Virus record (IMG/VR): IMGVR_UViG_3300020159_000639
Location: 1-39,220 of that record
DNA: 39,220 bases
Reading direction: 5' to 3' (one strand)
Origin: a virus
Below are positions 1 to 39,220 of the stretch, piece after piece. The notes below the pieces were generated by a model. It was given only the letters and a program-made list of their open reading frames with translations. It had not been told where the DNA came from and did not search any database. A program made the translations under genes and the position numbers. The first letter of the stretch is position 1, and every line of letters begins with the position of its first letter.

Positions 1-1668
1 AGCGATTACGATTTTGTGATCAGCAATTATATCCCATTAAGTGGCACAGCAACTGGTTATGTAGCAGCTAAAGACGCTCCATTAAACGACCCAGCTGACG
101 GCCAACGTTGGTATTCTAGTCTAGTTGACGAAGTTGACATTATGGTACATAATGGCGATGCTTGGGTCGGATACAAGTACAATGGTTCGTCTGGTAATGC
201 TACAACAGCATCACCATACTTTGCCAACGGTACAGATTCCGCTGGTCCATTAGTTACTCCAACTCGTCCACTATTACAGCGTGACGGAACTGCTCTTGTA
301 ACAGGCGACCTATGGATTGACACCGGCGATTTAGAAAACTATCCTGTAATTTACAGATATCAATCAGGTCTAACAGATCAAATTGCTAACAACTGGGTAC
401 TGCTTGACAAAGGCGACCAAAACTCAGAAGACGGTATTGTGTTTGCTGATGTTCGTTGGGACCTCAACGGTGAAAGCAAAGAAGCTGCTTCAATCGTTGA
501 CTTGCTTGCCAGCGACTTTGTTGACTTTGACGCACCTGATCCAACACTATATCCAAGAGGTATCTTGTTGTTTAACACTCGTAGAAGCGGATTCAACGTT
601 AAAAAATATGTAAGAAACTACGTTGACACATCTGCTGATAATGATCAATATGGTGGCGAGTCTATGATAGACTACGAACCAGCACGTTGGGTTTCTGATT
701 CTGCTGATACATTTGGTAGAAAATCACAACGTCAAGTGATTGTTACTGCGTTGAAAGCACTAATTAATTCTAATACAGAAATTAGAGAAGACGAAGTCCG
801 CAACTTTAACATTATTTCTTGCCCAGGCTATCCTGAGTTAATTCAAAATATGATCGAACTAAACGTTGATCGCGGAACAACAGCATTTGTTGTTGGTGAC
901 ACTCCATTTAGATTGTTACCAGATACGAATTCGTTAACAAGCTGGGGACAGAATTTAAATGCTGCTACTGACAACGGTGATCAAGGCCTTGTTAGTGCTG
1001 ATTCTTACTCGTCAGTGTTTTATCCAAGCGGGTTAACTTCTGACAATAGTGGCAACACTGTTATGGTTCCAGCAAGTCATATGATGCTACGCACAATCGC
1101 TCTAAGCGACCAAGTTAGCTATCCATGGTTTGCTCCAGCTGGTATTAGAAGAGGTGGTGTTACTAATGCCTCTGCGGCAGGATACTTAGATTCAATAACT
1201 AGCGAATTTAGACCGGTTGCGTTAACAGAAGGACAGCGTGATGCGTTGTACAATGTTAAAGTTAATCCGATTACATTCTTCAACGGTGTTGGACTTGTAA
1301 ACTACGGTCAAAAGACATTGAGTTCTGGTTCATCAGCACTTGACAGAATCAACGTTGCTAGATTGGTAATTTATCTACGCACTCAACTAAACAAACTAGC
1401 TAAACCGTTTGTGTTTGAACCTAACGATAAGTTAACAAGAGATGAAATTAGACAAGCAGTTGAAAGCCTATTGTTAGAGCTTGTAGGCCTACGTGCTATC
1501 TATGACTACGCTGTGGTTTGTGATGAAACAAACAATACTCCAGCAAGAATTGATCGAAATGAACTGTATGTTGACATCGCAATTGAGCCAGTTAAAGCAA
1601 TTGAGTTCATCTACATTCCATTAAGATTAAAGAATACAGGAGAGATCCAGGCTTCTAGAGCAGCGTAA
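1..1668 (+). CDS. 18: Tail sheath protein gp18, 5'-truncated by window edge
   Basis: Contractile tail sheath subunit of a T4-like myovirus; polymerises around the tail tube and contracts on infection. The frame is open from base 1, so the N-terminus lies outside the window; the GTG at 16 is internal. 555 codons are visible. The C-terminal ~120 residues (around ARLVIYLRTQLNKLAKPFVF, then IDRNELYVDIAIEPVKAIEF) have the conserved C-terminal sheath domain pattern: a long helix, then a beta strand rich in I/V/P near the end. The upstream part is Gly/Asp/Asn/Thr-rich, as in the variable protruding domains of sheath proteins. It is followed by a short GC-rich hairpin and then the tube gene, the usual 18-19 order. 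Identity is firm; the N-terminal boundary is unknown. Confidence 0.9.
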   Translation, partial: SDYDFVISNYIPLSGTATGYVAAKDAPLNDPADGQRWYSSLVDEVDIMVHNGDAWVGYKYNGSSGNATTASPYFANGTDSAGPLVTPTRPLLQRDGTALVTGDLWIDTGDLENYPVIYRYQSGLTDQIANNWVLLDKGDQNSEDGIVFADVRWDLNGESKEAASIVDLLASDFVDFDAPDPTLYPRGILLFNTRRSGFNVKKYVRNYVDTSADNDQYGGESMIDYEPARWVSDSADTFGRKSQRQVIVTALKALINSNTEIREDEVRNFNIISCPGYPELIQNMIELNVDRGTTAFVVGDTPFRLLPDTNSLTSWGQNLNAATDNGDQGLVSADSYSSVFYPSGLTSDNSGNTVMVPASHMMLRTIALSDQVSYPWFAPAGIRRGGVTNASAAGYLDSITSEFRPVALTEGQRDALYNVKVNPITFFNGVGLVNYGQKTLSSGSSALDRINVARLVIYLRTQLNKLAKPFVFEPNDKLTRDEIRQAVESLLLELVGLRAIYDYAVVCDETNNTPARIDRNELYVDIAIEPVKAIEFIYIPLRLKNTGEIQASRAA

Positions 1669-1672
1669 AGCG

Positions 1673-1690
1673 AGGGGGAGAAATCCCCCT
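1673..1690 (+). other. Intercistronic GC hairpin between sheath and tube genes
   Basis: A perfect 7-bp stem (AGGGGGA / TCCCCCT) closed by a GAAA tetraloop sits 4 nt after the sheath stop codon. It is followed by TCAATAG, not a U run, so it is a poor intrinsic terminator. It more likely protects the 3' end of the sheath mRNA or separates sheath from tube expression. Confidence 0.6.
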
Positions 1691-1699
1691 TCAATAGAA

Positions 1700-1707
1700 G
1701 ATAAATA
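1700..1707 (+). promoter_or_regulatory. Late promoter box GATAAATA before tail tube gene
   Basis: Matches the T4-type late consensus NATAAATA. The box ends 23 nt before the tube start codon. With T4 geometry (last A at -6) transcription would start near 1713, giving an ~18-nt leader that contains the Shine-Dalgarno sequence CCGGAG. This is one of the few late genes here with a normal leader. Confidence 0.7.
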
Positions 1708-1730
1708 ACATTATCCGGAGCATAAAGAAT

Positions 1731-2357
1731 ATGGCAATTTCAACACTATCAAAATTAACAGTACCTTTAGCAACTGACGCTTCGTCAAGTACTCAAGGCT
1801 TGTTAATGCCCAAGCTAAAGTACAGATTTAGGGTAGTCTTACAAGGCTTCGGGGCAAATGGCACAGTATCAACAGAATTAACTAAACAAGTAAACGATAT
1901 CACCCGACCAAAGATCAACTTTGAAGAGATCGAACTACCAGTTTATAACTCAAGAGTATATCTAGCAGGTAGACATAATTGGGAACCAGTTACCTTAAAT
2001 GTAAGAGACGATGCTACGGGATCTATCCAACGTTTATGCGGTGAGCAAATCCAGAAACAGTTTGATTTCTTTGAACAGTCTGGGGCAGCATCTGGCCAAG
2101 ATTACAAGTTTACTACACTAATTGAATTACTAGATGGTGGTAACGGAGCACAAACTCCAAACGTTTTAGAAACATTTGAATTGTATGGTTGTTTTGTTCA
2201 GAACATCGATTACGGTGATTTGAACTACACATCAAACGAACCAGCGATGATTGCACTAGCTATTCGTTATGATAATGCTATCCAGTACAAAGGTGGCGGC
2301 GTTGATGGTATTGGTAGAAATATTGGTGCTAGAACAGTAGGCACTTTATCTACTTAA
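1731..2357 (+). CDS. 19: Tail tube protein gp19
   Basis: Major subunit of the inner tail tube through which DNA passes. 208 residues (T4 gp19 is 163). The body MPKLKYRFRVVLQGFG, then VNDITRPKINFEEIELPVYNSRVYL and WEPVTLNVRDD, followed by a C-terminal VQNIDYGDLNYTSNEPAMIALAIRYDNA stretch in separate strands, is the tube-fold signature of marine T4-like gp19 proteins. Start ATG is supported by CCGGAG about 10 nt upstream and by the late box at 1700. It sits directly behind the sheath gene and before a strong terminator, consistent with high monocistronic late expression. Confidence 0.88.
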   Translation: MAISTLSKLTVPLATDASSSTQGLLMPKLKYRFRVVLQGFGANGTVSTELTKQVNDITRPKINFEEIELPVYNSRVYLAGRHNWEPVTLNVRDDATGSIQRLCGEQIQKQFDFFEQSGAASGQDYKFTTLIELLDGGNGAQTPNVLETFELYGCFVQNIDYGDLNYTSNEPAMIALAIRYDNAIQYKGGGVDGIGRNIGARTVGTLST

Positions 2358-2374
2358 TTAACAATTAACAATTT

Positions 2375-2403
2375 AAAGCCCGGTTTTATATCGGGCTTTT
2401 TTT
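2375..2403 (+). terminator. Rho-independent terminator after tail tube gene
   Basis: AAAGCCCG pairs with CGGGCTTT (8 bp) around a 9-nt A/T-rich loop, followed by an uninterrupted T run. It lies 18 nt after the tube stop codon and isolates the tube transcript from the next gene. Confidence 0.9.
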
Positions 2404-2406
2404 ATC

Positions 2407-2414
2407 ACTAAATA
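2407..2414 (+). promoter_or_regulatory. Late promoter box ACTAAATA, 5 nt before start codon
   Basis: One mismatch to NATAAATA. It directly follows the tube terminator and its final A is separated from the ATG at 2420 by exactly 5 nt (ATAGT). T4 geometry would put +1 on the A of ATG, giving a leaderless mRNA. No Shine-Dalgarno sequence is present. Confidence 0.65.
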
Positions 2415-2419
2415 ATAGT

Positions 2420-3514
2420 ATGGCAGACAAATTCACACGATTTTTATCAGGAGTAGGCCAAGGTCTACTCAACCCCAAAGGCAACTTAGGTGATGCTAGG
2501 CATGCGGCACGACTGTATGTTGATAATCAGTTTGCTCGAGCACCCAGAACAAAATTTTTATATCACGTGGCATTTGACATTGCTGAACCAGCATTACTGT
2601 CAAAAAAATTCAGTGACAAACGTAAAGAAGTAAGTTTGTTAGTAAAAGGTGCCGACCTTCCTAGAATTACTATTGACCACGATATTAAAAATCAATATAA
2701 TCGAAAACGAGTTATTTACAAAGAATTAAAATACGAACCACTTAACATTAGCTTTCATGATGACAATATTGGTATTGTAAATGCGTTATGGGCACAGTAT
2801 TTGAGTTACTATTCTCCTGAACGACTAAACCCACTTGAAGCATGGATGGACACAACATTAGGTCCGTATCAAGGCATGAATACGGGGCTCTCTAAATGGA
2901 AATATGGCCTAGATAGAACCAAGGGAACAACAGGTACAGATACAGCATATACAAAACCGTTTTTTAGATCAATTACTCTGTATACACTAAGTAGAAAAAA
3001 GTTCAACAGTTATACGCTAGTTAATCCACATATTGTCAGTTGGACCCACGGTAATCTTGATCAAAATTCAAACAACGGTACAGTTGAAGCTCAAATGAGT
3101 CTTGTATATGAATCTATTTTATACGGCACAGGATCAGTTATTAAAGGCAAAGAACCAACAGGGTTTGCTGATTTGTTCTATGATAAAACTCCTAGTCCGT
3201 TATCAATCGGTGGTGGAACGTTGACTAGCATATTTGGCCCAGGTGGCCTAATAACAGCCGGCAGTAGTATTATCGAAGATGCTCTAACAATTTATGGTAA
3301 GGGTAATGTACAAGAGCCTGGCATAGGACCGCTGGGATTAGGAACTATAATATCAGCAGCTAATTTTTATAAGAGTATTAGATCAATAACTCCAGAAAAT
3401 CTTATTGCCGAAGCTACAAATTTAATCACTAATCCAGGAGCAGCTTCAAATGCGGTTAGTGGTTTACAAGGTGTGTCGTTTGGCGCACAGCAGTCTTTTA
3501 GACCGTCACAGTAA
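2420..3514 (+). CDS. Tail-tube-like baseplate protein (gp48/gp54-type)
   Basis: 364 residues. The N-terminal ~250 residues (KFLYHVAFDIA, VKGADLPRITIDHDIKNQYN, YEPLNISFHDDN, then VSWTHGNLDQNSN and VEAQMSLVYESILYG) read like a tube-fold domain: beta strands, a central helix, and the N-x-K/R-x loop seen in gp19. The remaining ~110 residues are Gly/Ser/Ile-rich. In T4, gp48 (364 aa) and gp54 carry such domains and join tube to baseplate, so this is probably the tube cap or initiator; gp48 and gp54 cannot be told apart by eye. Start chosen at the first ATG after the late box, with no ribosome binding site. It lies between gp19 and gp4, unlike T4. Confidence 0.55.
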   Translation: MADKFTRFLSGVGQGLLNPKGNLGDARHAARLYVDNQFARAPRTKFLYHVAFDIAEPALLSKKFSDKRKEVSLLVKGADLPRITIDHDIKNQYNRKRVIYKELKYEPLNISFHDDNIGIVNALWAQYLSYYSPERLNPLEAWMDTTLGPYQGMNTGLSKWKYGLDRTKGTTGTDTAYTKPFFRSITLYTLSRKKFNSYTLVNPHIVSWTHGNLDQNSNNGTVEAQMSLVYESILYGTGSVIKGKEPTGFADLFYDKTPSPLSIGGGTLTSIFGPGGLITAGSSIIEDALTIYGKGNVQEPGIGPLGLGTIISAANFYKSIRSITPENLIAEATNLITNPGAASNAVSGLQGVSFGAQQSFRPSQ

Positions 3515-3521
3515 TTAATAT

Positions 3522-3902
3522 ATGAACAACACTCTATCTAATTTACCAACAAAACAGACCGCACCAGATAGTGCCGATAAGAGCAGAGTATATCTAAATA
3601 ACTTTGGGCAAGCTGGTGAAGAATATTCGGGCACCGACGTCGACGCCACTGTTGGATTTCTATCCAAGCGCGGATTTGGTCTTGAGGCTGCTACAGTTAC
3701 TTCTATGGTATTATTAAAGCAAGCTAAACAGGATAACATATCTGTGTTTAAGTTGTTAGATACTTTAGATACTTTACAAACCTTAGAGCTATCAGCTCTC
3801 GTTAGTGAAATATTAAATCAAAATAGATCCCAAACATCGAGATTAGGATTTAAGGTACCAGTATCTGCTAATCAGCAAAAGATAAGAAACATCAAAGCAT
3901 AA
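3522..3902 (+). CDS. Conserved virion-associated protein of unknown function
   Basis: 126 residues, not recognised by name. It resembles a small family I associate with aquatic T4-like phages: Leu-Pro-x-K start, then a segment VDATVGFLSKRGFGLEAATVTS, a helical stretch with repeated DTLDTLQTLELSALVSEILN, and an Asn/Arg-rich end (NQNRSQTSRLGFKVP). It starts 7 nt after the previous stop and its TAA overlaps the ATG of gp4 (TAATG), so it is translationally coupled to head and tail assembly genes. No membrane segment, cysteine cluster or enzymatic motif is visible. A neck or tail completion role is possible from context only. Confidence 0.6.
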   Translation: MNNTLSNLPTKQTAPDSADKSRVYLNNFGQAGEEYSGTDVDATVGFLSKRGFGLEAATVTSMVLLKQAKQDNISVFKLLDTLDTLQTLELSALVSEILNQNRSQTSRLGFKVPVSANQQKIRNIKA

Positions 3903-4342
3903 TGGCCAAGTTTGCTCAAGGGAGATTCACTATGAAGAATCCCGAAAAATACATTGGAAAGAAAATACCGTTGGCTCGAAGCAGTTGGGAATTTGTTTTT
4001 ATGCGAATGCTCGATGAACATGATGGTGTTGAAAAATGGGCCAGCGAAAGTATACAAATACCCTATAGAGATCCCTTAACAGGCAAGTATACAATATACG
4101 TTCCTGATTTCTTTATTGTCTACAACGATAAGTCTGGTAAAAAGCATGCCGAAGTTGTTGAAGTAAAACCCAGCAACCATACTTTTTTAGAAAAAGTAGG
4201 CAAGAGCCAATACAATCAACAGCAATATGTTAAAAATATGGCAAAGTGGGAAGCTGCTCAAGCATGGTGTAAACAACAGGGCATTAAGTTTAGAGTGGTA
4301 AATGAAGATGATATTTTCCACAAAGGCTCTAAGCGTAGATAA
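3902..4342 (+). CDS. 4: Head completion protein gp4 (TnsA/restriction-nuclease-like fold)
   Basis: 146 residues, close to T4 gp4 (150). Visible signatures: N-terminal ARSSWEFVFMRMLDEHDGVEKWASE, then PDFFIVY and EVVEVKP, and a C-terminal KWEAAQAWCKQQGIKFRVVNEDD. The E...PDF...E-x-K spacing is that of PD-(D/E)XK/TnsA-type nucleases. T4 gp4 acts at the packaged head before neck joining. ATG overlaps the previous stop. The next gene begins 8 nt later behind a late-type box. Identity is strong by motif order; nuclease activity is inferred. Confidence 0.87.
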   Translation: MAKFAQGRFTMKNPEKYIGKKIPLARSSWEFVFMRMLDEHDGVEKWASESIQIPYRDPLTGKYTIYVPDFFIVYNDKSGKKHAEVVEVKPSNHTFLEKVGKSQYNQQQYVKNMAKWEAAQAWCKQQGIKFRVVNEDDIFHKGSKRR

Positions 4343-4345
4343 GTA
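4338..4345 (+). promoter_or_regulatory. Late-promoter-like box GATAAGTA, 5 nt before gp16 start
   Basis: One mismatch to NATAAATA (G in place of an A). It overlaps the gp4 stop codon and ends exactly 5 nt before ATG 4351, the same spacing as five other late boxes in the window. There is no Shine-Dalgarno sequence between it and the ATG. Confidence 0.45.
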
Positions 4346-4350
4346 GATAT

Positions 4351-4833
4351 ATGACCAAAAAGTTAGAAGAACTGTTTAATTTAGAAGAGTCTACTACTGT
4401 AGAGCCAGCAATCCCTGTGATCGAAGAATCTAAAGAAGAAGTGCGTGACCTTGAAAGAAGTTACAGAGAAGTTGATACTATTGCTGGTCAATTGCCTGCT
4501 ATTGCTGACTTAGATTCTTTAGGTGAAAACGAACTAGACGCCCTTGCTAAAAAAGCAGAGGATGCCTATGACGATCTAATGGATTTAGGCATGAATGTTG
4601 AAGTACGCTATAGTGGTCGTATTTTTGAAGTAGCAGGCACAATGCTACGTAATGCTATCGATGCTAAGTCTGCTAAAATTGATAAAAAACTAAAGGCCAT
4701 CGACGCTAAACTTAAAAAGTTAAAAATAGACAGAGATGCCGGTGATGAAGATCCGAATAATATGCTAAACGGCCAGGCATTTGTAATTACGGATCGCAAT
4801 GAACTCTTGAAAAAACTGCAAGGAAAGGAATAA
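4351..4833 (+). CDS. 16: Terminase small subunit gp16
   Basis: 160 residues (T4 gp16 is 164). It has the gp16 layout: an acidic N-terminal tail (LEELFNLEE), a central helical hairpin starting at the DLERSYREVDTIAG segment and continuing with ALAKKAEDAYDDLMDLG and RIFEVAGTMLRNAIDAKSAK, then a Lys-rich coiled segment (KLKAIDAKLKKLKID) and a short C-terminal motif (NGQAFVITDRNELLKKL). The small subunit rings recognise concatemeric DNA and stimulate gp17. It lies between gp4 and gp17 in the late block. The assignment rests on length, helix pattern and neighbourhood. Confidence 0.72.
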   Translation: MTKKLEELFNLEESTTVEPAIPVIEESKEEVRDLERSYREVDTIAGQLPAIADLDSLGENELDALAKKAEDAYDDLMDLGMNVEVRYSGRIFEVAGTMLRNAIDAKSAKIDKKLKAIDAKLKKLKIDRDAGDEDPNNMLNGQAFVITDRNELLKKLQGKE

Positions 4834-4836
4834 ATA
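4829..4836 (+). promoter_or_regulatory. Late promoter box AATAAATA, 5 nt before start codon
   Basis: Exact NATAAATA match overlapping the gp16 stop codon and ending 5 nt before ATG 4842. An AAGGAAAGGAA tract upstream could serve as ribosome binding site on read-through mRNA, but it would be absent from an mRNA started at this box. The gene may therefore be translated in two modes. Confidence 0.65.
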
Positions 4837-4841
4837 CTGAT

Positions 4842-5405
4842 ATGAAAACATTTAAAGATTATCTTGCTGAAAGTAAAAAAACCTACGGTTTCCGTATTAA
4901 AGTTGCGGGTCCATTGCCTGAAGGATTTGAAGAAAAAGCCAAATCAAAGATGGGCAAATACGGGTGTGGTAAGTTTGAAAAAGTTGCTACTACACCTATT
5001 CAAAAAACCGCATTGGAATTTTTAGATCTTTCAAACATTGAAGTTACAGTATTTGAGTGCGAATGTGCTTATCCTGTAACACCACAACAAATTCAAATTG
5101 ATGTTCAAGAATCAACAGGAACACCAAATACTCACCTTCGTGTAAGAAACGTTAACGATCCGCTTGAGCAAGCATTACCAGTCGAAGCTCCAGACGGAAA
5201 GTCTATTTTAAATGACGGCGATTTAAAATCCGCTGAAAAAATCAAACACAAAGAATACTTTGGCAACGAGCATAATGCTTCTTTTATCAAAGAGCTTGCT
5301 AAGACTAGTAAAGAACGAGCCAAAGATAAGAATCAAGGCGAATACAAAATGCCTAAATCACCAAAACAAGACAAAGCCGGCACCAAGAGTGCCCTAGGGA
5401 GTTAA
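4842..5405 (+). CDS. Unknown late protein with capsid-targeting-like N-terminus
   Basis: 187 residues. The N-terminus MKTFKDYLAES closely resembles the T4 capsid-targeting peptide of the internal proteins (MKTYQEFIAEA in ipIII), which is cut by the gp21 head protease after the Glu. The middle (TYGFRIKVAGPLPEGF, then a beta-rich region through VFECECAYPVTP and TGTPNTHLRVRN) looks like a small folded domain. The last 60 residues are Lys/Asp-rich and probably disordered. Similar proteins occur next to terminase genes in aquatic T4-like phages as I remember them, without a known role. It has a late box with leaderless geometry. Possible core or internal head protein. Confidence 0.62.
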   Translation: MKTFKDYLAESKKTYGFRIKVAGPLPEGFEEKAKSKMGKYGCGKFEKVATTPIQKTALEFLDLSNIEVTVFECECAYPVTPQQIQIDVQESTGTPNTHLRVRNVNDPLEQALPVEAPDGKSILNDGDLKSAEKIKHKEYFGNEHNASFIKELAKTSKERAKDKNQGEYKMPKSPKQDKAGTKSALGS

Positions 5406-5406
5406 T

Positions 5407-5952
5407 ATGGATTTTAAAGCTATACTAGAAAAGATGGCCGAACTAGAAGCTAGTAAGGTATCAGAGGAGTGTGGCATGCCCATGACTCCATCAGCACCAA
5501 GCGCACCACCTGCTATGCCACCATCAATGAGCGTTAATCTAAATGCTCAGGGTTTGGACAACATTGAATCTTTAATGAAATTGATTAGCAAAGTCAATCC
5601 AGATTCTCTCGGCGGCAATGTAAAAGAACCAACATTACCAATGATGACCACTGAGCCATCAATGGCTTCGTTGAGAGATAAGGTAATGGCTGCTCCAGCA
5701 ATTGGTATTGCCGATGGCGACATTGATCCTACTGACAATGATATTGATCCAGAACAAGAAGCGTTTGGCAATACTCCAGACGGTGCTCCAGGACCAGAAA
5801 TTAAACCAATGAGTGCTGCTGTTCCTAATGGTGATGATCTACATCGTAAGAAGAAACAATATCCAGCAACACAGCCAGGCGACAATCCTATGGCAGTCGA
5901 AAGTATCAAAGCACAGTTAGAAGCATTGTTAGCTGAAATTAAATCTAAATAA
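5407..5952 (+). CDS. Unknown late protein, Pro/Met-rich and acidic
   Basis: 181 residues. A short helical N-terminus (MDFKAILEKMAELEASKVSE) is followed by a Pro/Ser/Ala/Met-rich linker, a helical motif SVNLNAQGLDNIESLMKLISK, a long low-complexity acidic stretch (IDPTDNDIDPEQEAFG) and a C-terminal helix (VESIKAQLEALLAEIKSK). The composition resembles scaffold or core proteins, but no family is recognised. ATG is preceded by AGGGAG at good spacing, one base after the previous stop, so it is co-transcribed with the preceding gene. A UUCG terminator follows directly. Confidence 0.6.
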   Translation: MDFKAILEKMAELEASKVSEECGMPMTPSAPSAPPAMPPSMSVNLNAQGLDNIESLMKLISKVNPDSLGGNVKEPTLPMMTTEPSMASLRDKVMAAPAIGIADGDIDPTDNDIDPEQEAFGNTPDGAPGPEIKPMSAAVPNGDDLHRKKKQYPATQPGDNPMAVESIKAQLEALLAEIKSK

Positions 5953-5966
5953 TAATCAAAACGCTC

Positions 5967-5994
5967 AAATAGGCTCTTCGGAGCCTATTTTTTT
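5967..5994 (+). terminator. Rho-independent terminator before terminase gene
   Basis: Perfect 10-bp stem (AAATAGGCTC / GAGCCTATTT) closed by a TTCG tetraloop and running into eight or more Ts. It ends 2 nt before the late box of gp17, so terminase is transcribed separately from the upstream late operon. Confidence 0.95.
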
Positions 5995-5995
5995 C

Positions 5996-6003
5996 AGTAA
6001 ATA
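5996..6003 (+). promoter_or_regulatory. Late promoter box AGTAAATA, 5 nt before gp17 start
   Basis: One mismatch to NATAAATA, sandwiched between the terminator and ATG 6009. The gap to ATG is 5 nt (ACAGT), and no ribosome binding site fits. Predicted leaderless late mRNA for the terminase. Confidence 0.6.
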
Positions 6004-6008
6004 ACAGT

Positions 6009-7595
6009 ATGGCAAAATCACTAGACGGTAATTTAATCAAGAAGGCTCATGCTCAAATCAAGTATACGCTTGAGGAAGTCAAGCACCTTGAAGCATGTAT
6101 GGATCCCGTAACTGGTCCTCTCTATTTTGCTAGAAACTTTGTAAAAATTCAGCACCCTGTACGTGGTAGTATTCCTTTTGATATGTATGATTATCAAGAA
6201 AAATTAATCGAAGCATATCACGGTAACAAACAATGTATCGCAATGTTACCTCGTCAGATGGGCAAGACAACCTGTGCCTGTGCTTACTTATTATGGTACA
6301 CTATGTTTGTGCCAGAAGCACAGGTGTTAATTGCTGCTCACAAATACGAAGGCGCTCAGGATATTATGAATCGTTATCGATTCGGCTATGAGAACTTGCC
6401 AGACTTTATTCGTGCTGGTGTGTATTCATACAATAGAAATACCATCGAGTATGACAACGGTGCTCGTATTCAAGCAGTGACAACGACAGAAAATACCGGT
6501 CGTGGTAAATCTCTTTCATTGATCTATTGCGATGAGTTTGCGTTTGTACAACCTCCAGAGAAAGCCAAAGAGTTTTGGACTGCGTTGTCACCAACACTGT
6601 CAACCGGTGGTAAGTGTATTATTACATCAACACCAAACTCGGACGAAGACCAGTTTGCGTTGATCTGGACTGAAGCCAATAAAAAGTTTGACGAACACGG
6701 CAACGAGCAACCACTGGGTCAGAACGGTTTCTATTCATATTTTGCTCATTGGTCAGAACATCCAGATCGCGATGACGCATGGGCAGCACAAGAAAGAAGT
6801 AAGATTGGCGAAGAACGTTTCCGCCGTGAATTTGATTGCGAATTCTTGATCTTTGATGAGACTTTAATTAATGCTGTTAAACTAGCAGAACTCAAGGGTG
6901 TTGAACCTACAATGACCATGGGTCAAACACGTTGGTACAAGGAAATTAATCCACAGGCAACATATCTAGTAGCATTAGATCCTTCATTGGGTACAGGTGG
7001 CGACTATGGTGCTATACAGGTATACGAAATGCCTAGTATGACACAGGTAGCAGAATGGCGACATAATTTAACGCCTATTCAAGCACAGGTCAAGCACATG
7101 CGAGAGATATTAAGATACATTGCTGAACGTGCTTCAGAATTAGGTGGAACTCCGCAGATTTATTATTCAGTGGAAAACAACACCCTGGGCGAAGCAGCAC
7201 TAATAACGATCAGCGACCTAGGTGAAGAAAACTTTGCAGGGCTATTCTTAAGTGAACCTATACGTAAAGGGCATGTACGTAAATTCCGCAAAGGATTTAA
7301 CACCACGCACCGTAGTAAAGTCACTGCTTGTAGTCAACTTAAGAACATGATAGAGCAACATAAGATGGTAATTAAGTCTAAACCCTTAATTTCCGAACTA
7401 AAAACATTCGTAGCACACGGTGTTGGTTTTGGTGCTAAAACAGGTGAGCATGACGATTTGGTGTCGTCAACTCTACTAGTTATACGCATGGCTAGTGTTC
7501 TGGCAGATTGGGATCCGCAGATATATGAAAAAATGACGGAACGATTAACCGAAGATCAAATGCCCATGCCAATATACATAACTTCAGTATTCTAA
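6009..7595 (+). CDS. 17: Terminase large subunit gp17
   Basis: DNA-packaging motor ATPase and nuclease. 528 residues (T4 gp17 is 610; marine relatives are often shorter). Walker A is LPRQMGKT near residue 81, Walker B is LIYCDEFAF near 175, and the coupling motif is IITSTPN near 207. The C-terminal nuclease shows VALDPSLGTGGDYGAIQV near 321, YYSVENNTLG near 386 and HDDLVSSTL near 482. Both domains are complete. It is isolated by an upstream terminator and starts at an ATG with no Shine-Dalgarno, 5 nt after a late box. Downstream, the next late gene has its own box. Confidence 0.96.
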   Translation: MAKSLDGNLIKKAHAQIKYTLEEVKHLEACMDPVTGPLYFARNFVKIQHPVRGSIPFDMYDYQEKLIEAYHGNKQCIAMLPRQMGKTTCACAYLLWYTMFVPEAQVLIAAHKYEGAQDIMNRYRFGYENLPDFIRAGVYSYNRNTIEYDNGARIQAVTTTENTGRGKSLSLIYCDEFAFVQPPEKAKEFWTALSPTLSTGGKCIITSTPNSDEDQFALIWTEANKKFDEHGNEQPLGQNGFYSYFAHWSEHPDRDDAWAAQERSKIGEERFRREFDCEFLIFDETLINAVKLAELKGVEPTMTMGQTRWYKEINPQATYLVALDPSLGTGGDYGAIQVYEMPSMTQVAEWRHNLTPIQAQVKHMREILRYIAERASELGGTPQIYYSVENNTLGEAALITISDLGEENFAGLFLSEPIRKGHVRKFRKGFNTTHRSKVTACSQLKNMIEQHKMVIKSKPLISELKTFVAHGVGFGAKTGEHDDLVSSTLLVIRMASVLADWDPQIYEKMTERLTEDQMPMPIYITSVF

Positions 7596-7603
7596 GATAA
7601 ATA
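7596..7603 (+). promoter_or_regulatory. Late promoter box GATAAATA, 5 nt before start codon
   Basis: Exact NATAAATA match at the gp17 stop codon. The last A is 5 nt (TAAAC) before ATG 7609, with no Shine-Dalgarno. Predicted leaderless late transcript for the 768-residue protein. Confidence 0.72.
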
Positions 7604-7608
7604 TAAAC

Positions 7609-9915
7609 ATGGAAGATAATATTAAAAGTGTTAGCACTGACCTATTCTACAAAGTTAGAAGTCGTTTTTCTGGCCTTAAATTAGGTACAGAAACTGGTGA
7701 AGTAACTATCAATCCCGAAGAAGCTGTATTCTTTGACTTTGACTACATGGAAGGACAAACTCCAGTTGGTCACGTAAGCATTAGTCTAGCAGAACCAGGA
7801 AACATGAAAGTTTACTACAGTACAGGAATCGCAGAAGATATGGATCCTGTACAAAAAGATACATGGTATGATTTTTTAAGAGGTCTTAGAGAATTTGCCA
7901 AACGTAGATTAATGAGCTTTGATACACGCGATATTACTAAAGACAATTTAGATCAAAGAGACTTTGGTTTCTTAAGTCAATATGCTACTACAACACCTGT
8001 TGGAGAGGGAATTATGAAAGAAGGAATAGGGATGTATGGTACTGCTAAAACCAGTTACCAAAAATTAGAAAATACTAGATTGATTATCAAACATAATCAA
8101 CAAGTAGATGAAACTAGCCCCGGTGCTAGAACTAGACATATCAATGCTATGTTTATTGAAAATGGCCAAGGCGAACGTTTTAAATATCCGTTTATCCATC
8201 TAGCAGGTGCTCGTGCTATGCAGAGACACGTTCAAGAAGGCGGTCTACCTTATGACGATATTGGCAAACACATTATCGGTATCAGTGAAAAAATTGCCCA
8301 TCTAAAGAATTTTGGAAACTATGTTGTACGCAACGATCTTATGAATTCTGAAACAAATGAAATTGTTGGTCGTGCTCACGAGACATTAGACAGTCTAAGA
8401 GAAACTATTAAAAAACTAGCTAAAAGATCACACTACGAACAATTTAAATCAGAGTTTCAGGCAGAAAATTTATCAGAAGTCCCTCAAGATTTTATCGAAG
8501 ACCTAACTAACAAATTCACAGTTAAGAATTTCAAAGAAGACATTAAGGGAGTATTTCCTATCATTTATAGCTTAATGCAGGCCAACGAAGAAATACATTA
8601 TGACGACATAGTCGCAATGACCCACTCGACTAACGAAGACGTTGAAATCGATTTAGAAACCACAGACGAATTCGTAGATCCATTTAGTAAATTTGAATCA
8701 TGGGCTATGAACCTAGGCGAAGACAATGCTATCACTAGTCAAGATGAAGAAGAAAAAGCATCCGCTGTTGAGAAGTTACAGACATTGGTAGGACAGCATT
8801 TCCCGGCAGGCATGGACGGCCAAAACGCTATTGAAAGTTTAAAAGGCATTATTGATGATCCAAGACTGGCTCAAGAAATTAAAGCTACTGCCAAAGAAGA
8901 TGCTGACACATGTGTACGTCCGTTAGTTTATCAATGGCTAGAAAACAATGCTCCAGACGTTGTAGGACAATTAGATTTTGGTGATATGGACATGTCTGCT
9001 CAAGAAGCAGTTCAAGAAGGGTTTGGATCTCTAGAAGAGGAAGTTGCACAAATTCTAAAGAAGTTTGACGAAGACATGATGGAAATTGGCGGGTACGGTG
9101 ATCCAGATCAAGCCAAGATTGTTGAACTATTAAAACAAGGCGACTGGGACGGTGCTACAGAAGTAGTATGGTATGCTTATGCTGATCAAGATGGTGGCGA
9201 ACTTCGTGATATGGACAACTATATCGAAGATATAGAAGATCAATTCAAAGACCTTGCTCAGGGCGGAGACGAGGACGAAGGCGGAGAAACCGATGACAGT
9301 TATGCTCTAGCATCAGCAGGCCACGGCTCAGACGAGGACTATGAAAGCATAGAAACTGAAGCAGACCGTGAAATGACAAACACTCCACGTGACAAGTTTA
9401 TTTCAAGAATGAGCCCTAGTGTGGATAATGATGCCTTGTTACAAAAAGTTGGAAAAGTAGTGAATAGTCCAGAATTTGACAGTGACACTATTTTAAAAAT
9501 TGTAGATGCCGGTTCCGCTATAACACATCCTGTTGGTCGTTATATTCAAAAGGAATTTGATGAATTACAATACGACCTAGGCAGACAATATGAAGATTAT
9601 CCAGAGAGAGTAGCTGAAAAACTACTATCAATGTTGATAGCTAGAACAAAGCAAGACGCAAGCGAAGGTGTTGAACCACAACAACAAATGAATATCAAAG
9701 AAGTAGCAGAATTTATGTTTAGTTGTTATGACAAGGAGTCTAGAACATTCCCTAGGGGTCCAGAAGGTGTTGTAACAATGGTAGGCAAAAAGTTTGGTGA
9801 ACAGGCAGAACATGTAGCTCGTCAATTTGTAGAAAGAATGGCACCACAACAAAATACACAGGTACCGCAGGTAAATGAACTAGCACGTATCAGGGAATTA
9901 TCAGGCTTACAGTAA
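7609..9915 (+). CDS. Large acidic late protein of unknown function
   Basis: 768 residues, not assignable to a named T4 protein. The N-terminal ~125 residues form a compact domain (YKVRSRFSGLKLGTETGEVT, then AVFFDFDYMEG, HVSISL, NMKVYYSTGIA and WYDFLRGLREFAKRRLMSFD). The centre is helical and strongly acidic with Asp/Glu/Gly runs near residues 545-585. The end (ELARIRELSGLQ) is a short basic-amphipathic tail that I recall ending several aquatic phage proteins. It has its own late box and is followed by a strong terminator, suggesting an abundant virion protein. Homologues in marine T4-like phages are, as far as I recall, uncharacterised. Confidence 0.72.
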   Translation: MEDNIKSVSTDLFYKVRSRFSGLKLGTETGEVTINPEEAVFFDFDYMEGQTPVGHVSISLAEPGNMKVYYSTGIAEDMDPVQKDTWYDFLRGLREFAKRRLMSFDTRDITKDNLDQRDFGFLSQYATTTPVGEGIMKEGIGMYGTAKTSYQKLENTRLIIKHNQQVDETSPGARTRHINAMFIENGQGERFKYPFIHLAGARAMQRHVQEGGLPYDDIGKHIIGISEKIAHLKNFGNYVVRNDLMNSETNEIVGRAHETLDSLRETIKKLAKRSHYEQFKSEFQAENLSEVPQDFIEDLTNKFTVKNFKEDIKGVFPIIYSLMQANEEIHYDDIVAMTHSTNEDVEIDLETTDEFVDPFSKFESWAMNLGEDNAITSQDEEEKASAVEKLQTLVGQHFPAGMDGQNAIESLKGIIDDPRLAQEIKATAKEDADTCVRPLVYQWLENNAPDVVGQLDFGDMDMSAQEAVQEGFGSLEEEVAQILKKFDEDMMEIGGYGDPDQAKIVELLKQGDWDGATEVVWYAYADQDGGELRDMDNYIEDIEDQFKDLAQGGDEDEGGETDDSYALASAGHGSDEDYESIETEADREMTNTPRDKFISRMSPSVDNDALLQKVGKVVNSPEFDSDTILKIVDAGSAITHPVGRYIQKEFDELQYDLGRQYEDYPERVAEKLLSMLIARTKQDASEGVEPQQQMNIKEVAEFMFSCYDKESRTFPRGPEGVVTMVGKKFGEQAEHVARQFVERMAPQQNTQVPQVNELARIRELSGLQ

Positions 9916-9936
9916 GCAGTTTTATCGTAAAGATTC

Positions 9937-9960
9937 GGACACTTCGGTGTCCTTTTCTTT
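9937..9960 (+). terminator. Rho-independent terminator closing the late block
   Basis: Perfect 6-bp stem GGACAC / GTGTCC with a TTCG tetraloop, followed by TTTTCTTTT. It lies 21 nt after the stop of the 768-residue gene and marks the boundary between late and early/middle regions. Confidence 0.92.
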
Positions 9961-9980
9961 TGGCTAAATCAAATGTAAAC

Positions 9981-10033
9981 TTGAATCTATGCATCGGCGT
10001 TATATATAGTATACAGACATATTTCTGTATAAT
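9981..10033 (+). promoter_or_regulatory. Probable sigma70 promoter region of exported-protein gene
   Basis: TTGAAT (9981-9986), 18 nt, TATAGT (10005-10010) forms one candidate promoter. A second -10-like TATAAT lies at 10028-10033. Between them is an 8-bp inverted repeat (TATACAGA at 10010-10017, TCTGTATA at 10024-10031) that would overlap either start site. The arrangement suggests a repressor or activator site, but the active -10 cannot be decided from sequence. Confidence 0.5.
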
Positions 10034-10053
10034 AACATAAAGGAAACTTTACA

Positions 10054-10269
10054 ATGAAATCAGCAATCGCAATCGTAGTAGCATCGTTGTTTGCAGTATC
10101 AGCATTTGCTCAGGCACCTGCTGCAAAGAAAGAAGAAGCCAAGCCAGCAGCACCTGCTGCTTCTGCACCTGTAAAAGCAGATGCCAAGAAGGATGAAAAG
10201 AAGCCTGTCAAAAGTGAACCTGCTAAGAAGGACGCACCTAAAGCAGACGCCAAGCCAGCCGCTAAGTAA
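10054..10269 (+). CDS. Small exported Ala/Lys/Pro-rich protein
   Basis: 71 residues. Clear Sec signal peptide: MKSAIAIVVASLFAVSAFAQ, with a Lys, a hydrophobic core and an AFA-Q cleavage site near residue 19. The mature part is a low-complexity Ala/Lys/Pro/Glu polypeptide (PAAKKEEAKPAAPAA style), very likely disordered and basic. It is preceded by AAAGGAAA 9 nt before the ATG. Similar small proteins are common in Betaproteobacteria, so it may have been picked up from a host; it would act in the periplasm. The function is unknown and homology is hard to establish because of composition. Confidence 0.75.
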   Translation: MKSAIAIVVASLFAVSAFAQAPAAKKEEAKPAAPAASAPVKADAKKDEKKPVKSEPAKKDAPKADAKPAAK

Positions 10270-10273
10270 TCGA

Positions 10274-10447
10274 CTGTTAGAAAACAACAACAGTCTCATC
10301 ATAGAAGATGAGATTGTTTTTGGGCGCAATCTCCAGTCGCGTAAATTTGGCGAGATAGTAGATGATGAGTTATCTGAATATGTGGTCTGGAGATTATGGC
10401 GAGCTAGGCAAATGGCGTTAGCGAAGTACAAGGAAAAGTGGGGTTGA
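10274..10447 (+). CDS. Small conserved-looking ORF without a standard start codon
   Basis: An open frame ending at 10447 encodes EDEIVFGRNLQSRKFGEI, then VDDELSEYVVWRLWRAR and QMALAKYKEKWG. This sequence is too protein-like to be chance, and I recall a similar short family (acidic start, DELS-YV-RL--AR, KYKEKW) in aquatic T4-like phages. No ATG, GTG or TTG precedes it in frame between the previous gene's reading frame and this segment. CTG at 10274, ATC at 10298, ATA at 10301 or ATT at 10313 are the only options. A stem-loop covers the likely start. It may use a rare start, a frameshift from the upstream gene, or be a decayed or mis-sequenced gene. Confidence 0.45.
   Translation: MLENNNSLIIEDEIVFGRNLQSRKFGEIVDDELSEYVVWRLWRARQMALAKYKEKWG
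10294..10321 (+). terminator. Possible terminator or leader hairpin
   Basis: 7-bp stem TCTCATC / GATGAGA with a 6-nt loop, followed by TTGTTTTT. It is 24 nt after the exported-protein stop, so it fits a terminator, yet it overlaps the start region of the following small frame. It could instead control that frame's translation. Confidence 0.6.
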
Positions 10448-10462
10448 CCCACTTTTTCTTTT
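10434..10462 (+). terminator. Rho-independent terminator upstream of gp32
   Basis: 9-bp stem AAAAGTGGG / CCCACTTTT with a 5-nt loop and a T-rich tail TCTTTTGG. The stem overlaps the last codons of the small frame ending at 10447. It separates it from the gp32 promoter region. Confidence 0.88.
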
Positions 10463-10496
10463 GGTAAAACAAAATCAAAAAACTATCAGATAATCA

Positions 10497-10525
10497 TTGA
10501 CCTTGATAAATAAAAAGCGCATAAT
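10497..10525 (+). promoter_or_regulatory. Sigma70-type promoter of gp32
   Basis: TTGACC (10497-10502), 17-nt spacer, CATAAT (10520-10525): one mismatch in each hexamer at ideal spacing. Predicted start near 10532 gives a ~50-nt leader that carries a 12-bp direct repeat and a strong Shine-Dalgarno. Confidence 0.7.
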
Positions 10526-10537
10526 AAAACATGTGCA

Positions 10538-10573
10538 TAAGGCATATTACATTTTAAGGCATATTATAGGAGG
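10538..10573 (+). repeat. Direct repeat in gp32 leader next to the ribosome binding site
   Basis: TAAGGCATATTA occurs at 10538-10549 and again, identically, at 10555-10566, a 17-nt period. TAGGAGG (10567-10573) follows immediately, 9 nt before the gp32 ATG. T4 gp32 represses its own translation by binding an A/U-rich leader next to the ribosome binding site, so this repeat is a candidate autoregulatory operator in the mRNA. Confidence 0.6.
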
Positions 10574-10582
10574 CAATTTAAA

Positions 10583-11548
10583 ATGGCTACACTAGCAGAA
10601 ATTCGAGCAAAACTTCAAGAATCGCAAGCAGGTCAAGGCGGCAAATCAAGCGGCGGTGACAACGCAATTTATCCCCACTGGAACATGGCAGAAGGCAAAG
10701 AAGCAACGATTCGTTTCTTACCTGATGGAGACCCTAACAACACTTTCTTCTGGATTGAACGAGCAATGATCAAATTGCCGTTTGCTGGAATCAAAGGTGA
10801 TACCTCAAGCAAGCCGGTTCAAGTACAAGTTCCATGTATGGAAATGTGGAATGAAACATGTCCAGTACTTTCTGAAGTTCGTGGTTGGTTCAAGGATAAG
10901 TCACTTGAAGACATGGGTCGTAAGTATTGGAAGAAGCGTTCATACCTTTTCCAAGGTTACATTGTAAAGAATCCCATCTCGGAAGACACAACTCCAGAAA
11001 ACCCAATCCGTAGATTTATCATTGGACCTCAGATCTATCAGATTATCAAATCTGCTTTAATGGATCCCGAGCTTAATGAGTTGCCAACAGATTTCAACCA
11101 CGGTGTTGATTTCCGTATTGCGAAAACATCCAAAGGTGGTTACGCAGACTATTCTACTTCAAAGTGGAGTCGTGTTGAACGTGCTCTAAGCGATGAAGAA
11201 CGCACAGCAGTTGAAACACATGGTCTTTTTAGTCTAAAAGATTTCCTTCCAAAGAAACCTACAGACGTAGAACTTAAAGTTATCAAAGAGATGTTTGAAG
11301 CATCTGTTGATGGCGAAGCCTACGATATGGAACGTTGGGGACAATACTTCAAACCAGCAGGTATGAGTCAAGCTACAGGTGATCCTGCCGCAAGACGTAC
11401 TGAAGCTGTTGTTGACGAAGACGAACCAGCGGCAGTAGCAGCCCCAGTAGTATCATCTGCTCCTAAAGCAGAAGAACCAGCGGCTGCTGGCAATAACAGC
11501 AGAGCACAAGACATCCTAGCGATGATCCGCTCACGTCAAGGCCAGTAA
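10583..11548 (+). CDS. 32: Single-stranded DNA-binding protein gp32
   Basis: Coats ssDNA in replication, recombination and repair. 321 residues (T4 gp32 is 301). The basic N-terminal cooperativity region includes ATLAEIRAKLQESQ. The OB-fold core contains IYPHWNMAEGKEATIRFLPDGD, the zinc-region CMEMWNETCPVLSEV and the very characteristic DMGRKYWKKRSYLFQGYIVKN. The C-terminus is Ala/Glu/Pro-rich and acidic before a final helix (AQDILAMIRSRQGQ), which in T4 recruits partner proteins. Strong Shine-Dalgarno TAGGAGG. It is followed by a hairpin and then uvsX, a recombination gene cluster. Confidence 0.95.
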   Translation: MATLAEIRAKLQESQAGQGGKSSGGDNAIYPHWNMAEGKEATIRFLPDGDPNNTFFWIERAMIKLPFAGIKGDTSSKPVQVQVPCMEMWNETCPVLSEVRGWFKDKSLEDMGRKYWKKRSYLFQGYIVKNPISEDTTPENPIRRFIIGPQIYQIIKSALMDPELNELPTDFNHGVDFRIAKTSKGGYADYSTSKWSRVERALSDEERTAVETHGLFSLKDFLPKKPTDVELKVIKEMFEASVDGEAYDMERWGQYFKPAGMSQATGDPAARRTEAVVDEDEPAAVAAPVVSSAPKAEEPAAAGNNSRAQDILAMIRSRQGQ

Positions 11549-11558
11549 AAACTAGCTT

Positions 11559-11582
11559 AGAGAGGTGCTCCGGCATCTCTCT
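11559..11582 (+). terminator. Hairpin between gp32 and uvsX, partial terminator
   Basis: 10-bp stem (AGAGAGGTGC / GCATCTCTCT, one G-U pair) with a TCCG tetraloop, followed by AATTTCATTT. The tail is a weak U run, so it may attenuate read-through from gp32 into uvsX or stabilise the gp32 message rather than terminate fully. Confidence 0.65.
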
Positions 11583-11609
11583 AATTTCATTTCTGTAAGG
11601 ACTATAATA

Positions 11610-12689
11610 ATGACAAAAGCATTTGATATATCAAAATTTAGAAAGTCTATTACTAAATCAATTGACGGTTTAAGTATTGGCTTTAATGACCCAACTGACT
11701 GGGTTAGTACAAACAACTACGCATTAAACTATCTTATCAGCGGCGACTTTAAACGTGGTATTCCGTTAGGTAAGGTTACAGTATTCGCAGGCGAATCTGG
11801 GGCAGGCAAGTCATTTATCTGTTCAGGCAACCTAGTTAAGAACGCACAAGCACAGGGCATTTTTCCAATCTTAATTGATACAGAAAACGCACTAGACGAA
11901 AAATGGTTACACGCACTTGATGTTGACACAAGTCCTGATAAGTTGTTAAAACTTAACATGGCTATGATTGACGATGTGGCAAAGACTATCACAGAATTTG
12001 TTGCAGAGTATAAACAAATGCCCGAAGATGAACGTCCAAAGGTATTGTTCATCATTGACTCTTTAGGTATGTTGTTAACACCTACAGACGTTAATCAGTT
12101 CCAAGCAGGTGACTTGAAAGGTGATATGGGCCGTAAACCTAAGGCACTAACAGCACTGGTTCGTAACTGTGTTAATATGTTTGGTTCATTAGGTATTGGT
12201 CTAGTAGCAACTAATCATACATACGCTTCACAAGATATGTTTGATCCAGATGACAAGATCAGTGGCGGTCAAGGCTTTATCTACGCTAGCTCTATTGTTG
12301 TTGCGATGCGTAAGTTAAAGTTAAAAACAGACGCAGATGGCAATAAGACTACAACTGTTAACGGTATTCGTGCTGCTTGTAAGATTATGAAAACTCGTTA
12401 CGCAAAGCCGTTCGAAAGTGTACAGGTTGAGATTCCTTATGAAACAGGTATGAGTCCATATAGTGGATTAGTCGACTTGTTCGAAGCCAAAGGCATGCTC
12501 AAGAAAGAAGGTAACAGCCTTGTCTACACCACCAAGGACGGTGAGATCATCAAGCAGTTCCGCAAGGCATGGGAACGCAATGAGAAAGATGGCTTAACGA
12601 TTGTAATGGAAGATATTTCAAAACATGGCGAAATCACCGCTTCAGAGATAACTAATAATGTTGAACCTGAAACGGAGACCCAAGAATGA
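11610..12689 (+). CDS. uvsX: UvsX, RecA-like recombinase
   Basis: Strand-exchange recombinase for recombination-dependent replication. 359 residues from ATG 11610 (MTKAFDISKFRKSITKSIDG), preferred over an upstream in-frame GTG because TAAGGA precedes it. Walker A is GESGAGKS near residue 67; Walker B is VLFIIDSLGML near 145; the L1/L2 region includes GLVATNHTYASQDMFDPDDKIS (written here in two motifs, GLVATNHTY and DPDDKISGGQG). A RecA-type core and an acidic tail (NVEPETETQE) are present. The last 4 nt overlap the next ATG. Confidence 0.95.
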   Translation: MTKAFDISKFRKSITKSIDGLSIGFNDPTDWVSTNNYALNYLISGDFKRGIPLGKVTVFAGESGAGKSFICSGNLVKNAQAQGIFPILIDTENALDEKWLHALDVDTSPDKLLKLNMAMIDDVAKTITEFVAEYKQMPEDERPKVLFIIDSLGMLLTPTDVNQFQAGDLKGDMGRKPKALTALVRNCVNMFGSLGIGLVATNHTYASQDMFDPDDKISGGQGFIYASSIVVAMRKLKLKTDADGNKTTTVNGIRAACKIMKTRYAKPFESVQVEIPYETGMSPYSGLVDLFEAKGMLKKEGNSLVYTTKDGEIIKQFRKAWERNEKDGLTIVMEDISKHGEITASEITNNVEPETETQE

Positions 12690-12925
12690 AAGAAGATTTA
12701 ATTGCCGACCTGTGGAACGTAACTAGCGAGCATATTCCAGAGAAACAAAAGAAAGACGTAGCATTTGATTTTATTAATGTCTTACTGGATTACGGCATCA
12801 AAGAAACAGTGCTGAGTAATATGCTAGGTATAGATCCATTTTTAGACGAAGCTATCGAGTATGCGTTAGACGCTGAAGATGAAGTAGAATACGAAGATAA
12901 TGATTACTCAGAGGATGACGAGTGA
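12686..12925 (+). CDS. Small acidic protein between uvsX and uvsY
   Basis: 79 residues. An N-terminal helical domain (DLIADLWNVTSEHIPEKQKK, then DVAFDFINVLLDYGI) is followed by a strongly acidic tail of Asp/Glu/Tyr. It overlaps uvsX by 4 nt and uvsY by 4 nt, so it is translationally coupled to both. I recall similar small acidic proteins at this position in T4-like phages of aquatic bacteria. A regulatory or DNA-mimic role in recombination is possible, but nothing in the sequence proves it. Confidence 0.75.
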   Translation: MKEDLIADLWNVTSEHIPEKQKKDVAFDFINVLLDYGIKETVLSNMLGIDPFLDEAIEYALDAEDEVEYEDNDYSEDDE

Positions 12926-13377
12926 ATTGGTACGACAAGGTTAGTAAAGATATTTCAAACATTCCCGATGCTGCTGTTTTTTACGAAAGTGAACTTCAAG
13001 AAGCAAAGATTGAATGTAAAATATTTGGTAACATTGAAAAAGTATCCGCATCAATGCCTGGTATTGTAGAGAATCGTTTTAACCAACTTCAAGAGATTGA
13101 AGCGATTCTTGAGTACCTTAACATTGAACTACGTCGACTTAAGAGTCAGCATTTTCGTAAGTATTTAGAAAACTATCAACGAGCTTTATCATCTAGAGAC
13201 TGTGAAAAGTTTGTAGATGGCGAAGCTGACGTTGTAGACTTTGAAAAAATTATTAACGAATTTGCGTTACTTAGAAATAAATGGTTAGGTGTTATTAAAG
13301 CACTAGACCAAAAACAATGGCAACTTACAAATATTGTAAAATTACGTGTTGCTGGATTGGATGATGCTAGTCTATGA
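12922..13377 (+). CDS. uvsY: UvsY recombination mediator
   Basis: Loads UvsX on gp32-coated ssDNA. 151 residues (T4 UvsY is 137). The start is GTG at 12922, overlapping the previous TGA as GTGA. Recognised by NWYDKVSKDISNIPDAA, SMPGIVENRFNQLQEIEAIL, LNIELRRLKSQHFRKYLENY, ALSSRDCEKFVDGE and the end FALLRNKWLGVIKALDQKQW, NIVKLRVAGLDDASL, all hallmarks of the cyanophage-type UvsY. It is mostly helical, as expected for the hexameric mediator. It is the last gene of the recombination operon before sugar genes begin, with another 4-nt overlap. Confidence 0.92.
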   Translation: MNWYDKVSKDISNIPDAAVFYESELQEAKIECKIFGNIEKVSASMPGIVENRFNQLQEIEAILEYLNIELRRLKSQHFRKYLENYQRALSSRDCEKFVDGEADVVDFEKIINEFALLRNKWLGVIKALDQKQWQLTNIVKLRVAGLDDASL

Positions 13378-14351
13378 ACATTTTAGTTACAGGTGGATTG
13401 GGACTGATTGGTCACAATATTGTTAAAAAATTAACAGAGCAAGGACATGCTGTAATTGTCTATGACAATATGACCAATTACGGTATTATTCCGCAAGCTG
13501 AATTAGATTATCTGTTAGATGAAAGATTCAAACTAATAGGCGACGTGCCGGTTTTTAACAATGACATTGTTGACGAAAGCATGTTTGATTGGTTGTTGCC
13601 TAACTACAATATTGAAGCAATTATTCATCTTGCTAGTTTTCCTAGACAGAAAGTAGTCAATGCTGATCCAGTTTGGGGCAGTAATGTGATGAGTACTGGA
13701 CTGTTGGTATTGTTAGAAAAAGCCGTACAACACGGTGTAAAACGATTTACCTATGCTAGTTCCAGTATGGTCTACGGCGATTTTAAAGATTATGTAACAG
13801 AAGATGCTGTGTGCCGTCCACAAGGGCAATATGGTATTCTAAAACTAGCCGGAGAATGGCTGGTCAAAGACTACACTCGTAAACACGGTATCGAACATAC
13901 TATTCTAAGACCTAGTGCTGTCTATGGACCACTTGATGTAGAAGATCGTGTGATTTCAAAGTTCTTGCTTACAGCTATGCGAGGAGAAACTCTCAAAGTC
14001 AACGGCGGCAGTGAGACTCTAGACTTCACTTATGTTGATGATGCTGCCAATGGCTTTGTAGATGCTACGCTATCGCCGGCTGCTGCCAATGGCACATACA
14101 ATATAACAAAAAGCCACAGCAAAACTCTGTTATCAGCCGCTGAATTGGCTGTAAAGCTAGTGGGCAAAGGCAACATCGAAGTAAAAGAAAAAGACGCAGA
14201 CTTTCCTAGTCGCGGAGCATTAGACATTACTCGAGCACGTAGAGATTTTAATTTTAATCCCAAAATAGATATAGACGAAGGTTTTGAAATCTATTATAAT
14301 TGGCTGTTAACGTCAGAATACTGGCAAGCCAATCTAAATCAACCACGATAA
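13374..14351 (+). CDS. NAD-dependent sugar epimerase/dehydratase (extended SDR)
   Basis: 325 residues. The Rossmann motif GGLGLIG at residues 7-13 binds NAD(P). A VYDNMTNYG segment follows, then IIHLASFPRQ, the Ser in YASSSMVYG and the catalytic YGILK (YxxxK), and RPSAVYGP and FTYVDDAANGF further on. This order is that of UDP-glucose 4-epimerase/dTDP-glucose dehydratase relatives. The substrate is a nucleotide sugar, identity unknown. ATG overlaps the uvsY stop, so it is transcribed with the recombination operon, while the rest of the sugar island behind it gains a late promoter. Probably feeds the glycosyltransferases downstream. Confidence 0.88.
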   Translation: MNILVTGGLGLIGHNIVKKLTEQGHAVIVYDNMTNYGIIPQAELDYLLDERFKLIGDVPVFNNDIVDESMFDWLLPNYNIEAIIHLASFPRQKVVNADPVWGSNVMSTGLLVLLEKAVQHGVKRFTYASSSMVYGDFKDYVTEDAVCRPQGQYGILKLAGEWLVKDYTRKHGIEHTILRPSAVYGPLDVEDRVISKFLLTAMRGETLKVNGGSETLDFTYVDDAANGFVDATLSPAAANGTYNITKSHSKTLLSAAELAVKLVGKGNIEVKEKDADFPSRGALDITRARRDFNFNPKIDIDEGFEIYYNWLLTSEYWQANLNQPR

Positions 14352-14359
14352 AACCAGTA

Positions 14360-14367
14360 TATAAATA
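14360..14367 (+). promoter_or_regulatory. Late promoter box TATAAATA, 5 nt before start codon
   Basis: Perfect T4 late consensus. It ends exactly 5 nt (TCACT) before ATG 14373, with no Shine-Dalgarno, giving a predicted leaderless late mRNA that would cover the plus-strand sugar genes to 18866. Confidence 0.78.
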
Positions 14368-14372
14368 TCACT

Positions 14373-15134
14373 ATGAAAACAATCGTAGTGGTAACTGGTG
14401 GATTCGATCCCCTTCATTCTGGGCATATTGCCTATTTTAAAGCAGCCAAACAATTAGGCGATATTTTAATCGTAGGCGTTAATAGCGATGCCTGGCTCAT
14501 ACGCAAAAAGGGTTCTCCTTTTATGCCTTCTACAGAACGTATCAATATTGTAGAACACCTCAGCATGGTTGACGGAGTTATTTTATTCAATGATGACGAC
14601 GGCAGTGCTAAAGAAGCAATTAAGAACGTTCGCCAACTATATCCCAACGATAAAATAGTATTTGCCAACGGCGGTGATAGAACGCATATCAATATTCCAG
14701 AAATGGATGTTAAGGACGATAATTTAACATTTGCGTTTGGTGTTGGAGGATTTGATAAAGCAAATTCTAGTTCGTGGATTTTACAAGAATGGAAAGCACC
14801 TAAGACAGAACGTCCTTGGGGGTACTATCGTGTGTTACATGAAGTTCCTGGCATGAAAGTTAAAGAGCTTACAGTGAATCCCGGACAAAGTTTAAGCATG
14901 CAAAAGCATCGGCATAGGGCAGAGTACTGGATTGTCAGTAGCGGCCAAGCAGTTGTTAACAGCATGATGCCCGGCGGTTATTCGTTACCATCAACACTGT
15001 TGTTAACACACGAACAATTTAAAGTACCTGTCGGCGAGTGGCACCAACTAACTAATCCGCATAGTGAACCTGTAAAAATAGTAGAAATACAATATGGTGA
15101 AAAATGTGAAGAAGAGGATATAGAAAGAAAATGA
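14373..15134 (+). CDS. Cytidylyltransferase fused to a phosphomannose-isomerase-type cupin
   Basis: 253 residues, two domains. Residues 1-130 are a nucleotidyltransferase of the CTP-transferase/HldE family: GGFDPLHSGH (HxGH at 15-18), ILIVGVNSDAW, PSTERINIVEHLSMVDGVI and VFANGGDRT. Residues ~147-245 are a cupin like the C-terminus of type II mannose-6-phosphate isomerase/ManC: ERPWGYYRVL, VKELTVNPGQSLSMQKHRHR, AEYWIVSSGQAVV and VPVGEWHQLTNP, with the His/Glu metal ligands present. It probably activates a sugar or alditol phosphate as a CDP derivative while isomerising its precursor. It starts an operon with 4-nt overlaps. Confidence 0.85.
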   Translation: MKTIVVVTGGFDPLHSGHIAYFKAAKQLGDILIVGVNSDAWLIRKKGSPFMPSTERINIVEHLSMVDGVILFNDDDGSAKEAIKNVRQLYPNDKIVFANGGDRTHINIPEMDVKDDNLTFAFGVGGFDKANSSSWILQEWKAPKTERPWGYYRVLHEVPGMKVKELTVNPGQSLSMQKHRHRAEYWIVSSGQAVVNSMMPGGYSLPSTLLLTHEQFKVPVGEWHQLTNPHSEPVKIVEIQYGEKCEEEDIERK

Positions 15135-15565
15135 AACATGTATGGTATGATCGAAATACTTTTGTAGCTGACTATATTCCTGCCAACGTGTCAATTATTG
15201 ACTTTGGCTGCGGCAATAAGGAAATTTTAGATTTCTGCACACCTACAAGATATCTAGGCATCGATTTATGCAGTACTGCAGATCTTCAATATGATCTTAA
15301 TGATGAATTAAAATTAAACGACTCATACGAATTAGGGTTAGCGTTAGGGCTTTTAGAATATGTGAAAGACCCAGATTTTACATTATCTAATATTAAGAAG
15401 TATGCAACAAAAATGATTGTATTAACGCTAAATGTTAAAAAGAAAGAAGAGTGGTTACAATCTTTTAACCGTGAGCAGATTAACGGTTTAATGAATAGAC
15501 ACTTTAAACGGGTCTCTCATCATCAACACGGAAGTTATACATTATCAATAGGCGAAACAGAATGA
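15131..15565 (+). CDS. Small class I SAM-dependent methyltransferase-like protein
   Basis: 144 residues, shorter than typical methyltransferases (200-250). The SAM-binding motif I is IIDFGCGNKEILDF near residues 23-36, followed by the acidic YLGIDLC strand, a motif-III-like LALGLLEYVKDP and a terminal VVLTL-type strand (MIVLTLNVKK). The active domain is therefore minimal. It overlaps both neighbours by 4 nt in the sugar operon, so it may methylate a sugar residue of the glycan. It could also be a degenerate domain with a binding role. Confidence 0.72.
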   Translation: MKHVWYDRNTFVADYIPANVSIIDFGCGNKEILDFCTPTRYLGIDLCSTADLQYDLNDELKLNDSYELGLALGLLEYVKDPDFTLSNIKKYATKMIVLTLNVKKKEEWLQSFNREQINGLMNRHFKRVSHHQHGSYTLSIGETE

Positions 15566-16242
15566 TTAAAGTATTCATAGGATACGATCCTAGAGAAGCA
15601 ATTGCTTTTCATGTATGCTCAAATAGTATTATTAGACATGCGACTAGGCCAGTTAGTATTACTCCACTAGCTCTTAATAATTTTAAAGATTACAAAGAAA
15701 CACACATGGATGGCAGTAACCAGTTTATCTATTCTAGATTTTTAACGCCTGTACTATCTGACTATATGGGATGGACATTGTTTATAGATGGTGATATGAT
15801 TTTACGTGAGGATATTGTAAAACTTTGGGAATTACGAGACGACACTAAAGCAGTTATGGTTGTCAAGCACGATTATAAAACTAAGATGACAGAAAAATAT
15901 CTTGGCAGTAAAAATGAAGATTACCCACGTAAGAATTGGTCAAGCGTTATTATGTGGAACTGTAGTCATCCTAAAAATAGAGTACTTACTCCGGAGTTTG
16001 TTGAACAAGCAACAGGAGCACAGTTACATAGATTTACATGGTTGGATGATTCTGACATTGGCGAATTACCAACCGAATGGAATTGGTTAGATGTTGAATA
16101 TGATTACAATACAAACGCAAAACTAGTTCATTACACACTTGGTACACCGTGCTTTCATGAATTTGCCGATCAAGGTAGCTTTGCTAATGAATGGCACAGA
16201 GAAAGAATACTTACCGAGTATTGTCAACAGAGAGATATATGA
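15562..16242 (+). CDS. Glycosyltransferase (GT-A fold, GT8-like)
   Basis: 226 residues. It starts IKVFIGYDPREAIAFHVCSN, a nucleotide-sugar-binding strand and helix. It carries a DxD-type metal site in LFIDGDMIL near residue 75, followed by VVKHDYKTKMTEKYLG and RKNWSSVIMWNCSHPKNRVLT, a pattern I recall in GT8-like enzymes from marine phages and bacteria. The C-terminal His in KLVHYTLGTPCFHE could be the second metal ligand. The donor and acceptor are unknown. It is embedded in the coupled sugar operon and overlaps the next ATG (ATGA). Confidence 0.83.
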   Translation: MIKVFIGYDPREAIAFHVCSNSIIRHATRPVSITPLALNNFKDYKETHMDGSNQFIYSRFLTPVLSDYMGWTLFIDGDMILREDIVKLWELRDDTKAVMVVKHDYKTKMTEKYLGSKNEDYPRKNWSSVIMWNCSHPKNRVLTPEFVEQATGAQLHRFTWLDDSDIGELPTEWNWLDVEYDYNTNAKLVHYTLGTPCFHEFADQGSFANEWHRERILTEYCQQRDI

Positions 16243-17030
16243 TATTTTTAAGTAAAAACGGTCAAGACGGCTACATTAATCAATTTTGTCAAGGCAGTAA
16301 TGGACAATTAGTTAATACTAACAAGTTTGTCTACGATGAATCTACTGATCCTATTGTATTACGAGGAATTCTTAAAGACAGCATTATGAAAAAATGTTGG
16401 AGAGATGGTAGAGATTTTTATTACGTAGACACTGGGTATTTTGGCAATGAAAAAACACCAGCTAACCCTAATGGTTGGAAGTATTGGCATCGTATTGTAA
16501 AAAATAATTTACAACACGGAGAAATTATTCCTAGACCAGATGACAGATTTAAACAATTTAATAAAAAATTTAATCCTTGGAAAAAACAAGGACGTAAGAT
16601 TTTAATTGCTGCGCCCGACGAAAAACCTTGTAAGTTCTACAGTATCGACAAGGACACATGGGTTAACGAAACTATAGAAACAATTAAAAAATATACAGAT
16701 AGGCCCATTGAAGTTCGTGAACGTGCTAAATTAAGAGCGGATAGGATTACCACAGACACACTACAACAGGCATTAGATAATGATGTGTTTGCTTTAGTGA
16801 CATTTAATAGCGTTGCTGCTGTTGAAAGTATATTTCATGGTATTCCTGTGTTTACACTAGCACCTACAAATGCCGCTAGCCCGGTGAGTCTACAAGATTT
16901 AAGTCTTATAGATTCACCTTATTATACAGACAGCGACAAACTATATGCTTGGGCCTGCCACTTAGCATACGGTCAATTTCATGTTAGGGAAATGAACAAT
17001 GGCAAGGTTTGGGGATTATTAAATGATTAA
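16239..17030 (+). CDS. Putative capsule-type glycan transferase, paralogue of 17931 gene
   Basis: 263 residues from ATG 16239, chosen because it overlaps the previous TGA as ATGA. The C-terminal half contains KILIAAPDEKPC, a helix ending IKKYTDRPIEVRERAK, and ALVTFNSVAAVESIFHGIPVFTLAP. The same three blocks occur in the gene at 17931 (ILICTQRPGG, LRKYTNRPIIVRSHP, VITFNSSPGVAAAIEGIPVF). This layout fits GT-B-like capsule/teichoic transferases in which the last block binds the donor. The N-terminal half (DGYINQFCQGSNGQLVNTNK) is different. No exact family is assigned. Confidence 0.65.
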   Translation: MIFLSKNGQDGYINQFCQGSNGQLVNTNKFVYDESTDPIVLRGILKDSIMKKCWRDGRDFYYVDTGYFGNEKTPANPNGWKYWHRIVKNNLQHGEIIPRPDDRFKQFNKKFNPWKKQGRKILIAAPDEKPCKFYSIDKDTWVNETIETIKKYTDRPIEVRERAKLRADRITTDTLQQALDNDVFALVTFNSVAAVESIFHGIPVFTLAPTNAASPVSLQDLSLIDSPYYTDSDKLYAWACHLAYGQFHVREMNNGKVWGLLND

Positions 17031-17934
17031 ATTTGTTGTAGTACATAGAAAAGACCATAATAATGTTGGTGACATTGCTAGTAATCCTTTACAGTATTTT
17101 TTAAAACCTGACGAGTATCAAACTGTTGATATTGCTAATTTACGGAACGAAGTGTATCCATCGGGTGTTCCTGTAGTAGTTGGTGGAGGTGGCCTTATTG
17201 GCAACGATTATATAGGCAGTGCTGTAAGAGATGTGTTGTCAAGCTCTGATAAAAATTATTTAAAACACCTGTGGAATCAACGATGGAATAGTTTAAACTC
17301 AGCAAACACAGAAATTTCTAGAGAATTTAATTCAAAATATCAAGATTTAATTTCTGAATACATAAACAAGATAAAATTGGATACATCGCCAAAAGTAATA
17401 TGGGGCGCTGGACACAACGGGGAGGTTAGTAAAAAATCAAAAAAAGATTTAGACTTACCGGACTGGTTAGTGGAATTTAATGCGGTTGGGGTAAGAGATT
17501 GGAATCAAGGTCATACTTGGGTGCCATGTGCTAGTTGTCTTCATCCGGCGTTACGAGAATCGTATGCTATTAAGAATGATGTTATTTTCTTTGAACACAA
17601 AAAACAACTACTAAAAGATTTTGGAACTGATTCTATACCTAGATTTGTTAATTCAGGATCAAACATTGAGCAAACTATTGAATTGTTGGGCAGTGCTAAT
17701 ATTATTTTAACAAACAGTTATCATGGAGCATATTGGGGTACCCTACTCAATAAGCGAGTTGTAGTTGTAGATACTTGGAGTACAAAGTTTCTTAATTTTA
17801 AACATCCTCCAACGTTATTAGAAAAAGACGAAACATGGCAAGAAGCAATTGAACGATCGAATACAACTCCTAATTCGCTAGAAGAATGTATTAATGCCTC
17901 AGAAGATTATTGGAGACGGATCCAACAGTTATGA
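17023..17934 (+). CDS. Polysaccharide pyruvyl transferase family protein
   Basis: 303 residues. Family features in order: KDHNNVGDIASNPLQYF at the N-terminus, VVVGGGGLIGNDY near 52, a conserved KVIWGAGHNGEV, FNAVGVRDWNQG, and ANIILTNSYHGAYWGTLLNK near 225, the signature NSYH-G-W loop of the family. Known members add pyruvate ketals to exopolysaccharides or take part in related surface glycan chemistry, so the product probably modifies a sugar on the phage or host surface. It overlaps the preceding gene by 8 nt and the next by 4 nt. Confidence 0.88.
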   Translation: MIKFVVVHRKDHNNVGDIASNPLQYFLKPDEYQTVDIANLRNEVYPSGVPVVVGGGGLIGNDYIGSAVRDVLSSSDKNYLKHLWNQRWNSLNSANTEISREFNSKYQDLISEYINKIKLDTSPKVIWGAGHNGEVSKKSKKDLDLPDWLVEFNAVGVRDWNQGHTWVPCASCLHPALRESYAIKNDVIFFEHKKQLLKDFGTDSIPRFVNSGSNIEQTIELLGSANIILTNSYHGAYWGTLLNKRVVVVDTWSTKFLNFKHPPTLLEKDETWQEAIERSNTTPNSLEECINASEDYWRRIQQL

Positions 17935-18866
17935 TTAAAGTAGCTGGGTACATATCTGGAATTCCGCCCGGAATTAAAAATCAACATAAGCGCGATATTA
18001 TTTTACGTTTTATTGACGGAGTAAACACCTCTGGCGATATTGGTATATTACAAAATACTAGAAATACTATACCCTCAGATATCGCATTTATTCAAGGTTG
18101 GGTACATGCTGGTAGTGATAACTCACCGCACCTTCTTATTAGAAAACAAGTAATTCAACAACAAAAAACGTTAGGAAAACACACCCTAGTAGTTGATAGT
18201 AATCTTTTTAATTACGCAGATCCTGATAACAAAGATAGATACTTACGATATAGTTTTGATGGTGTTTTTCCAACTACAGGTAATTATTTTTCTAGTAAAG
18301 TTGATCCTGCTAGATGGCAACAGATTAGCAAAGATCAAAATATTAGTCTTAAAGATTGGAGAACATCCGGCAATCATATATTAATATGTACACAACGACC
18401 GGGTGGTTGGAGTATGGGAGGATTAGATGTCAATCAGTGGTTAAACTACACAATAGCAGAATTACGAAAATATACTAACCGACCTATCATTGTTAGATCA
18501 CACCCGGGTGCTAAAGGATCTAAAGAAAGTGTATCTTTAAATAATCGTCAAGGCTTGTACACTGTTAGTTCAAATAAATTTATTACAGACGATTTAAAAA
18601 ATGCTCATGCTGTAATTACATTTAACAGTTCTCCAGGAGTAGCCGCAGCAATTGAAGGAATTCCTGTGTTTGTTACAGATCCTAATCCTTGTATGAGCCA
18701 AGCCTATGAGGTTAGTAATCATTCGTTGACATTGATTGAAAATCCACGTATGCCTGAAAGACAACAGTGGGTAGAAAGACTATCGATGAGTCATTGGAAT
18801 AATGAAGAAGCACGTAGCGGAGCAGCGTGGCAACACATAAAACAATTTATCGCCAGTGCTGTTTAA
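17931..18866 (+). CDS. Putative capsule-type glycan transferase, paralogue of 16239 gene
   Basis: 311 residues from ATG 17931, selected by its ATGA overlap with the preceding stop. Blocks: IAFIQGWVHAG, HTLVVDSNLFNYADPDN, HILICTQRPGGWSMGG, LRKYTNRPIIVRSHPG and HAVITFNSSPGVAAAIEGIPVFVTDP. The C-terminal half aligns with the gene two positions upstream (16239), so the pair probably arose by duplication. The arrangement resembles capsule polysaccharide transferases, with the GIPVF strand next to the donor site. Its last 20 bases overlap the end of the convergent minus-strand gene. Confidence 0.67.
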   Translation: MIKVAGYISGIPPGIKNQHKRDIILRFIDGVNTSGDIGILQNTRNTIPSDIAFIQGWVHAGSDNSPHLLIRKQVIQQQKTLGKHTLVVDSNLFNYADPDNKDRYLRYSFDGVFPTTGNYFSSKVDPARWQQISKDQNISLKDWRTSGNHILICTQRPGGWSMGGLDVNQWLNYTIAELRKYTNRPIIVRSHPGAKGSKESVSLNNRQGLYTVSSNKFITDDLKNAHAVITFNSSPGVAAAIEGIPVFVTDPNPCMSQAYEVSNHSLTLIENPRMPERQQWVERLSMSHWNNEEARSGAAWQHIKQFIASAV

Positions 18867-19488
18867 CTAACGGATGGTTGGGTAAAGTTGACGGTTTAGT
18901 GTGAACTTTTCTGAAGTGTAAAATTTTTACATTAGACAAATCTAATAAGTGATCTTTTTTGTTTACTATATGAAACCATTCTGAAGAGATATGCTCGGTA
19001 AACAATGTATGGTCAACATTCTCACTAATTAGTGCCTGGTCTCCATACAATGGCGGAGTACCATATAATTCTTTCCAATACGACAATGGCTGTGACAAAT
19101 ACAAATCCCATAGATAACTGTAATCTCCTTGCCACCACATCATAGCACTAGAGTGAATTTGTTTGTCGGCTTCTAACCACATTACAAACTTTTCATTCAT
19201 TACAGATTTTATTATTTCATCTATGTTACTACATATCACAGTGTCTAAGTCTAGATATAACACCGGACCGTTAAACAAGTTTGGCTTAAACAATTGGAGT
19301 TTTGCCCAAAACCCATCACCGTCGGTGTCTAACGGAATACGATCGCACTTGACATCACAATCACTAAGGCAAATAAACCTATGCGGCAATGTAAGATTTC
19401 TATCTACTGAGTTTTTAAGTTTTGTAACCCAAGTAGCGTCATAGCCTACCTTTCCGCCTTCCCTTAGAACACAAACTACATTAATCAT
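18847..19488 (-). CDS. Glycosyltransferase, GT-A fold with DxD motif
   Basis: 213 residues from ATG 19488 (MINVVCVLREGG), chosen over an upstream TTG because it makes an ATGA overlap with the previous stop. NVVCVLREGGKVGYDATWVT is followed by FICLSDCD and the metal site PVLYLDLDTVIC near residue 83. Further on are MWWQGDYSYLWDLYLSQP, LYGDQALISE and a C-terminal KILHFRKVHTKPS, all seen in small phage and bacterial glycosyltransferases acting on surface sugars. Donor unknown. It is the last gene of the minus-strand operon and overlaps the plus-strand gene end by 20 bp. Confidence 0.8.
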   Translation of the reverse strand: MINVVCVLREGGKVGYDATWVTKLKNSVDRNLTLPHRFICLSDCDVKCDRIPLDTDGDGFWAKLQLFKPNLFNGPVLYLDLDTVICSNIDEIIKSVMNEKFVMWLEADKQIHSSAMMWWQGDYSYLWDLYLSQPLSYWKELYGTPPLYGDQALISENVDHTLFTEHISSEWFHIVNKKDHLLDLSNVKILHFRKVHTKPSTLPNHPLVKQHWR

Positions 19489-20027
19489 CTTGACAGCCAA
19501 TATACCGCAATTTTAGTTTTACTGCTTTTTTTATAAAACGATTTAATATATGGTTGCCATGTAGACATTACTTCGTCGTGACTCCAGTCGTCTTTAACAT
19601 GGATTTCAAAGGGATTGCCATTAACGGCATCTTGAGGCATATGGATGATAGGAATGCTAATAATCATCGTGTCACAATGATCTAATGCTGTTTCGACTAA
19701 TTGTATTGCTTCGTCTTTGGTCATATGCTCTAGTACATCACCAGCAATTACTACTGAAAATTTTCCAAGACTATTCCAATCCAATGTTCTTGCGTCTTGA
19801 TTGATAATTTGATTGTATTTGTTAGTTAGATTAAATTCGTTAATGTAATTTTGCCATGCTTCAACACCAATCCATTCAGCATCCGCACATATATTGTTAT
19901 TAAATTTAATAAGATCAATATATGTGCCACACCCTGTGCCAATATCTAATATTCGATTAATAGAATTTTTATTTTCAGTGAACCATGCAAGTGTTTCTGC
20001 TTTTCCTGTTGATAAACTTGTACCCAT
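19485..20027 (-). CDS. Class I SAM-dependent methyltransferase
   Basis: 180 residues. Motif I is ILDIGTGCGTYIDLI near 27, followed by the acidic strand WIGVEAW, motif II NQIINQDARTLDW and a motif-III-like VVIAGDVLEHMTKDEAI. IISIPIIHMPQ and NPFEIHVKDDWSHDEV further on are typical of small-molecule or sugar methyltransferases (the E-H-M after the fourth strand). The start overlaps the preceding stop (TAATG) and the stop overlaps the next ATG. It is likely to act on a glycan or glycan precursor. Confidence 0.83.
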   Translation of the reverse strand: MGTSLSTGKAETLAWFTENKNSINRILDIGTGCGTYIDLIKFNNNICADAEWIGVEAWQNYINEFNLTNKYNQIINQDARTLDWNSLGKFSVVIAGDVLEHMTKDEAIQLVETALDHCDTMIISIPIIHMPQDAVNGNPFEIHVKDDWSHDEVMSTWQPYIKSFYKKSSKTKIAVYWLSR

Positions 20028-20638
20028 TATTGTTTTCCTTTAATATAATTATCTATAACTTCTTTTGACCATAATAGCATTTTTCTACGTGGAAATCCGT
20101 CAACAAAATCTGTAATAGAATCAATTGGTTGTGTGAAATTAAACGGACTTTCTAAAAAATTAAGATACCTTGCTTCACCGGTTTGAATATCTCTACTATT
20201 TTCAGCATCTTCATACCAGTTTGATAATAATACATATTTTATATTACTGCGGCTGATATTTTTAAAAACTTTATCAATATCTTCAAAACTTAAATGTAGT
20301 AAACAGTCTCTACAAAACAGTAAATCAACATTTGGTAGTATGTCTTGAGTTAAATCAATTTGTTTAAACTTATGATTAGGGTATTTTTCCTGATTTGCTT
20401 TAATTAAAAATTCAACTATGTCGCCGCCGACATATTCTTGTATACTAGGCAAATCTGTAACACTCATCCAGGAATAATCTCCGCAAGGTGCGTCAATCAT
20501 AGATGTGATATTGTGTTTCTCTAAAAATTTTCCTAAATTTAATCTTAAATTTTCAGTATATCCAAAAGTAGAACCCGGACCGCATGGATGTTTTTTCCAT
20601 CGATTGTGTTTTACAATATCTTCAAATATTTCTTTCAT
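20027..20638 (-). CDS. Class I SAM-dependent methyltransferase-like protein
   Basis: 203 residues. MIDAPCGDYSWMSV near 48 is a variant motif I (D-x-P-C-G-D), followed by YVGGDIVEFLI and FKQIDLTQDILPNVDLLFCRDCLLHLSFEDI, given here as two stretches: FKQIDLTQDILPNVD and LLFCRDCLLHLSFED. The Leu-His-Leu motif after the fourth strand is common in this clan. The C-terminus (NFTQPIDSITDFVDGF, RRKMLLWSKEVI) suggests a substrate loop. I recall relatives in sugar islands of phages and cyanobacteria. It is preceded in operon order by a GT25 gene with a 17-nt overlap. Confidence 0.75.
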   Translation of the reverse strand: MKEIFEDIVKHNRWKKHPCGPGSTFGYTENLRLNLGKFLEKHNITSMIDAPCGDYSWMSVTDLPSIQEYVGGDIVEFLIKANQEKYPNHKFKQIDLTQDILPNVDLLFCRDCLLHLSFEDIDKVFKNISRSNIKYVLLSNWYEDAENSRDIQTGEARYLNFLESPFNFTQPIDSITDFVDGFPRRKMLLWSKEVIDNYIKGKQ

Positions 20639-21323
20639 TTTTATCCCAAAAGCGTGTTCGTATCAATGACGATTTGCCAGCAGTAGGATTACGATCTTCG
20701 GCCTTACCCATCATATGACTATGTATTTGTATTCTTATTAGATGCTGATTGATAGCATTATCAGCAGGCAGAAAAGAATTTTTATACTCGTTGACTAGTA
20801 TTTTAGCAGCATGAGGTTTAATCAAATATCCAGCATTACCAGGCATTGACGATTGAAAATAATCAGCAGCAACGGGTTCGCCTTCTGGTGTGAGCAAATA
20901 CTGCCAATATTTTCTCATCTTTTTTTCATGACTTGACGCCACTGATAGTACATCAACCCACTCTACTGGTTGATATTTTCGCATGACTCTAGCATCATCT
21001 TCCCAAATAAAAATTGGTTCGTCAAGTTCAACACATTTTTGCCATAACCTATAGTGGCTTGAAAAACACCCAATTTCTCCAGGTTTTTTATGTTCCTCTC
21101 TATCTCGATATTCGTCAGAGAACGGGTCAGACGGACCACCCTTAAACCCCCACGGATGGTATCGCTTGCCTTCTTTTAAAAATTGTTCTTTAACTTCGTT
21201 GCCGTAGGACCCTTCAAATAATTCAACCGGCATTTTAAAATTTTCTAATTGAGATTTTAAAATTAATGCTGAATCTAAGCTACTTTGTATTTTTGAAAGA
21301 TGAATAATAAATGATTTATACAT
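20622..21323 (-). CDS. Glycosyltransferase family 25 (LPS-type), first of two
   Basis: 233 residues. GT25 signatures: YKSFIIHLSKIQSSLDSA, GEIGCFSSHYRLWQKCVELDEPI (two stretches, GEIGCFSSHYRLW and ELDEPIFIWEDDA), the acidic IWEDDARV, AGYLIKPHAAKILVNEY and SFLPADNAINQHL. These enzymes transfer sugars to lipooligosaccharide or, in other members, to collagen. Here LPS or virion glycan modification is likely. A large insertion (WGFKGGPSDPFSDEYRD) lies before the acceptor region. It overlaps the preceding paralogue by 8 nt. Confidence 0.87.
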   Translation of the reverse strand: MYKSFIIHLSKIQSSLDSALILKSQLENFKMPVELFEGSYGNEVKEQFLKEGKRYHPWGFKGGPSDPFSDEYRDREEHKKPGEIGCFSSHYRLWQKCVELDEPIFIWEDDARVMRKYQPVEWVDVLSVASSHEKKMRKYWQYLLTPEGEPVAADYFQSSMPGNAGYLIKPHAAKILVNEYKNSFLPADNAINQHLIRIQIHSHMMGKAEDRNPTAGKSSLIRTRFWDKNERNI

Positions 21324-21993
21324 TAAATTTCTCTAAATTTTTAGTAAGACTAAATTTTCTTAAATTTTTCATATTAAAAAACTTATGTAGTCTAATAATA
21401 GGCACAGTGGTGGTTTTTAAATCAATTATATTAACACCAATATGTTTGTCAGTGGGCAATGCTCCCTTGTCGAGAGCAAATTTTATCAAACGTCTTGCTC
21501 CTTCCGGTTTTATCAAATAGCCATATGCTCCGGGCAAATAACCTCCTGCCTTGTCTTTATATTTTATATCGGCAGGTTGATACTTTATGGGCAATGTTAG
21601 ACTTTTTTCAACTTTTTCGTTGTACGATTCGTTAAAGTGATCATAGGGATCTAAATTTAATACATGCTCAAAATGATTTTCAACGTCTTCTGGTAATTTT
21701 CTAATAAAAATTCCATCGTGTTCACAAATTAAAAATGTTTCAGTTTGTTCGGCACATTTTTTCCATATTTCGTAGTGACTTAAGAAACATCCTTGGACTC
21801 CTGGCAGTTTTTCTATCTTGTCTTGAAGAAACTTTTTAATTCCGTACTCTTGAAATTTGTGCTGATCCTTAGTGCCGTCACAGCCAATCCAACCTCTAAG
21901 ATCAACTCCAAATGTTTCTGCTTCAGCAACCGCTTCTTGAGCAAATTTCACACTCATGTCTATGCGATCTTGATAAATTACAAAACTTTTCAT
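21316..21993 (-). CDS. Glycosyltransferase family 25-like, second of two
   Basis: 225 residues. The same core as the neighbouring GT25: KSFVIYQDRIDMSVKFA, VQGCFLSHYEIWKKCAEQ, TFLICEHDGIFI, GAYGYLIKPEGARRLI and GALPTDKHIGVNI. The acidic metal or catalytic site reads EHDG instead of the usual EDD/EDDA, so activity may be altered. It overlaps the following paralogue by 8 nt and the preceding gene by 4 nt. The tail (MKNLRKFSLTKNLEKFNV) is basic and could be membrane-associated. Confidence 0.8.
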   Translation of the reverse strand: MKSFVIYQDRIDMSVKFAQEAVAEAETFGVDLRGWIGCDGTKDQHKFQEYGIKKFLQDKIEKLPGVQGCFLSHYEIWKKCAEQTETFLICEHDGIFIRKLPEDVENHFEHVLNLDPYDHFNESYNEKVEKSLTLPIKYQPADIKYKDKAGGYLPGAYGYLIKPEGARRLIKFALDKGALPTDKHIGVNIIDLKTTTVPIIRLHKFFNMKNLRKFSLTKNLEKFNV

Positions 21994-22805
21994 CGCCAGT
22001 ACGCTTCGGTCCTTTGAACTCTTAGATCTTTTTTAAGACTTTTGCCAGCAACTTTTCTTTCGCCTTTAAGGTGGTCTAGGTAAGCACCCCACTCACAATT
22101 AATCAACGGATGTCCTTCACCTTTTATCACTCCCCTACTCCAATTTAGCTGTTTTAGCGATGGAAATTGTCTACGCACAACATCAAATACATAACTGTCG
22201 TGCCACTCGTCTAAGGTAAAGATTCCAGTTTCTGCTTGGTCGTACATTCTTTGAAACTCGGATAAAAAGGTCTGAGTTGCTTGGGATTTTAAATTCATTG
22301 AATACAGTCCGCACTCGGAAAATTTGCCATCTCTACCAAGAAAACACAGGTCCATGTCTTGTGGTATAAGACTGTTGATTTTTTCTACAGTAATCGGACT
22401 GTGACAAATCATATCAGCGTCCATCCAAATTAATACGTCAGCATCACAGTTTTTGGCGCAGTGAAAAATTGAATAAACCTTGTGAGCAAATCTCACAGCA
22501 TCCCATTTAAAAGGCTTGTGACTGTCTTTTCTTGAGGCTAATTTTGGAAATAACGAAATGTCCCCGTTGGCGTGTGGCACATCTTTCCAACGAGTCTTAA
22601 ATGCTATTAGATCAGGTACACCTGTGTCTAAATCGGTAAGAGCAATGCGTGAATGATCTTGTACCAGCGGATTAACTTTTTCTGGATACAAGTGTAAAGT
22701 AACTTCTTTAGGCCAGTTTTTTACGTAAGTTTCAATCATCTTACGACCGTACTTATTGTACCCTGATTCATTAAAGGTTGTGACTACTGCAAATTTTCTA
22801 CTCAT
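21990..22805 (-). CDS. Glycosyltransferase, GT-A fold, first gene of minus-strand arm
   Basis: 271 residues from ATG 22805 (MSRKFAVVTTFNESGYNKYG), preferred over an upstream TTG because GGAGGGG lies 3 nt before it. It contains SRKFAVVTTFN, WDAVRFAHKVYSIFHCAKN and the DxD site VLIWMDADMICHSP near 130, then LCFLGRDGKFSECGLYSMN and LDEWHDSYVFDVVRRQ. This is a GT-A family enzyme whose DxD binds metal and nucleotide sugar. It opens an operon of six tightly overlapping genes under a late promoter. Donor and acceptor unknown. Confidence 0.8.
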   Translation of the reverse strand: MSRKFAVVTTFNESGYNKYGRKMIETYVKNWPKEVTLHLYPEKVNPLVQDHSRIALTDLDTGVPDLIAFKTRWKDVPHANGDISLFPKLASRKDSHKPFKWDAVRFAHKVYSIFHCAKNCDADVLIWMDADMICHSPITVEKINSLIPQDMDLCFLGRDGKFSECGLYSMNLKSQATQTFLSEFQRMYDQAETGIFTLDEWHDSYVFDVVRRQFPSLKQLNWSRGVIKGEGHPLINCEWGAYLDHLKGERKVAGKSLKKDLRVQRTEAYWR

Positions 22806-22821
22806 AAACCCCTCCAATTGT

Positions 22822-22829
22822 TATTTATT
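22822..22829 (-). promoter_or_regulatory. Late promoter box AATAAATA for the minus-strand glycan operon
   Basis: Exact NATAAATA match read on the minus strand (22829 to 22822). T4 geometry puts +1 near 22816, an ~11-nt leader that still holds the GGAGGGG ribosome binding site before ATG 22805. It implies late transcription of the six minus-strand sugar genes. Confidence 0.68.
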
Positions 22830-22842
22830 GGCTGGAAAAGAC

Positions 22843-22874
22843 TTGTGTTTTTTATTTGTTTCTGTTATTATAAT
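22843..22874 (+). promoter_or_regulatory. Sigma70-like promoter, possibly leaderless
   Basis: TTGTGT (22843-22848), 17 nt, TATTAT (22866-22871), with an overlapping TATAAT at 22869-22874. Either -10 places the predicted start within about 3 nt of ATG 22878. No Shine-Dalgarno precedes that ATG. Moderate match on the -35. Confidence 0.5.
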
Positions 22875-22877
22875 ACA

Positions 22878-24077
22878 ATGTCAAACAATCCCTTCATCGA
22901 AGACATTTTTATTGATTTAGCTGATACGATCATGGCTGGGTCTATCATTGTCCCGCAAGTTGACTACGACCCAATAATCAGTTTTTATAACACAATCTCA
23001 AGCAGCAAACAGCTGACTAAGAAGCAAGCCGACTATCTTATAAGACTATTAATCAAGTATCAAACTGTCTACGAATCTATTGTAAATGTCAGCATTGCTA
23101 ACGTAATTGCGAATCCGGTGTGGAGACAGCCGTTTAGAACATTAGATTATTCTAAGAGTGTTTCAGTAACCACTAACGAGGCAGGTATTGATTACATACA
23201 TTTAAAATTTCCGTTTGCTCTCAAAGATACGTTTATAGCAGAATTTGCCACTTCTCGTGGAAAATCTCCAGCTATGTGGGACGCAGAAGAAAAAGTTCAA
23301 AAAATAAAAATACACGATATTAATATTATTCAGTTGTATGAGTTTGTTAAGAAAAATAATTTTGACATAGCTGATGATTTTTTATCAGTGGTATCTCAAG
23401 TTGAAGAAATTTGGGCCAGTGGAGAAGAATTTTCACCGAGGGCTTACGTGGTTGATAACAATGTTGAAATATTCAATTACACTGATTCAGCAAAAGATTA
23501 TTTTAATCAAAATAAATCTAACTCCGTAATTAAAGATCTATTCTTAGCTAGAAGTATGGGATACCCGTTGGCTAATTCGGATAAAACAAACAGACTCGAT
23601 CGACTATTTTCGTCAACGGACACAAACTTTTGGATTCGAGATCTTGAGGACTGTTTTAAGTTTATCAAAGACGTTGATTCATTTCCAATTGTGCTATTCT
23701 TAGATCGTGCTAGCAATGTCGTGGATGATGTGAGAACATTCTGCGAAGCATTTAAATCCGCTGGATTTGACGAAACTAGTATTAGAGTTTGTTTTAGATT
23801 TAGCAATGATGATGACGGTGGTAAAGAATTTAATCAATGGATCAAAGAAAATGGACTTGGTGGAAAAATGACATCTGGCAAGATTTTTATCTGTCAACAT
23901 AAACCTCCAAAGTGGATGATGTCTTCAGATTTTACTCCAAAGATCTTAATAAGTAACAGTCTCTATCCATCCACAAGTCAACAGACGTCGCACTTTATCA
24001 AACATCATCATACTGTATTTTATGTTGGTAGTGTTAAACCTTCAATGAACAAGGAATATAGAATTGTCGAATTGTAA
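22878..24077 (+). CDS. Conserved protein of unknown function upstream of uvsW
   Basis: 399 residues from ATG 22878 (MSNNPFIEDIFIDLADTIM). An earlier in-frame TTG is rejected because the -10 element lies between. Features: QLTKKQADYLIRLLIKYQTV, FRTLDYSKSVSVTTNE, IHLKFPFALKDTFIAEF, WDAEEKVQKIKIHD, a middle RSMGYPLANSDKT and a C-terminal domain with PIVLFLDRASNVVDD and SIRVCFRFSNDDDGG. I recall related proteins beside UvsW in aquatic T4-like phages. The N-terminal part has the look of a DNA-substrate domain, but this is not established. It overlaps uvsW by 14 nt. Confidence 0.7.
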   Translation: MSNNPFIEDIFIDLADTIMAGSIIVPQVDYDPIISFYNTISSSKQLTKKQADYLIRLLIKYQTVYESIVNVSIANVIANPVWRQPFRTLDYSKSVSVTTNEAGIDYIHLKFPFALKDTFIAEFATSRGKSPAMWDAEEKVQKIKIHDINIIQLYEFVKKNNFDIADDFLSVVSQVEEIWASGEEFSPRAYVVDNNVEIFNYTDSAKDYFNQNKSNSVIKDLFLARSMGYPLANSDKTNRLDRLFSSTDTNFWIRDLEDCFKFIKDVDSFPIVLFLDRASNVVDDVRTFCEAFKSAGFDETSIRVCFRFSNDDDGGKEFNQWIKENGLGGKMTSGKIFICQHKPPKWMMSSDFTPKILISNSLYPSTSQQTSHFIKHHHTVFYVGSVKPSMNKEYRIVEL

Positions 24078-25521
24078 ATTAACTATTAAAGACGAAGTAA
24101 ACATTAAATTTGAAGGTCTGACAATTGAAACTAGACGTAAGTTAGCCAATAAGTTTAAGATCGAAGTACCATGGGCTAGGTATCAACCATCCTATAGATT
24201 AGGTCGCTGGGATGGTACTGTTGCTTTCTTTGGCATTGGCGGTACAGGTTATATGTGTCATCTTGAAGAAATACTAGACATTGTTACAAATGCTGGTTAT
24301 GACATTGAAGTCGAAGATCTAAGACACCCAACACAACTAGCATTTACCAAAGTCACAGAAACGTATTGGGCAGACCAAGGCAAGACATGGCCTAAAGGTC
24401 ACATCATGGAAGGTAAGCCGATCATGCTGAGAGATTATCAGTATGAAGCCATAAACAAGTTTTTAGAGAACCCTCAATCTTTACAAGAAATTGCTACAGG
24501 TGCCGGTAAAACTATTACTACAGCTACATTAAGTCATTGTTGTGAACAGTATGGCAGAACTATAATTGTTGTGCCTAATAAATCGTTAGTAGAACAAACA
24601 GAAGAAGACTTTCGAAATGTTGGCTTAGATGTTGGTGTGTATTACGGTGATAGAAAAGAACTAGGCAAAACACATACTATCTGTACGTGGCAAAGTCTTA
24701 ACGTGTTAGATAAAAAGTCAAAAGATAATCCCGAAGCAATGACACTTGGAAATTTTCTAGAAGGCGTTGTGGCATTTATTGTTGACGAGGTTCACCAAGC
24801 AAAAGCAGAAGTTCTTAAAAATATTCTTACAAGAGACCTAGCACATTGTCCAATTCGCTGGGGCTTGACAGGCACTGTGCCTAAAGAAAAGTTTGAATTT
24901 CAAAGTATTCTAGCCAGTATTGGTCCTGTAATTAATCGAATATCAGCACACGAATTACAACAAAAAGATGTGCTAGCACAATGTCATGTTAACATTCTAC
25001 AAACAATTGAAATCAAAGAATTTAGAAGTTATCCAGAAGAATTAAAATATCTAACTACTGACTCTGATAGAATTGACTGGCTAGCAAATAAGATCAAAGA
25101 CATAGCAACTAGTGGCAATACTCTTGTTTTGATTGATAGAATTGAAACTGGCAAGCTACTAATAGAAAGAATACCGGAAGCTGATTTTGTTAGCGGTGCC
25201 GTAAAATCTAAAGATAGAAAAGAGACATATGATGAAATTAAAACAAGTAGCAATAATATTATTGTGGCGACTTACGGTGTGGCCGCTGTGGGTATTAATA
25301 TTCCTAGGATCTTTAATTTGGTTCTTATGGAACCCGGAAAGAGCTTTGTCCGTGTTATCCAATCTATTGGACGAGGTGTTAGGAAAGCGGAAGACAAAGA
25401 CTTCGTCCAAATCTGGGATATAACAGGCGGAACAAAATATGCCAAACGCCATTTAACAGAACGAAAGAAATTTTACAAGGATGCTCAGTATCCTTTCAAT
25501 ATAACCAAGGTAACTATATGA
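24064..25521 (+). CDS. uvsW: UvsW, RecG-like superfamily 2 helicase
   Basis: Unwinds recombination and fork intermediates and R-loops. 485 residues (T4 is 503). TTG start at 24064 with CAAGGAA 8 nt upstream; no earlier ATG fits. N-terminal domain NIKFEGLTIETRRKLANKF and YRLGRWDGTVAFFG, then helicase motifs: Q-like RDYQYEAI, Walker A TGAGKT, VPNKSLVEQ, Walker B VDEVH, GLTGTV, and motifs V/VI ATYGVAAVGINIP, QSIGRGVR. All catalytic motifs are intact. It overlaps its upstream gene and the next start (ATGA). Confidence 0.94.
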   Translation: MSNCKLTIKDEVNIKFEGLTIETRRKLANKFKIEVPWARYQPSYRLGRWDGTVAFFGIGGTGYMCHLEEILDIVTNAGYDIEVEDLRHPTQLAFTKVTETYWADQGKTWPKGHIMEGKPIMLRDYQYEAINKFLENPQSLQEIATGAGKTITTATLSHCCEQYGRTIIVVPNKSLVEQTEEDFRNVGLDVGVYYGDRKELGKTHTICTWQSLNVLDKKSKDNPEAMTLGNFLEGVVAFIVDEVHQAKAEVLKNILTRDLAHCPIRWGLTGTVPKEKFEFQSILASIGPVINRISAHELQQKDVLAQCHVNILQTIEIKEFRSYPEELKYLTTDSDRIDWLANKIKDIATSGNTLVLIDRIETGKLLIERIPEADFVSGAVKSKDRKETYDEIKTSSNNIIVATYGVAAVGINIPRIFNLVLMEPGKSFVRVIQSIGRGVRKAEDKDFVQIWDITGGTKYAKRHLTERKKFYKDAQYPFNITKVTI

Positions 25522-26024
25522 AAATATTAACATTAAAAAACACGGCATTCGATTTAAATGAATTGCCAGAAGAAGTAGAAGAAGACACAAGATTTTCAGT
25601 GTTAGATAATTCAAATACCAGCGATCCCGATTTTTATTTTGTGCCGTTGATATTCTTAGAATCATTTAACGCACCGGCCATTGTTATGCGGATAGGCGGC
25701 CATGAAGTACAAATGCCACTGGATTGGAGTATGGTAGTAGGAGACAAAGAGTGCGGATTAGATCCAGAGGTATTGCCGTTAACTAGTATTAATGAACGAG
25801 GGTTTGAAGCATTTAGTTTAAATCCTATTAGCGGGTTTAGACCTGAATACTTGCCTATCGAAATTGTAAATATCTATCAAGACGTTAAATGGTATTTTCC
25901 AAAGATGAAAAATAATCAATTGTTAACAGTACCCATTCACGAAGGCGAAGGCCCGTTATGCGTGTTCTTTGTTAAAGAAATTTCTAGACAAAGCGAAGTA
26001 TTACAATTAGATAAATTATTCTAA
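25518..26024 (+). CDS. Conserved phage protein, unknown function
   Basis: 168 residues coupled to uvsW by a 4-nt overlap. Recognisable blocks: FSVLDNSNTSDPDFYFVPLIFL, FNAPAIVMRIGGHEVQMPLDWSM (given as two motifs, APAIVMRIGGHEV and QMPLDWSMVVGD), LPLTSINERGFEAFSLNPISG and VKWYFPKMKNNQLLTVPI. I recall close relatives in cyanophages, also after uvsW, without a function. The compact beta-rich pattern with several conserved Trp/Pro suggests a single soluble domain. No catalytic motif seen. Confidence 0.7.
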   Translation: MKILTLKNTAFDLNELPEEVEEDTRFSVLDNSNTSDPDFYFVPLIFLESFNAPAIVMRIGGHEVQMPLDWSMVVGDKECGLDPEVLPLTSINERGFEAFSLNPISGFRPEYLPIEIVNIYQDVKWYFPKMKNNQLLTVPIHEGEGPLCVFFVKEISRQSEVLQLDKLF

Positions 26025-26031
26025 TTAAATA
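26024..26031 (+). promoter_or_regulatory. Possible late-type box ATTAAATA before cupin gene
   Basis: One mismatch to NATAAATA, ending 13 nt before ATG 26045. A Shine-Dalgarno AAAGGA lies between. A weak candidate, since A/T-rich matches are common here. Confidence 0.3.
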
Positions 26032-26044
26032 TTAAAGGACTATT

Positions 26045-26401
26045 ATGAAAGCGGGAAAGGTTTGGGGAGTTACTAAGTTACTTGAAGCTAACGGTGTATT
26101 AGAATTTCATCGTATCGAAGCTGCGGCTGGCGGTGTGTGTTCAAAGCACAAACACAAATACAAATGGAATGGTTTCTTTGTTGAATCTGGAGAAATGATT
26201 ATTCGTGTTTGGAAAAATAATTACAACCTAGTCGACGAAACTTTATTAAGAGCCGGTGAGTACACTAAAGTTGCTCCTGGTGAATATCATCAATTTGAAG
26301 CAGTTACTGATTGTATTGCCTTTGAATTGTATTGGGCAGAATTTGATCATGATGATATTGAAAGAGAAACTATAGGACATAAAAATCATGGGACAACTTA
26401 A
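26045..26401 (+). CDS. Small cupin-fold protein
   Basis: 118 residues forming a single cupin: GGVCSKHKHKYKWNGFFVESGEM with the H-x-H and later Glu (blocks CSKHKHKY and FFVESGEMIIRV), then LRAGEYTKVAPGEYHQFEAV carrying the final His. This is the metal-binding jellyroll of mannose-6-phosphate isomerase C-termini and of related sugar binding or isomerase proteins. It is like the C-terminal half of the fusion gene at 14373. Shine-Dalgarno AAAGGA is present. Why it sits among replication genes is unclear; it may supply the sugar island. It overlaps the next gene by 14 nt. Confidence 0.75.
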   Translation: MKAGKVWGVTKLLEANGVLEFHRIEAAAGGVCSKHKHKYKWNGFFVESGEMIIRVWKNNYNLVDETLLRAGEYTKVAPGEYHQFEAVTDCIAFELYWAEFDHDDIERETIGHKNHGTT

Positions 26402-26681
26402 ACCAGGAGCAACTTACATACACGAGCGTGTAGACAATGTAGTTTACGCTCGAGAGTTTGGAGCAGACCCAATGACTCGTCAAGCAGTTGGTTGGGACTA
26501 TGATAAAAACAATCCAAATTTTGATCCGCGCACAAGTGATGGCAAACCGTTACATGATCACCTAATGGAAGACAAACTGTGGGGTAATATTCGAAGAGCA
26601 GCAAAGACAAATCCCACTTTACAAGAAGCCATGGAACGTGTTAAAATATTATATCACTTGAGCAAAGAAGATGGCAGATAA
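26388..26681 (+). CDS. Conserved small phage protein, unknown function
   Basis: 97 residues: LKPGATYIHERVDNVVYARE, GADPMTRQAVGWDYD, HDHLMEDKLWGNIRRAAKTN and LQEAMERVKILYHLS. It resembles a small family I recall as 'hypothetical' in marine T4-like phages (starting with LKPGATY-Y-R). Its coding sequence overlaps both neighbours (14 nt before, 11 nt after), so expression is coupled to the cupin gene and the clamp-loader gene. The C-terminus is helical. No motif points to a function. Confidence 0.72.
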   Translation: MGQLKPGATYIHERVDNVVYAREFGADPMTRQAVGWDYDKNNPNFDPRTSDGKPLHDHLMEDKLWGNIRRAAKTNPTLQEAMERVKILYHLSKEDGR

Positions 26682-27144
26682 ATTAGAACTTAAAACAATA
26701 TTGGCAGCAATTGACATGGGCTCTAAAGAGTCATGGGATGAGTTCTCAGACGAAGAAAAAAAATCAGTGGGCTTTTTCTTACTGAATAGATATGTAAGTA
26801 ATGTTAAAACAAGCAATCGAGATCTAGCAGAGCATTATCTAATTCTTGTAAACGAATTTGTTAATAAAAACTTTTATCTAGCATCAAAGCATCCTAAATT
26901 ATTGTGGCAATTAATGTGTGCTTGTGGTCACGAATCGAAGAAAATTCATTTCCACGAATGGTTAGCCTTAAAAAGAAAAGCAGAGACAGGTGGCAAGAAA
27001 AGTCAATTTTTACAAACAATATACCCTAATGCTAAACTTGACGAAATTGAGTTGTTGGCTAAACTAACCGATACTAAATCTCTTAAACAATTAGCTAAGG
27101 ATCACGGATATACCGATAAACAGATCAATGACCTTAAATTATAA
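26671..27144 (+). CDS. 62: Clamp loader small subunit gp62
   Basis: 157 residues (T4 gp62 is 187). The pattern F-LNRYVS, D-AEHYLILVNEFVN, LASKHPKLLWQLM, KIHFHEWLALKRK and FLQTIYPNAKLDEIELLAKL fits the compact cyanophage-type gp62 as I remember it (alternate helices with N-R and Y-N motifs). With gp44 it loads the gp45 clamp; neither is in the window. It overlaps the genes on both sides. Family-level recognition is fair, not certain. Confidence 0.62.
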   Translation: MADKLELKTILAAIDMGSKESWDEFSDEEKKSVGFFLLNRYVSNVKTSNRDLAEHYLILVNEFVNKNFYLASKHPKLLWQLMCACGHESKKIHFHEWLALKRKAETGGKKSQFLQTIYPNAKLDEIELLAKLTDTKSLKQLAKDHGYTDKQINDLKL

Positions 27145-27811
27145 GTGCGGATATTGTGAAAAAGAATTTACCAAAGAAAAAACTTTGGCAATCCACGTTT
27201 GCGAGAAAAAACGTAGACATCTTGGCCGAGGTGAAAAACATGTACAGGCTGCGTTAATTGCCTATCAAAAATTCTATCAAATAGCACAGCGAGCAACTAA
27301 GGCCAAGACATTTGAAGAGTTTGTTGACAGCCCGTATTACAATGCTTTTATAAAGTTTGGTAGTTTTTTATCTAACGCCAATCCAATATATCCCGAGCAA
27401 TATATTGAGTGGGTTATAAAAAGTGGAGTAAAACTTGATCATTGGTGTAGAGACGAGTTATATGACAAGTATGTGATAGATCTAATTAAGACCGAGCCAG
27501 CCGACGGAGCAATACAACGTACTATGAATACTATGTTAGAGTGGGGTTCTCAAAACTCAGCCGAATGGGAACACTACTTTTTATATGCTAATCTAAATAG
27601 AGTTACACAACATGTTAGAGATGGTATGATTAGTCCGTGGATTCTGTTAAACTGTAATAGTGGTCGTAAGATGCTAACGAAGTTAAATAGCGAGCAGATA
27701 GAAATTATCTCAGGAATACTAGATCCGGATCATTGGACTAGAAGATTTAAAAATTGTCCAGCAGATATTGAACTAGTGAAAGAAATTGTTAAAGAGGCTA
27801 AGATCCCATAA
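27128..27811 (+). CDS. Conserved zinc-finger-like phage protein
   Basis: 227 residues. The N-terminus carries CGYCEKEFTKEKTLAIHVCE, a C-x2-C-x12-H-x-C cluster that fits a C2H2-like zinc finger. The rest is helical: LIAYQKFYQIAQRAT, FVDSPYYNAFIKFGSFLSN, YIEWVIKSGVKLDHWCRDE, ISPWILLNCNSGRKML and LDPDHWTRRFKNCPADIEL. I recall this family, N-terminal finger included, in cyanophages and SAR11 phages, without an assigned function. The finger suggests DNA or RNA binding. It overlaps gp62 by 17 nt and the next start by 1 nt. Confidence 0.78.
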   Translation: MTLNYKCGYCEKEFTKEKTLAIHVCEKKRRHLGRGEKHVQAALIAYQKFYQIAQRATKAKTFEEFVDSPYYNAFIKFGSFLSNANPIYPEQYIEWVIKSGVKLDHWCRDELYDKYVIDLIKTEPADGAIQRTMNTMLEWGSQNSAEWEHYFLYANLNRVTQHVRDGMISPWILLNCNSGRKMLTKLNSEQIEIISGILDPDHWTRRFKNCPADIELVKEIVKEAKIP

Positions 27812-28023
27812 TGAAAAAAGAAGAAATCACAGAAGAATTAGCCGAAAATGAAGAATACCTCTCTAGAGATGATATAGACATTGAAGTACAAATAGACGCT
27901 GAAACTAATAGAGTACTTGTATTATTTTCAGGATTTGACGACGATGAAGATACTCAAGAGTACGCAGAATTTTTAGCAGAAACATTGCCGTTATTATTGT
28001 TTGAAAGCACAAGGTTACAGTAA
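27811..28023 (+). CDS. Small acidic protein, unknown function
   Basis: 70 residues, strongly acidic: EEITEELAENEEYLSRDD, then IDIEVQIDAETNRVLVLFSG, a beta hairpin, and FDDDEDTQEYAEFLAETLPL. Coupled at both ends by TAATG overlaps, to the zinc-finger gene and to the mini polymerase-like gene. A regulatory partner of the next protein is possible. No homology recognised. Confidence 0.68.
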   Translation: MKKEEITEELAENEEYLSRDDIDIEVQIDAETNRVLVLFSGFDDDEDTQEYAEFLAETLPLLLFESTRLQ

Positions 28024-28601
28024 TGCCAGATATTGATATTGACTTTGAAGACAGAACCAAGGCATTGGCCGTGATTAAACATGCCAAGGCTAGTCGCACG
28101 GATAAAGGTCAATTGGTTCCTCATAACACAGGTGTGTACCTACATCGTGTTCCTGTAGATGCTACGTCTGGTGTATGTTCGTTATCGCATGATCAAGCTG
28201 AAGACCGTGGATATTTTAAAATAGACTTTTTAAATGTAAGTGTGTACAAAGATGTTAGAGATGAAGCACATCTCATTCAACTTATGGAGACTGAACCATT
28301 ATGGGATCTACTAGAACAAAACGATTTCACGGATTTACTATTCCACGTAAATGGGTATGGGAACTTATTGAGACAGACCAAACCTCGTTCTATCAGCGAG
28401 TTGGCAATGTTGCTCGCTTTAATCCGCCCAGCAAAGAAACATTTGATTGGGAAGAGTTGGACAGAGATGTCTGGGGAGATCTGGATGAAACCAGAGAACG
28501 GTGATTACTACTTTAAGAAAAGTCACGCAATCGCTTATGCTACTGCCATAGTGGTACAAATGAATCTTATCTGCGAGAAGATAAGTTACGGATACACCTG
28601 A
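28023..28601 (+). CDS. Miniature DnaE-like (DNA polymerase III alpha) protein
   Basis: 192 residues. Four blocks match the bacterial replicase alpha subunit in the same order: PDIDIDFEDR at 2-11 (DnaE PDFDVDF with two catalytic Asp), HNTGVY at 34-39 (DnaE HAGGV), GYFKIDFLNV at 63-72 (DnaE VKFDFLGL, third catalytic Asp), LLRQTKPRSISELAMLLALIRP at 115-136 (two pieces, LLRQTKPRSISE and LAMLLALIRP; DnaE ends ALFRPGPL), and YYFKKSHAIAYA at 162-173 (DnaE YGFNKSHSAAYA). PHP, most of palm, clamp-binding and tau-binding parts are missing. I recall relatives in aquatic T4-like phages annotated only as hypothetical. Role unknown: a tiny polymerase, or a repurposed DNA-binding core. Confidence 0.7.
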   Translation: MPDIDIDFEDRTKALAVIKHAKASRTDKGQLVPHNTGVYLHRVPVDATSGVCSLSHDQAEDRGYFKIDFLNVSVYKDVRDEAHLIQLMETEPLWDLLEQNDFTDLLFHVNGYGNLLRQTKPRSISELAMLLALIRPAKKHLIGKSWTEMSGEIWMKPENGDYYFKKSHAIAYATAIVVQMNLICEKISYGYT

Positions 28602-28976
28602 TTATTTTGAAGTTTTTCTAACCAGTGTAATAGATTTTCGTTTAACTCGCTTAGTCATAATATCATTAAGACTTGTAACGGGACCAAATAATACTCGGAC
28701 GTCTTTGGTGCTGAAGTTACGTATCACATATTTGAAATCATTCATTTCTTTAGCTAGGAATATGCTAATAGGAATCTGTCTATTTGACTCCCACCACCAT
28801 ACTTCACCTAGCTCTAAAAATTTAGTTTTTTCATCTTCGGTACGTATCAAGCTATAATCATAAATGCTGGTGATAGCTGCGTCTTGGTTTATTATGATTC
28901 CCACGTATTCTAAGTTCACATAAGTGACCACGGATATAAACGGAAAGTTTTCTTGTAAGTGTTGGCTTATTCTCAT
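28602..28976 (-). CDS. Conserved phage protein, unknown function
   Basis: 124 residues from ATG 28976 (MRISQHLQENFPFISVVTYV); an upstream in-frame start at 29018 is not needed. Blocks: YVGIIINQDAAITSIYD, WWWESNRQIPISIFL, FKYVIRNFSTKDVRVLFGPV and SLNDIMTKRVKRKSITLVRK. It matches, as I recall, a short conserved family of marine T4-like phages, still unnamed. Its stop abuts the stop of the DnaE-like gene without a spacer base. The upstream 31 nt contain both its promoter (TTGAGC-N17-TATAAT) and the opposing late box. Confidence 0.75.
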   Translation of the reverse strand: MRISQHLQENFPFISVVTYVNLEYVGIIINQDAAITSIYDYSLIRTEDEKTKFLELGEVWWWESNRQIPISIFLAKEMNDFKYVIRNFSTKDVRVLFGPVTSLNDIMTKRVKRKSITLVRKTSK

Positions 28977-28977
28977 C

Positions 28978-28985
28978 GATAAATA
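28978..28985 (+). promoter_or_regulatory. Late promoter box GATAAATA before 29008 gene
   Basis: Exact NATAAATA match. Predicted +1 near 28991 gives a 17-nt leader with a weak AGGG ahead of ATG 29008. It overlaps the 5' end of the divergent minus-strand gene. Confidence 0.65.
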
Positions 28986-28989
28986 CTTA

Positions 28990-29018
28990 ATTATAGGGCC
29001 ACTAAAGATGCAGCTCAA
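28990..29018 (-). promoter_or_regulatory. Sigma70-like promoter of the divergent minus gene
   Basis: TTGAGC (29018-29013) and TATAAT (28995-28990), 17-nt spacer, read on the minus strand; about 7-nt leader to ATG 28976. Overlaps the coding start of the opposite late gene. Confidence 0.5.
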
Positions 29019-29469
29019 TCCGTGTTATTTATATTCAAATAGACTGGACGTATATACTAATCTTGGCTCTTGGACTAAAGAGAGGGTTAGAAAAGTGTAT
29101 CAACGAACAATGAAAATCTACAAGGGCGTGGATAATCGTCTTGACTTCCAAGTCCGCAACGGCGAGAGCAAGCCTAAAGATATTACCACTATTAACAGCG
29201 TTACATTCAATATCATCGCTGTAGATACCAAGGGAATACAACTACAAAAAACTGTTACTGTAGAGACCGCAGCAGAGGGTAAGATCTACCTACTATTGTC
29301 CGAATCAGATATCCAAGATTTAGAAAGAGGATACTACCATTTTAGTATGTTCTATACAGACACTAACAACAACCGTTTTCCGTTATACGGCGATACCCAA
29401 TATGATGCTATAGGACAATTACAGGTCATAGATGGTGCTTTTGACGTTGACAGCACTACACAAATATAG
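29008..29469 (+). CDS. Conserved late protein, probable virion component
   Basis: 153 residues from ATG 29008, the first ATG after the late promoter start; an in-frame ATG at 28924 lies upstream of that promoter. Blocks: NPCYLYSNRLDVYTNLGSW, VYQRTMKIYKGVDNRLDFQVRN, VTFNIIAVDTKGIQLQKTVT, EGKIYLLLSESDI and YYHFSMFYTD; an all-beta pattern. I recall the KIYKGVDN-LDFQVRN motif in marine T4-like phages, usually in unnamed structural proteins. The late box supports a virion role. Its stop lies within the promoter of gp61. Confidence 0.72.
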   Translation: MQLNPCYLYSNRLDVYTNLGSWTKERVRKVYQRTMKIYKGVDNRLDFQVRNGESKPKDITTINSVTFNIIAVDTKGIQLQKTVTVETAAEGKIYLLLSESDIQDLERGYYHFSMFYTDTNNNRFPLYGDTQYDAIGQLQVIDGAFDVDSTTQI

Positions 29470-29475
29470 TATACT
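29447..29475 (+). promoter_or_regulatory. Consensus sigma70 promoter of gp61, leaderless geometry
   Basis: TTGACA (29447-29452), 17-nt spacer, TATACT (29470-29475). The gap to ATG 29482 is 6 nt, placing the predicted +1 on the A of ATG. No Shine-Dalgarno between -10 and ATG. Confidence 0.75.
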
Positions 29476-29481
29476 AAGTCT

Positions 29482-30489
29482 ATGGCTCTAGTCGTAGACA
29501 TCTTTCGAAAACACGTTCCTTTTAAGAAAAAGCAGACCCCTAGCGGTTGGATGAGCTTTGACGCTCCCTGCTGTCATCAACGTGGTGAAAAACCTGACAC
29601 ACGTCAGCGTGGCGGTGTTAAGTTTTCAGACGGGTTTGTCTATAATTGTTTTAACTGCGGCTACACAGCTAGTTGGAAACCCGGTCGTCCTATTAGTCAA
29701 AAACTTAGACAGCTAATGTCGTGGCTAGGTGCTCCAGACGACGACGTTAATCTTATGGTCTTTGAAGCACTAAAGACTGAAAGCGGTATTGAAGATACTA
29801 GTAAAGATCGTGAACTAATTGACTTTGCTAACAAAGAGTTACCAGAAGGTTCTTTACCAATCTCCGAATGGATTACTCAAGATCTTGATCAAGACCTAGA
29901 TCGACAATTAGCCGACGTTGTGAGTTATCTCGTTGATCGAGGCTATGATCCGTTAGATGATCGATTCTATTGGACTCCAATTGATTTAAAAGATCGTGTT
30001 ATTATACCGTTTACCTACGGCGGAAGAACTGTTGGTTGGACAGCTAGAAAAATCAAAGAAGGTAAACCAAAGTACCTATCGGAACAACATCCGAACTTTG
30101 TGTTTAATCTAGATTCGATTACACAAGATCAGCGATACGTATTTGTTGTTGAAGGACCATTTGATGCTCTAGCAGTCAACGGTGTAGCGTTACTACATAA
30201 CGAAATATCTGATCATCAAGCTAGGCTAATTAATAAGATGGGCAAGGAAGTTATTGTTATTCCTGACCAAGACAAAGCTGGTAGTAAATTAATTGAACAC
30301 GCACTTAAATGGGATTGGTCTGTGGCATTTCCTAATTGGGACGACGATGTCAAAGACAGTGCCGATGCTGTAAAGAAGTATGGTAGTTTGTTTGTCACAG
30401 TTGATGCCATCATGACTGCTCAGCAGGGTGCGATACGGATAAATTTATATAAGAATAAATTTGATAAAAAGGTACAAGAAGATGTTTAA
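29482..30489 (+). CDS. 61: DNA primase gp61
   Basis: Makes RNA primers on the lagging strand with helicase gp41. 335 residues (T4 gp61 is 342). N-terminal zinc ribbon: APCCHQRGEK at ~29-36 and VYNCFNCGYTASW, giving CCH...CxxC. The TOPRIM domain follows with DRVIIPFTYGGRTVGWTARK, YVFVVEGPFDALAVNGV (Glu) and VIVIPDQDKAG (DxD). The promoter directly abuts the start codon. It overlaps a 30-residue gene by 8 nt and shares a cluster with gp41. Confidence 0.94.
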   Translation: MALVVDIFRKHVPFKKKQTPSGWMSFDAPCCHQRGEKPDTRQRGGVKFSDGFVYNCFNCGYTASWKPGRPISQKLRQLMSWLGAPDDDVNLMVFEALKTESGIEDTSKDRELIDFANKELPEGSLPISEWITQDLDQDLDRQLADVVSYLVDRGYDPLDDRFYWTPIDLKDRVIIPFTYGGRTVGWTARKIKEGKPKYLSEQHPNFVFNLDSITQDQRYVFVVEGPFDALAVNGVALLHNEISDHQARLINKMGKEVIVIPDQDKAGSKLIEHALKWDWSVAFPNWDDDVKDSADAVKKYGSLFVTVDAIMTAQQGAIRINLYKNKFDKKVQEDV

Positions 30490-30574
30490 GCTATGGCGTA
30501 AATTTAGAGATTGGTTAAAGTATCGTAAGAGAATTAAAGAATTACGTAAACGGGATCCATTTATATACAAATGA
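30482..30574 (+). CDS. 30-residue basic microprotein between gp61 and carbamoyltransferase
   Basis: Too short to be picked up by usual length cut-offs. ATG 30482 overlaps the end of gp61; the stop overlaps the next ATG as ATGA. Sequence MFKLWRKFRDWLKYRKR, then IKELRKRDPFIYK: an amphipathic, strongly basic Trp/Arg/Lys helix and a conserved-looking RDPFIYK end. I recall short phage proteins with this ending. It could bind nucleic acid or membranes, or serve translational coupling. Confidence 0.7.
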   Translation: MFKLWRKFRDWLKYRKRIKELRKRDPFIYK

Positions 30575-31506
30575 TTACATGGGGAATAAATGCCCTAAAT
30601 CATGATATCAGCATTGCGGTATTTGAGGGCAACGAATTAAAAAAATTTAACACTGTTAAAGGTGTTGACAGAGACTCTGATATTATCCGAACATCTCTTG
30701 ATGCCAGCAGTGGCCGTGGTCCAAGTGTTATTGCTTGGTACGAACGTCCTTGGTTAAAGAAGACTCGACAACTGTACGCTGGTCAGTACAATGCGGCCTT
30801 TGATATGAGCGTGGTTCCTAGCAAATGGTTAAAGTCTAGTAATCTTGGCTATGCTAAGATAAAATACTTTCCGCATCACAAAAGCCACGCAGCCGCAGGA
30901 TTCTTTACCAGCCCATTTGACAATGCCACTATCGTTGTGCTTGATGCTATGGGAGAATGGGAGTCTGCCAGTATATGGCAAGGTCGTGGTACTGATCTTA
31001 AAAAGGTCTGGAGCAGAAGCTATCCAAATAGTCTAGGAATTTTTTATTCAGCATTTACACAATTGATAGGTTACAAGCCTGTTTCGGAAGAGTACCTATT
31101 ACAACGTGACAGTGATCTAGGTGATCCTGAGCGATATTTAGAAACTGTGAGAAGTTACTTTGATGGTATCTTAAGCCTGCGATACAATCTACACTGCGGA
31201 GTTTTAGATTGGCCATTTCCTATCAGCTGTGATCAAGATCGTTGGGATATCGCTGCGGCTGTACAGAGAGTGTTTGAAGACCAAGCTGATATGGTCATGC
31301 TGACAGCTAGAAGACTGTCTGACAATAGGAATTTAGTATATATGGGCGGCTGTGCTATGAACAGCAAGTATAACAAGTATCTTGACACACAATGGGATCG
31401 TGTTTGGTCCTTGCCTAATCCAGGTGATCCAAGCAGTGCTATTGGTGCTGCTTTGCTGTCGTTGAACACTAGAATAAAAGCTCCGAGCTTGCTATTAGGC
31501 AAATAA
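30571..31506 (+). CDS. NodU/CmcH-type carbamoyltransferase-like protein, short form
   Basis: 311 residues, about half the usual 550-600 of the family. The N-terminal Kae1-like domain is present: WGINALNHDISIAVFE (metal/nucleotide site), KYFPHHKSHAAAGFFTSPFD (H-H-x-x-H), TIVVLDAMGEWES, SEEYLLQRDSDLGDPERY and LVYMGGCAMNSKYN (GG-AxN). The YrdC-like C-terminal portion seems absent. Full-length members transfer carbamoyl groups to sugars or antibiotics. Aquatic phages often encode such proteins; a role in glycan or DNA modification is possible. Coupled to the microprotein by ATGA. Confidence 0.82.
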   Translation: MITWGINALNHDISIAVFEGNELKKFNTVKGVDRDSDIIRTSLDASSGRGPSVIAWYERPWLKKTRQLYAGQYNAAFDMSVVPSKWLKSSNLGYAKIKYFPHHKSHAAAGFFTSPFDNATIVVLDAMGEWESASIWQGRGTDLKKVWSRSYPNSLGIFYSAFTQLIGYKPVSEEYLLQRDSDLGDPERYLETVRSYFDGILSLRYNLHCGVLDWPFPISCDQDRWDIAAAVQRVFEDQADMVMLTARRLSDNRNLVYMGGCAMNSKYNKYLDTQWDRVWSLPNPGDPSSAIGAALLSLNTRIKAPSLLLGK

Positions 31507-31517
31507 GAATGTATAAT
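31489..31517 (+). promoter_or_regulatory. Sigma70 promoter of gp41, leaderless geometry
   Basis: TTGCTA (31489-31494), 17-nt spacer, consensus TATAAT (31512-31517). The next ATG (31523) begins 5 nt after the -10, so transcription starts at or beside the start codon. Confidence 0.65.
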
Positions 31518-31522
31518 AATTT

Positions 31523-32971
31523 ATGATATCAGAGAAAAGCACAATGACAAAGAATTACGATTATGATGTTCAAAAACTCTATCTAGAAATGATGCTGGCA
31601 GATGCTGAGACATTTGTTAGATGTCAGGGTATTTTTGATCATACATTGTTTGATAGAAAATTACAAGAAGCCGCAGAGTTTGTACACAAGTACGCTGACC
31701 AGTATACTGTATTGCCAGAATTCGACATGGTCAATGCCAGTTGTGGCACAGATCTAAAAAACCCAGGTGAGATCAAAGACGGGCATCTAGACTGGCTCAT
31801 GGACGAGTTTGAATCCTTTACTCGGCACAAGAGCATTGAACGTGCTATTATTAAATCAGCCGATTTATTGGAAAAACACAACTATGGTGAAGTTGAATCC
31901 TTGATCAAAGAAGCTGTACAGATTGGTCTTGCTCGCGACATGGGCACAGACTACTTTGCTGATCCCCGTGGTAGATTAATGGGACTCAAAGACAAAAATG
32001 GACAAGTAAGCACAGGTTGGGCAACCATGGACAAGAAATTGTTTGGAGGCATGAACCGTGGAGAGCTGAATATCTTTGCTGGCGGATCAGGTGCGGGTAA
32101 GAGTTTGTTCTTGGCCAACCTAGGTGTTAACTGGGCAATGAACGGTATGAACGTGGTCTATCTAACATTGGAACTTTCAGAAGCATTGGTTAGTATGCGT
32201 ATTGACTCAATGATCACAGGTGTGTCGACTAGAGAGATTTTCCGAGATCTAGACTCAGTTGAAATGAAAGTTAAGATGGTTGGCAAGAAGTCAGGTATGC
32301 TACAGATCAAGTATATGCCCAGTGGTAAGACCACCAACGATATTCGTGCGTATCTAAAAGAATATGAAATCAAAGTGGGCAAGAAAGTAGACGTACTGCT
32401 GGTAGATTACTTAGACTTGTTAATGCCCATTGGCAAGAAGATATCCGCAGAAAATCTGTTTATCAAAGACAAGTATGTCAGTGAAGAACTACGTAACTTG
32501 GCCATGGAAAAGAAGTGTGTGTTTGTCACTGCCGCACAGTTGAACCGTGGTGCTGTAGAAGAAGTTGAGTTTGACCACAGTCACATTTCAGGTGGACTTT
32601 CAAAGATTCAAATAGCGGACAATGTGTTTGGTATCTTTACAAGTCGTGCTATGCGTGAGCGGGGACGCTATCAACTACAGTTAATGAAGACTCGTAGTTC
32701 CAGCGGCGTGGGTCAAAAGATTGATCTAGAGTTTGACATTGACACCTTACGCATCAGAGACCTGCCAGAAGATCAGCAGGAATCAGACACTCGCAGCAGT
32801 CAGATCATCAGTCAAATTAAAAACAGAACCAGCACAGTCACAGACCCAGAAACAGGTGAAGTCAAGTTGGATCCCAGTCGCGGCATGAACTTTAGCCCAT
32901 CACCCAAGGCCATTGTTGAAAGTACCAAACTCAAACAGTTTATCAATAATCTCAGTCACGATGAAGAATAA
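31523..32971 (+). CDS. 41: Replicative helicase gp41 (DnaB family)
   Basis: 482 residues (T4 gp41 is 475). N-terminal helical domain (DYDVQKLYLEMMLADAETF), linker, and RecA-like core: GWATMDKKLFGGMNRGELNIF, Walker A GGSGAGKS near 192, LTLELSEALVSMRI, Walker B VDVLLVDYLDLL and VFVTAAQLNRGAVEE, with the arginine-finger region SRAMRERGRYQLQLMKTRSS. ATG 31523 is chosen by promoter geometry; the ATG at 31544 is a second possibility. The next gene starts 11 nt before the stop. Confidence 0.95.
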   Translation: MISEKSTMTKNYDYDVQKLYLEMMLADAETFVRCQGIFDHTLFDRKLQEAAEFVHKYADQYTVLPEFDMVNASCGTDLKNPGEIKDGHLDWLMDEFESFTRHKSIERAIIKSADLLEKHNYGEVESLIKEAVQIGLARDMGTDYFADPRGRLMGLKDKNGQVSTGWATMDKKLFGGMNRGELNIFAGGSGAGKSLFLANLGVNWAMNGMNVVYLTLELSEALVSMRIDSMITGVSTREIFRDLDSVEMKVKMVGKKSGMLQIKYMPSGKTTNDIRAYLKEYEIKVGKKVDVLLVDYLDLLMPIGKKISAENLFIKDKYVSEELRNLAMEKKCVFVTAAQLNRGAVEEVEFDHSHISGGLSKIQIADNVFGIFTSRAMRERGRYQLQLMKTRSSSGVGQKIDLEFDIDTLRIRDLPEDQQESDTRSSQIISQIKNRTSTVTDPETGEVKLDPSRGMNFSPSPKAIVESTKLKQFINNLSHDEE

Positions 32972-33197
32972 AGCTGTAGAGTTGTTGAAGTGGCTTCCCG
33001 AAGAACACGAAGTAATTGAAATAGATTGGCCTAAGGTACACAAAAGCATAGGCTTGGCACAGACACAATGGCTGCTTACGCAACACAGAGCAGACTGTCA
33101 AATTGTCCTAGAACGCAAGGACCGTTACTGCCGTTTAATCGCAGAATTCTACAACGAGCACACACTATTGAATTACCGCCTACAGTGGGCTAAATAA
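32961..33197 (+). CDS. Small conserved-looking protein downstream of gp41
   Basis: 78 residues from ATG 32961, inside the end of gp41. Sequence features: KNKAVELLKWLPEEHEVIEID, WPKVHKSIGLAQTQWLLTQH, RLIAEFYNEHTLLNYRLQW. Helical, with several Trp/His. Not recognised. Position suggests it is co-transcribed with the helicase. A late-type box lies at its end for the following gene. Confidence 0.6.
   Translation: MKNKAVELLKWLPEEHEVIEIDWPKVHKSIGLAQTQWLLTQHRADCQIVLERKDRYCRLIAEFYNEHTLLNYRLQWAK
33189..33196 (+). promoter_or_regulatory. Possible late box GCTAAATA before 33201 gene
   Basis: One mismatch to NATAAATA, overlapping the previous stop (CTAAAT), and separated from ATG 33201 by 4 nt (ATTC), one less than the other boxes. 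Supports late expression of the two following genes. Confidence 0.4.
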
Positions 33198-33200
33198 TTC

Positions 33201-33545
33201 ATGCGTGCAAAAGAGTTTATCATCGAACGGTCGTTTCCACAGCGTAAAAGCTCAGTGATGAGCACCACGTTTGAATTCCCCACTATGCTCTCGTCGGATG
33301 CTTATCAGGCCTATAGATTTGGCTTGGCCATGGCTGATCACACTTTGACCTACGCAGAAGGCCCTACTAGCAATCACGCTGTGATAGTGGCCTATACCCC
33401 CGAAGAAGAAGAAATCATCAAGGGTGCTAGTCGCCAGACTGGGCACAAGGGCGTTATAGCCGCAGATCGTGGCAGTCACGAGCCCAAGGATACCTATACA
33501 CAAAGTCCTGTGGCTCAGCCTAAAAAGAACAGGTACGGAATCTAA
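33201..33545 (+). CDS. Unknown protein with capsid-targeting-like N-terminus
   Basis: 114 residues. The start MRAKEFIIERS resembles the capsid-targeting peptides of T4 internal proteins (short, ending in hydrophobic-x-Glu). The middle (YQAYRFGLAMADHTLTYAEG, VAYTPEEEEIIKGASRQTG) and the Lys/Pro-rich end (HEPKDTYTQSPVAQPKKNRYG) match a family I recall in marine T4-like phages, named only as hypothetical. It has a late-like box and is adjacent without spacing to the next gene, whose start is also of this type. It may be a head-core protein. Confidence 0.65.
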   Translation: MRAKEFIIERSFPQRKSSVMSTTFEFPTMLSSDAYQAYRFGLAMADHTLTYAEGPTSNHAVIVAYTPEEEEIIKGASRQTGHKGVIAADRGSHEPKDTYTQSPVAQPKKNRYGI

Positions 33546-34244
33546 ATGCGGTTAACAGAGTTATTTGAAGCAGTCACTGTGACAGTAAATCGAGAACTAA
33601 ATCCCAAGCTGTGGAAGAACGGTGAATTAGACGCTGAAGTCAAAGAACATCTAGTAAAGATTGCTGCTCACTTTGAACAGTTTGTGGGCATAGATTTACC
33701 TGTGAAAGATCTAACCATCACAGGCTCAAATGCCAACTACACATGGACTGCTCACAGCGATCTAGACCTACATCTTATAGTTCCCGGCACTCCCAGTGAA
33801 GAACAGCGTGAGCTGTATTCTGCTAAAAAAGCCCTATGGTCAGAGCAGCATGACATCATGATCCGCGGCATGGAAGTAGAGTGTTATATACAGGGCGAAG
33901 CAGAGCCGCATCACTCAACAGGTGTTTACAGCCTAAACAATGATAGCTGGGTCATAGAACCCAAAAAGGTCAAACCCCAGATTGACGACAATGCTGTAGA
34001 AGCCAAAGAACAGGACTTGATCAATCTTATAGTAATGGCCCTAGAAAACAGTCAACTAGATCAATTGACTCGTGTCAAAGACAAGCTCACAAAGATGCGT
34101 AAAGCTGGACTGGAACGTGCGGGCGAATGGTCAACAGAAAACCTAGTGTTTAAGAGCCTACGCAATCAAGGCTTGATCGATCGACTCACAGAGCGTATCC
34201 GTGAACTAGAAGATCGCGAACTCAGCCTAGAAAATCAACAATAA
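33546..34244 (+). CDS. Nucleotidyltransferase-fold protein with targeting-like N-terminus
   Basis: 232 residues. N-terminus MRLTELFEA again resembles a capsid-targeting peptide (T4 Alt begins MELITELFDE). Next, KDLTITGSNANYTWTAHSD and LDLHLIV show the NTase signature G-S-x(9-10)-S-D-x-D-x-H with both metal-binding Asp. Later YSAKKALWSEQHDI, VECYIQGEAEPHHSTGVYSL (third strand) and a C-terminal helix AGLERAGEWSTENLVFKSLRNQ, given here in pieces. Marine T4-like phages often encode this family. ATG directly follows the previous stop. It may be an enzyme injected with DNA. Confidence 0.78.
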   Translation: MRLTELFEAVTVTVNRELNPKLWKNGELDAEVKEHLVKIAAHFEQFVGIDLPVKDLTITGSNANYTWTAHSDLDLHLIVPGTPSEEQRELYSAKKALWSEQHDIMIRGMEVECYIQGEAEPHHSTGVYSLNNDSWVIEPKKVKPQIDDNAVEAKEQDLINLIVMALENSQLDQLTRVKDKLTKMRKAGLERAGEWSTENLVFKSLRNQGLIDRLTERIRELEDRELSLENQQ

Positions 34245-34255
34245 TACTAGCAGAT

Positions 34256-34263
34256 TATAAATA
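34256..34263 (+). promoter_or_regulatory. Late promoter box TATAAATA
   Basis: Perfect T4 late consensus. Predicted start near 34269 gives a 22-nt leader with CAGGGGAT as ribosome binding site before ATG 34291. Confidence 0.78.
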
Positions 34264-34290
34264 CCCGTATACACCAGGGGATTATATAAC

Positions 34291-34725
34291 ATGCTACACA
34301 TCATCAGAGACCTAGGGGATGATCTCACAAGATTAATCAAAGACGACCCTGTGAGACCTGAAATTCCCCTGGAACAACGAGTCAACGACAACTCAAAAAT
34401 CTACGTGCTCAAAGACGACAACGATCAGCCCATAGCTGTGACCTGCGTGAAGTTTCTCAGCCAAATACCTAAAAGCGTGGAAGATCTAGTAGACACAGTG
34501 GTAAACACCAATACAGCAGTGTTCTATACCATATGGTCATATGCTCAGGGTGCGGGTCGCAGTCTAATAGAACAAGCACAAGAAGAAATCAAGAAAACAC
34601 ATCCAGAAGTTGACACTTATGTAACACTGAGTCCCAAAACAGAAATGGCACGTAAATTCCATCACAAGAATGGTGCTACTACATATAGGGAAAATGATGA
34701 CTCAGTTAACTACATGTACAAGTGA
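34291..34725 (+). CDS. GNAT-like acetyltransferase
   Basis: 144 residues. The strand YVLKDDNDQPIAVTCVKFL, then AVFYTIWSYAQGAGRSLIEQA with the acetyl-CoA-binding pattern (Q-x-G-A-G-R-x-L), and YVTLSPKTEMARKFHHKNGA near the end are features of GNAT folds. I recall similar short GNATs in marine T4-like phages. Late box with normal leader. The acceptor substrate is unknown. A possible terminator follows. Confidence 0.68.
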   Translation: MLHIIRDLGDDLTRLIKDDPVRPEIPLEQRVNDNSKIYVLKDDNDQPIAVTCVKFLSQIPKSVEDLVDTVVNTNTAVFYTIWSYAQGAGRSLIEQAQEEIKKTHPEVDTYVTLSPKTEMARKFHHKNGATTYRENDDSVNYMYK

Positions 34726-34747
34726 AGGCCCACGATCAGCCCTAATA

Positions 34748-34769
34748 GGCGAAGCCGCCGCGATTTTTT
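34748..34769 (+). terminator. Weak terminator after GNAT gene
   Basis: GGCG / CGCC, 4-bp stem with AAGC loop, three further G/C bases, then six Ts. Shorter than the other terminators, so only probable. Confidence 0.45.
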
Positions 34770-34844
34770 AGAGCTGCGATAGCAGCAAGCGAAGCTAGTT
34801 GCAAAGAGGTTTTCAGCTGGCAATAACTGTGTATATTATTCATT

Positions 34845-34883
34845 ACTGTACAACTACTGTAATATCACTGTAGTATAACTGTA
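34845..34883 (+). repeat. Four ACTGTA repeats at exact 11-nt period
   Basis: ACTGTA begins at 34845, 34856, 34867 and 34878; the five bases between copies vary. An ACTGTG lies at 34826. An 11-bp step keeps sites on about the same face of the helix, typical of cooperative binding sites or origin iterons. Confidence 0.8.
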
Positions 34884-34946
34884 GCTTATGCTCGCCTACT
34901 TCGTTGCTCACAGTACTCTACCTTGCGAGTGGGGATATATACACAT

Positions 34947-35057
34947 ATGATGACATCTTTATTAATGGCTCTAACAGCTACAGCATGGACACTATGGCAA
35001 TTGACTAAAATCTCTGCAGTGATACTAGCTATAGTGTTGATTGTGAGTCTAGTTTAA
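34947..35057 (+). CDS. Small membrane protein, 36 residues
   Basis: Below usual gene-length cut-offs. ATGATG start at 34947 with GTGGGG upstream. MMTSLLMALTATAWTLWQ is followed by LTKISAVILAIVLIVSLV, so it has one or two hydrophobic segments with a single charged residue between. A holin-like or inner-membrane microprotein is possible, not shown. Its end overlaps the convergent minus gene by 29 bp. Confidence 0.5.
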   Translation: MMTSLLMALTATAWTLWQLTKISAVILAIVLIVSLV

Positions 35058-35229
35058 CCAGTGAGCAATCCGTACTAAAACGCAGTAGAAACTCTGTGTG
35101 TAGTGGACCTAAAGGCACTGTAAAGCGTGTGCGATTAAGGTGTATTTCATAGTGTAAACTATGGCAACGTATGAACTCAATGACTGATTCAAACTGGGCA
35201 TTGTCTGTGAGCACATAGTATTCAAGCAT
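35029..35229 (-). CDS. Small protein, unknown function
   Basis: 66 residues: LEYYVLTDNAQFESVIEFIR, CHSLHYEIHLNRTRFTVPLG and HTEFLLRFSTDCSLVKLD. Alternating strand/helix pattern of a small alpha/beta domain. No clear Shine-Dalgarno or promoter was found before ATG 35229; it probably follows the 35285 gene in the same transcript. It overlaps the plus-strand membrane microprotein at its end. Confidence 0.5.
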   Translation of the reverse strand: MLEYYVLTDNAQFESVIEFIRCHSLHYEIHLNRTRFTVPLGPLHTEFLLRFSTDCSLVKLDSQSTL

Positions 35230-35273
35230 ACGAATAGTTAGCCCAAATGGGAGTACAGCCCAAAAAAAATCCT

Positions 35274-35286
35274 GTGCAAATTTTTT
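35274..35286. repeat. Direct repeat copy 1, GTGCAAATTTTTT
   Basis: 13-bp perfect copy of 35600-35612; the pair flanks the minus-strand gene 35285-35554. On the minus strand it reads AAAAAATTTGCAC. Function unknown. Confidence 0.6.
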
Positions 35287-35554
35287 AAATAGCGCCTCTA
35301 AGTATGCTCATGGTGATTTCTGTGTCCGCAATGCGATATACGTTGTAGCACTCTCTACGAATCTTCTTTTGTGAGGGTTTTGAGCGTCGACCACCTGCAT
35401 CACTGCTTAATGGCTGTAGCTGTATTTGATTGCTGGTGTCATAGACCTGTATAACACGGGCTAGGATGATTCTATTGTGTTCAGTGACTAGACAGTGATC
35501 TCCAGGTTGTAATGGTGCGCCTGCTATGTCACGATGTTGTAAGTTATAGTTCAT
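35285..35554 (-). CDS. Small protein, unknown function
   Basis: 89 residues: MNYNLQHRDIAGAPLQPGDH, CLVTEHNRIILARVIQVYD, then SNQIQLQPLSSDAGGRRSKP and SQKKIRRECYNVYRIAD. The first part has the strand pattern of an SH3-like/KOW fold (PGDHCLV, ILARVIQV), common in nucleic-acid-binding proteins. It has its own promoter (TTTACA-N17-TATACT) with a 2-nt predicted leader and no ribosome binding site. Identity unknown. Confidence 0.6.
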   Translation of the reverse strand: MNYNLQHRDIAGAPLQPGDHCLVTEHNRIILARVIQVYDTSNQIQLQPLSSDAGGRRSKPSQKKIRRECYNVYRIADTEITMSILRGAI

Positions 35555-35562
35555 AGTGTGTT

Positions 35563-35591
35563 AGTATAGAAAAAGAGTTAGGGAATGTAAA
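35563..35591 (-). promoter_or_regulatory. Sigma70 promoter with near-leaderless start
   Basis: TTTACA (35591-35586), 17-nt spacer, TATACT (35568-35563) on the minus strand. Predicted +1 near 35556 and ATG at 35554, so only ~2 nt of leader. Confidence 0.68.
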
Positions 35592-35599
35592 AAACTAGC

Positions 35600-35612
35600 G
35601 TGCAAATTTTTT
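35600..35612. repeat. Direct repeat copy 2, GTGCAAATTTTTT
   Basis: Perfect match to 35274-35286, 326 bp away, upstream of the promoter of the gene at 35285-35554. Confidence 0.6.
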
Positions 35613-35728
35613 GTGGTTAAGTACTTACAGATTCGAGGTGGTGATTTGCTACCACTAGTAGCTACGTTAGTACACACTAACATGTATGCCCCAGACCTCA
35701 CCATGACCGGCCATACCACCACCGACCT
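35613..35728. other. Short intergenic region with hairpins
   Basis: Two adjacent hairpins: GCTAC-CACTA-GTAGC (35648-35662) and a perfect GTTAGT-ACAC-ACTAAC (35666-35681). A 15-codon minus frame (MAGHGEVWGIHVSVY, ATG near 35704) has a GGTGGTGGT upstream, but it is too short to call. It may be a transcript end for the operon above. Confidence 0.4.
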
Positions 35729-35950
35729 CTACCTCAGACCGTTGATCAATGTCTGAACATCGTCAGTGATGTCATCATAGCCATCCATCACAGCAGCAAT
35801 CATCAGCTGGTGAATGGTCTCGGCATCCCGTTGATGTGTCGCGGGTAGACTACGCTTGAGCAGCTCTACATCCTGCTGCGAGTCGCAGTTCCACAGCAGC
35901 TCTGCTAGCTGATACTGTTGCTGTGTAAGTCCTTGTAGTGTAATAGTCAT
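35729..35950 (-). CDS. Small helical protein, unknown function
   Basis: 73 residues: LQGLTQQQYQLAELLWNCDSQ, DVELLKRSLPATHQRDAETIH and QLMIAAVMDGYDD. I recall similar short proteins (L--KQ--LA--LW then LP...A) in phages, unnamed. ATG overlaps the stop of the gene before it as ATGA, so coupled in a four-gene minus operon starting at 36484. Confidence 0.65.
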   Translation of the reverse strand: MTITLQGLTQQQYQLAELLWNCDSQQDVELLKRSLPATHQRDAETIHQLMIAAVMDGYDDITDDVQTLINGLR

Positions 35951-36057
35951 ACCATAGACCAGTAGACTGTGAGCACAGCAGCATAGCCTATGAGTGCTGG
36001 CTTAAGCTGCGACCATGTGTCCTTAATGATCCAGCGAGCGTATTCCGTGTCGTTCAT
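35947..36057 (-). CDS. 36-residue membrane microprotein
   Basis: Short gene missed by length cut-offs. MNDTEYARWIIKDTWSQLKP is followed by a hydrophobic segment ALIGYAAVLTVYWSMV. TAAGGA lies 6 nt before ATG 36057. The stop overlaps the next ATG. One transmembrane helix near the C-terminus. Confidence 0.7.
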   Translation of the reverse strand: MNDTEYARWIIKDTWSQLKPALIGYAAVLTVYWSMV

Positions 36058-36066
36058 AGTAGTTCC

Positions 36067-36297
36067 TTAGGTGTAGTGTTTAACAAGTCCGCCCACACAT
36101 AGTAGTATGGCCACAGCATTGATCAGCATCTGTGGGTAGTTCTTTACCCTAACAGTCCATGTAAAGTAGCATAGGCCGCCCAAGAGTCCCATCATGATGT
36201 TCCAGGGATGTAGCTGCGGATAGTAGCTCATGATCACATACATGACTAGGATGAACACAGTGCCTGTCCACTGTATGACTTCGTTGACTTTATTCAT
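36067..36297 (-). CDS. Small membrane protein with about three helices
   Basis: 76 residues from ATG 36297, which overlaps the previous gene by 8 nt; an upstream in-frame ATG at 36339 would lie deep in that gene. Segments: VIQWTGTVFILVMYVIMSYY, NIMMGLLGGLCYFTWTV and MLINAVAILLCVGGLVKHY. Reminiscent of the repeat of PnuC/SWEET-like small transporters (YP-LHPWN, W-VRVKNYPQMLIN), but too short for a full transporter. Likely inner membrane. Confidence 0.68.
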   Translation of the reverse strand: MNKVNEVIQWTGTVFILVMYVIMSYYPQLHPWNIMMGLLGGLCYFTWTVRVKNYPQMLINAVAILLCVGGLVKHYT

Positions 36298-36484
36298 AGT
36301 AGCGGCTGCTGTCGTTGATCTTAAGTGCTGCGATAGCACAATACATGATGGCCAAGCCAGTGATGCTGACTAACATACTGCCCATCAGTTCACCGTCTGA
36401 GATGCTGTTCTCAATGCCGCCTACGCCAAATGCTGTAAGCAAGAAACCCAAAAAGCCTAAAACTGCCGCTGTCTTTGATGTCAT
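36290..36484 (-). CDS. Small membrane protein, first gene of a four-gene operon
   Basis: 64 residues: MTSKTAAVLGFLGFLLTAFG, VGGIENSISDGELMGSMLVS and ITGLAIMYCAIAALK. Two hydrophobic helices with a short acidic loop. Ribosome binding site AGGAGCG 4 nt before ATG. Perfect consensus promoter upstream, so strong early expression is expected. Function unknown; perhaps superinfection or envelope related. Confidence 0.7.
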   Translation of the reverse strand: MTSKTAAVLGFLGFLLTAFGVGGIENSISDGELMGSMLVSITGLAIMYCAIAALKINDSSRYYE

Positions 36485-36516
36485 TTATCGCTCCTAGTTG
36501 TTTAATGTATGTGTGT

Positions 36517-36545
36517 ATTATATGTGGTTTTTGCCAATCTGTCAA
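36517..36545 (-). promoter_or_regulatory. Consensus early promoter TTGACA-N17-TATAAT
   Basis: -35 TTGACA (36545-36540), -10 TATAAT (36522-36517), spacer starting GATTGG. The TGA stop of the upstream gene (36544-36542) is part of the -35. Leader ~26 nt with AGGAGCG. Confidence 0.9.
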
Positions 36546-36715
36546 GCCTCTGCGAACAGTGCTTTGAACTGCCCCATCACTGAGTAAAAACTACGCAGCT
36601 CAGCGATGGTAAACTCAGCTGTGTTGCGCTCTATGTACATGAGGGTTTCCAACACGGGCAGCTGCCCCAATCGTTCCTGTATGCCTGCTATTACTTTGAG
36701 ATCTTGTGTGATCAT
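36542..36715 (-). CDS. Small helical protein, unknown function
   Basis: 57 residues from ATG 36715 (MITQDLKVIAGIQERLGQLP), with AGGAG 9 nt upstream and ATGA overlap with the gene before. Further: VLETLMYIERNTAEFTIAEL and RSFYSVMGQFKALFAEA. All-helical. An in-frame ATG at 36760 lies inside the upstream gene and is rejected. Confidence 0.68.
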   Translation of the reverse strand: MITQDLKVIAGIQERLGQLPVLETLMYIERNTAEFTIAELRSFYSVMGQFKALFAEA

Positions 36716-36873
36716 CTTTGCTCTCCTACTAATTCCCAACCGTTTAACTCCGTAGCACACACGTCGTCTGCGTCGACTTCTATCTCGTCCGCCGCCTCCG
36801 CTGCTGCCTCTTGTGTATCTGCATCCACGTGCAGATAAAATGTTTGTGTCTGCTTGTATACAAATGTTGCCAT
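36712..36873 (-). CDS. 53-residue acidic protein
   Basis: Small gene missed by length cut-offs. MATFVYKQTQTFYLHVDADT, QEAAAEAADEIEVDADDVCA and TELNGWELVGEQR. Strand-helix-strand pattern with a very acidic middle. GGAAG 4 nt before ATG and a consensus promoter upstream. Stop overlaps the next ATG. The fold resembles a small protein with a C-terminal NGWELVG motif seen in several families. Function unknown. Confidence 0.7.
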   Translation of the reverse strand: MATFVYKQTQTFYLHVDADTQEAAAEAADEIEVDADDVCATELNGWELVGEQR

Positions 36874-36899
36874 CTTACTTCCTTTGTTGCTATGTGTTA

Positions 36900-36928
36900 A
36901 TTATATGTGGGTTTTGCCAAACTGTCAA
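36900..36928 (-). promoter_or_regulatory. Consensus early promoter TTGACA-N17-TATAAT
   Basis: -35 TTGACA (36928-36923), -10 TATAAT (36905-36900). Spacer begins GTTTGG. Drives the two-gene unit 36873 to 36542. Confidence 0.9.
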
Positions 36929-36944
36929 CCAAACGAAAAGGCCC

Positions 36945-37127
36945 TTAGGCCTGTAGGGTTATTTCGTCTATGCTGTATACAAAATCGTTATCGTCTTGTG
37001 CGTCCTGCTGCTGCAGATCTGCTACGTATTCGTCTGCTAGTACTTTTGTACTAAACGCTGCAATGTTATAAAACGCATCCTCGTCGTCTCCGAACCCTTG
37101 TGCTTGTACTACAAAAACTGTGTGCAT
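36945..37127 (-). CDS. Small acidic protein, unknown function
   Basis: 60 residues from the second ATG (37127); a first ATG at 37130 directly abuts the AGGAGCG ribosome site, and either could be used. MHTVFVVQAQGFGDDEDAFY, NIAAFSTKVLADEYVADLQQ and QDAQDDNDFVYSIDEITLQA. Strand-helix pattern, acidic, with no recognisable motif. It has its own promoter at 37156. Confidence 0.68.
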   Translation of the reverse strand: MHTVFVVQAQGFGDDEDAFYNIAAFSTKVLADEYVADLQQQDAQDDNDFVYSIDEITLQA

Positions 37128-37155
37128 CATCGCTCCTTCTAATTACAATACACGT

Positions 37156-37184
37156 AGTATAACACTGTTTGTCCAAACTGTCAA
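37156..37184 (-). promoter_or_regulatory. Early promoter TTGACA-N17-TATACT
   Basis: -35 TTGACA (37184-37179), -10 TATACT (37161-37156). Spacer begins GTTTGG as in the neighbouring promoter. Confidence 0.88.
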
Positions 37185-37209
37185 CTTGCTGTGCTAAAGA
37201 CCCTACAGT

Positions 37210-37461
37210 TTACTCTACTATTACAATTTGTGTTGTACGCAGGTGCTTGCTTGCTGTTGCAATAGTGCGTTGTACTTCCGTTGCTAAATTTTCTGCAAGT
37301 AAGTCCCCGCTAACATAGTTGCATTTGCTTTGTACAGGAAAACGCATTTTGTAGTTAGTGCCTACTAACTCTTTGTGTACATTAAAAGCAATCTGCATTT
37401 TATAGGCGTTTAATTTTTTGTTGTAAACTAGCTTTGCGTATGCTATGCATTGTGTTAACAT
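37210..37461 (-). CDS. Small protein, unknown function
   Basis: 83 residues from ATG 37461 (MLTQCIAYAKLVYNKKLNAY), with GGAGCG 4 nt before. An in-frame ATG at 37518 would lie upstream of the -10. Further: KMQIAFNVHKELVGTNYKMR, FPVQSKCNYVSGDLLAENLA, TEVQRTIATASKHLRTTQIV. An alpha/beta domain, basic. Not recognised. Single gene unit with its own promoter. Confidence 0.67.
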   Translation of the reverse strand: MLTQCIAYAKLVYNKKLNAYKMQIAFNVHKELVGTNYKMRFPVQSKCNYVSGDLLAENLATEVQRTIATASKHLRTTQIVIVE

Positions 37462-37489
37462 TGTGCGCTCCTTGTGTGTGTAAGCAGTT

Positions 37490-37518
37490 ATTATAGCGCA
37501 CTCTAGCCAATCTGTCAA
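37490..37518 (-). promoter_or_regulatory. Consensus early promoter TTGACA-N17-TATAAT
   Basis: -35 TTGACA (37518-37513), -10 TATAAT (37495-37490). The TGA stop of the upstream gene is at 37517-37515, inside the -35. Spacer begins GATTGG. Confidence 0.9.
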
Positions 37519-37706
37519 CCAATCTTAAACTGTTTTGCGTCCACTATTTGGAATGTGCGTCCCCGCTTGTCGAAGTGCTTGATGCCTTTGCTGAAGTAGA
37601 ACGGCTTTGTTTCGCCTTGCTTGATGTAGGCAACGAGTGTTGTGCCGTCTAAGAGATAGGTGTGGTTGGGTGTGGCCCAGTCTGTGGTTTCTTTTAGTGC
37701 CTGCAT
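37515..37706 (-). CDS. Small protein, unknown function
   Basis: 63 residues: MQALKETTDWATPNHTYLLD, GTTLVAYIKQGETKPFYFSK and GIKHFDKRGRTFQIVDAKQF. Beta-rich, with aromatic residues; looks like a small barrel. AAGGAGCG 4 nt before ATG. No homologue recognised. Own promoter at 37734. Confidence 0.67.
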   Translation of the reverse strand: MQALKETTDWATPNHTYLLDGTTLVAYIKQGETKPFYFSKGIKHFDKRGRTFQIVDAKQFKIG

Positions 37707-37733
37707 GGTTCGCTCCTTATTGTCTATACTGTA

Positions 37734-37762
37734 AGTATAACATCAAGCAGCCAATCTGTCAA
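37734..37762 (-). promoter_or_regulatory. Early promoter TTGACA-N17-TATACT
   Basis: -35 TTGACA (37762-37757), -10 TATACT (37739-37734). Spacer begins GATTGGCTGCTTGA, the same 14 nt as in the promoter at 38163. Confidence 0.88.
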
Positions 37763-37767
37763 CCAAT

Positions 37768-38130
37768 TTAGAAGTCTTTCCAGTTGGCTATTTTTCTCTG
37801 TAGCTCATCGCCGTATTTTGCCATGGCCTTGCCGCAGCTTTCCTGGGTCTGTGGGAGGCTACTCAGACTTGCTCCACTATCAAGACTACGCATATTGTCG
37901 AAGGTTAGGCGATAACGATCGTCTTTGGCTTCTAGAATAATATCTGCAACAAAGGGTAAACTTACTCCCCAACTTGAACATATGATCTGTACCTTAGAGG
38001 TTTTGATGTTAGCCGCTTGGGTAATCTGTGTTTGAGTCTTACCTGGGACTTCATAGACCTGCTGGAAGTTAGCTGCGTGTGCTGTAATTGATGCTGTTAC
38101 TAGAGATAATACTATAATCAGTTGTTTCAT
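37768..38130 (-). CDS. Exported protein with signal peptide, unknown function
   Basis: 120 residues. Signal peptide: MKQLIIVLSLVTASITAHAA with cleavage after AHA. The mature part begins NFQQVYEVPGKTQTQITQAA, resembling the start of small periplasmic domains such as DUF4468, then KVQIICSSWGVSLPFVADII and a helical end RKIANWKDF. Two Cys could pair outside the cytoplasm. GGAGCGAAAG before ATG. The product should sit in the periplasm, perhaps altering the envelope. Confidence 0.72.
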   Translation of the reverse strand: MKQLIIVLSLVTASITAHAANFQQVYEVPGKTQTQITQAANIKTSKVQIICSSWGVSLPFVADIILEAKDDRYRLTFDNMRSLDSGASLSSLPQTQESCGKAMAKYGDELQRKIANWKDF

Positions 38131-38162
38131 CTTTCGCTCCTACTTTGTTAGTGTATGTGTTT

Positions 38163-38191
38163 ATTATACGGTCAAGCAGCCAATCTGTCAA
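38163..38191 (-). promoter_or_regulatory. Consensus early promoter TTGACA-N17-TATAAT
   Basis: -35 TTGACA (38191-38186), -10 TATAAT (38168-38163). The TGA stop of the upstream gene lies in the -35 at 38190-38188. Confidence 0.92.
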
Positions 38192-38502
38192 CCAAGGATT
38201 ACTGTGGTCTTCCCGGTGAACCTAGTCTTGAGAGTCTCGATCAGTTGCTCACGGTCTGGGCCTTGACCTAGGAACTCTTCTGTGTCCTTGCGATAGGCAT
38301 AGAGTTGTCCCAGATGCTGTTCCAGCTTGATTTCCACGATGGACTGTTCATCCCCATCATGGCGATCACGCAGCTCCATGAGTTGCTGGTCTGTGACCTT
38401 GAGATCTCTCAGGATCTCTTTGAATGTCCATTGATTGATCATGTCTGACACTGTGCGGCCAATCCAAATGCCCACTAACAGGGCGATGATTATTTCTATC
38501 AT
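38188..38502 (-). CDS. Membrane-anchored helical protein, unknown function
   Basis: 104 residues from ATG 38502 (MIEIIIALLVGIWIGRTVSD); an in-frame ATG at 38538 lies upstream of the -10. One N-terminal transmembrane helix followed by a helical cytoplasmic part: FKEILRDLKVTDQQLMELRD, IVEIKLEQHLGQLYAYRK and EQLIETLKTRFTGKTTVILG. The predicted transcript starts at the ATG (no ribosome site). Similar short membrane-helix proteins occur in phages, function unknown. Confidence 0.72.
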   Translation of the reverse strand: MIEIIIALLVGIWIGRTVSDMINQWTFKEILRDLKVTDQQLMELRDRHDGDEQSIVEIKLEQHLGQLYAYRKDTEEFLGQGPDREQLIETLKTRFTGKTTVILG

Positions 38503-38508
38503 AGTAGT

Positions 38509-38538
38509 ATTATATAGCTGTTTGTGTCGATTTGTCAA
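38509..38538 (-). promoter_or_regulatory. Early promoter TTGACA-N18-TATAAT, leaderless geometry
   Basis: -35 TTGACA (38538-38533), -10 TATAAT (38514-38509), 18-nt spacer. The -10 ends 6 nt before ATG 38502, so +1 falls at the start codon. Unlike its neighbours it has no AGGAGCG box. Confidence 0.82.
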
Positions 38539-38540
38539 TG

Positions 38541-38572
38541 AAAAAAAACCCTAGAGTACGTATACTCTAGGG
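38541..38572 (-). terminator. Rho-independent terminator of the 38606 gene
   Basis: Perfect 10-bp stem CCCTAGAGTA / TACTCTAGGG with a 4-nt loop; on the minus strand it runs into eight Ts. It ends transcription of the gene at 38606-38908 and is immediately followed by the next promoter. Confidence 0.92.
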
Positions 38573-38605
38573 CGAAGTGTTACTGCTTGCCGGGAGCGAA
38601 TCGGA

Positions 38606-38908
38606 TTAGGCAGTAACAACCGCAGCAGTCTCAGCTGCATTCTTCACCGTCTTCCCGACGGGATTCTTCTTGGTAAGATCCTTGATAGCTGCTAGAACAG
38701 CAGGCTTATCAGAGCCAAATGCCTGCTCAGTCATGTACTGAGCGATTTCGCCCTTGGTCATCTCATGTGGTAACTCGATGAGATCCACATCTGAGTGTCC
38801 ATTCTTTGCCAAGATCTTGACACGCATCGAATCGTTAGCGAATCGAATCTTAGTCTTACCGTTTAGTGTTGAAACACCTGCTACCGCAAATTTCTTTTCT
38901 GTTGCCAT
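38606..38908 (-). CDS. Conserved small phage protein, unknown function
   Basis: 100 residues: ATEKKFAVAGVSTLNGKTKI, RFANDSMRVKILAKNGHSDV, LIELPHEMTKGEIAQYMTEQ and KDLTKKNPVGKTVKNAAETA. I recall this family (F-VAGVS-LNGK, RFAND--R-KILAKNGH) in many marine T4-like phages; no function known. Ribosome site GAGGT 7 nt before ATG. It has its own promoter and its own terminator, indicating high independent expression. Confidence 0.78.
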   Translation of the reverse strand: MATEKKFAVAGVSTLNGKTKIRFANDSMRVKILAKNGHSDVDLIELPHEMTKGEIAQYMTEQAFGSDKPAVLAAIKDLTKKNPVGKTVKNAAETAAVVTA

Positions 38909-38962
38909 GATAATTACCTCTTTCTGTGTGTGTAAAGTTTCTGCCTATTTGGCATTATCTAT

Positions 38963-38991
38963 ATAATAACGCCTTTGTGTCAATCTGTCAA
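38963..38991 (-). promoter_or_regulatory. Early promoter TTGACA-N17-TATTAT
   Basis: -35 TTGACA (38991-38986), -10 TATTAT (38968-38963). The TGA stop of the upstream gene (38990-38988) is inside the -35. Leader ~49 nt. Confidence 0.85.
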
Positions 38992-39182
38992 CCATTCGGA
39001 TCGCCAAAATCAGCTCTGATGATCTGTATGGTAACAGCTTGCTTTTCGTCCAAAGCATTAACGAACTCGTCGTCCATGACAAGATCCTTCATGCTTAGGT
39101 CCAAAAGTTCTTCTACGCGAGCCAGGTTTGGTTGACCTGGTCCCGCACAAACTACATTAAAAATGAACTTGTATTCTCTCAT
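38988..39182 (-). CDS. Small protein, unknown function
   Basis: 64 residues from ATG 39182 (MREYKFIFNVVCAGPGQPNL), which overlaps the TGA of the upstream partial gene as ATGA and has GGAG at good distance. An ATG at 39188 is too near the GGAG. Further: ARVEELLDLSMKDLVMDDEF and VNALDEKQAVTIQIIRADFG. Strand-helix-strand. Its stop is embedded in the next promoter. Not recognised. Confidence 0.7.
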   Translation of the reverse strand: MREYKFIFNVVCAGPGQPNLARVEELLDLSMKDLVMDDEFVNALDEKQAVTIQIIRADFGDPNG

Positions 39183-39220
39183 TGCCATTTCTCCATTGCC
39201 AAACGAAAGTTCGTCAAGGC
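39179..39220 (-). CDS. 3' end of an upstream gene, truncated by window edge
   Basis: The minus frame from 39220 is open and ends ALTNFRLAMEKWQ with TGA at 39181-39179, overlapping the next ATG (ATGA). Only 13 residues visible. Product unknown. Confidence 0.5.
   Translation of the reverse strand, partial: ALTNFRLAMEKWQ

Follow-up and report, generated by a model that had tools for sequence, protein, structure and literature searches.

T4-type late promoters placed on AUG start codons probably give leaderless late mRNAs in giant T4-like phages

We propose that in a family of uncultured giant T4-like phages (a freshwater clade), promoters of the gp55 type are fused to AUG start codons and yield leaderless late mRNAs, a conclusion that we consider likely and that is inferred from sequence alone, with no mapped RNA 5′ ends. 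In this model, a gp55-like sigma factor would recognise T4-type late promoters whose placement would make transcription begin at the A of the start codon, with a leader of 0, or at most 1, nt. The position of the promoter would also define the start codon, and the mRNA, beginning 5′-AUG, would need no Shine-Dalgarno (SD) sequence and would be translated in leaderless form; other late genes would be served by the same box 16 to 45 nt upstream, often with an SD. Many virion genes would thus in all likelihood make mRNAs without a leader or ribosome-binding site. Discussions of phages usually treat leaderless mRNAs as exceptional. In the present case, dozens of gene families, including those of terminase and virion proteins, apparently have the start codon merged with a T4-like late promoter into one element. 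The box and leaderless mRNAs are each already known; the literature searched yielded no description of leaderless transcripts from T4-type late promoters.

Results

The window (the whole stretch of 39,220 nucleotides that was analysed) is a fragment of a jumbo T4-like phage. A preliminary description of it had reported six genes with a promoter-type box exactly 5 nt before the ATG, and all six spacings proved correct (Table 1; k denotes the number of nucleotides between box and ATG). The type of box needed correction: strict NATAAATA is present at only three of the six sites, and what the 8-bp boxes have in common, as expected of a T4-type box, is the core TAAATA (TAAGTA at 4351, TAAATA at the other five). 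The five-base spacers do differ between sites, as had been claimed, with the qualification that their last base is not free. A further site, at 33201, had not been listed. Matches to phrogs upheld the presence of a terminase and a large structural protein among the close-box genes (6009 and 7609); as a correction, 14373 encodes a cytidylyltransferase/cupin enzyme and not a virion protein. Three late genes said to have leaders also held, with boxes at k=23 (1731, SD ccggag), k=22 (29008), and k=27 (34291, SD agggg).

Table 1. Predicted late promoters, terminators, and associated genes in the window
Feature	Position	Strand	Remarks
Intrinsic terminator, 10-bp stem, T tail	2375..2399	+	directly 5′ of 2420 promoter
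Late box ACTAAATA	2407..2414	+	5 nt (atagt) before ATG 2420
Tail-tube-like protein, predicted leaderless	2420..3514	+	phrog_13438 / phrog_4542
Late box variant GATAAGTA	4338..4345	+	overlaps gene 3902 stop codon; 5 nt (gatat) before ATG 4351
Small-terminase-like protein (gp16 position), predicted leaderless	4351..4833	+	phrog_445, E=3e-6
Late box AATAAATA	4829..4836	+	overlaps preceding gene's stop codon; 5 nt (ctgat) before ATG 4842
Virion structural protein, predicted leaderless	4842..5405	+	phrog_14802, E=2e-6
Intrinsic terminator, UUCG loop, T7 tail	5967..5990	+	directly 5′ of TerL promoter
Late box AGTAAATA	5996..6003	+	5 nt (acagt) before ATG 6009
Terminase large subunit (gp17), predicted leaderless	6009..7595	+	phrog_36964, E=1e-120
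Late box GATAAATA	7596..7603	+	5 nt (taaac) before ATG 7609
Large virion structural protein, predicted leaderless	7609..9915	+	phrog_13484, E=7e-17
Late box TATAAATA (T4 consensus)	14360..14367	+	5 nt (tcact) before ATG 14373
Cytidylyltransferase + mannose-6-P isomerase-type cupin enzyme, predicted leaderless	14373..15134	+	PF01467, PF01050
Late box GCTAAATA	33189..33196	+	4 nt (attc) before ATG 33201
114-aa protein, function unknown, predicted leaderless	33201..33545	+	
Internal control: late box GATAAATA	1700..1707	+	k=23, SD ccggag, tail tube 1731

What is unusual in the window is the position of the box, not its frequency: strict ATAAATA is not over-represented there (9 found versus 14 expected). 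Eleven window starts have TAAATA within 45 nt upstream, and in five it lies at exactly k=5 (p=2e-6 versus uniform offsets); the raw TAAATA-to-ATG pattern occurs 5 times, whereas 500 dinucleotide shuffles averaged 0.95 occurrences and reached 5 at most. Adding 80 relatives to the window gave 476 distinct TAAATA sites, 142 of them with an ATG at k=5, versus ~8 at other offsets. An unbiased scan of all 6-mers by offset put TAAATA at k=5 on a par with the SD among the strongest ATG-linked signals in large relatives (observed/expected, 14/2.4 in G001, 20/4.1 in G002, and 16/2.3 in G003, where it was the top signal; n=10 in G004), and the same four genomes have 25, 35, 21, and 16 starts, respectively, at k=4 to 6 (p=3e-16 to 4e-9). 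The distribution of distances is bimodal, with boxes either 4 to 6 nt from the ATG without an SD or at least 16 nt away, often with one (commonly so at k=16 to 45).

Chance in a compact genome could be invoked instead, intergenic space being short and the exact 5 nt being coincidental or inherited. The window alone does offer few cases, and orthologues have common ancestry. Against this, boxes at k=3 to 7 were found in 67 protein families, the peak is single and sharp with k=12 to 15 almost vacant, and p is as low as 3e-16 within one genome. Moreover, the same start scan found the close-box placement to be absent from six other T4-like genomes, other jumbo phages among them (starts at k=4 to 6: T4, 1; Syn9, 0; 121Q, 1; PA5oct, 2; Phosso, 2; Atu_ph07, 3). 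We regard chance as virtually ruled out. The preliminary description had suggested comparing spacing in relatives with background, and this comparison strongly favours the reading in which the promoter sits on the AUG.

Orthologues of the six genes retained the gap of 4 to 6 nt in 156 of 166 distinct upstream regions: k=5 in 24/25 and k=4 in 1/25 for 2420, k=4 or 5 in 36/36 for 4351, k=5 in 28/28 for 4842 (and in 68/68 of its family), k=4 to 6 in 22/26 for 6009 (80 relatives listed at this site), k=5 in 28/33 and k=4 in 2/33 for 7609, and k=5 in 15/18 for 14373. At 33201, k=4 was found in all three distinct orthologue upstream regions. The SD is missing in orthologues of 2420 and 4351 (none in either set), 7609, and 14373 and in nearly all of those of 6009; among the 4842 orthologues, half have an SD-like AAGGA immediately 5′ of the box. 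In homologues of the terminase large subunit (TerL) that lack the box (L053-type), an SD precedes this same ATG, in support of the 6009 start codon. The fixed gap, its conservation in orthologues, and the absence of an SD are thus observed directly.

The base at −1, the last of the spacer, is C or T in 59 of 60 sites versus 49% in controls (p=1.6e-17), which we take to be the usual −1/+1 initiator signature. According to a T4 review (no identifier given), the consensus is numbered from T(−13), so that the 8-bp box spans −13 to −6 and k=5 therefore puts +1 on the A of the ATG. The gap of 4 to 6 nt would equal the interval from the T4 box to +1, and the gap and the −1 pyrimidine fit that spacing, in the absence of mapped 5′ ends. 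In some genes the gap is 4 nt, and +1 may fall one base before the A. Starts at k=4 to 6 comprise 97 AUG and 2 non-AUG codons, versus 52 non-AUG among 216 at k=16 to 45 (Fisher 9e-8), which meets the AUG preference expected of leaderless mRNA. The −1 pyrimidine and AUG exclusivity are likewise seen in the DNA; that RNA starts on that A and that ribosomes initiate at the 5′ AUG is inferred.

Two other signals were set aside. A raw excess of GTG at k=5 (12 versus 5.6), a candidate for non-AUG leaderless starts, vanished once open reading frames were required, two remaining. Leadered promoters of the same genomes show a pyrimidine-purine step near the predicted +1 (0.32 to 0.36 versus ~0.25), and those of T4 show one of 0.43 at the expected position; weak in the relatives and resting on only 23 sites in T4, this step is not decisive as independent proof of +1.

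A gp55-type late sigma gene (phrog_12791) is present in 8 of 10 large relatives (E≤1e-78) and also in PA5oct and Phosso; the role of gp55 at these boxes is inferred. The late-sigma gene is taken to lie outside the window fragment. No conserved sequence precedes the box as far out as −23 relative to the ATG (the profile stops short of the −35 position).

The surroundings of the boxes, read directly from the sequence, are also informative. A terminator ends just 5′ of 12.6% of close boxes, versus 0.6% of box-less starts; the region 2330-2419 folds at −17.8 kcal/mol, and the hairpin and T-run before the TerL promoter are retained in nearly all relatives. Divergent (opposed) promoter pairs lie 26 to 43 nt apart. 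With terminators ending right at some boxes and so short a distance between opposed promoters, no room is left for leaders. It could still be argued that the AT-rich motif is not a promoter but a translation signal (an A/U-rich start context or standby site) within longer mRNAs; close-box genes do lack an SD, and A/U-rich start contexts exist in some bacteria. However, terminators end just 5′ of some boxes, the same box also occurs at 16 to 45 nt with an SD, the motif is the T4 late −10 box, and the −1 pyrimidine is a signature of transcription starts, and we hold this alternative to be very improbable.

Both arrangements coexist in one operon: 2420, 4351, 4842, 6009, and 7609 retain the box at k=4 to 6, and 1731, 5407, and 10583 retain an SD, with a promoter box at k=4 to 8 in none (for 1731, SD in 26/26 orthologues). 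Gene 3902 of the same operon has neither and is seemingly translationally coupled. In a mixed mode, the boxes would be promoters but translational coupling on longer polycistronic late mRNAs would supply most of the protein, leaderless mRNA being a minor booster. The apparent coupling of 3902 favours this, as do the ATGs of 4351 and 4842, which lie 8 nt past the preceding stop codon; with the box overlapping that stop codon, these two genes could be expressed from read-through transcripts and by translational coupling as well. On the other hand, 2420 and 6009 sit behind terminators, the ATG of 14373 is 21 nt past the stop codon of the gene before it, and in divergent pairs no gene lies upstream on the same strand; the gap is retained even where coupling is impossible. 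We find the mixed mode unlikely.

Taken together, spacing, the −1 pyrimidine, AUG preference, terminators, and opposed promoters support the promoter-on-AUG reading of the preliminary description, without mapped 5′ ends. Its suggestion of a late-specific translation mode is not shown, because orthologues of the neighbouring late genes 1731 and 5407 keep their SD; more probably, to judge from the DNA, late genes rely on two modes, of which leaderless initiation is one.

Discussion

A bolder reading would see a late translation programme, in which the late sigma factor makes AUG-starting mRNAs, infection shifts initiation (through phage bS21, IF ratios, or other factors) such that ribosomes prefer leaderless viral over host SD mRNAs, and aquatic T4-like phages evolved this strategy two or more times. 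We think this unlikely. Phage translation factors were not used as an explanation because they are not specific to phages with the placement: G001 and G002 encode bS21, yet so do PA5oct and Phosso, where the placement is absent (bS21 is also in HTVC008M, and IF3 in Phosso only). As a guide to the host, bS21 gave one weak match (Bacillales MAG, 41%) and was uninformative.

The merger of promoter and AUG is likely, as far as can be inferred from sequence alone, to be present in two separate lineages, the giant T4-like family and Pelagibacter phages. It predicts exactly where 5′ ends should fall, at the A of the AUG, and cultured Pelagibacter phages allow this to be tested; it supplies a rule by which the start codons of uncultured phages can be located; and it makes one ask how the ribosomes of the host deal with leaderless viral mRNA in abundance. 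It may also explain why, according to a survey, late-promoter prediction failed in pelagimyophages (PMC7029224).

In the cultured Pelagibacter phage HTVC008M, the placement is found in 13 genes, with 12 starts at k=5, and those close-box starts that were compared agree with deposited gene starts. HTVC008M, Mosig, and the Methylophilales phage Melnitz resemble the window in having the box at 5 nt and a −1 pyrimidine (12, 6, and 3 genes, respectively), and gp2 is in the close-box state in all three. HTVC008M shows a strong excess and Mosig a moderate one; in Melnitz, taken by itself, the excess does not reach significance. Unlike the window family, these phages have a different TerL lineage and smaller genomes, and HTVC008M boxes frequently extend as TAAATAGT.

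The late promoters of T4 itself (TATAAATA at −13 to −6, dependent on gp55/gp33/gp45) share the core, the box-to-+1 interval as predicted here, and the late/replication gene context, with a gp55-type sigma in the relatives studied here, but their boxes mostly lie 12 to 45 nt from the ATG, often with an SD. Ten raw TAAATA-N5-ATG sites in T4 include only two with open frames of at least 80 codons, both deep in longer open stretches, which extend 255 and 92 codons farther upstream, and unconvincing as gene starts. The NATAAATA late promoters of the cyanomyoviruses S-PM2 and Syn9 are the same motif (PMC2984593), but in Syn9 nearly all boxes are at least 15 nt before the ATGs. A paper on phage AR9 (no identifier given) describes phage transcripts as often leaderless, yet AR9 untranslated regions are 26 to 491 nt. 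Known leaderless mRNAs (lambda cI; mycobacteria, Deinococcus) are like those predicted here in having a 5′-terminal AUG without an SD, and in Escherichia coli and Caulobacter such mRNAs strongly favour AUG over GUG or UUG (PMC9031893). Leaderless mRNAs of bacteria and temperate phages come from housekeeping or repressor promoters; in contrast, those of the window family are predicted to come from a phage late-sigma promoter and to encode many lytic virion and other late proteins.

A late box at a fixed distance from the start codon

The preliminary description held that six genes of the window carry a late promoter box exactly 5 nt before the ATG, which would give leaderless late mRNAs. All six spacings proved correct, and a seventh close box, with a gap of 4 nt, precedes gene 33201. 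The type of box proposed held only in part: the strict form NATAAATA occurs in only three boxes, TAAATA being the core common to them all. The window has no excess of strict boxes; the unusual feature is their position, the gap being exactly 5 nt at 5 of 11 boxed starts (p = 2e-6 versus uniform offsets).

The 39,220-nt IMG/VR record is a fragment with a T4-like gene order, in which the late genes are followed by gp32, UvsX, UvsY, sugar genes, a UvsW-type helicase, primase and replicative helicase. Its large relatives reach 364 kb, and its closest isolates are Pseudomonas PA5oct and Sinorhizobium Phosso (terminase large subunit [TerL] identity, ~53%). Glycan modification is suggested by the sugar genes, among which 14373 is predicted to have a leaderless late promoter.

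Features of the window and its relatives, with upstream signals (fractions are distinct orthologous upstream regions; SD, Shine-Dalgarno)
Position	Feature	Upstream signal
16-1668	tail sheath gp18	
1731	tail tube gp19	SD kept, 26/26
2420	second tube-like protein	gap 4-5 nt, no SD, 25/25
3902	gp4 head closure	neither box nor SD
4351	small-terminase-like gene	box kept close, 36/36
4842	virion protein	gap 5 nt, 28/28
5407		SD kept, 31/31
6009	TerL (gp17)	gap 4-6 nt, 22/26
7609	virion protein	close box, 30/33
10054-10269	71-aa Lys/Ala/Pro-rich protein without a family match, signal-peptide-like start; separates the late genes from the replication genes	own upstream region and SD
10583	gp32	AGGAGG kept, no box, 18/18
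13374-18866, 30571-31506	sugar-nucleotide epimerase, cytidylyltransferase/cupin, NodU-type carbamoyltransferase	
14373	cytidylyltransferase/cupin	close box, 15/18
34731-39220	many short reverse-strand ORFs, after late/replication genes	
G001 252942-252980, G003 25853-25891	near-palindromic divergent promoters, 39 nt	gap 4 nt for each box
L203 2172-3386 (-)	virion structural gene (phrog_11591)	gap exactly 7 nt, 14 members
G002 33352-33510, G001 292290-292445, PA5oct 170985, Phosso 389762	phage-encoded ribosomal protein bS21, in jumbo relatives	

Conservation of the gap

For the six genes pooled, the close box is found in 156 of 166 distinct upstream regions; the SDs of 1731 and 5407, which are interspersed among them, are conserved as well. 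Translation of 3902 appears to be coupled to its upstream neighbor. Coupling from read-through mRNAs may also contribute to the expression of 4351 and 4842.

Spacing in relatives was compared with background, as the preliminary description had proposed, and placement at 5 nt strongly exceeded other offsets: of the 476 distinct TAAATA sites in 80 relatives and the window, 142 are followed by an ATG at 5 nt, with ~8 at other offsets. The IMG/VR relatives, members of an uncultured clade, are not independent samples within it. In a whole-genome scan of all 6-mers located 3 to 40 nt from any ATG, TAAATA at 5 nt ranked alongside SD 6-mers in the large freshwater relatives G001 to G003 (the top hit in G003) and peaked likewise in a fourth, G004 (10 observed versus ~2 expected); no such peak was found in T4, PA5oct or Phosso. 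With an open reading frame required, starts with a 4- to 6-nt gap numbered 25, 35, 21 and 16 in G001 to G004, respectively, compared with 1 in T4, 0 in Syn9, 1 in 121Q, 2 each in PA5oct and Phosso, and 3 in Atu_ph07 (400 of 490 kb covered).

Gaps are distributed bimodally, with one class at 4 to 6 nt lacking an SD, a near-empty interval at 12 to 15 nt, and a second class at 16 to 45 nt often with an SD; genes with a box at 3 to 7 nt comprise 67 protein families. The phrog_11591 gene has its own fixed gap, different from 5 nt, with the spacer tatgact in 12 of the 14 members and, here too, T at -1.

Start codons at the 4- to 6-nt gap were AUG in 97 cases and non-AUG in 2, versus 164 and 52 at 16 to 45 nt (p = 9e-8), where chance GTG/TTG frames are included. 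The bias at close boxes fits leaderless initiation, for which a strong preference for AUG holds in Escherichia coli and Caulobacter (PMC9031893).

Where transcription would start

A T4 review numbers the consensus late box from T(-13), so that it spans -13 to -6 (PMC2988020); with a 5-nt gap, +1 would therefore be the A of ATG. The spacer is unconstrained except at its last base, a pyrimidine (C or T) at 59 of the 60 sites versus 49% at other starts (p = 1.6e-17). Bacterial transcription usually starts with a pyrimidine at -1 and a purine at +1.

Among close boxes, 12.6% have a terminator ending immediately upstream, versus 0.6% of starts without a box. At TerL, nearly all 80 relatives retain a hairpin, a T-run, the box and the ATG in that order, and thus only the box and gap separate terminator from ATG. 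Opposed promoter pairs have only 26 to 43 nt in common between two start codons, as at gp2/gp4 of the cultured Pelagibacter phage HTVC008M. Where TerL relatives have lost the close box, the same ATG is preceded by an SD, and L088 combines an SD with a box further upstream; these cases support the start codon as well as a trade-off between box and SD.

The fixed gap, its conserved placement, the absence of an SD, the -1 pyrimidine, the AUG preference and, at several genes, the lack of space for a leader constitute the sequence evidence. That a gp55-type polymerase would start on the A of AUG, and that ribosomes would initiate on the 5'-terminal AUG of the late mRNA, is inferred from sequence alone, without RNA data. 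The late-specific translation mode also proposed in the preliminary description is not established, because other late genes use SDs; nor does bS21 support it, since this protein is not specific to phages with close boxes. Phosso, besides bS21, encodes IF3.

Distribution among phages

Of the 10 large relatives, 8 encode a late sigma factor related to T4 gp55 (phrog_12791), as do PA5oct and Phosso. In HTVC008M, close boxes number 13, of which 12 lie at 5 nt. Within its first 100 kb these boxes agree with deposited gene starts, among them those of tape measure, gp2, gp4, gp48, baseplate and tail-completion genes. The count is 6 in Mosig (p = 5e-4) and 3 in Melnitz, where it does not reach significance by itself (p = 0.06); gp2 has a close box in all three phages. 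A TerL tree places the freshwater jumbo clade apart from the pelagimyophages and requires the state to have changed two or more times, although it leaves several forks unresolved and has long branches for T4 and 121Q.

In a pelagimyophage survey, late-promoter prediction failed (PMC7029224), a failure for which promoters fused to start codons could possibly account, by inference. Boxes near starts in HTVC008M (L219 to L226) often extend to TAAATAGT, whereas those of the freshwater clade do not; 9 of 27 TAAATAGT sites have an ATG at 5 nt, and this motif may be a lineage-specific extended late promoter.
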